A stretch of DNA of 33,562 bases from Bdellovibrio sp. (GCA_020725805.1 DYEF01000052.1:1-33562), one strand, 5' to 3'. Counted from the first letter of the stretch, positions 1-33,562 are shown. Notes: generated by a model from the sequence alone, not told the origin. A program made the numbers and translations.

Positions 1-217
1 AAATACAGATTAAATTTTTATTCTCCTGCTGGATTAATCCTGATTTTTTACCAGAGAAACACTAAAAAAACATTACATCGCAAAATGCTTATCCCGTATC
101 TGCACCTCTGCAGCATATATAAAATTTATAAAAAAATTATCCATCACAATATCCTATTACTTAAACTTCTTCCAGAAGGAATTTTTCAATATACCCCGCC
201 GTATTTACAAGATTTGC

Positions 218-246
218 TTGACATAATCTATCAGATGTCGTATTTA
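218..246 (+). promoter_or_regulatory. Candidate sigma70-type promoter of the mvh-hdr operon
   Basis: A perfect -35 box TTGACA lies at 218-223. A poor -10 match, TATTTA, follows at 241-246 after a 17-base spacer. Transcription would begin near 253 and give a leader of roughly 110 bases before the mvhD-like start. The -35 and spacing are good and the -10 is weak, so an activator or another start site is possible. Confidence 0.4.
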
Positions 247-307
247 ATAATCAGATCTTGAAAAAGATCTAAGCGGGTGAGGGTAAATTAAATTTTTTTT
301 TGACGTC

Positions 308-340
308 AGGCGAAAGATGTTGGCGCATCAGTTTTCGCCT
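308..340 (+). promoter_or_regulatory. Leader hairpin before the hydrogenase operon
   Basis: AGGCGAAA (308-315) pairs perfectly with TTTCGCCT (333-340). Inside the loop GATG (316-319) can pair with CATC (326-329), extending the stem with a three-base bulge. A short TTTTT run follows at 346-350, and the ribosome binding site follows at 354-360. It could act as an attenuator, an mRNA stabiliser or a protein-binding leader element. I recognise no known riboswitch class. Confidence 0.45.
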
Positions 341-364
341 CGGAATTTTTACTAAGGAGGCTTT

Positions 365-796
365 ATGAGCTTTGAACCCAGAATCGTAGGCATCCTGTGT
401 AACTGGTGTTCATACACAGGTGCAGACCTTGCAGGTACTTCCAGAATGAAGTATCCGCCCAATGTGCGGGTCGTCAGGGTAATGTGCAGCGGCCGTGTGG
501 ACCCGACCTTTATACTAAAGGCACTCTCGGAAGGTGCCGACGGGGTACTAATTGCAGGTTGTCATCCGGGTGATTGTCATTACATCAATGGCAACATCAA
601 GACACTCAGAAGGTATCCCCTGTTGAAAAAAATGCTTTCGGAATTTGGTGTGGAGGATGAAAGGGTAAGACTCGAGTGGGTATCCGCATCGGAGGGAGAC
701 AGATTTGCCCAAATAGTAAAAGAGATGACCGAAAGCATCAAAAAACTCGGTCCATCCCCGTTTTTGAGAAAAGGTGAAAAGGAGGTGGCATTATGA
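365..796 (+). CDS. mvhD: MvhD-like [2Fe-2S] electron-transfer subunit of the hydrogenase/Hdr complex
   Basis: This 143-residue protein matches the MvhD/FlpD family, which in methanogens carries electrons from the MvhAG hydrogenase to HdrA through a [2Fe-2S] cluster. Cysteines sit at C12, C15 (LCNWC), C41, C66 and C71 (GCHPGDCHY), the pattern expected for the family. The length is normal for a stand-alone MvhD. The ATG at 365 follows a strong AAGGAGG (354-360). The stop overlaps the start of the next gene by four bases (ATGA), so the two are translationally coupled. It is the first gene of the mvhDGA-hdrCB-hdrA operon. Family assignment is firm; the physiological partner is inferred from gene order. 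Confidence 0.92.
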   Translation: MSFEPRIVGILCNWCSYTGADLAGTSRMKYPPNVRVVRVMCSGRVDPTFILKALSEGADGVLIAGCHPGDCHYINGNIKTLRRYPLLKKMLSEFGVEDERVRLEWVSASEGDRFAQIVKEMTESIKKLGPSPFLRKGEKEVAL

Positions 797-1752
797 GTAA
801 GCCGAAACTCGCAATCTATTGGGCTGCCTCCTGTGGCGGCTGTGATGTATCAATACTGGATATTCACGAACATATTCTGGATGTAGACAAGGCATTTGAC
901 CTTGCACTCTGGCCTGTTGCAGCTGATTTCAAATACAAAGATGTGGAGGCCATGCAGGACGGTGAAATTCTTCTGACATTATTCAACGGTGCAATAAGAA
1001 ATTCTGAGAATGAACATATTGCAAAACTTCTGAGGAAGAAGAGTAAAGTTCTCGTAGCATTCGGCTCGTGTGCCCATCTGGGTGGTGTCATAGGTATGGC
1101 AAACCTGAGCAAGAGAGATGAAATTCTGGATACCGTTTACAACAAGTCTGTTTCGACACATAATCCGGAAAGGATAATTCCACAGACTCTCAGCCGGGTA
1201 AAGGAAGGAGAACTCACCCTCCCGAAATTCTATAATTACCTCAGGTCACTTGATCAGGTCACTGATGTGGATTACTATATACCGGGCTGTCCTCCGAATC
1301 CTGAACAGGTCCTCGCAGTAGTTCAGCATATAATCGCAGGCAAGCCTTTGCCTCCAAAGGGGTCTGTATTGGGTGCAGGTGACAAATCCCAGTGCGATGA
1401 ATGTAAGCGCAAAAAGAATGTTAAAAAAATCAGGGAATTCAGGAGAATTGCTACCGCCATTCCTGACCCGGAAATCTGCCTTTTAGAACAGGGTTTCATC
1501 TGTATGGGTCCGGCTACAAGGAGCGGATGCGGTGTAGCCTGTGTAAATGCCGGAGTCCCCTGCAGAGGATGCTACGGTCCCCCGCCGAACGTTCTGGACC
1601 AGGGAGCAAAAATGCTCTCGGCAATTGCATCAGTCATCGACAGCGATAACCCCGACGAAATTAATCAGATCATAAGTCAGGTAGAAGACCCTGTAGGCAC
1701 ATTCTACAGGTTCTCGCTCCCGACTTCACTTCTGAGGAGGTCAAATATATGA
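793..1752 (+). CDS. mvhG: F420-non-reducing [NiFe] hydrogenase small subunit (MvhG-like)
   Basis: This 319-residue protein is a cytoplasmic [NiFe]-hydrogenase small subunit of the MvhG type (group 3c). The proximal-cluster motif AASCGGCD is near residues 11-18, FGSCAHLGG near 90, PGCPPNP near 167, and a Cys-rich C-terminal part (GCGVACVNAGVPCRGCYGPPP, near 245-265) supplies the other cluster ligands. There is no signal peptide or twin-arginine motif, which fits a soluble enzyme. A CDECK motif near 201 adds two further cysteines in a Lys-rich loop. The start overlaps the mvhD-like stop and the stop overlaps the mvhA-like start by four bases, so the three genes are tightly coupled. Confidence 0.93.
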   Translation: MSKPKLAIYWAASCGGCDVSILDIHEHILDVDKAFDLALWPVAADFKYKDVEAMQDGEILLTLFNGAIRNSENEHIAKLLRKKSKVLVAFGSCAHLGGVIGMANLSKRDEILDTVYNKSVSTHNPERIIPQTLSRVKEGELTLPKFYNYLRSLDQVTDVDYYIPGCPPNPEQVLAVVQHIIAGKPLPPKGSVLGAGDKSQCDECKRKKNVKKIREFRRIATAIPDPEICLLEQGFICMGPATRSGCGVACVNAGVPCRGCYGPPPNVLDQGAKMLSAIASVIDSDNPDEINQIISQVEDPVGTFYRFSLPTSLLRRSNI

Positions 1753-3209
1753 AAAAGATAACGATAGACCCTATAACACGTCTGGAAGGACACGGAAAAA
1801 TCGAAATCTTCTTAAATGATGAAGGGGATGTAGAGAACTGTTATTTTCAGATTCCCGAGCTCAGAGGTTTCGAAAAATTCTGTATCGGAAGACCTGTAGA
1901 GGAACTTCCGAGAACAGTATGTAAAATATGCGGTGTCTGTCCCGTTGACCATCACCTTGCATCTGCAAAGGCCGTAGATGCCGTATACAACGTTGACCCT
2001 CCGCCCGCGGCAAAAAAACTCAGAGAACTTTATAAGGCGGCTCATACAGTACACAGCCATGTTGCCCATTTCTATGCCCTTGCCGCGCCTGACTTTGTCC
2101 TTGGACCGGATGCGCCCGCGGCCGAACGGAATGTCCTCGGGCTTGTGAAGAAGGTGGGACTTGAGATAGGAGGACAGGTACTTGCAGTAAGAAAGGCAGC
2201 TCAGAGAATTCAGACTTTGATCGGCGGAGCATGCACACATACAGTATTCTGCGTACCCGGAGGAATATCAAAACCTCTCTCGAAGGAAGAACACAGCGAG
2301 ATACTGAAACTATCTGCAAACTTCGTTGAGTTTGCCAGATTCTCACTGAAACTGTTCGAAGATGTAGTGCTCAAAAACAAGGCCTATGTTGACCTGATTC
2401 TATCTGACCCCTATCAGCTCAGAATTCATAATCTCGGACTTGTAGACGGAAACAACAAGGTCAATTTCTACGACGGCAGACCGAGAATTGTTGATGTAAA
2501 CGGAAAGGAAATTGCCAAATACGAGCCCAGAGATTACTACAAACACATAGGAGAACACGTAGAACCATATTCCTATCTGAAATATCCTTACCTTATGGCA
2601 AAAGGATGGAAAGGTTTTGTCGAGGGAGAAGATTCAGGTGTCTACAGAGCGGCCCCTCTTGCGAGACTGAACGCAGCAGATGGTATGGCTACCCCTCTTG
2701 CACAGGCGGAGTACGAAAAGTTCTTCTCGACTCTCAAAAAGCCCGTTAATTCAACCCTTGCCTTCCATTGGGCAAGACTGGTTGAACTTATGTATGCCTG
2801 CGAACTGACAGTGAAACTTGCAAATGACCCCGAAATTCTAAATCCCGATGTAAGGAGACTACCCACAGAAAAGCCCTCCGAGGGAGTAGGAATTATCGAG
2901 GCTTCAAGAGGGCTTCTGACTCATCACTATAAGACTGATGAGAAGGGGATTGTAACAGCCGTCAATCTGATAGTCGGAACTACAAACAATAACGCCGCAA
3001 TAACGATGTCCATAAAGAAGGCGGCAACCGGACTTATAAAAAAAGGGAAAGTAGTCTCCGACGGCATACTGAATATGGTCGAGATGGCTTTCAGGGCGTA
3101 TGACCCGTGTTTCTCCTGTGCCACACACTCACTTCCCGGAAAGATGCCGCTTATTGTCAATATCAGGGGAAGCAACGGAGAAATTTTTCAAACCTTAAAG
3201 CGAGATTAA
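1749..3209 (+). CDS. mvhA: F420-non-reducing [NiFe] hydrogenase large subunit (MvhA-like)
   Basis: This 486-residue catalytic subunit carries the [NiFe] site. The N-terminal ligand motif is KICGVCPVDH (C61, C64, H68) and the C-terminal motif is DPCFSCATH (C454, C457, H460). Both are complete, and Cys rather than selenocysteine is used. A 26-residue tail (461-486) follows H460. In this family the tail is removed by a dedicated endopeptidase after nickel insertion. No maturation protease or hyp gene lies in the window, so these must be elsewhere. The start overlaps the mvhG-like stop (ATGA). Gene order with mvhD/hdr genes supports group 3c, H2 oxidation coupled to heterodisulfide-reductase-type bifurcation. 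Confidence 0.95.
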   Translation: MKKITIDPITRLEGHGKIEIFLNDEGDVENCYFQIPELRGFEKFCIGRPVEELPRTVCKICGVCPVDHHLASAKAVDAVYNVDPPPAAKKLRELYKAAHTVHSHVAHFYALAAPDFVLGPDAPAAERNVLGLVKKVGLEIGGQVLAVRKAAQRIQTLIGGACTHTVFCVPGGISKPLSKEEHSEILKLSANFVEFARFSLKLFEDVVLKNKAYVDLILSDPYQLRIHNLGLVDGNNKVNFYDGRPRIVDVNGKEIAKYEPRDYYKHIGEHVEPYSYLKYPYLMAKGWKGFVEGEDSGVYRAAPLARLNAADGMATPLAQAEYEKFFSTLKKPVNSTLAFHWARLVELMYACELTVKLANDPEILNPDVRRLPTEKPSEGVGIIEASRGLLTHHYKTDEKGIVTAVNLIVGTTNNNAAITMSIKKAATGLIKKGKVVSDGILNMVEMAFRAYDPCFSCATHSLPGKMPLIVNIRGSNGEIFQTLKRD

Positions 3210-3220
3210 CGGAGGACTAT

Positions 3221-4369
3221 ATGAATTACTATACACCATTTCTTGAAGTAACAAAGACGATACTGGATGCAGGAGGTGAAGACCTCAAAAAGTGTTATCA
3301 GTGCGGGACGTGTACTGCTGTATGTCCGTGGGGAAGTGTAAGGGAGTTCAGCCCAAGATACATCTTTAAGCTTGCCCAGCACGGACTGGAAGGATATGAA
3401 GGAGACGAACTCTGGCTGTGCTCCACCTGTAAAACGTGCGTTGACAGATGTCCCAGAGGTGTGGGAATCATTGATGTATTTACATCGATGCGTTCAATAA
3501 TTGCACAGACCGGACTTATACCACCGACACTGCGTTCGGTCCTGGGTTCCATTAACTCAAACGGAAATCCTTGGGCCGGCAAACGTGAAGAGAGAAATAT
3601 ATGGGCAAAAGAGCTGGGTCTTAAAAACTTTTCCGGCGAGACTACAGAGTATCTCTACTTCTCCTGCTGTGCCCCGTCCTATGACCCAAGGACCAAAAAG
3701 ATTGCAGTCGCCACTGCGAGAGTATTGAAAGAAGCGGGAGTGGATTTCGGTATCTTCGGAAAGGAAGAGTCCTGTTGCGGAGAATCTATCAAAAAGACCG
3801 GCGATAATACAACCTACGAAAAACTCCTGAACTCCAATATTTCACTGTTCAATTCAAAGGGAGTAAAAAAGATAATCGCCCAGTCCCCGCATTGTCTGTA
3901 TACATTCAGAAATGAGTATCCTGCCCACTCCGGTAATTACGAACAGGTTCATTATACGCAGGTCCTCGCAGAATTAATAAAGGGAGGAAAACTAAAACCC
4001 AAAAAGGAGTTCAGAAAGAAGGTAACTTACCACGACCCCTGTTATCTCGGAAGACACAGCGGAATCTACGAAGAACCGAGAGATATTCTGAAATCAGTTC
4101 CCGGACTTGAATTTGCTGAAATGATCAGGATAAAGGAACAGTCCTTCTGCTGCGGAGGCGGCGGTGCAAGGATGTGGATGGAGACACCGAAGGAGGAGAG
4201 ATTCGGTGTAATGAGAATCAAAGAGGCTCTCTCGGTCGGGGCAAATGTCATTGCCACAGCCTGCCCCTACTGTATACAGATGCTCGAAGACGGCAGAACT
4301 GCTCTCGGAGTCGAAGACAGAATCGAAGTAATGGATATCTCCGAGATACTTTCTGCAACAATGTTTTAA
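3221..4369 (+). CDS. Fused HdrC-HdrB (HdrD-like) iron-sulfur subunit
   Basis: This 382-residue protein joins an HdrC-like and an HdrB-like half. The N-terminal half has two [4Fe-4S] motifs: CYQCGTCTAVCP (C25, C28, C31, C35) and CSTCKTCVDRCP (C67, C70, C73, C77). The C-terminal half has two CCG-type domains. The first (FSCCAPSYD near 148, ESCCGES near 187) ends in SPHC, with Ser where HdrB has the first Cys of CxxC. The second is complete (DPCYLG, FCCGGGGARMW, ACPYC). By analogy with HdrB/HdrD, the complete domain would hold the non-cubane cluster that reduces a disulfide or related acceptor. An upstream in-frame ATG at 3107 lies inside mvhA; the start at 3221 has GGAGG at 3211-3215 and is preferred. 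Confidence 0.9.
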   Translation: MNYYTPFLEVTKTILDAGGEDLKKCYQCGTCTAVCPWGSVREFSPRYIFKLAQHGLEGYEGDELWLCSTCKTCVDRCPRGVGIIDVFTSMRSIIAQTGLIPPTLRSVLGSINSNGNPWAGKREERNIWAKELGLKNFSGETTEYLYFSCCAPSYDPRTKKIAVATARVLKEAGVDFGIFGKEESCCGESIKKTGDNTTYEKLLNSNISLFNSKGVKKIIAQSPHCLYTFRNEYPAHSGNYEQVHYTQVLAELIKGGKLKPKKEFRKKVTYHDPCYLGRHSGIYEEPRDILKSVPGLEFAEMIRIKEQSFCCGGGGARMWMETPKEERFGVMRIKEALSVGANVIATACPYCIQMLEDGRTALGVEDRIEVMDISEILSATMF

Positions 4370-4379
4370 GGAGGTTTTT

Positions 4380-6392
4380 ATGGATAAACCAAGAATTGGT
4401 GTTTTTATATGCCACTGCGGTACAAATATCGCAGGCAAAGTCAATATTGAAGAGGTCAAGAAATATGCATCGACGCTCGGGGATGTTGTATTTGCTACCG
4501 ATTATAAGTTTATGTGCTCTGACCCGGGACAGGAACTCGTCGGAAAAGCAATCAGAGAACATAAATTAAACAGAGTTGTCGTGGCAGCCTGCTCTCCCCT
4601 GATGCACGAATCCACTTTCAGGAAAGTCTGTATGCTTGCCGGACTAAACCAGTACCTCTTTCAGATGGCAAATATCAGGGAACAGTGTTCGTGGGTCACC
4701 GAGGACCCGGAGCTCGCAACAGTTAAGGCCAAGGCAATAATCTCCGGTGCCGTTGCCAAATCCAGATATCTTGAACCGTTAAATATCAAAGAGGTCACCA
4801 TAAATCCTTCGGTTCTGGTCATAGGAGGAGGTATTGCCGGAATTCAGGCTGCACTTGAATGTGCCGAGGCAGGGAATAAGGTTATCCTTGTAGAGAAGAC
4901 CCCCTCGATCGGCGGACATATGGCTCAGTTCGACAAGACATTCCCGACACTCGACTGTTCAGCCTGTATCCTTACACCCAAGATGACATCCGTCGGACAG
5001 CACAACAATATTGAACTGATGACATATTCGGAAGTAAAGGAGGTAAGCGGATATGTAGGCAATTTCAAGGTAAAGATACTTCAGAAGGCAAAATATGTGG
5101 ACCACAGTAAATGCACAGGTTGCGGAATCTGTATGGAAAAATGTCCCTACAAAGCCCCGAATGAATTCGAGGAAGGACTCGCACAACGGAAAGCCATTTA
5201 TACACCATTCCCACAGGCAGTACCGAACAAACCCGTAATCGATAAGGAGACCTGTGTATACTTCAAGACCGGCAAATGCCGTGCCTGTGAAAAATTCTGT
5301 GAGCCCAAGGCTGTAAACTTCAATGATACAGACAGGGAAATAGAAGTTAATGTGGGTGCAATAATTGTTGCAACGGGTTATGACCTGTTTGATACACGCT
5401 CTGTCTCACAACTCGGATACAAGAAGTATGACAATGTCTATACCGGGCTGGAGTTTGAAAGGATTAATAATGCCGCAGGTCCTACAGCAGGAAAGATTCA
5501 GCTGAAAGATGGCAGAACACCAAAATCGATAGCTATTCTCCACTGCATAGGTTCAAGGGACAAGAACTATCACGAATACTGTTCAAGGGTCTGCTGTATG
5601 TACGCACTAAAATATGCACATCTGATTAAGGAAAAAACAGAATCGGATGTCTACAACTGCTATATCGATATGAGATGCTTCGGAAAAGGATATGAGGAGT
5701 TCTACCACAGGCTAACCGAAGAGGGTGTTGATTTTATCAGAGGCAAGGCTGTATGCGTACTCGATTATAACGATGCAAAGACACTCTATCCGGATATGGT
5801 GGAGGCCCTCGGTATAACCGACAGCGAAGAGGACAGGAAGAAACTCTTCGTAAGGACAGAGGATACACTTCTCAAGAAGACGATGTGGCTCCCCGTAGAT
5901 ATGGTAATTCTGTGTAATGCAATGAAGTCCCGCTCCGATGCAAAAGATATCTCTAGACTGCTCAATATCAGTATCGGCAAAGACGGATTCTTCCTTGAAA
6001 AGCATCCGAAACTCGCACCTGTAAGCACTGCGACAGACGGTGTATTCCTTGCAGGAGCCTGTCAGGGGCCAAAGGATATTCCTGATACAGTAGCACAGGC
6101 CTCTGCAGCTGCCGCTGCCGCAATATCTCTTGTCCAGAGGAACAAGGTAGTTATAGAATCGGCAACTGCATACGTTAATGAGGAACTCTGTTCTGGCTGC
6201 AAACTATGCAATGATATATGTCCGTTTACAGCCATTTCATTCGATGAATCCAAGAACAGGTCCGTAGTAAACGATGCTCTCTGCAAGGGTTGCGGGACCT
6301 GTGCATCAACCTGTCCGTCTTCTGCCATCAAGGCAAATCACTTTACGGACAGACAGATTTTTGCAGAGATTGAAGGTTTATTGAATTTGTGA
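4380..6392 (+). CDS. hdrA: HdrA-like flavin/iron-sulfur electron-bifurcating subunit
   Basis: This 670-residue protein has the HdrA layout. An N-terminal domain carries CHCGTN (11-16) and C46. An FAD-binding fold with VIGGGIAG starts near 147. An inserted Cys motif LDCSAC lies near 190. A ferredoxin-like motif CTGCGICMEKCP is near 245, followed by CRACEKFC near 300. Two C-terminal [4Fe-4S] motifs, CSGCKLCNDICP near 603 and CKGCGTCASTCP near 635, complete it. HdrA family members bifurcate hydride-derived electrons at FAD, sending one to ferredoxin and one to HdrBC. There is no fused MvhD domain, consistent with the separate mvhD-like gene. A strong AGGAGG precedes the ATG by seven bases. The gap from the hdrCB-like gene is ten bases, so they share an operon. 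Confidence 0.94.
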   Translation: MDKPRIGVFICHCGTNIAGKVNIEEVKKYASTLGDVVFATDYKFMCSDPGQELVGKAIREHKLNRVVVAACSPLMHESTFRKVCMLAGLNQYLFQMANIREQCSWVTEDPELATVKAKAIISGAVAKSRYLEPLNIKEVTINPSVLVIGGGIAGIQAALECAEAGNKVILVEKTPSIGGHMAQFDKTFPTLDCSACILTPKMTSVGQHNNIELMTYSEVKEVSGYVGNFKVKILQKAKYVDHSKCTGCGICMEKCPYKAPNEFEEGLAQRKAIYTPFPQAVPNKPVIDKETCVYFKTGKCRACEKFCEPKAVNFNDTDREIEVNVGAIIVATGYDLFDTRSVSQLGYKKYDNVYTGLEFERINNAAGPTAGKIQLKDGRTPKSIAILHCIGSRDKNYHEYCSRVCCMYALKYAHLIKEKTESDVYNCYIDMRCFGKGYEEFYHRLTEEGVDFIRGKAVCVLDYNDAKTLYPDMVEALGITDSEEDRKKLFVRTEDTLLKKTMWLPVDMVILCNAMKSRSDAKDISRLLNISIGKDGFFLEKHPKLAPVSTATDGVFLAGACQGPKDIPDTVAQASAAAAAAISLVQRNKVVIESATAYVNEELCSGCKLCNDICPFTAISFDESKNRSVVNDALCKGCGTCASTCPSSAIKANHFTDRQIFAEIEGLLNL

Positions 6393-6420
6393 TATTAACT
6401 ATTTTCAGGAGGTATTTACT

Positions 6421-6846
6421 GTGAGTAATATAAAGATTCTGGTTGTCGATGATGATGAGGATTTTCTCTTTACTGTAAGAACTATTCTTGCAAAGAAACC
6501 CGAATATCAGATAACCGAGGCCAGGTCAGGAAGAGAGTGTCTGGAACAGCTTACAAAAGTAGAACCAGACCTTATCCTTCTCGATGTGATTATGGAGACA
6601 GACATCGACGGTTTCAATGTGGCACAGCAGATAAAGAGTAAAGATGAAAGCAGTCCGTATGCCAGATACCGTGATGTCCCTATTATCTTTCTGACGAGCG
6701 TTGAGCAGAAAACGAAACTCAGATTTGCAGACAAAATAGGAACACCACTCATGCCGTCAGATGATTTCATTACAAAACCGGTCAAACCACAGGACCTTCT
6801 TGTAAGAATAGAGGAGGTCCTGAGAAAGTACGGTAAAATAAAATAA
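6421..6846 (+). CDS. Single-domain response regulator receiver (CheY-like)
   Basis: This 141-residue protein is a stand-alone receiver domain. The acidic pocket is D10-D12, the phosphate acceptor is D55 (LLLDVIMET region), the switch Thr is T92 and the conserved Lys is K119 (ITKPVKP). The loop after D55 and the segment between T92 and K119 are longer than in CheY. It starts with GTG, 28 bases after the hdrA-like stop, behind AGGAGG (about 6409-6414), so it probably belongs to the hydrogenase operon. There is no DNA-binding output domain, so it acts by protein contact or phosphorelay. The following receiver-kinase is the obvious partner; this is inference. Confidence 0.9.
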   Translation: MSNIKILVVDDDEDFLFTVRTILAKKPEYQITEARSGRECLEQLTKVEPDLILLDVIMETDIDGFNVAQQIKSKDESSPYARYRDVPIIFLTSVEQKTKLRFADKIGTPLMPSDDFITKPVKPQDLLVRIEEVLRKYGKIK

Positions 6847-6850
6847 TTTT

Positions 6851-7981
6851 GTGGAAGACAACAGCAAAAATCTGAGTATTCTGATTGTAGATGATGACCC
6901 GGCAATAAGGCACGTTTGTTCCGCTATTCTGAAGAAAAATTATACTGATGTCAGGACATTCGATAACGGTCTGGATGCCCTGTCATATATCAGGAACAAC
7001 AATACCGATATCGTGCTCGTTGACCTCAAAATGCCCGGGATAAGCGGTCACGAACTTATAGGCAGAATTGCGGAGCTCAATAAAGATATTGTCATTATGG
7101 TTATCACTGCATATGCCTCGATTGAGAATGCTATAGAAGCAATGCAGAAAGGTGCGTCCGATTTTCTTCCAAAACCATTTACTCCAGATGAGCTGCGGTT
7201 TGCCATAAAAAAGGCAGCGGATAAAAGAGAACTGATACTGCAGAGGACGAGAGCTCTCGAGGAAAAACGTGAGATGGAGGAAAATTATCTCTCTTTCGTA
7301 TCCCACCAGCTCAAATCCCCTCTCTTTGCAGCACAGCAGCTTCTATACCTGCTCGAGGAAGGTGATTACAAAATCAATGAGGATGTCCTTTCTATTATCA
7401 AACGGGCAAACAGAAGAATAAGTGAAGCAGCAAAACTTGTGAATGAATGGCTCCTTGTATCTCGTTTTGAGAAATCAGGTTTTTCTCAGGACTTTGCAGA
7501 GACCGATATCGTACCGCTCATAAACTCTGAACTCGAAAGGCACCACGAACAAATCGCTGCCAAAGGAATAAATGTAGTACTGGATATCCCCAGATCTGTC
7601 AGGCTCGAAACAGACCCTTCTGCTTTTTCGATGATGATATCAAATCTCATCTCGAATGCAGTCAAGTATAATGTCGAAGACGGAAAACTGCTGATAAGAA
7701 TAAATGAAGAGGCTGAATCCACAAGGATCGAAGTAGAAGACACCGGAATCGGGATAAAAAAGGAGTATATACCGCGTCTCTTTTCAAAATTCTTCAGAAT
7801 CAGAGATGAAAAGACGAAAAATATAGAGGGGACCGGACTGGGACTCGCCATAATCAAAAAGATAATCGATGAACACAGCGGAAGCATCGAAGTAGCCAGT
7901 GAAGAAGGAAAAGGCACGAGATTCACTGTGATCCTCCCCAAAAGGCATCCCAAACCGGCAGTTACCGGGGAAAATAATTAA
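6851..7981 (+). CDS. Receiver-histidine kinase fusion protein
   Basis: This 376-residue cytoplasmic protein has an N-terminal receiver domain (acidic pocket D14-D16, acceptor D58, K108 in PKPF), a short coiled linker, a HisKA domain with H152 (FVSHQLKSP) and an HATPase_c domain (NLISNAVKYN, DTGIGI, GTGLGLAII). The receiver-first order is that of kinases driven by another kinase or phosphotransfer step rather than by a membrane sensor. There is no membrane segment. It begins with GTG four bases after the preceding CheY-like stop and has no clear ribosome binding site, so it depends on coupled translation. Its place at the end of the mvh-hdr operon suggests a role in redox or H2 response (inference). 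Confidence 0.9.
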   Translation: MEDNSKNLSILIVDDDPAIRHVCSAILKKNYTDVRTFDNGLDALSYIRNNNTDIVLVDLKMPGISGHELIGRIAELNKDIVIMVITAYASIENAIEAMQKGASDFLPKPFTPDELRFAIKKAADKRELILQRTRALEEKREMEENYLSFVSHQLKSPLFAAQQLLYLLEEGDYKINEDVLSIIKRANRRISEAAKLVNEWLLVSRFEKSGFSQDFAETDIVPLINSELERHHEQIAAKGINVVLDIPRSVRLETDPSAFSMMISNLISNAVKYNVEDGKLLIRINEEAESTRIEVEDTGIGIKKEYIPRLFSKFFRIRDEKTKNIEGTGLGLAIIKKIIDEHSGSIEVASEEGKGTRFTVILPKRHPKPAVTGENN

Positions 7982-7994
7982 GGGAGAAGACCGG

Positions 7995-9290
7995 TTATGC
8001 CTCTCTGTACTCCTTTATCATAGGAAATCTGGCAATAAAGACTGTCCCTTGAGGTTTATTGTCGAGGACCTGAATAGTGCCTCCATGCCCGTCCGTTATT
8101 GATTTTACTATTGTAAGACCGAGACCCGTTCCGCTGACCTTCTGGTTGTCAACGATTGTATTTTTGACTCTGAAAAATTCATCGAAAACCCTTGGTTTGA
8201 ATTCATCGGGTATACCTATACCGGTATCACTCACTCTTATAGTCAGCCAGTTGTCGTCATACTCCACATCCAGATTAATACTCCCTCCGGCAGGAGTATA
8301 CTTACTCGCATTTCCGAGCAGATTGACAAGACACTGCCTGAACAAAATTGGTACAACTACCATCCATGGAAGAGTTGTCGGGACATTCTTTATGAATTTC
8401 TGCCCCTTCTTCTGAAATTTATCCGATACCTCTGCTATTGCAAGTTCAATCTCCTGATAGACATCACACCTCTTTTTTATTTCATTGAAATCCGTGGATT
8501 CAATATTTGCTAAAAAGTACAGGTCGTTAATCTGCCTGGAAAGTGAATCGAGCCGGTCGACACATCTGTTGAGCCATTCCTCCTGTTTTTCCGTAACCGG
8601 ACCGCCATAACCGGAGAGAATATTCTGAAGAAATCCTATAACCGTTGAGAGAGGCGATTTCATATCATGATATGCTATATCCATAAAATTCTTCCTGAGT
8701 CTTCCAATCCCTATCAGACGCGAATTCAGCTTTTCAAGTCTGAGATAATAGGAGATAATCTCGATCTTCCTGTTTTCCTGCTCTCTGATAATAAGGAATG
8801 CAGAGACAGTCGAAAAGACAGATAGTATTATTGACAGCACAAGGGCAAAACTGTAACTTTCACTTGTAATACACATAAATACCGCCGAAATTATCATCAT
8901 TGCGAAGAAAATCAGAATACATCCGGCGTTGTAAAGTATTCCACAGAAAAACCCCTCGGTGATAAACAACAGAACAAATACCGAATGACTTTTTCCCGAG
9001 AAGAAAATTATAAGAATAATCCCCGCAATATTTATAAGCTGCTGGACATAGAGCAGAAGGGTTATATTGAGTTTCCTGTATAGCACAAGAAGCCCCGAAA
9101 TAATATTTAATGCAAAGAGAATCAGACATATCAGAACAACCTTATTCGGGAAACTATGATTAAATACCGGTAAAATTATTGAAATGGTAAGTATAAAATA
9201 GAATACGGCTCTTAGTAAAAACACATTTTTTCTGAAAATAAAAATCTGCTCGGAATACGAGGTTATTTCTGGGTTCTGGGTTTCTGTCAT
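7995..9290 (-). CDS. Membrane histidine kinase with multi-helix N-terminal domain
   Basis: This 431-residue sensor kinase starts with about six hydrophobic helices (residues 22-170) and no large extracytoplasmic domain, so it may sense within the membrane or a small ligand. A short coiled linker leads to HisKA (H208 in AYHDMKSPLS) and HATPase_c (NLLGNASKYT, DTGIGIP, GTGLGLTIV). No receiver domain is attached. It converges on the receiver-kinase that ends 13 bases away, and diverges from the kinase at 9354 across a 63-base spacer with inverted repeats. The ATG at 9290 has only a weak upstream ribosome binding site. Confidence 0.9.
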   Translation of the reverse strand: MTETQNPEITSYSEQIFIFRKNVFLLRAVFYFILTISIILPVFNHSFPNKVVLICLILFALNIISGLLVLYRKLNITLLLYVQQLINIAGIILIIFFSGKSHSVFVLLFITEGFFCGILYNAGCILIFFAMMIISAVFMCITSESYSFALVLSIILSVFSTVSAFLIIREQENRKIEIISYYLRLEKLNSRLIGIGRLRKNFMDIAYHDMKSPLSTVIGFLQNILSGYGGPVTEKQEEWLNRCVDRLDSLSRQINDLYFLANIESTDFNEIKKRCDVYQEIELAIAEVSDKFQKKGQKFIKNVPTTLPWMVVVPILFRQCLVNLLGNASKYTPAGGSINLDVEYDDNWLTIRVSDTGIGIPDEFKPRVFDEFFRVKNTIVDNQKVSGTGLGLTIVKSITDGHGGTIQVLDNKPQGTVFIARFPMIKEYREA

Positions 9291-9299
9291 AAAAAAATC

Positions 9300-9325
9300 T
9301 TATCAAAGCTGATAATATATGATAA
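9300..9325. repeat. Inverted repeat in the divergent kinase promoter region
   Basis: TTATCA (9300-9305), AAGC, TGATAA (9310-9315) form a perfect inverted repeat. A second TGATAA follows at 9320-9325. They fill half of the 63-base gap between two divergently transcribed kinase genes. This is a plausible operator controlling one or both, or partly the -10 elements of the two promoters. In so AT-rich a spacer it could also be chance. Confidence 0.35.
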
Positions 9326-9353
9326 TAAACATATTTGCAATAGGATTTAACCG

Positions 9354-11279
9354 ATGTTCAGAACAATCAAGGCAAAAATTACTATAATAATATCGCTGAC
9401 TGTTCTCGTAGGAGGTCTGATTGCCTCCGCAATAGGGACATATACTGTCAGAAACACATTGATGACTCAGGCATACGAGAAAATAAGACACGATATTCAG
9501 TCGGCCTTTGCCCTATATCAGTCAGAGGGAGAAAAACTGAAATCAATCATTAGTCTCATTGCAGAAAATATCAGACTCAAACAGGACAAATCCGTTCTTT
9601 ATGATATCAATTATATTGAGAACCTTATGAGAGACAATTCGATTGATTTCCTCACAATTATCGATTCTGAGGGAAAAGATATTTTCGGAAAAAAATCTAT
9701 CTCGAGATTCGAATATATCAGAAATAGCCCGGAACAGACTCAGTTTTCAGAGACACTTAGCAATGAAGACCTGAAAATACTTATGAGAAAGGAATCTGAT
9801 GACCTCAGCATAAATATAATTGATACTCCTCATTCATACCGGGAGGAGAGAAAATATCTGAGAGATATACTCTGCCTGACCTATGCCTCTAAATTTGAGA
9901 TAAATAGAAACAGATACTATCTGTACGGTGGTATTATACTGAATAAGAATTTTAATTTTGTCGACAGAATAAGAGAGATAATCTTCAGCGGTGAATTTTA
10001 TAACGGAAAACCAGTTGGAACCGTTACTATCTTTTCAGGGCCGGTAAGAATAGCCACGAATGTACTGCTAAATGAAACAACAAGGGCTATCGGAACAGTC
10101 ATTCAGGACTCGGTAGGAAAGACGGTCCTTGAAAAGAACGAAGAATATATCGGCCGCGCATTTGTAGTAAACAGCTGGTATCTGGGTGCATACAGACCTC
10201 TCCCCACAAAGGACGGCAGCAAGGCAATACTCTATGTCGGTCTCTCAGAATCAGTCTATATGTCGGTACAGTCAAATCTCATTCTCAGATTCCTTATGAT
10301 AGCAGTAATTTCGTTCATTATGATTGTAATATTCAGCTATATTCTGGTTTCGAGGATTACCCGCCCTGTTGAAAATCTTGCCCATCTCTCCGAAAATATA
10401 TCAAGAGGAGATTTTTCAAAAAGGGCCGAGACCGGCAAAGACGATGAACTCGGAAGACTATCAAAGGCCTTTAATCAGATGATCGATTCCATATCGGCAT
10501 CCCATAGTATGCTTGAGGATTACAACCTGACGCTGCAAAGAAAGGTTCAGGAAAGAACAGAAGAACTTATGAAGATTAAGGAACAGATGATTCAGAGTGA
10601 AAAGCTGGCATCCATAGGCAGGCTTTCGGCGGGTGTTGCCCACGAAATCAACAATCCGCTCGGTGCAATACTATCATATGCACATCTGATAAGAGAAGAA
10701 CTTGCCTCCAAATCAGACAGCAATCAGATACGGATTTTTACTGACGGTATAATTGCCGAAACAAACCGCACAAAGAATATCATCAGAAGCCTTCTCGAAT
10801 TCTCACGTCAGCACAAAACAGAATATGAGTGGGTGGAAATCAATCAGATACTGGAAGATACAATCAACCTTATTTCCCTTCAGAAGAGGCCTGAAAACAT
10901 AGAATTTATAAGGGAATACGGAAAGGATATTCCTATAATCAAGATTGACACAGAAAGAATCAGAGAGGCAATCATCAATATCATTATCAATGCGCTCGAC
11001 GCAATGAACGAAAACGGGAAGATAACAATCAGAACTTCCGTAGACCACAAAAAACAGAGAGTAAGTATATCGATTTCAGACACAGGCACAGGAATACCGC
11101 CGGACATAATGGGGCATATTTTCGAACCATTTTTTACGACCAAACCTGTCGGGAAAGGGACCGGTTTGGGACTTTCGGTAACATACGGTATAATAAAACA
11201 GCACAACGGAGATATACTGGTAGATTCGAAAGTAGGTTCAGGTACAACCTTTACCATCATCCTTCCGCTTCATCCGTAA
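9354..11279 (+). CDS. Sensor histidine kinase with extracytoplasmic Cache domain and HAMP
   Basis: This 641-residue kinase has an N-terminal membrane helix (about 8-30), a large extracytoplasmic region (about 31-300), a second membrane helix (about 312-335), HAMP, a coiled coil, HisKA (VAHEINNPLG, His near 429) and HATPase_c (NIIINALDAM, DTGTGIPP, GTGLGLSV). The end of the sensor region (FSGPVRIATNVL, AIGTVIQDSV, YIGRAFVVNSWY, YVGLSESVY) matches the Cache_3-Cache_2 class that binds small organic ligands. The HEINNPLG signature places it with NtrB/AtoS-like kinases, which usually pair with sigma54 activators; none is in the window. ATG at 9354 follows AGGA at 9342-9345. Confidence 0.9.
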   Translation: MFRTIKAKITIIISLTVLVGGLIASAIGTYTVRNTLMTQAYEKIRHDIQSAFALYQSEGEKLKSIISLIAENIRLKQDKSVLYDINYIENLMRDNSIDFLTIIDSEGKDIFGKKSISRFEYIRNSPEQTQFSETLSNEDLKILMRKESDDLSINIIDTPHSYREERKYLRDILCLTYASKFEINRNRYYLYGGIILNKNFNFVDRIREIIFSGEFYNGKPVGTVTIFSGPVRIATNVLLNETTRAIGTVIQDSVGKTVLEKNEEYIGRAFVVNSWYLGAYRPLPTKDGSKAILYVGLSESVYMSVQSNLILRFLMIAVISFIMIVIFSYILVSRITRPVENLAHLSENISRGDFSKRAETGKDDELGRLSKAFNQMIDSISASHSMLEDYNLTLQRKVQERTEELMKIKEQMIQSEKLASIGRLSAGVAHEINNPLGAILSYAHLIREELASKSDSNQIRIFTDGIIAETNRTKNIIRSLLEFSRQHKTEYEWVEINQILEDTINLISLQKRPENIEFIREYGKDIPIIKIDTERIREAIINIIINALDAMNENGKITIRTSVDHKKQRVSISISDTGTGIPPDIMGHIFEPFFTTKPVGKGTGLGLSVTYGIIKQHNGDILVDSKVGSGTTFTIILPLHP

Positions 11280-11299
11280 ACTTTTAATTATCAGTCTGA

Positions 11300-13501
11300 T
11301 TACTGCTTTTTGGCCTTGCTTATGAGGTCCAGAGATTTCTTGAGCATTTCATTTGTCCTCTTCTGGTCCTCGAACTTCTTCTGATATTCAGCTGCAACTC
11401 TCTCCTTCTCCTTTGCGACCCTCTCATACTCCCTGACCTTGTTCTGAAGCTCGTTTACCTGTGTAAGCAGTTCCTTTTCCCGGTTCTGCAACTGTTCCTT
11501 GACCTTGCTAACCATATCGAGGGCCTCGTCCTTTGCCTTCTTGGTCTTTCTGCTCTCCTCAACCAGTTGTTTATTGACAAACTCGTAGTTGTCCTCCATC
11601 TCCTTTAAGGCCTCGTCCTTCTGGGAGAGTGTTGCGTGTATCTCGTTCAATTCTTCCTTATACTGGTTTGAAAGGTCTTCCATCTCCTTTATATGTTTTG
11701 CCTTCATTGTTGCAATGGTCTTCTCATAATTATCGACAGCAGTCTTGTGCTGATTATCAAGGGCATTATATCTCTCGATAAGGCCGTTGAGCTCACCGTT
11801 GAGTCTCTCAATCTCCTCTGCCGATTCCCTCTCGAGCTGAGCCTTCTCCTCCGTGAGTCTGTTTATACTGGCCTCCCTGTCGCTTATAGCATTGTCCCTG
11901 TCGGCTACTGCCTGATTGAGATTATCAATGACTCCGTGCAGTCCTTCAATCTCTGATGCCTTCTCTGTCCTGAAATTACTGTATTCCTCTCTCAGACTAC
12001 CAAGTTCGGATTCAAGATTTTCAATCCTTCTGTTTCTGTCAGAAAGGTCAGATTCAAGCTGCGCAATCTTCTGTGATGTCTCAAGCTCAAGCTGGTCTTT
12101 CTGCTGATTTGTAATATTGAGAAGCTGCTGGGTATCTGAAAGGACCTTTTCAAGTTCCGAAATTCTCTCTTCAAGCTGCTTTACCGTTGAGTTTCTCTCC
12201 TCTGTAATATCGCGGATATTTGTCTCAAGGGCTTCAATATTTCCGTTCAGCTCTGCAATCTCCCTTGTCTTCTCCTCTTCGTATCTCTTTCTTTCATCGT
12301 AGGCATCACTCAGTTGCTGCTGAAGAGCTGCTATCTGATTGTTCAGACCTTCTATATGCTCTGCCGCTTCCTTTGCCTGACGTTCCTTTTCATCAGTCGT
12401 ATCATTGAGCTGATTGACAAGTTCCTCTATCTTTCTGTCCTTTTCCGAGATTATCTCGTCCCTGTTTTTAATCTCATTTGCCATAGTCTCTTTAGTAGAG
12501 GCAAGTTCCTTTTCCAGTGACTCTATCTTTGAATTGAGGCCTGCTATTGCATCGCTCGTCGTGCGTTCAAGTTCTTCCTTCTCCTGCTGCAACATAATGA
12601 GGGCATTCTGTATCTCGTCGATTGCCCTCTCCCTGTCAGCTATCCTTTCGGCGTTCTCCTTTTCTGATTCCTCCTTGAGATTTACAACGAGCTCGAATTG
12701 TGCCTTGAAATCATCTCTCTCGTTCGTTGTCTGGGCAAGTTTCTCTTCAATCTCCTTGATTCTGGTCTCCAGCTGTTCGTTTGCAGACCTGAGACTCTCG
12801 ATATTCTGGTCTTTACCGACAAGGTCCTGTTCAAGATGATTAATCAGGTCATCTTTGGATGTCAGTGCCGACTTAAGTCTCTCAATCTCCATCTCTCTCT
12901 TCTTGAGACTCTCCCTCAAGTACTGGAGTTTCGCCTCGTGCCTGTCTATATCGTGTTTCTTCTTCCACTCGTCTGTCTCATCCATATGCCTCATCTCATC
13001 CATAACAATATCTTTGGGAGGAATCGGCGGGGGAACGGAACTTTCTTCCGAATCAAATGTAACTGTATCAATTGCCGACTCTACCGCCCTGGCAATATCA
13101 TCTTTCTCTGCGAGGTCTTCTTCACGGGGCGTCCCCGCAACCTGAATAATGCGGTTGGATATCGCCGACAGGTCTGATGTATTGTCGAAATATTCGTCCG
13201 CCTTCTGCGCGGTTGTCTTGTGCTGTTCGAAAGGTTCACGGTTATCATCATTGAGCAGAAGAAAAACGGGAATATTCTTTAGCTTGGAATCTTTCTTTAT
13301 ACGGTTGCATATGGAATAACCGCTCATATCATTCAGGGAGGTAGTAATCACGGCAAGAACCACTTTATTTCTCTTGATATAATCAAATAATTCCTTACCG
13401 CTGTCGAATATCTCCACAGGCCATTTCGAGTCTTTTATATGATTCTGAAGATTGAATCCGGTCTGCTTGTCCATACACGCTATAACAATACTTCTGCTCA
13501 T
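11300..13501 (-). CDS. Pseudo-receiver protein with very long coiled coil (AglZ/FrzS-like architecture)
   Basis: This 733-residue protein has an N-terminal receiver-like domain (residues 1 to about 125), a short Pro-rich linker (PPPIPPKD near 158) and then an almost continuous, highly charged heptad-repeat coiled coil to the end (about 180-725). The receiver is degenerate: Thr occupies the position of the phosphorylated Asp (AVITTSLNDMSG), the acidic pocket is reduced to one Asp, and the conserved Lys is absent near DEYFDN. The same layout occurs in Myxococcus AglZ and FrzS, which act in polarity and motility; family membership here is inferred from architecture only, because coiled coils mislead homology. 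GGAGG precedes the ATG. Its gene follows the nitroreductase by ten bases. Confidence 0.8.
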   Translation of the reverse strand: MSRSIVIACMDKQTGFNLQNHIKDSKWPVEIFDSGKELFDYIKRNKVVLAVITTSLNDMSGYSICNRIKKDSKLKNIPVFLLLNDDNREPFEQHKTTAQKADEYFDNTSDLSAISNRIIQVAGTPREEDLAEKDDIARAVESAIDTVTFDSEESSVPPPIPPKDIVMDEMRHMDETDEWKKKHDIDRHEAKLQYLRESLKKREMEIERLKSALTSKDDLINHLEQDLVGKDQNIESLRSANEQLETRIKEIEEKLAQTTNERDDFKAQFELVVNLKEESEKENAERIADRERAIDEIQNALIMLQQEKEELERTTSDAIAGLNSKIESLEKELASTKETMANEIKNRDEIISEKDRKIEELVNQLNDTTDEKERQAKEAAEHIEGLNNQIAALQQQLSDAYDERKRYEEEKTREIAELNGNIEALETNIRDITEERNSTVKQLEERISELEKVLSDTQQLLNITNQQKDQLELETSQKIAQLESDLSDRNRRIENLESELGSLREEYSNFRTEKASEIEGLHGVIDNLNQAVADRDNAISDREASINRLTEEKAQLERESAEEIERLNGELNGLIERYNALDNQHKTAVDNYEKTIATMKAKHIKEMEDLSNQYKEELNEIHATLSQKDEALKEMEDNYEFVNKQLVEESRKTKKAKDEALDMVSKVKEQLQNREKELLTQVNELQNKVREYERVAKEKERVAAEYQKKFEDQKRTNEMLKKSLDLISKAKKQ

Positions 13502-13511
13502 AATTCCTCCG

Positions 13512-14030
13512 CTAAAAATGATTATACGAAATAATCTGTTCCAGTGATTTTCTTCCCCTGTGGTTCCCTATCTCCCTTGGATATCCGAACGGCATCAGGG
13601 CAATAATATGCCATGGTTCTTCTATACCGAGAAGTGCTGCAATACCTTTATCATCCATCGCCCCTATCCAGCAGGTCCCTATGCCCTTTTCCCATGCTGC
13701 GAGTGAGAAATGGTCGAGTGCTATCGACACATCGACTATCTCCCAGTTTTTCACATACGTACCCTTACCCCTCCAGGCGTCTGTCGCATTGCCGACTCCT
13801 ACCAGTATATAAGGGGCCTCTGCAATAAACATCTGCCTGAAACAGAGTTCGGCAATCCTGTTTTTCAACTCATTATCTGTAACAATTATGAATTTCCATG
13901 GTTGCCGGTTCGACGCACTGGGTGCATTCTGAAGAGAAAGAAGAAGCTCTTTCATATCCTCTTCGGGAATCGGATCCGGTTTATATGCCCTTATACTTCG
14001 TCTTGAATGAATTATCTCCCTTAGATTCAT
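13512..14030 (-). CDS. Nitroreductase-family flavoprotein
   Basis: This 172-residue protein has the nitroreductase fold signature: an N-terminal SRRSIRAYKPDPIPEED motif contacting FMN, then NAPSASNRQPWKFIIVTD, and the C-terminal GIGTCWIGAM and MPFGYP segments. Members use FMN and NAD(P)H to reduce nitro, quinone or other oxidised substrates; the substrate cannot be read from sequence. A longer frame reaches 14084, but the ATG at 14030 has TGGAGGT six bases upstream and lines up with the family N-terminus, so I choose it. It lies upstream of, and probably co-transcribed with, the pseudo-receiver/coiled-coil gene. Confidence 0.88.
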   Translation of the reverse strand: MNLREIIHSRRSIRAYKPDPIPEEDMKELLLSLQNAPSASNRQPWKFIIVTDNELKNRIAELCFRQMFIAEAPYILVGVGNATDAWRGKGTYVKNWEIVDVSIALDHFSLAAWEKGIGTCWIGAMDDKGIAALLGIEEPWHIIALMPFGYPREIGNHRGRKSLEQIISYNHF

Positions 14031-14127
14031 AGTACCTCCAGAAGCATCGGATAGGTTATAAAAAACATTAGGATTATTCAACAAAAATATGAAATCAAAT
14101 ATTAATTATTTTTTAATCAGGATTTCT

Positions 14128-14331
14128 TTACTTTTTCAGAAGTCCCCTGAGCCTGAAGAGCTCCTTTTTTTTCCTGAGTTTTTCATACTTGAGCCTTTTC
14201 AGTTCTTCATCCTGCTGCTGTGAGATGTATTTTGCACCCTGAATTATCTTTATCTGTTCATCCAGAATTCTGTGTTCCTCCTCAATAGTCTGAAGGAGGC
14301 TTTCCAGTTCACTTACTTTTACCTTTTCCAT
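14128..14331 (-). CDS. Small DUF465 (YdcH-like) helical protein
   Basis: This 67-residue protein is almost entirely helical and charged, with the DUF465 pattern EEEHRILDEQIKII followed by ELKRLKYEKLRKKKELFRLR. The family is widespread in Proteobacteria and has no settled function. The frame stays open further upstream, but the ATG at 14331 has GAGGTGG just before it and starts the recognisable domain. A good promoter lies at 14355-14384. The gene stands alone, divergent from the polysaccharide export gene. Confidence 0.8.
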   Translation of the reverse strand: MEKVKVSELESLLQTIEEEHRILDEQIKIIQGAKYISQQQDEELKRLKYEKLRKKKELFRLRGLLKK

Positions 14332-14354
14332 AGACCCACCTCTTCTCTGAATAT

Positions 14355-14384
14355 ATTTTAACACAAAAAGCCCCGATATTTCAA
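14355..14384 (-). promoter_or_regulatory. Candidate promoter for the DUF465 gene
   Basis: On the minus strand TTGAAA (14379-14384) and TAAAAT (14355-14360) are separated by 18 bases, a good sigma70-type match. Transcription would start about 16 bases before the ribosome binding site and ATG at 14331. I see no equally convincing promoter for the divergent export gene in the same 142-base spacer. Confidence 0.5.
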
Positions 14385-14473
14385 TCATATTTATATTGCC
14401 AACAGGCGATTTTTGAATTAAGTAATCTGATATTATGTCTGTGCCGTTTTTAGGCTTTTTACGAGGTAAACCG

Positions 14474-15082
14474 ATGACAAGAAACATATTGCTTATAATG
14501 GTAATCTTTTTGAGTAGCGGCTGTTTTCTCTTTGCCAAAAACGAACCTCCGCCAAATCCACCACAGTTTATAGACCTCTCCACACTTGGCGGCAGCACAA
14601 CGCTCGGCCCCGGAGATATATTTGAAGTAAAGGTCTACGGCGAACCCGACCTGTCAGGGATTTTCAGGGTCTCATCGGACGGATTCGTCAACTTCCCGCT
14701 CATAGGGAAAATCAAGGTCGAGGGACTCCCTGCAATCAAGGTCGAAGAGATTATTATCTCGAAACTCAAGGACGGATATCTCAAGGACCCGCAGGTATCG
14801 GTATTTATCAAGGAATACAACAGCAAGAAGATCTTCGTCTTCGGCGAGGTTCAGAAACCCGGGACGTTTATCTATGAAGACAATATGACAATTATTCAGG
14901 CAATAACGATTGCGGGAGGATTTACCAAACTCGCGGACAAGAACAAGGTCAGTATAACAAGGATCGAAAACAACGAGGAGAAGAGAATCTATCTTCCGGT
15001 AGAGGATATAGGTAAAGGAAAGGAGAAGAATTTCTTTTTAAAACCCGGTGATATAATATTTGTCCCGGAGAGTTTCTTTTGA
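14474..15082 (+). CDS. Polysaccharide export lipoprotein (Wza/BexD-like, Poly_export + SLBB)
   Basis: This 202-residue protein has a lipoprotein signal (hydrophobic stretch then LSSGC, lipidated Cys17). A Poly_export domain follows (LGPGDIFEVKVYGEPDLSG, DGFVNFPLIGKI, KDPQVSVFIKEYNS), then an SLBB-type segment (VFGEVQKPGTF, AITIAGGFTKLADKNKV). Such proteins form or line the outer-membrane channel for exopolysaccharide. It is shorter than Wza, as in many Gram-negative exopolysaccharide loci. The frame is open from 14435, but the ATG at 14474 has GAGGT upstream and gives the proper signal peptide. Its stop overlaps the TTG start of the ligase-like gene. Confidence 0.9.
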   Translation: MTRNILLIMVIFLSSGCFLFAKNEPPPNPPQFIDLSTLGGSTTLGPGDIFEVKVYGEPDLSGIFRVSSDGFVNFPLIGKIKVEGLPAIKVEEIIISKLKDGYLKDPQVSVFIKEYNSKKIFVFGEVQKPGTFIYEDNMTIIQAITIAGGFTKLADKNKVSITRIENNEEKRIYLPVEDIGKGKEKNFFLKPGDIIFVPESFF

Positions 15083-17616
15083 TTTCTCCAGAAACGGAAA
15101 ATCAGTCCAGAAAACTGTTCCTGCTAAGAGGTGGTATCGCATTATTCGTATTCTTTATACCGCTAATATATGGTTCCGTCCATTACTTTGTATTAATAAC
15201 CGAATATCTGCTTGCACTCTTTCTTTTGCTTACATATTTTTATCTGAGAGGCGAAATCAGTCTTATTAAACCATCTGCAATATTTCTTGCATTTCTGGGT
15301 TTTACACTCCTGATAACCATTATTCAGACAATCCCTCTCCCTTTATCTCTTCTCAGGTTTCTCTCTCCCAAATCATACGAACTTCTGACACAGATAAACA
15401 GTATTTATGACAAAATCATAGAGCCGGTCAGGTTCTATACTATCTCCATAGAACCTTACATAAGCCTTGAATATATAATCCGCATAATAGTTCTCATCCT
15501 GATCTTTATTGCCGCCTCACAGGAGGAATTTTCAGAGACGCAGATTCTTACCAGAGCTATCGCCTACTGCGGTGCGGTTATAGTATTGTATGGTTTTATT
15601 GAGGGGCTTTTGAATTTCAGGACTTATTATTCCCAGAATCTGAGTATTACCAACGAAGGAATCATTCCTTCTGTATTTATCAATCCGAATCATCAGGCCG
15701 GATTTCTGGGGCTTGCGCTCTTCAGCGGCATTTCACTGTTTTACAGTTCTTCCGATAAAAACGAGAGAGTGATGTTTCTGTTTTGTTCTGCCCTCTCAGG
15801 CGCCGGAATCTTTCTGACGCTCTCGCGGGGAGGTATAATCGCATTGATTGCTTCGCTGTTATTCCTGTCAGCCCTTATTATGAGAAACAGATTTTCAGCC
15901 AGAAAATCCTTTTTTATACTCCTTGTCTCGCTATTCGTAATCATTATTGCATTCTATCTGGCATATCAGGAAATACTAAGCGAACTTTCCACGCTTACCG
16001 ATATAAAGAGGATGGAAAACGAAAAGTACCGTCTCGTGCTCAGTTCGGCAGAGCTGTTCAAAGATTTTCTGCTGACCGGTACCGGCAAAGGCGGTTTCGA
16101 AACAATCTTCAATATTTACAGAGAAGACACCTTCTTCGTCAGTTTCTCTCTTATGGAAAACCAGATATTTCAGCAACTCGCCGATTACGGGATTTTCCAC
16201 TTTATCATAATGCTCATTACAACAGGATACTTTGCATATACATTCCTGAGACATACACTGACCGTCAGGACAGCACTTCTGGTTACAGGGGTATTCTACA
16301 TTCTCCTTCAGAACCTTGTCGATTTTAATCTCGAAATTTTTTCCGTACAGATAGCCGTAATTATTATTGTTGCGGCTCTCATATCGAGGCTCGGACATAT
16401 CAGAAACGAAGCCGGTGATGCTCTTTTTGACAAAAAACCAATACCTCTCAAAAACATCCGTTTTATTACGGCATCAGTGCTCGTCGTTGTCCTGTTTGCA
16501 ATATCTGTCTTCCTTACACATTCAAACAGACGCGAGAAAGTAGAATCTGAAGTAGAACTTATGCTCAATACCGGCCTCTCCCCCGAAGACGGATACTTTA
16601 CAGAACAAGTCAGAAAATTCCCTTTCAATTATTATATTCCTGCAGCCATTGCCGCCAGAAACTTTCTCGACACCACAAAACCTGTAATAAAATCCTACCT
16701 GCTGCACAGTTCTCTCATCAATCCCATAGCCTTCGAACCACATTATATGCTTTACAGGTATTACATGAAAAAGGGTGAATTTGCCAATGCCCAGTCCGAA
16801 TGTCGTCTTGCCATTAAATATGCGAGATACAACAGGGAGAGATTGATATATTCCGAACTCCTGAAAAATGTAAACAGAAATGAACTCTTCAAATATATAC
16901 CATATATTCCCGAAAAGATATCTTCGTTTGCTGACTATCTGGTTGCAAACTCGGAACCCGAACTGGCAAAGGAATTTATTGAAGATGCCCTGTATCTGTC
17001 AGAAAAGAACACAGATATTATCAGGGGCGCCTTCTATATTTATATCAGGCTCAGGGATATCCCGAACGCAGAGAAGGCATTAAAGAAATACGAAGAGAAC
17101 GAAAAGGGATATTCGCTCAATCTGCTGCGCGGTATTCTGTACGAAATACAGGATAAGAATGAAGATGCAATAAGAGAATTTACGCTCGCAGAGAATCTCA
17201 ACCCCCTGAATGCAGATATTATACTGAGAATTGCAAACCTCTATAAAAAGATGGGTAAACTAGAGGAGGCAAGAAGAAATTATCTGAAGGTCTTTCTGTG
17301 CGATAATATTAACACAGATACGAAAATATCGGTATATACCAGTCTTGCAGATTCATACCTCAGGGAGAAGAACAGTTTCGAGGCACTCAAGTATCTGAGG
17401 ACAGCATTAAGCCTCAGAAACAATGATATCGGCATAAGACTAACTATAGCCTCAATATGCGAGAGAAACGGCAACCTGAACTGCGCTCTTAATGAATACA
17501 GGGATATTCTCAGAATCAGTCCCGGGTATAAACTGGCAGAAGAAAAGGTCAAAGCCCTCGAGAAGCGTTTGAAAGAGATAGAAGAAAACAGAAAATTCGA
17601 AGAACTGAAGAAATAA
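15079..17616 (+). CDS. O-antigen ligase/Wzy-like polytopic membrane protein with C-terminal TPRs
   Basis: This 845-residue protein has about 10-12 membrane helices in residues 15 to about 480, with the Wzy_C/O-antigen-ligase signatures FINPNHQAGF and LTLSRGGIIAL and a following loop TGTGKGGFET. Tetratricopeptide repeats fill the C-terminal third (about 545-830; for example NEDAIREFTLAENLNPLNAD). Such proteins polymerise or transfer lipid-linked glycans at the periplasmic face, and the TPR part probably binds partner proteins. It starts with TTG inside a TTGA overlap with the Wza-like stop, with GGAGAG upstream, so it is translationally coupled. The repeat unit and the rest of the pathway are not in the window. 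Confidence 0.87.
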   Translation: MISPETENQSRKLFLLRGGIALFVFFIPLIYGSVHYFVLITEYLLALFLLLTYFYLRGEISLIKPSAIFLAFLGFTLLITIIQTIPLPLSLLRFLSPKSYELLTQINSIYDKIIEPVRFYTISIEPYISLEYIIRIIVLILIFIAASQEEFSETQILTRAIAYCGAVIVLYGFIEGLLNFRTYYSQNLSITNEGIIPSVFINPNHQAGFLGLALFSGISLFYSSSDKNERVMFLFCSALSGAGIFLTLSRGGIIALIASLLFLSALIMRNRFSARKSFFILLVSLFVIIIAFYLAYQEILSELSTLTDIKRMENEKYRLVLSSAELFKDFLLTGTGKGGFETIFNIYREDTFFVSFSLMENQIFQQLADYGIFHFIIMLITTGYFAYTFLRHTLTVRTALLVTGVFYILLQNLVDFNLEIFSVQIAVIIIVAALISRLGHIRNEAGDALFDKKPIPLKNIRFITASVLVVVLFAISVFLTHSNRREKVESEVELMLNTGLSPEDGYFTEQVRKFPFNYYIPAAIAARNFLDTTKPVIKSYLLHSSLINPIAFEPHYMLYRYYMKKGEFANAQSECRLAIKYARYNRERLIYSELLKNVNRNELFKYIPYIPEKISSFADYLVANSEPELAKEFIEDALYLSEKNTDIIRGAFYIYIRLRDIPNAEKALKKYEENEKGYSLNLLRGILYEIQDKNEDAIREFTLAENLNPLNADIILRIANLYKKMGKLEEARRNYLKVFLCDNINTDTKISVYTSLADSYLREKNSFEALKYLRTALSLRNNDIGIRLTIASICERNGNLNCALNEYRDILRISPGYKLAEEKVKALEKRLKEIEENRKFEELKK

Positions 17617-17653
17617 TCCGCTTTAAGTAATAAGATACCAGATTATTCTGAAA

Positions 17654-19879
17654 TCACTCCAGAAAACTGCAGCTACAGGAAGATGAAACAGGGGAGACAG
17701 AAGAGGTATCACCAGATTCTTCTCCTGCATCACCAGACGACACCGAATCTGTAATCTTCTCTGATGAAGTTTCATCTGATATTTTCTCTTCATCAGATAT
17801 AATATCCGTAGAGTCAAAACCGGCATCTGTACTATCGGGACCGCAATATGAATAACCGGACTCAAAAGCTGCAAGTATATAGGCAGCCGCACCAAAACCT
17901 ATCATAGGAATAGAACCTGCAACCGAAGTACCGTCTTCGGTAATCAGTTCGGGGAACTGATAATTGTTTGTCTCTGTATAAATTCTGATTCGTTCAACCA
18001 GATTCAAAGCTTCTTCATCATATCCGACCCTTTTCATCGCATCAGCAATTCTGAGGTCAATAAAGACCCACTCCTGCCTGTCATACCAGTCTCCATCGTC
18101 ATTCCTCTTATACCCCCCTCCACTTGTTCTTAAATTTTTCATTACATTAAGAGTCTTTCCTGCAATGATATCATCAGGTAAAACAATCCCGAAATTTACT
18201 GCCTCAATCACCGCTGCATCAAGATAACCGGAATATGACTTATACTCTTCAAGAGATGAGACAAAAAAGTTCTCTTTATGCACAAGCTTGCCGAAAATAT
18301 TCTTCCTTAGGGTCTCATAAGCTCTCCTGTACTCCTTTGACTTCTCTGTCAGATTGAGCCTTTCTGCTATATAAATCGCTCCGCACAGACCGGAAAGTGC
18401 AGTTATCTGTGTATATGTAAAGTGCTTTTCCTTTCCGTTCAGATGCCTCTCCCATATCGATGAATCTGCCCTGACAAGCCCCTCTTCATCTATGAGATAT
18501 ACCAATACATCTGCAAAACCCGAAAATATTTTACCGGCATAATCCTTTATATCATCAGTCCCGAAATCCGAGATATACTTTGCAAGGGCAATGAGGAATA
18601 GACCGGCACCGTCAAACTCGATATTCGGTCCGTCTTCGTTTGAATCACTCTCCTCCATCCCGTTGCCGTAATATCTGCAGACGGAAAACTGATAATCAGT
18701 CCCGACATAATTTCTGTAATATCCGACATCTGCATTGAGTATAAATCTTATCCCGCCCAAGGCCTCTTCTCTGGCACCGATTTCTATCAGTGCATACAGG
18801 GAATACATCATATCCCTTATCCAGGTAATATTCCACATCCCCGGAGGCAGAGAGGCGAGAATCTGACCATTCGGCTTAGATATTTCTGTATTACTCTCCC
18901 TTACCTGTGCCATCTTCAGAAGGACTACGGCTCTCGAGAGCATATTATCATTTGCAATAATTTCTCTCTTTTCTTTCTTAAGTCTGCCGAAATAATCCTC
19001 CCAGAATCTGATTTCGTCATTCAGATAATCCTGAACTCTTTTACCCCCGGTAAAATCACCTGCAGTTTTAATAATCTTACCGGCATCCTGCCCTTCCTCA
19101 TACAGAACGAGTACCCCAAACCACACCTCTTCACCTGCTCTCAGGGATTTATAATCCTTTTCAAATCCGCAGACAGCGTCATCTGTAATGCCTGTATCCT
19201 CTACATCTGTCAGTTTCCCTCCGGATTTTACCACATTGTACGGGTTTACAGGATTTGCCGAATGGATAGTTCCGTCTATGAGAGGTTTATAACCCGTAAT
19301 ATAGGGAGCAGACCCGGAACCCTCAATATAAATGCCGGATTTATCGTAATAAATCCTTTCTTTTCTGAAAGAGACGTTATCATTTTCAAAACCCAGATGA
19401 AAATTATGAATTGAAAATACCGAAAGCTCTCCTATATCGGTAAGAGCCCTCACTCTTGTCAGCATTATCATACCGCTGCCGTTTAAGGTCATCGGGGAGA
19501 ATAGATACTCATCCGTTTCGATTTCATTTGTTTTACCATGCAGGTAAATAATACCGGTTTTATCAAGGTATCCTTTATAATCATAAAATTCCTCTTTTTC
19601 GGGGAGCCAGAAACTCTTATTGTTGTATGCCAGCCCGAAATACGTATCATAAAGTAAATTTCTGACCTCTATATTTTTGTCGATATTCCTGTAGATATGA
19701 GGGAAGAACATCTTTGTCCTTTTCTGAACATCATCAAAGACGATGGCAGAATATCCGTTTGCAGAGGTTATGTAATTATATGTCTTTCCCACAGAATACA
19801 GGTCAGCACTGTTTAATAAAAGAACCAGCACATAAAATAAAACAAAAAATATCCTTCCGGATAAGAGAAGAATATTCAT
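17654..19879 (-). CDS. Secreted GH15-like (glucoamylase-type) glycosidase with CxCxF C-terminal tail
   Basis: This 741-residue protein has a hydrophobic N-terminal signal, an N-terminal beta-rich domain (to about 270), then an (alpha/alpha)6-type domain like glycoside hydrolase family 15/glucodextranase: GMWNITWIRDMMYSLYAL near 348, GPNIEFDGAGLFLIAL near 420, and SIWERH, RRAYETLRKNIFGKL and DWYDRQEWVFIDLRIADAM after it. A Ser/Asp/Glu-rich linker containing SGDAG precedes the final residues CSCSFLE. The ATG at 19879 (11 bases after the protease stop) is preferred over an overlapping TTG at 19915, though its ribosome binding site is weak. Substrate is unknown; an alpha-glucan or related polysaccharide is likely from the family. 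It converges on the Wzy-like gene. Confidence 0.8.
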   Translation of the reverse strand: MNILLLSGRIFFVLFYVLVLLLNSADLYSVGKTYNYITSANGYSAIVFDDVQKRTKMFFPHIYRNIDKNIEVRNLLYDTYFGLAYNNKSFWLPEKEEFYDYKGYLDKTGIIYLHGKTNEIETDEYLFSPMTLNGSGMIMLTRVRALTDIGELSVFSIHNFHLGFENDNVSFRKERIYYDKSGIYIEGSGSAPYITGYKPLIDGTIHSANPVNPYNVVKSGGKLTDVEDTGITDDAVCGFEKDYKSLRAGEEVWFGVLVLYEEGQDAGKIIKTAGDFTGGKRVQDYLNDEIRFWEDYFGRLKKEKREIIANDNMLSRAVVLLKMAQVRESNTEISKPNGQILASLPPGMWNITWIRDMMYSLYALIEIGAREEALGGIRFILNADVGYYRNYVGTDYQFSVCRYYGNGMEESDSNEDGPNIEFDGAGLFLIALAKYISDFGTDDIKDYAGKIFSGFADVLVYLIDEEGLVRADSSIWERHLNGKEKHFTYTQITALSGLCGAIYIAERLNLTEKSKEYRRAYETLRKNIFGKLVHKENFFVSSLEEYKSYSGYLDAAVIEAVNFGIVLPDDIIAGKTLNVMKNLRTSGGGYKRNDDGDWYDRQEWVFIDLRIADAMKRVGYDEEALNLVERIRIYTETNNYQFPELITEDGTSVAGSIPMIGFGAAAYILAAFESGYSYCGPDSTDAGFDSTDIISDEEKISDETSSEKITDSVSSGDAGEESGDTSSVSPVSSSCSCSFLE

Positions 19880-19890
19880 CGGCTTAATAG

Positions 19891-21450
19891 TTAATAAATA
19901 AATGCACAGGCACAACCGCTATTTCCTTCCTCATCAGAGCCTGCATCACCTGAGGAATCAGGTTTGACTACTGCATCATTATTAATAACAGGTCCTGTAT
20001 CTCTGATTTCGACCGTATCCTTCGATATTATATCTGCAGAAAAGATATCCGCCGTATCATCACTCCCGTTGACATCAGAAGAAAGAATATCATCAGCTGA
20101 GATATCCTGATTTATCACATCAAAAGGTGAAAGACTATCTTCGGTATGAGTATCATATATCCCTGAATCAGTGCCAAAAATATCTGAAATGATATCCTGA
20201 ACAGCCGCATCGGTACCCGCATCAGGCAAGTCCTTTGCAACAACGGATATTCTGACCGGTATCATAAGAGGTGAGTTTTCTGCCAGATCAGATTTAATAT
20301 TAATATAAGATGTATAATTTCCTTCCGTAAGCGACGAGGCATCCACAAATCCTTTGAGAACAGATGGTTTTTTGATTGCAACACCGGTCTTGCTTATTAT
20401 CTGGACATATACATCCATTGCGGTCGCATTCCATTCGAACACCCAGCTTCCGCAGTTAAATACCTCAATCTGAAAATCCTTTTTCGGACTCTCCTTTAAG
20501 TTAACCGTCAGATTAATCTCATTGACAGATGCACACAATCTCGGCTTCAGTTCATCTTTATATACCATATATTCGGTACCCCAGCCAATATAACTATCAC
20601 CCTTTTTAATCCAAAAATAGCCCTTTTCACCAAAGTCATCTCCCCAGCTGTTTTTGCACAGCCAGGCATTCTTCGAATCATCCCATCCTGCAAATACTAT
20701 TGCGTGCCATCCCTCTTCCCCGGCACCCGAAGACTTCTGATAGACACCGCCTTTATATGAATAGAAATCGCTGTAGACCTTCATTGAGGTAGGAATAGGT
20801 CCGTATTTGACAAGAGCCGCCTTTATATCCTCTTCGGAGGCTATAGAGAAAAAACCGACCATTCCTGCATCCTTAATCTTTTCGAAAATTTTGGGATTGG
20901 AACATTTATTTTTACAGTCTCCCTCCTGTGCAATGTAAGGAAAACAGGCCTCATCGGTAATCCCGCTTGACTTTATATAATTTGCAGCAAAGAGCTGTGA
21001 ACCGCCATAGGCACAGCTACCTGTAACGGTACAGGAGACGAGTTCCTGTTCGGAGAGATCCAGATCCATAAACGGGTCTGAATTGTACATCTTGATTATT
21101 GCCTCGAGTGAACCGAGTGTAGAAAAGGCCCAGCAGGAGCCACAACTCCCCTGATCTCTTACAGGTGTCATCCAGTTGTAACCAAGGTAATCCCGATAAT
21201 CCAGTTTCGAAGGATATGCCGCAAAAAATCCTTTATCGGATGTAAAGATATTTTCAGACTGTATCTCGGGCGGTTTCGGCATAAGATACGCCTTTCTCTC
21301 TTCAGGTCTCATTTTCAGCATCTTTGTCTCACCGGCCTCCCATCCGAGATTCTCTTTTCTGATATCGGACTTTATTTTATCGAGCTCTGCCGAATAATCC
21401 CATCCGGTCAGCATTATTATACATAATAAGTACAGACAGAGATTTCTCAT
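19891..21450 (-). CDS. Secreted papain-family (C1A) cysteine protease with CxCxF C-terminal tail
   Basis: This 519-residue protein has a signal peptide (1 to about 20), a propeptide-like segment, and a full C1A catalytic domain: Q100, C106 (GSCGSCWAFS), H249 (GWHAIVFAGW) and N267 (CKNSWGDD). After about 300 comes a beta-sandwich-like region (LTVNLKESPKKDFQIEV) and then a long Asp/Ser-rich low-complexity linker (about 405-505) holding SGDAG. The last residues are CACAFIY. The ATG at 21450 follows AGGAGG. The gene is first of a two-gene unit with the GH15-like enzyme. Bacterial papain homologues with this arrangement are extracellular; the tail is unexplained and shared with its neighbour. Confidence 0.9.
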   Translation of the reverse strand: MRNLCLYLLCIIMLTGWDYSAELDKIKSDIRKENLGWEAGETKMLKMRPEERKAYLMPKPPEIQSENIFTSDKGFFAAYPSKLDYRDYLGYNWMTPVRDQGSCGSCWAFSTLGSLEAIIKMYNSDPFMDLDLSEQELVSCTVTGSCAYGGSQLFAANYIKSSGITDEACFPYIAQEGDCKNKCSNPKIFEKIKDAGMVGFFSIASEEDIKAALVKYGPIPTSMKVYSDFYSYKGGVYQKSSGAGEEGWHAIVFAGWDDSKNAWLCKNSWGDDFGEKGYFWIKKGDSYIGWGTEYMVYKDELKPRLCASVNEINLTVNLKESPKKDFQIEVFNCGSWVFEWNATAMDVYVQIISKTGVAIKKPSVLKGFVDASSLTEGNYTSYINIKSDLAENSPLMIPVRISVVAKDLPDAGTDAAVQDIISDIFGTDSGIYDTHTEDSLSPFDVINQDISADDILSSDVNGSDDTADIFSADIISKDTVEIRDTGPVINNDAVVKPDSSGDAGSDEEGNSGCACAFIY

Positions 21451-21477
21451 ATACCGTCCTCCTGTACAGAAAACAGG

Positions 21478-21507
21478 ATTATATTAACATAAAGAGCAGA
21501 CTTACAC
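21478..21507 (-). promoter_or_regulatory. Possible promoter of the protease gene
   Basis: A perfect -10 box TATAAT lies at 21478-21483 on the minus strand, about 28 bases before the ATG at 21450. No good -35 box stands at the usual distance (GTGTAA at 21502-21507), so this is a weak or activator-dependent call. Confidence 0.35.
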
Positions 21508-21535
21508 CAGAACATAAATCATAATACGGGCATAA

Positions 21536-21563
21536 AAAACCCGCCTCTTAGGAGACGGGTTTT
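21536..21563 (-). terminator. Rho-independent terminator after the argF gene
   Basis: AAAACCCGCCTC (21536-21547) pairs with GAGACGGGTTTT (21552-21563) around a TTAG loop, with one mismatched pair. On the minus strand it is followed by a run of T, and it begins about 30 bases after the carbamoyltransferase stop. T-rich bases on the other side make it potentially bidirectional. It closes the long minus-strand series. Confidence 0.8.
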
Positions 21564-21592
21564 AATTTATATAACGGATTTTACCTGCTGAC

Positions 21593-22522
21593 CTATTTCT
21601 TCTTTATCCCGAAGATATAAAGAAGTATTGCCTTCTGAACATGCAATCTGTTCTCTGCCTGATCGAATACTATCGACTGCTCTGAATCTATCACCTCATC
21701 GGTTACTTCCTCACCCCTGTGCGCCGGCAGACAGTGCATAAATACGGCATCCTTTTTGGCAAATGCCATAAGCCTTGTGTTTACCTGATATGGGGAGAAT
21801 ATCTGTCTTCTCTTGGCAGTCTCGGCCTCCTGACCCATCGATGTCCAGACATCTGTATAAACCACATCCACATTGTTGACCGCTGCAATGGGGTCATCGG
21901 TCAGTTCGATATTGACACCGTTCGAAACGGCATCTGCATAGGCATTCTTAAGCACCTCGACCTTCGGCTCATATCCGCGCGGAGTTGCAATGTTGATTTC
22001 TACACCGAACTTTGCCGCTCCGTAAATGAGAGAATGACAGACATTATTGCCATCACCGACATAGGCGAGCTTGAGACCTTTGAGCTTATGTTTGTGCTCT
22101 CTGATTGTAAAATAATCAGCAAGTCCCTGACAGGGGTGTGACAGGTCCGTAAGGGCATTTATAACGGGTTTGGAACAATTTCTAGCAAGAGTCTCGATGA
22201 TATTGTGACCAAATGTCCTGCAGACGATTCCGTCAACCCACCTTTCAAGATTCTTGGCCACATCTGAAACTGCCTCACGTCTGCCAAGCTGAAACTCATT
22301 CGGAGAGAAATAAATGACATTCCCGCCCATCTGCATAATACCAACCTCAAATGTAGCCTTGGTTCTCAGAGATGGTTTTTCGAATATCAGCGCAATGGTC
22401 TTCCCCGCAAGAGCACTCTTGTAAACATTTGGCCGCTTCTTGATGTTGGTAGCAAGATCAAGAATGTCATTGAGTTCTTTGGTACTGAAATCATAAAGAC
22501 TCAAAAAATCTCTCTTTTTCAC
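21593..22522 (-). CDS. argF: Ornithine carbamoyltransferase
   Basis: This 309-residue enzyme joins carbamoyl phosphate and ornithine to give citrulline, or runs in reverse in arginine fermentation. Signatures are the carbamoyl-phosphate loop EKPSLRTKATFE, the HPCQGLADYFT motif, and the ornithine-binding FMHCLPAHRGEEV near the C-terminus, so it is an OTC rather than aspartate carbamoyltransferase or YgeW. The frame is open to a TTG at 22528, but AGGAG sits only two bases from that TTG and seven from the GTG at 22522, so I choose GTG. Carbamate kinase lies just upstream in the same direction, which favours the catabolic (ArcB-like) direction or carbamoyl phosphate supply from carbamate; the sequence alone does not settle it. 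Confidence 0.93.
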   Translation of the reverse strand: MKKRDFLSLYDFSTKELNDILDLATNIKKRPNVYKSALAGKTIALIFEKPSLRTKATFEVGIMQMGGNVIYFSPNEFQLGRREAVSDVAKNLERWVDGIVCRTFGHNIIETLARNCSKPVINALTDLSHPCQGLADYFTIREHKHKLKGLKLAYVGDGNNVCHSLIYGAAKFGVEINIATPRGYEPKVEVLKNAYADAVSNGVNIELTDDPIAAVNNVDVVYTDVWTSMGQEAETAKRRQIFSPYQVNTRLMAFAKKDAVFMHCLPAHRGEEVTDEVIDSEQSIVFDQAENRLHVQKAILLYIFGIKKK

Positions 22523-22544
22523 ACCCAAACTCCTTTCTTAAAAA

Positions 22545-23531
22545 TTATTTACTGTCCAGAAAACCAAATCTTGTATTCTTGATAATCCTCGTCCCCGCCT
22601 TCCTCTCGACTGCCTCCGGCAGGGCAGCTGCATTGGTAATCAGTGCCTCCTCTCCGCCGTTCATCAGAAAATCAATCGAGGCCTCGATCTTGGGGCCCAT
22701 TGAACCCTTCGGAAACTGCCCTTCCCTGTAAAGGTCTATCGCCTCGATGAGTGTAAGGGTATCAAGGGCCTTCTGGTCTGTCTTCCCGAAGTTTCTGTAA
22801 ACACAGCTCACCTCTGTGAGAATAATGAAGAGGTCAGCCCTGACGTTGCGCGCAATCAGGCTCGCGATATAATCCTTGTCGATGACCGCCTCACTACCCT
22901 TGTATCTGAGCCCGTCCTTGTAAACCGGGATACCTCCTCCTCCACCGGCTATAACGATATTACCTGTCTCGGCAAGGTGCCTGATAATGTCAATCTCAAG
23001 TATGGCAAGGGGCTTCGGCGAAGGGACGACCCGTCTGTAACCTCTGCCGGAATCCTCTATCATCTTATATCCGTTTTCATTCATAAGAGCCTCGGCCCTC
23101 TCTTTTGCAAAGAACGGACCAATAGGCTTTGTAGGATTATTGAAAGCCGGGTCGGCTGAATCGACAACTACGGTTGTAAGCACCGTACAGACAGGTTTTT
23201 CAATATTTTCATAAACCATTCTGTTGCGCAAAGAGACCTGCAAAAGGTATCCCATAGAGCCCTGAGTCTCGGCAACACAGGCATCCAGAGTCTGAGGGGG
23301 CACACTCGCAGAGGCTGCTTCCTGTCTGATAAGAGAGGCACCAACCTGCGGTCCATTTCCGTGAACTACCACCAGTTCATACCCGTTCTTGATTATTGAC
23401 ATCAGCACCATTGCCGCTTCTTCAGCATTCTGCCACTGCTCCTTTATCGTCCCCTTCTCCTTCGATTTAATCAGGGCATTTCCTCCGAAAGCAACTACCG
23501 CTATCTTTCTCTTTCTCTCTTTTGCACTCAT
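22545..23531 (-). CDS. arcC: Carbamate kinase
   Basis: This 328-residue enzyme of the amino-acid-kinase fold interconverts carbamoyl phosphate plus ADP with carbamate plus ATP. It shows VAFGGNALIK near 13, VVHGNGPQVGASLIRQE near 54, TQGSMGYLLQ near 89, AGGGGGIPV near 195, DKDYIASLIARNV near 220, and the C-terminal FPKGSMGPKIEASIDFL. The length is slightly above the usual 310. It starts two bases after the stop of the cPGS-like gene and ends 22 bases before the OTC start, so the three form an operon. No arginine deiminase is in the window. Confidence 0.94.
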   Translation of the reverse strand: MSAKERKRKIAVVAFGGNALIKSKEKGTIKEQWQNAEEAAMVLMSIIKNGYELVVVHGNGPQVGASLIRQEAASASVPPQTLDACVAETQGSMGYLLQVSLRNRMVYENIEKPVCTVLTTVVVDSADPAFNNPTKPIGPFFAKERAEALMNENGYKMIEDSGRGYRRVVPSPKPLAILEIDIIRHLAETGNIVIAGGGGGIPVYKDGLRYKGSEAVIDKDYIASLIARNVRADLFIILTEVSCVYRNFGKTDQKALDTLTLIEAIDLYREGQFPKGSMGPKIEASIDFLMNGGEEALITNAAALPEAVERKAGTRIIKNTRFGFLDSK

Positions 23532-23533
23532 CC

Positions 23534-24868
23534 TTACTTCCTCTTCTGTGATTTTAATACTCTGTTTTCAATGATATACTTAAGACCCAGAGCCTCCTTC
23601 TCCTGAAGTTCATACCTAACCCTCTTGTAAGGCTTGTTAATTTTGAGCAGCCTGCCGAGGTCGATCGGTGTCGCCACCACTACAAGGTCACAGGGAGTAT
23701 CGTTTATAGTCTTTTCAAGTTCCTTCATCTGGGTCTTTGAATATCCCATAGCCGGAAGTAGAGTTCCGATATGAGGATACTTTTCAAATGTCTTCTTTAT
23801 CGAACCGGTGGCATAAGGTCTCGGGTCGATAATCTCATGGGCTCCGTATTGTCTTGCGGCAACAATACCTGCACCATATTTCATCTCGCCGTGTGTAAGT
23901 GTCGGGCCATCCTCTACCACAAGCACCTTTTTACCCTTTATATCTTCCGGTTTATCGATTATAATCGGGGAATCGGCGTGTATTATGACAGCCTTGGGAT
24001 TCTTGAGTTTTATGTTATTTTCTACGATTTCGATATTTTCATGAGTGGTGCTGTCAACCTTATTTATCACCACAACATCTGCCCTGTAGAGATTTGCAGT
24101 CCCGGGATAATAAAGGAGTTCATGTCCGGGTCTGTGGGGGTCAACGACCACAACCTCGAGGTCCGGTATATAAAACGGGAGGTCATTATTTCCTCCGTCC
24201 CAGATAATAATATCGGACTCCTTCTCTGCCTCCTTAAGGATATCCAGATAATCTACACCTGCATAAACGATGATACCTGCGCTGATATGGGGTTCGTATT
24301 CCTCGCGTTCCTCGATAGTGCACTCGTGCTTGTCGAGGTCCTCAAGAACCGCAAACCTCTGGACTCTCTGCTTGTTCAGGTCCCCGTAAGGCATAGGATG
24401 TCTTATAACTGTAACCCTGAGTCCCAGCTCTTTGAGAACTGTTGCAATCTTTCGCGTGGTCTGTGATTTACCGCAACCCGTTCTGACCGCGCATATTGAA
24501 ATGACCGGTTTGCTGCTCTTTATCATAGACTTTTCGGCCCCGATAAAACGGAAATCGGCACCGGCAGCAATAACCGAACAGGCCTTGTCCATTACGTAGT
24601 TGTGAGATACATCGGAATAGGCAAAGACCACCTCGTCGACCTTTTTCTCCCTTACTATCTTTATCAGATCTGCCTCAGAGAGTATAGGAATCCCGTCAGG
24701 ATAGAGAGAACCGGCAAGTTCAGGAGGATACTTCCTCCCGTCTATATCAGGTATCTGTGTAGCAGTAAATGCCACTACATCATAATCCGGATTATCCCTG
24801 TAATAAACATTGAAGTTGTGGAAATCCCTCCCCGCTGCTCCCATAATAACTACTCTCTTCTTTGACAT
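23534..24868 (-). CDS. Cyclic 2,3-diphosphoglycerate synthetase-like ATPase
   Basis: This 444-residue protein resembles archaeal cyclic 2,3-diphosphoglycerate synthetase. It has an N-terminal Rossmann-like part (RVVIMGAAGRDFHNFNVYYR, then VVAFTATQIPDIDGRKYPP), a P-loop AVRTGCGKS (128-136), IIWDGGNNDLPF and VVVINKVDS nucleotide-binding segments, and a C-terminal DLGRLLKINKPYKRVRYEL region typical of the family. In thermophilic archaea the product is a thermoprotectant. Bacterial members are common beside carbamate kinase and their reaction is not established. The ATG at 24868 has AAGGAGGT upstream and fits the family start; an upstream in-frame codon at 24892 is less likely. Confidence 0.85.
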   Translation of the reverse strand: MSKKRVVIMGAAGRDFHNFNVYYRDNPDYDVVAFTATQIPDIDGRKYPPELAGSLYPDGIPILSEADLIKIVREKKVDEVVFAYSDVSHNYVMDKACSVIAAGADFRFIGAEKSMIKSSKPVISICAVRTGCGKSQTTRKIATVLKELGLRVTVIRHPMPYGDLNKQRVQRFAVLEDLDKHECTIEEREEYEPHISAGIIVYAGVDYLDILKEAEKESDIIIWDGGNNDLPFYIPDLEVVVVDPHRPGHELLYYPGTANLYRADVVVINKVDSTTHENIEIVENNIKLKNPKAVIIHADSPIIIDKPEDIKGKKVLVVEDGPTLTHGEMKYGAGIVAARQYGAHEIIDPRPYATGSIKKTFEKYPHIGTLLPAMGYSKTQMKELEKTINDTPCDLVVVATPIDLGRLLKINKPYKRVRYELQEKEALGLKYIIENRVLKSQKRK

Positions 24869-24956
24869 AAAGACCTCCTTATATATAAACATCCTGCATT
24901 AAAAAACAATGCAAAGATTCAATCCTCATCAGCGGAGGCCCAGCAGCACCCTGAGA

Positions 24957-25247
24957 TTACTTCTTGTTAATAAGTCCGTTTACCAGTACTGTCAATCTCG
25001 AGATGTGTCTTGATGCATTCTTGACCTTTATATACCCGTTCTGTGCAGCCTTATCAAACTTCTTCTGGACCTGTCTTAAGAACTCCAGAGCCTTCTCTTT
25101 ATCACCTTTGGCTACAAGTTCTCTAAGCTTCTTTGAATAGGTCTTGAGTTCTGACAGAAAACGGGTATTCTGTGCCCTCTTCTTCAGGTTCTGTCTTTGT
25201 CTCTTCAATACTGATGGCTTTCTCTTTGGTGGTTTTCTTGCTGGCAA
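24957..25247 (-). CDS. rpsT: 30S ribosomal protein S20
   Basis: This 96-residue, Lys/Arg-rich helical protein matches S20: RKPPKRKPSVLKRQRQNLKK at the N-terminus, then a helical middle and NASRHISRLTVLVN near the end. It binds 16S rRNA early in 30S assembly. It starts with TTG, with AGGAGG nine bases upstream. A rare UUG start is also used by E. coli rpsT, where translation is autoregulated, so the start choice may be functional here. It lies between the nitrogenase-like pair and the cPGS-like gene. A GGCATATGCC palindrome and a run of T lie in its leader. Confidence 0.92.
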   Translation of the reverse strand: MPARKPPKRKPSVLKRQRQNLKKRAQNTRFLSELKTYSKKLRELVAKGDKEKALEFLRQVQKKFDKAAQNGYIKVKNASRHISRLTVLVNGLINKK

Positions 25248-25272
25248 TTTACTTTACCTCCTAAAAAAAATA

Positions 25273-25282
25273 GGCATATGCC
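25273..25282. repeat. Palindrome GGCATATGCC in the rpsT leader
   Basis: This perfect 10-base palindrome is followed on the minus strand by eight T and then the AGGAGG of rpsT. The stem is too short for a strong terminator. It could be a protein-binding site or a weak end point for the nitrogenase-like transcript. Confidence 0.3.
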
Positions 25283-25324
25283 ACTAACATAATAAATTAA
25301 AACAGTCAAATAAATAAAAGGCGG

Positions 25325-26647
25325 TTAAATATGGCCGTAGACACCCCTGACTTCGGCATATCTGAGTTCTCTGACAATCCTGCTGACTATCGAAAGAAAA
25401 CCATTGAATCCAATATAAGGTTCTTCGTAAACACTGTGGGAAAAATAGGAAGGGAATCCTATCTCCAGTGCGGCCTTCCCGCTTCCGATAAAATAGGAAC
25501 TCATATCGCTGTTTCCGACATACAGGTCGATTTTTTTCTCCTTTACAAGTGCAAGTCCGTCCTCAAAGACATCATTAATCGAAGGTTCAAAAATAATATC
25601 AGGAGAATCATTGTCGAGATATCTCTTCTTGTCCGAAGTGTTCGGAATAATGGCCTTATATATCTTTGCACCAAGCAGACAGAGGGAATTTTTCAGCGGC
25701 ACAAAAAGGACAGGGTCTCCGCAATAAACGATTTTCAGCCCGTTAAAATATTGCTCAATAAGCGGTTCCATCCTTCTTGCAACCTTTTTTATTTCACTAT
25801 CGATAAATCCTGAGGCATTCTTAATCCCGAAGTGGGCAGCTACATCACCAAGCATCTTTGCCGTCGGCTCTAACCCTACAGGATAATCAGACTTCAGAAG
25901 GGGGAGATTCAGCCTCTCTGCAAGGATTGAAGCCGCCTCACCACCATACCCGAAAGAGACTATAAGTTCCGCATCCGATATAGCCTTGAGGTCGTTATAT
26001 CTTCCGCCGGCCGGCCATACAGAACAGAGGTCAACCCCGATTCCGGCAAATATCCTTTTCAGTTCAAAAATATTGGCAAAATTATCATATTCGTTTCTGT
26101 CGAAAAGATATCCCACAATCCCGACCGACCTTTTCTTCACCTTCCCCTTCTTCAGGCCGATTCCGGATGCAATGACCTTCAGAAATTCCGAATAACCGTC
26201 CATCCAGTCCCCCGACAGGGATTTGTTGGCAAACTCAAATGCAGGCTTACGGTATTTCAGGACAATCTCCCGTAAAAGTCTTTTATAATCAACTGCTGTT
26301 ACCGCCGCCATCGGCATAGGTGTAATTCCGAGGGCACCAGTAAAAGGCTGCGAGGCGATTTTTTCGAGAAACTTTAGTATCTTTGCCTCCCTTGAACCTG
26401 CCATCATAACAGGATGCAGCGCTGTATTCCCTATACGATGATAGCCCGAGAGATTAGTAAGGTCAGAATAAAAATCCTGATTGAGCGTAATATACTGGGT
26501 CTTCATATACGAACAGTCCGGCCCGTCGACCAGAAGATAGAAGTCCCTCACTGCATTGACTCCGAGATACAGACCGACCATATACGGGCTCATAAGCCGC
26601 TGCGAAAACCTTCGGTTATCTTTTTTTACATTTTTATTCTTCTTCAT
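25325..26647 (-). CDS. Nitrogenase-component-1-like protein, second subunit
   Basis: This 440-residue protein belongs by motif to the nitrogenase component 1 fold (NifD/K, NifE/N, BchN/B). The region YLGVNAVRDFYLLVDGPDC (27-45) aligns with the family segment whose Cys binds the P-cluster or [4Fe-4S] cluster, giving C45. RSVGIVGYLFDRNEYDNFANIFELKR region (173-198), then AELIVSFGYGGEAASILAER, and the C-terminal IDLYVGNSDMSSYFIG, GFPSYFSHSVYEEPYIGFNG follow the family order. The Cys expected near 110 is replaced (GITPMPMAAV). H404 stands near the place of the FeMo-cofactor His of NifD, although the spacing differs. It overlaps the end of the 601-residue partner by 14 bases, so the two likely form a heteromer. 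It is not true NifDK. Confidence 0.75.
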   Translation of the reverse strand: MKKNKNVKKDNRRFSQRLMSPYMVGLYLGVNAVRDFYLLVDGPDCSYMKTQYITLNQDFYSDLTNLSGYHRIGNTALHPVMMAGSREAKILKFLEKIASQPFTGALGITPMPMAAVTAVDYKRLLREIVLKYRKPAFEFANKSLSGDWMDGYSEFLKVIASGIGLKKGKVKKRSVGIVGYLFDRNEYDNFANIFELKRIFAGIGVDLCSVWPAGGRYNDLKAISDAELIVSFGYGGEAASILAERLNLPLLKSDYPVGLEPTAKMLGDVAAHFGIKNASGFIDSEIKKVARRMEPLIEQYFNGLKIVYCGDPVLFVPLKNSLCLLGAKIYKAIIPNTSDKKRYLDNDSPDIIFEPSINDVFEDGLALVKEKKIDLYVGNSDMSSYFIGSGKAALEIGFPSYFSHSVYEEPYIGFNGFLSIVSRIVRELRYAEVRGVYGHI

Positions 26648-28439
26648 ATCTGCCAGAATAATCCCTTCTCAGATAGTGATAATATTTTGAAAAGAATCTG
26701 TTGCCACAACTTTCTATAATCTTTTTCATAGAATAGAGCGCCCCTTCAAAACCCACCTCAAAGTCAGTAAGCGACAGGGCATTCTTGCCGGAGGATGAAA
26801 TTCTCCAGTCACTGGAGTGATTCGAAAAGACGAACTGAGAGCGGCTGCCTCTTAAAAGTCTCATCATTGTATCAAAGGAATCAAAGAATCTTATCTCAAA
26901 ATTGTGGTACCCGCTGAGAACCTGCATAATCTTATCCGAACTCCCCCTGGCCTCTTCACGGCTTCCTGCCTTTATCAGTATCTCGATTCTTGAACCCGCC
27001 TCCATAAAAAACGGCAGCAGCGGCACTCCCCAGCATCTGGCTGAATCTGTAAGATATGCCTCTTCATCTTTCCGTATGACGAAAATAACCCCGATATCTT
27101 TCATCTTTTCCTTCAGAGACTCATATATTTCCACAGTTTCGGGATTAATATATTTCATCAAATCACTTTCAGATATTCCGATATCAAACAACTTTGCAAC
27201 CTCCCTTATCCATCTGACAGTGCCACGAAAACCGTAAGGTGCATCCGGTGCCGCATATCTGTGGGAAGAGGCCGAATTTAACTGGGAATACAGATGACTC
27301 CAGAGCGCATTAGGTTTGAATATATCTATCCCTCCTTCAAAATATCTTCTCAGTGTCTTCGGTGAGACATCAGGGATAGCTGCAGCGTTAACCTTTATCC
27401 CGATACTCTGAAGAACAGCAGTCAGTTTTTCAAGATAGACGTCCTTTTCGTAACCCAAAAGATTGACAACATTTTTCCTGCGGTTCTTTTTCAGGCGAGA
27501 TTTTTTATTATTCGACAAAAAAAGATTTTTGAGCACGACTTCCATAGACTGCGGTGTTACGGTGAGATACAAAAGATTCTTTCCCCTGCTCTTTGCCTGC
27601 CTGACAACGGATTCGACATCCTCACCGGTAACAACCGGAGTGCAGGTATTCGAGAGAAAGATATTCTTCCCTTTGACCTTTGAGAAGGCATAATCCAGCA
27701 CCTCCCTGACCTTGTTGTGTCCCATAATTATATCCTTTTCTCTCAGGTCAGTCGAAAAGAATTTATTTACATCCGGCAGTTCATCCCTTCTGATATTCTT
27801 ATACTTCTCAGGGTTACCCGACAACCATGGATATCTGACAAGAAATCTCACGATTCTCAGATCCAGATTCGGTTTTAAGGATACACACTCTATATCAGAA
27901 TGCTGAATAAAAACACAGTTTTCATATATATTGACTGAATCCAGCTGACCCCTTGCAAACTCCCCTTCGGCAAAGAAATTTGCATAGAGGTCCCTGCCGC
28001 CCCAGCTGTCGAGATGATTCTCCGGCCTGTCAGGATTCTCGAATGAAGGGAGAGAGGCAGACGGATTTCCGAGTTCGGGGTCCTGACGAAGTATCCCTGT
28101 TATATCATCAAATGTCCTGTCTGAGAGGTCGAGTGAAAGAATATGAGATGCAAAATCCTCATTATTGTCCGGGCTGCTGTAATAAATATCCAGATATTTC
28201 GTCTTTACCAGAGACTGCTGGGTATCAATCCGTTTTGCAATATACAGGGTAATCTTCCTTTTTTCATTATCTTTGGGAAGGATATCGAGCACAATCCGGT
28301 TCCCTATCCAGCCGATCGCCGATATTTCAAAACCGGTATTTTCAAGCTTAAGCAGGGAAGTAAATCTATCAATGCTGTACTTTCCGCAGGCAAGTCTGAG
28401 CCCTTCAATATCCTTTTGATTTTCAAGATACCTGTGCAA
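26634..28439 (-). CDS. Nitrogenase-component-1-like protein with unknown N-terminal domain
   Basis: This 601-residue protein has an unrecognised N-terminal domain (1 to about 165), then a nitrogenase component 1 fold. ENCVFIQHSDIECVS (173-187) sits where NifK has its VHGSQGC cluster segment. STDLREKDIIMGHNKV (229-244) and KNIFLSNTCTPVVTGEDVESV (258-278) match the NifK-type signature with the cluster Cys at C266. NLLGY (326-330), PNALWSHLYSQLNS, APDAPYGFRGTVRWI (397-411) and the C-terminal DFEVGFEGALYSMKKII (559-575) continue in family order. Candidate cluster ligands are C175, C185 and C266. It starts with TTG behind CGAGGTG. The substrate is unknown, and no NifH/BchL-like ATPase is in the window. 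Confidence is moderate for the fold and low for function. Confidence 0.75.
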   Translation of the reverse strand: MHRYLENQKDIEGLRLACGKYSIDRFTSLLKLENTGFEISAIGWIGNRIVLDILPKDNEKRKITLYIAKRIDTQQSLVKTKYLDIYYSSPDNNEDFASHILSLDLSDRTFDDITGILRQDPELGNPSASLPSFENPDRPENHLDSWGGRDLYANFFAEGEFARGQLDSVNIYENCVFIQHSDIECVSLKPNLDLRIVRFLVRYPWLSGNPEKYKNIRRDELPDVNKFFSTDLREKDIIMGHNKVREVLDYAFSKVKGKNIFLSNTCTPVVTGEDVESVVRQAKSRGKNLLYLTVTPQSMEVVLKNLFLSNNKKSRLKKNRRKNVVNLLGYEKDVYLEKLTAVLQSIGIKVNAAAIPDVSPKTLRRYFEGGIDIFKPNALWSHLYSQLNSASSHRYAAPDAPYGFRGTVRWIREVAKLFDIGISESDLMKYINPETVEIYESLKEKMKDIGVIFVIRKDEEAYLTDSARCWGVPLLPFFMEAGSRIEILIKAGSREEARGSSDKIMQVLSGYHNFEIRFFDSFDTMMRLLRGSRSQFVFSNHSSDWRISSSGKNALSLTDFEVGFEGALYSMKKIIESCGNRFFSKYYHYLRRDYSGRYEEE

Positions 28440-28472
28440 GATTCACCTCGTACTCAACATATATCACACTTT

Positions 28473-29096
28473 TCAGGTCTCACATAACATTTTGAGACTC
28501 TTTTCGGAAAGTGATATCAGTTCTTCCCTGATTAGTTTTTTATAATAATCAGTTTCTGTATTCTCCTTGATATCAATCGGGTCCGAAAAACAGATACAGA
28601 CTTTTGCAAAAGGTGGTGCAAGCATAAATCTGTCCCAGGATTTTTCGAGTCTGTACATAGGTTTTGCGGCAGCGGAGACACAGACAACCGGGGCTCCGGT
28701 TGAGAGTGATAGCCTTATAATACCGCTTTTGACCTCGTTAAGAGGTCCTCTGGGGCCATCGACCGTAATGGCGGCCGATTCACCCGACTTCACTGCCGAT
28801 ACAAGTTCATCCAGTGCCTCGCTACCCCTTCTTGAAGATGACCCTCTTACAATCCCGAATCCGAGATTTCTCAAGACTGATGCTGCAATCTCACCATCTT
28901 TTGACAGACTTACAAGGATATTTGTCCTGAAAGGCGCCCTGTATGAGGCAACGAGCATCTGGGCCGAATGAAAAAGGGCAAACAGAAAAGGTCCTTTTTG
29001 GGAATAAAGAAATTCATCATTATAAGCTCTGTACCTGTAGCTCCTGATTATCCTGCTTACCAGAAGAGAACTGAGAGTTAGTAAAAAAGGCATCAT
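28473..29096 (-). CDS. DUF374 lysophospholipid-acyltransferase-like protein
   Basis: This 207-residue protein matches the DUF374 branch of the LPLAT acyltransferase superfamily: LFALFHSAQM (acyltransferase His motif), then VSLSKDGEIAASVLRNLGFG, IVRGSSSRRGSEALDEL, and AAITVDGPRGPLNEVKSG, then APVVCVSAAA. Such proteins transfer acyl chains onto lipid A or related lipids at the inner membrane; the exact acceptor is unknown. A short hydrophobic N-terminus may anchor it. It starts (ATGATG) one base after the CapA-like stop and ends 33 bases before the nitrogenase-like gene. Confidence 0.86.
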   Translation of the reverse strand: MMPFLLTLSSLLVSRIIRSYRYRAYNDEFLYSQKGPFLFALFHSAQMLVASYRAPFRTNILVSLSKDGEIAASVLRNLGFGIVRGSSSRRGSEALDELVSAVKSGESAAITVDGPRGPLNEVKSGIIRLSLSTGAPVVCVSAAAKPMYRLEKSWDRFMLAPPFAKVCICFSDPIDIKENTETDYYKKLIREELISLSEKSLKMLCET

Positions 29097-29097
29097 C

Positions 29098-30405
29098 TTA
29101 TCTTACAAAATCTTCTCCGAGAGTCGACTTTATCAGTTTCAGTCTCAATAAAAGATTTTCAAGCTCGAGAAGCAATTCCTTCTTCTTCTTTTCGTCTTTT
29201 TCCGCATCTATCATCTTCTTAAGCTCCTCTATCCGTTCATTAATAGGGAAGACGAAGATATTTAGTTTTTCATCAATACCTTTTGAAAAACAGAGGTGAT
29301 TATTGCTTGTCCACAAAGGGATAAAATGCAAATCCGAAATTACCGAAAAAGAGGTCTCACCATAAGAATATTTTATTATTTTGAATTTTAAGACAGCCGA
29401 ATCCCTTGTCCTCCCCTCATCTTCACCGGATACAGGATAGGAATAATTCCGGCTCTGATTCGATATAAAATTCCCCATCGAAAATGCAACCGGGACTACC
29501 CTTTTGTCATCAGAGACCAACAGTTCGAAAGGCTGAAGTATATGGGGATGACCGCCGATTATGATATCTGCACCTGCTTTGGCAAGCAGACCGGCAATCT
29601 CTCTCTGTGTATTATCAGGTTCCTTCATATACTCCTGACCCCAGTGGATATATACAATTATAATATCATATTTGTCTTTTGCATCCTCTATGGCTTTGAT
29701 GTCAGTCTCCTTTTCAAATTTCCTTACATATTCACCGAGCGACTTATAATCAGGGAGATTATTTAGTATTGTAGTAAAACCGAAAATGGCCGTTTTTATA
29801 CCGTTTTTTTCTATTACAAGAGGGACAGGCTTATCGTTATACCTGCTGTAAAAACCGGTATACATAATCTGTTTTTCTTTGAATATCTTCAACGTCTCCT
29901 CAAAACCTTTTATTTCCTGATCATAGATATGGTTGTTGGCAACATTGAATACATTTATGTTTGCGTCTCTTGCCGCACTGAGGAAATGGATATCCGAGTT
30001 AAAAACAAAAGGCCTGCCTGAATTACCTGTGGCAGGAGCAAGCGGGGATTCATAATTGGCAATCGTTATGTCCGTTTTCAGAATTTCCCTGACTTTTTCA
30101 TACAGATAGTCATACCCCTCGTTATTTATACTCACACCGTTCTTAACGATATTGTTCATTGAGGCCGACTTCTTTACATTCTGGTGCGGGATTAAATCGC
30201 CTACAGCTGCAACTCTCAGTTCACCTTCTTTTTTCAGCAGCCCTTTCGTAGACATTATCTGATCAGGCGGTCTTACGAGCCCCTGAATCTCGAAGCGGAT
30301 ATTCGTAACCTGCTGCTCCGACCTGACCGGAGCTGATGTCTGACAACCCTGCGAAATGACAGACAGGAAGACGAACAGAAAAATAACGGCTCTTGTCCTT
30401 CTCAT
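29098..30405 (-). CDS. CapA-family (PgsA-like) lipoprotein
   Basis: This 435-residue protein has a lipoprotein signal ending in ISQGC (Cys21) and a CapA-type metallophosphatase-like domain: AAVGDLIPH near 66, ITIANYESPLAP near 113, VFNVANNHIYDQ near 151, IVYIHWGQEYM near 248, and IIGGHPHILQPFELL near 280. CapA/PgsA proteins take part in poly-gamma-glutamate or other surface polymer production, and many homologues are of unknown role. The C-terminus is a charged helix that may form a coiled coil. The start overlaps the J-domain gene stop by four bases. Confidence 0.87.
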   Translation of the reverse strand: MRRTRAVIFLFVFLSVISQGCQTSAPVRSEQQVTNIRFEIQGLVRPPDQIMSTKGLLKKEGELRVAAVGDLIPHQNVKKSASMNNIVKNGVSINNEGYDYLYEKVREILKTDITIANYESPLAPATGNSGRPFVFNSDIHFLSAARDANINVFNVANNHIYDQEIKGFEETLKIFKEKQIMYTGFYSRYNDKPVPLVIEKNGIKTAIFGFTTILNNLPDYKSLGEYVRKFEKETDIKAIEDAKDKYDIIIVYIHWGQEYMKEPDNTQREIAGLLAKAGADIIIGGHPHILQPFELLVSDDKRVVPVAFSMGNFISNQSRNYSYPVSGEDEGRTRDSAVLKFKIIKYSYGETSFSVISDLHFIPLWTSNNHLCFSKGIDEKLNIFVFPINERIEELKKMIDAEKDEKKKKELLLELENLLLRLKLIKSTLGEDFVR

Positions 30406-31955
30406 TTCTTCTTTTTCTCGTATAGTTTTATTTCGATTGAGGCAATTGTATTATTGGGCTCGAGCTTGAGCAGTTTCTTGAAGGAATCAATCATCCTCTC
30501 CTCGTTTTTTGCCGCCTTATAGAGATACCCCAGAAAGAGAAAGAGGTCGGGCATCTCACGTTTCTTTGCAATCCCCTCGAGCGAACTGATTATCTTGCTG
30601 ATTTCAGCAGTATCCGAAGGCTTCTCCCTGAGATATTTGCCCCAGAGATAGTAAACCTTATATTCATCATCCGGATTCTTCTTCATTATCTCCTCGAGTA
30701 TCTGCAAGCCGGACTCGATATTCCTGTTGTTCTTTATTAGTGCCTTTGCCTTGATGAATTTTGCCTCTTCTTCAAGTATAGCCGAGATATCCACATCGGA
30801 CTTTCCGTCCTTGCTCTGTTTTATAGACGCCAGATAGTCCTTACGGTTTTCAGCCTTTTCGAGCCTCTGATATGCCTCGTTAATAAGTGCAAAGATATCC
30901 TCATAACACTTCTTTATCCTTTTGGACGCATCGACAGTAACAATATCCGGATGATACTTCTTTGCAAGGGCAAGATATGCCTTTTTTACCTGAGCATCGC
31001 CGGAATCTTCTGCAATGCCGAGCCTTTCAAAGAGATTCTTCTTTCTGAATTCCTCGAAAAAGGCAGTCAGTTCGGATACCTTCTTCTCCTCTTCGCTGTT
31101 AACATTACAGGCAGAAGGTTTCTCGTCTTTTACAGGAGCAGATGTCTTTCCGCACTCCGAAAATATATCTTTTTCCGCATTTTCGATATGAAAAACCGAT
31201 TCGAACATATCTTTACCGCGCCTCATCTCAATAAACGAACATAGCTTGAAATAATATGCCGCCCTCAGTCTGAATATATGTTCCGGATTTGCAGGGTCGA
31301 TCTGCGGTAGAAAATCAATGAACTTGCCGGAAGAACTTATAGCCTTTAGATATCTGAGCTCCTTGGGTCCGAGCCTCGCATTCTCCGCCGTCAGTCCCGA
31401 ACTCCTGACAACTACATCTATCTCGCTGTGGCGCGAAAAGAGTTTAAGAAAATATTCATCGGGGAGATGGGTAAAGATAGTGCTTTTGATCGCATCAACA
31501 GTATTGAATCTCAGATTAACCGGGAAGGGATAGACATCCCCCTCTATCCTGTAATATATATACATACCTTTTGAAAAGGTTGCCAGTCTTCCCAGTGCAC
31601 ATATCAGGAATTCGTTTATCAGCTGGATTATCTCATACGGTTTGATGAGACCGAGTGTCATAAGAACATCTGCCGTGCTCTTCTCTCCTACCTGCACAAG
31701 CTTTTTTACATCATTGAACTGATCGTCATTTATCCTGCCCTTCTTTTTCATAAAACCGGCAAACGAGAATTCGATATTCTCAGACTCTATGTTTACAATA
31801 TCACCCATATAGAGATAAATCCTGATTTTCGTCTGCTCGGACAGGATTTCTATATATCCGTTCTCCTTCAGAACGCCGAGCCTTATCATCAGCTCACATA
31901 TATTAATTTTGGAGATATCTCCTTTATATAATGGTTTGATGTTTAGATTTTGCAT
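30402..31955 (-). CDS. DUF4388-like domain + J-domain + TPR protein
   Basis: This 517-residue protein has an N-terminal DUF4388/PATAN-like region (KGDISKINICELMIRLG, YLYMGDIVNIE; 1 to about 240). A J domain follows near residues 305-360 (NLFERLGIAEDS, KKAYLALAKKYHPDIV, HPD at 335-337) and TPR-like helices reach the end (about 395-510). J domains recruit Hsp70; DUF4388 domains occur in Myxococcus-type regulatory and gliding-related proteins. The combination is typical of deltaproteobacteria. It starts two bases after the Memo-family stop and overlaps the CapA-like start by four bases. Its client is unknown. Confidence 0.85.
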   Translation of the reverse strand: MQNLNIKPLYKGDISKINICELMIRLGVLKENGYIEILSEQTKIRIYLYMGDIVNIESENIEFSFAGFMKKKGRINDDQFNDVKKLVQVGEKSTADVLMTLGLIKPYEIIQLINEFLICALGRLATFSKGMYIYYRIEGDVYPFPVNLRFNTVDAIKSTIFTHLPDEYFLKLFSRHSEIDVVVRSSGLTAENARLGPKELRYLKAISSSGKFIDFLPQIDPANPEHIFRLRAAYYFKLCSFIEMRRGKDMFESVFHIENAEKDIFSECGKTSAPVKDEKPSACNVNSEEEKKVSELTAFFEEFRKKNLFERLGIAEDSGDAQVKKAYLALAKKYHPDIVTVDASKRIKKCYEDIFALINEAYQRLEKAENRKDYLASIKQSKDGKSDVDISAILEEEAKFIKAKALIKNNRNIESGLQILEEIMKKNPDDEYKVYYLWGKYLREKPSDTAEISKIISSLEGIAKKREMPDLFLFLGYLYKAAKNEERMIDSFKKLLKLEPNNTIASIEIKLYEKKKK

Positions 31956-31957
31956 AA

Positions 31958-32773
31958 TCAGACAAAACAGAGACCGGTATATCCAACGACACTGTCATAA
32001 TTACCGTCAACGGTACTGCTCGTATCATACCTTTTTACGATGCAATGTGCAGAACCAAGCAAGCGGCAGAGAGCAATATTTGCAGCGGTGCATTCATATC
32101 CGCACATTGAAATCTTCTCTTCCTCTATTGCTTTTTTAAGACCTGTCTCATCCATCTGTTCTATATATTTCAGTACTATTTTATCCTTTCTTATGGTCTC
32201 GTCGTAATTTTCATAATGGGAAAGATCGCTCGTCGAAAGAAATATAAAATCCTCTGAATACTCTCTGAAAACAGAAAAAAGTTTGTCTATGAAAGCTGAC
32301 AGAATATCCTTATCAAGTCTTTTAATAAGCATTGGTACAATCTGGATGTCACTCCTCATATATTTCAGCATAGGAAGCTGAACCTCGATCGAATGTTCGA
32401 TAACCTGAGCCTTTATATCCTCCTTCACAATATTTGTCCCAGAAAGAATATTTTTTGCCAATCCGGTATTTATTGTAACATCACCAATCGGTGTAACGAA
32501 TCTGCCCTCAGATAGAATATTGATATCCGGACCAAGTCCGCTGTGATTGGGAGCAAGAATAATGATATTCTCCGGAATCTCAATACATTTCAGGACAGAC
32601 ATGGCAACCTGTCCGGAGTAATGATATGCGGCGTGAGGAAGCATAATTCCCTTTGCCCTCAGTTTCTTGTGAGAGAACTCGACCCTGTTGTAGATATCCT
32701 GCAACATAGATATAAGGGCCTTGGGTTTCTCGGGATAAAACCTGCCTGCAAATTTTGGTTCTCTTACCAGCAT
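31958..32773 (-). CDS. amrB: Memo-family protein (AmmeMemoRadiSam system protein B)
   Basis: This 271-residue protein matches the MEMO1 family: MLVREPKFAGRFYP at the N-terminus, LPHAAYHYSGQVA near 45, LAPNHSGLG near 74, EHSIEVQLPMLKY near 127, LSTSDLSHYENYDE near 176, and MCGYECTAANIAL near 222. Conserved His and Cys residues that bind a metal in family members are present. In bacteria the gene is often beside AMMECR1 and radical-SAM partners; neither is in the window, so the other two may be elsewhere or absent. The biochemical role is not settled. Confidence 0.9.
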   Translation of the reverse strand: MLVREPKFAGRFYPEKPKALISMLQDIYNRVEFSHKKLRAKGIMLPHAAYHYSGQVAMSVLKCIEIPENIIILAPNHSGLGPDINILSEGRFVTPIGDVTINTGLAKNILSGTNIVKEDIKAQVIEHSIEVQLPMLKYMRSDIQIVPMLIKRLDKDILSAFIDKLFSVFREYSEDFIFLSTSDLSHYENYDETIRKDKIVLKYIEQMDETGLKKAIEEEKISMCGYECTAANIALCRLLGSAHCIVKRYDTSSTVDGNYDSVVGYTGLCFV

Positions 32774-32813
32774 AAGAACTGTCTGTCGCTATTCCAAACT
32801 GATAACATCAGTT

Positions 32814-33326
32814 TTACTTTCTCTTCTTTGCACTTTGTCTGCTCACCTGTCTCTTTTCAGGGACTTTTTTAGTACCTGTCTTTCTGGTACTGACTCCGGC
32901 CGTCTTCGAACCTGCAGAGGATTTGGTCTCGACTCTTACAGTTACCCTCGCCTTACCCTTCTTGGTGCCGGTCTTTTTATCACTGTCTTCGGCGGGAGGA
33001 AGCAGTTCATGCTCGAGAACATCGTTTAAGAGTTTCTTTGCCCTGTCTGAAAGACTCTTGAACTTTATTCCCATACCGGGATTTTCCGCCGTCCCGTTAT
33101 GTACAACGACACCCACAGATTCCAGATAACACCCGAACTGGGGAATATTAAAACTGATTTTGATTTCCGTGCCTACCGGAAGAGGATTTGCTGACCTTAC
33201 AAAGACACCTCCCACTGAGAGATTCGTCCCGATTTCAGAAAAAAACTGGTCAATGGTCCGGTAATTTATAAAGACCTTAACCGGTTTTCTCTCTTCTCTT
33301 CTTACCTCCGATGGACTCTTGCCCAT
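32814..33326 (-). CDS. PilZ-domain protein with basic Lys/Arg-rich tail
   Basis: This 170-residue protein has an N-terminal PilZ-like domain of the Myxococcus paralog type (RREERKPVKVFINY, EIGTNLSVGGVFVRS, VGTEIKISFNIP, NPGMGIKF). RREER and NLSVGG resemble the RxxxR and (D/N)xSxxG c-di-GMP contacts, so ligand binding is plausible. Residues from about 115 to the end form a low-complexity basic tail (KK, TKK, RK repeats) that could bind nucleic acid or an acidic partner. ATG at 33326 with AAGGAGG upstream is preferred over an in-frame TTG at 33341. It is the first gene of the long minus-strand series. Confidence 0.87.
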   Translation of the reverse strand: MGKSPSEVRREERKPVKVFINYRTIDQFFSEIGTNLSVGGVFVRSANPLPVGTEIKISFNIPQFGCYLESVGVVVHNGTAENPGMGIKFKSLSDRAKKLLNDVLEHELLPPAEDSDKKTGTKKGKARVTVRVETKSSAGSKTAGVSTRKTGTKKVPEKRQVSRQSAKKRK

Positions 33327-33355
33327 TAATCCTCCTTTCAAAAAGAGAAAGCAAT

Positions 33356-33382
33356 ATTATAACAATTTGCCCGAATTTGCAA
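33356..33382 (-). promoter_or_regulatory. Candidate promoter for the PilZ-to-argF gene series
   Basis: A perfect TATAAT -10 box lies at 33356-33361 on the minus strand, with TTGCAA at 33377-33382 as a possible -35 box, but the spacer is only 15 bases. The start site would be about 20 bases before the ribosome binding site of the PilZ gene. The near-palindrome around the -35 box may be an operator. Confidence 0.45.
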
Positions 33383-33562
33383 GCAATTCAAAAAGATTAA
33401 TTTGGACAATATTTATTGAAAGATACTGAATATACCCCAAAATTTTGGTATTTTTAGAGTGTATGAGAGCAGGGATTATTGATTTTACTACTATCTAAAA
33501 GCAATCTGTCTCTCTAAGCCTCTTGTTTCCTTATGTTTGCAAGGACTATGTAAACAAAATGC
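33383..33562. other. Non-coding right edge with AT-rich palindrome
   Basis: I see no gene in these 180 bases. They are AT-rich and contain the perfect palindrome CCAAAATTTTGG (33437-33448), which could be a regulator site for the PilZ gene series or for a gene beyond the window. Confidence 0.5.

Follow-up and report, generated by a model that had tools for sequence, protein, structure and literature searches.

The window, a stretch of 33,562 nucleotides that makes up the entire contig C47, belongs to a Myxococcota genome of 3.29 Mb in 115 contigs (97.9% complete). On its minus strand lie two overlapping genes, here called D and K after the nitrogenase subunits that their products resemble. 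The features discussed below are:

26634-28439, minus strand: gene for the 601-aa D subunit, of the nitrogenase component 1 type, with TTG as its start codon
25325-26647, minus strand: gene for the 440-aa K subunit, of the nitrogenase component 1 type
26634-26647, minus strand: D/K overlap of 14 bases, from the ORF coordinates
27915-27917, minus strand: codon of D-Cys175, a ligand in the original prediction, not conserved
27888-27890, minus strand: codon of D-Glu184, a candidate non-Cys cluster ligand
27885-27887, minus strand: codon of D-Cys185, motif HxxxEC, equivalent to NifD Cys88
27642-27644, minus strand: codon of D-Cys266, motif NTCxP, equivalent to NifD Cys154
26513-26515, minus strand: codon of K-Cys45, equivalent to NifK Cys95, NifN Cys44 and BchB Asp36

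The original prediction had described these as two overlapping genes of the component 1 type, and this proved to be correct. In profile searches against PF00148 (gathering score 28.6), K scored 135.4 bits (E 3.1e-39) and D 79.8 bits (E 2.4e-22), placing both proteins well inside the family. The AlphaFold model of K (pLDDT 93.6) matched the PDB folds of NifN, NifK, AnfK, VnfK and DPOR chains with TM values of 0.75-0.81, and the fold matches of the D model (pLDDT 88.9) were NifE, MarD, NifD and BchN. Because the PF00148 scores and the predicted folds agree for both D and K, a chance origin of the resemblance to component 1 is excluded. D starts with an extra domain within residues 1-140 (about 14-125, confidently modelled), and the component 1 fold follows. 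A genome-wide profile search found D and K to be the only PF00148 genes in this genome. Homologues of D are 61% identical in a congener and 20-36% identical in other Myxococcota and in Elusimicrobiota. The overlap of D and K, which is retained in the congener (L026, 9579-11378 and 8273-9604), is likely to couple their translation.

The conservation of candidate cluster ligands was counted over 72 homologues of D and 75 of K. All four Cys residues that had been proposed to hold a [4Fe-4S] cluster in a 3+1 arrangement, at positions 175, 185 and 266 of D and 45 of K, are present. Three of these are invariant or nearly so: C185 is Cys in 72/72 homologues and in each of the ten D-side references, C266 in 72/72, and K-C45 in 73/75, at a column where NifK, NifN and BchZ also have Cys and BchB has Asp. 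Position 175, in contrast, is Cys in only 5 of the 72 D homologues and mostly Val, Phe or Leu. Because C175 is not conserved, the 3+1 set finds no support, and a 2+1 set with a possible Glu takes its place. That residue, D-E184, is Glu in 71/72 homologues, at a position where NifD and NifE have Gly; D-H180 is His in 66/72. The predicted loss of a Cys near residue 110 of K was borne out, as Pro112 occupies the site of the third P-cluster Cys of NifK and is Pro in 66/75 homologues. None of the 72 D sequences has a Cys equivalent to NifD Cys275, the column being Pro in 56. We also considered and rejected a conserved third Cys of D near residue 167: this position is Asp in 21/72 (D's own clade), Cys in 5, and otherwise Ser, Glu, Val or others. 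A Cys-to-Asp swap there, hinted at by an alignment of eight sequences, was unsupported as a rule in the set of 72.

Judging from these alignments, the ligand set of the family may consist of two Cys from D and one from K, possibly with D-E184. The natural reading would be a [4Fe-4S] cluster whose fourth position is filled by Glu or is an open iron site. Such an arrangement differs from those of known systems, which have counts of 3+3 in Nif and 3+1 in NifEN and BchNB. With NifEN and NifDK, the pair shares the fold and three ligand positions (K-C45 corresponds to NifN Cys44, and D-C185 and D-C266 to NifD Cys88 and Cys154), but D lacks the Cys275 equivalent and a third conserved N-terminal Cys, and the genome holds a single PF00148 pair. 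The BchLNB system likewise joins an H protein to a two-subunit component 1 with a small interface cluster and no FeMo-co ligand, and the Asp ligand of BchB corresponds to the Cys of K. However, BchN supplies three Cys whereas two are conserved in D, and no (bacterio)chlorophyll context was seen around the pair.

MarHDK also combines H with DK, includes a radical SAM gene and supplies the best PDB sequence match of D (MarD, E 7e-8). Its P-cluster is held by six Cys (3+3) and its [Fe8S9C] cluster by Cys270 and His429 (PMC12552129), and the Cys ligands described there are only partly present in DK. IsrBHDK resembles the present set in having H, DK, a radical SAM protein and an incomplete set of Cys, but its Cys are divided 1+3 between D and K (PMC11423573), compared with 2+1 in the present pair.

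The match to MarD, together with weak matches to many other models, could mean that DK simply falls within a characterised branch (BchNB, NifEN, CfbD, MarDK or IsrDK). We regard this as extremely improbable, given the differing ligand patterns, the separate clades of D and K, and scores that all fall below about a tenth of the cut-offs. Against the NCBIfam Nif, Vnf, Anf, Bch and Cfb equivalogs, whose cut-offs run from ~270 to >900 bits, D and K scored about 40 bits at most: 40 versus 505 with the NifE model, ≤38 versus 420 and 490 with the DPOR models TIGR01279 and TIGR01278, and 24.9 versus 268.4 with the CfbD model TIGR03282. The substrate of CfbD is Ni-sirohydrochlorin, and this genome is without HemB and HemC. 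In trees built with NifDKEN, Vnf, BchNBYZ and group-IV-like Nfl references (Treponema, Chlorohelix) but no verified Mar sequences, D (support 99/94) and K (100/100) formed clades of their own outside the Nif, Vnf, Bch and group-IV-like references. Each was sister to a subunit of a second type of pair, D2/K2, which is present in some relatives. K with K2 joined BchN/BchY at 98/84 on long branches, and we give this grouping no weight.

A genome scan recovered 64 loci, spread over Myxococcota, Elusimicrobiota and a small number of other groups. Nearly all of these relatives are metagenome-assembled genomes.

The prediction had listed no NifH-like gene nearby, which holds for the window genes scanned; nevertheless, an intact one exists elsewhere in the genome. 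The suggested search for an orphan NifH/BchL ATPase yielded one match, the sole true NifH-type gene of the genome (PF00142, E 1.2e-79, 271 aa), on contig C85 among unrelated genes. This protein, H, retains the Walker A motif (GKGGxGKS) and the cluster cysteines C95 and C131, all invariant in 30/30 homologues. It falls below every curated cut-off, the nearest being CfbC (284 versus 402 bits) and NifH (281 versus 394 bits), and the H tree leaves its placement unsettled, with support of 43/5 for one clade. In six Myxococcota relatives, a homologue of H lies beside or near D and K; in the window's genus, H and DK have become separated.

The set of H, D and K (HDK) recalls the group VI nitrogenase homologues, which Meheust et al. 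2020 reportedly found to co-occur with radical SAM proteins and to include Myxococcales. Both sets have Elusimicrobiota and Myxococcota hosts, genes of the NifH, D and K types and, for group VI reportedly, a suite of radical SAM genes, so that they are apparently the same clade. Taking group VI as the reported HDK set with a radical SAM suite in Elusimicrobia and Myxococcales, a definition that draws in part on later papers, the DK pair most likely belongs to this uncharacterised group. The prediction that the pair resembles no named branch stands for NifDK, NifEN, BchNB, BchYZ and CfbD by scores, ligands or tree and for MarDK by ligands, but apparently not for group VI.

The prediction had also found that the neighboring genes give no substrate. 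This is true of the window; the neighbors in relatives, however, point to the His-Xaa-Ser (Hxs) system. There, the flanks of HDK are rich in radical SAM genes, two of which, rSa and rSb, adjoin HDK in both phyla. ORF clustering and repeat searches showed that several HDK loci hold HxsB, HxsD-like proteins and small proteins with terminal (His-Gly-Ser)n, and HxsA4 peptides above the curated cut-off lie inside HDK loci of both Myxococcota and Elusimicrobiota. One HxsD-like ORF near HxsB, in L055, scored 45.3 bits against a cut-off of 50. Low-complexity 'VRAVGPV' frames near HDK turned out to be antisense readings of the HxS repeat peptides. No HxS peptide was detected near HxsB in 9 of the 27 Hxs loci of K-positive genomes that were inspected; two of these nine, when read through, had rSa- or HxsC-like radical SAM genes beside HxsB.

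The window's genome has its own Hxs locus, on contig C42, with HxsA4, HxsB, a double radical SAM protein and a 67-aa ORF. As in type 4 His-Xaa-Ser systems (HxsA/B/C/D), HxsA4 and HxsB are above the curated cut-offs: HxsA4 (L110:7793-8173, 126 aa, core HCSHASHGS...GSW) scored 84.7 bits versus 55, and HxsB 530.8 versus 370. No protein in this genome scored above the HxsC4 cut-off. The best was the double radical SAM protein, at 195.5 versus 500 bits, which we call HxsC4-like only. The 67-aa ORF, which lies beside HxsB in the place of HxsD, had no family match. Homologues of rSa and rSb, 63% and 50% identical, are encoded on contigs C88 and C83. In this genome, DK is on one contig, H on a second and Hxs on a third, which counts against a connection, so the link to Hxs there rests on the relatives. 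This lack of linkage would also fit a decaying relic, in which DK was parted from H and Hxs in the window's genus and lost its function. We find that very improbable, since every near-invariant residue of D, K and H is intact, and the congener also keeps D, K, HxsA4 and HxsB.

The association between K and HxsB was then assessed in two phyla. Among 195 Myxococcota genomes, K was present in 13 and HxsB in 41; 12/13 K-positive genomes had HxsB compared to 29/182 K-negative ones (Fisher p 2e-8), and the sole K-positive genome lacking HxsB was 70% complete. In a sample of 199 genomes from the phylum of an Elusimicrobiota carrier, where K was found in 16 and HxsB in 31, the corresponding fractions were 15/16 and 16/183 (Fisher p 3e-13). 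Pooled, HxsB was present in 27/29 K-positive and 45/365 K-negative genomes. These p-values are optimistic because the genomes are related to one another, yet the same pattern was seen in both phyla. A separate contig scan, which overlaps in part with the two phylum samples, found HxsB in 48 of 49 K-positive genomes. K and HxsB shared a contig, 2.3-30.8 kb apart, in 13 of the 27 genomes having both, where random placement would give about one such pair or none by a rough estimate. The Elusimicrobiota genomes contained up to eight K matches each, which suggests several related steps.

The dependence runs one way: K-positive genomes nearly always have HxsB, and HxsB without K is common, chiefly in a Myxococcaceae-like family whose HxsB-positive genomes, with some exceptions, carry short HRS/HSS peptides rather than long HGS repeats. 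Because HxsB occurs without K in genomes of this type, HDK is not required for all Hxs systems. Such one-way dependence would also be expected if the direction were reversed, with Hxs building a peptide-derived cofactor or metal carrier for an HDK enzyme that acts on some other substrate, and the core of HxsA4 is a poly-His sequence of the metal-binding kind. Nonetheless, we judge this distinctly unlikely: the radical SAM genes recur with HDK more strongly than any other substrate-handling gene does, and the hydrophobic, export-like segment in HxsA4 leaders would fit export of the product more readily than a cofactor used in the cytosol.

Radical SAM enzymes require low-potential electrons, and HDK is strongly linked to many of them. 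Could HDK then be an ATP-driven supply of such electrons, by which the radical SAM enzymes encoded nearby stay reduced? We give this little credence, since such enzymes normally use ferredoxin or flavodoxin and HxsB exists in genomes without HDK. Furthermore, we know of no nitrogenase-like complex that acts as an electron donor.

ALAD (HemB) is required for all tetrapyrrole synthesis. Among 59 K-positive genomes, ALAD was present in 45 and absent in 14, and porphobilinogen deaminase (HemC) was also absent in 12 of these 14. All twelve genomes lacking both retain HxsB. Both enzymes are absent from the window's genome and its congener, which are 97-98% complete. These counts bear on the role that has been published for group VI, whose members were described as 'putative tetrapyrrole cofactor biosynthesis genes' (PMC9391474) and, in Elusimicrobiota, as 'potentially involved in tetrapyrrole modification' (PMC11257099), each paper citing Meheust et al. 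2020 (ISME J 14:2907, doi 10.1038/s41396-020-0716-1) and relaying the proposal at second hand. By this account, HDK would reduce a porphyrin- or corrin-like macrocycle for a new cofactor. It would be consistent with the position of K beside BchN/BchY, with CfbC as the best score of H, and with B12-type radical SAM proteins in some HDK loci. However, the HDK neighborhoods examined showed no recognisable tetrapyrrole gene, and because the window's genome has neither ALAD nor HemC, it is unlikely to make its own tetrapyrrole substrate. A carrier might take up a ready-made tetrapyrrole, and since 45/59 K-positive genomes do have ALAD, the argument is limited to the ALAD-less minority, which includes the window's genus. 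Overall, we consider a tetrapyrrole reductase unlikely. The linkage to HxsA4 and HxsB, and the carriers that cannot make tetrapyrroles, set the present set apart from that published proposal.

With moderate confidence, we favor a model in which DK and H form an ATP-dependent nitrogenase-like reductase that has a 2+1 interface cluster and acts in the type-4 Hxs pathway on HxsA4 or an intermediate derived from it. DK would be the catalytic component of this two-component system, and its electron donor would be the unlinked NifH-type protein from contig C85. By analogy with characterised systems, the H dimer would hydrolyse ATP, and its [4Fe-4S] cluster (C95, C131) would hand an electron to the cluster at the DK interface, from where the electron would move to a substrate in the DK cavity. 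The interface would hold one small Fe-S cluster, bound by D-C185, D-C266 and K-C45; its fourth position would be taken by D-E184 or left as an open iron site, and DK would probably lack a FeMo-co-like cluster. HDK may act with or after the radical SAM steps of the pathway (HxsB, HxsC4-like, rSa and rSb). Given the genomic linkage between HDK and Hxs, the most probable target of the reduction is a chemical group of the HxsA4 poly(His-Gly-Ser) peptide or a radical SAM product of HxsA4.

To our knowledge, no nitrogenase-like partner of Hxs systems has been described, nor has the chemistry of any Hxs system. An open-literature search, which did not extend to the original group VI paper, returned no text pairing 'His-Xaa-Ser' with 'nitrogenase'. 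Within the scope of that search, the HDK-Hxs linkage appears to be new. A bolder version of our model is tentative, and we think it somewhat doubtful in full: HDK would be the first nitrogenase-fold reductase to act on a ribosomal peptide, reducing HxsA4 or its radical SAM crosslinks by means of a new 2+1 Cys (plus Glu) cluster, and it would have diversified in Elusimicrobiota, where one genome may hold as many as eight paralogous sets of component 1.

Among the most demanding low-potential reductions in biology are those carried out by nitrogenase-like enzymes, and every new function found for these enzymes so far has been a surprise. Tetrapyrrole modification, the only function proposed for this clade, misfits carriers that are unable to make tetrapyrroles. 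Through the linkage to HxsA4, an orphan nitrogenase-like enzyme gains a substrate that is concrete and can be tested; conversely, HDK becomes a candidate set of enzymes for the His-Xaa-Ser system.

A second type of nitrogenase component 1 pair, D2/K2, was observed in five loci of relatives (L028, positions 7025-9620; L033, positions 1361-4185; L043; L069; and L090). This pair, in which D2 carries three Cys and K2 carries one, is sister to D/K, the 601-residue and 440-residue component 1 subunits of the window. In several loci D2/K2 adjoins the HDK set, which consists of D, K and the NifH-type ATPase H; L033 showed no component 1 pair other than D2/K2. K-family matches number seven or eight per genome in four Elusimicrobiota genomes (G213, G209, G328 and G425), several of them inside one 60-kb stretch.

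The D subunit begins with an N-terminal domain for which a family search returned no match:

28020-28439, minus strand: D N-terminal domain, residues 1-140

This domain is common to the D proteins of the nearest Myxococcota clade (~610-640 residues), whereas D is shorter in many other homologues, above all those of Elusimicrobiota. At the other end of the protein lies C578 (numbered by counting back from the C-terminus of the translation; codon at window positions 26706-26708); of 72 D homologues, 56 have a Cys in this C-terminal column.

Near HxsB-like genes, whose namesake is a radical SAM protein of the His-Xaa-Ser (Hxs) peptide system, L128 and L159/L160 encode small proteins in which the His-Xaa-Ser motif occurs just two or three times (sequences HASHASGSKHNS and HTSHTSDGWF). 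These are possibly other Hxs peptide types.

Two further gene groups lie in the window:

21593-24892, minus strand: ornithine carbamoyltransferase, carbamate kinase and a 452-residue P-loop protein, consecutive
793-6392, plus strand: four genes (Oxidored_q6, NiFe large subunit, CCG/Fer4 and FAD/Fer4) with the look of a [NiFe] hydrogenase plus heterodisulfide-reductase-like complex

The P-loop protein had no match among curated families. If the complex at 793-6392 is electron-bifurcating, it could be a source of low-potential ferredoxin.
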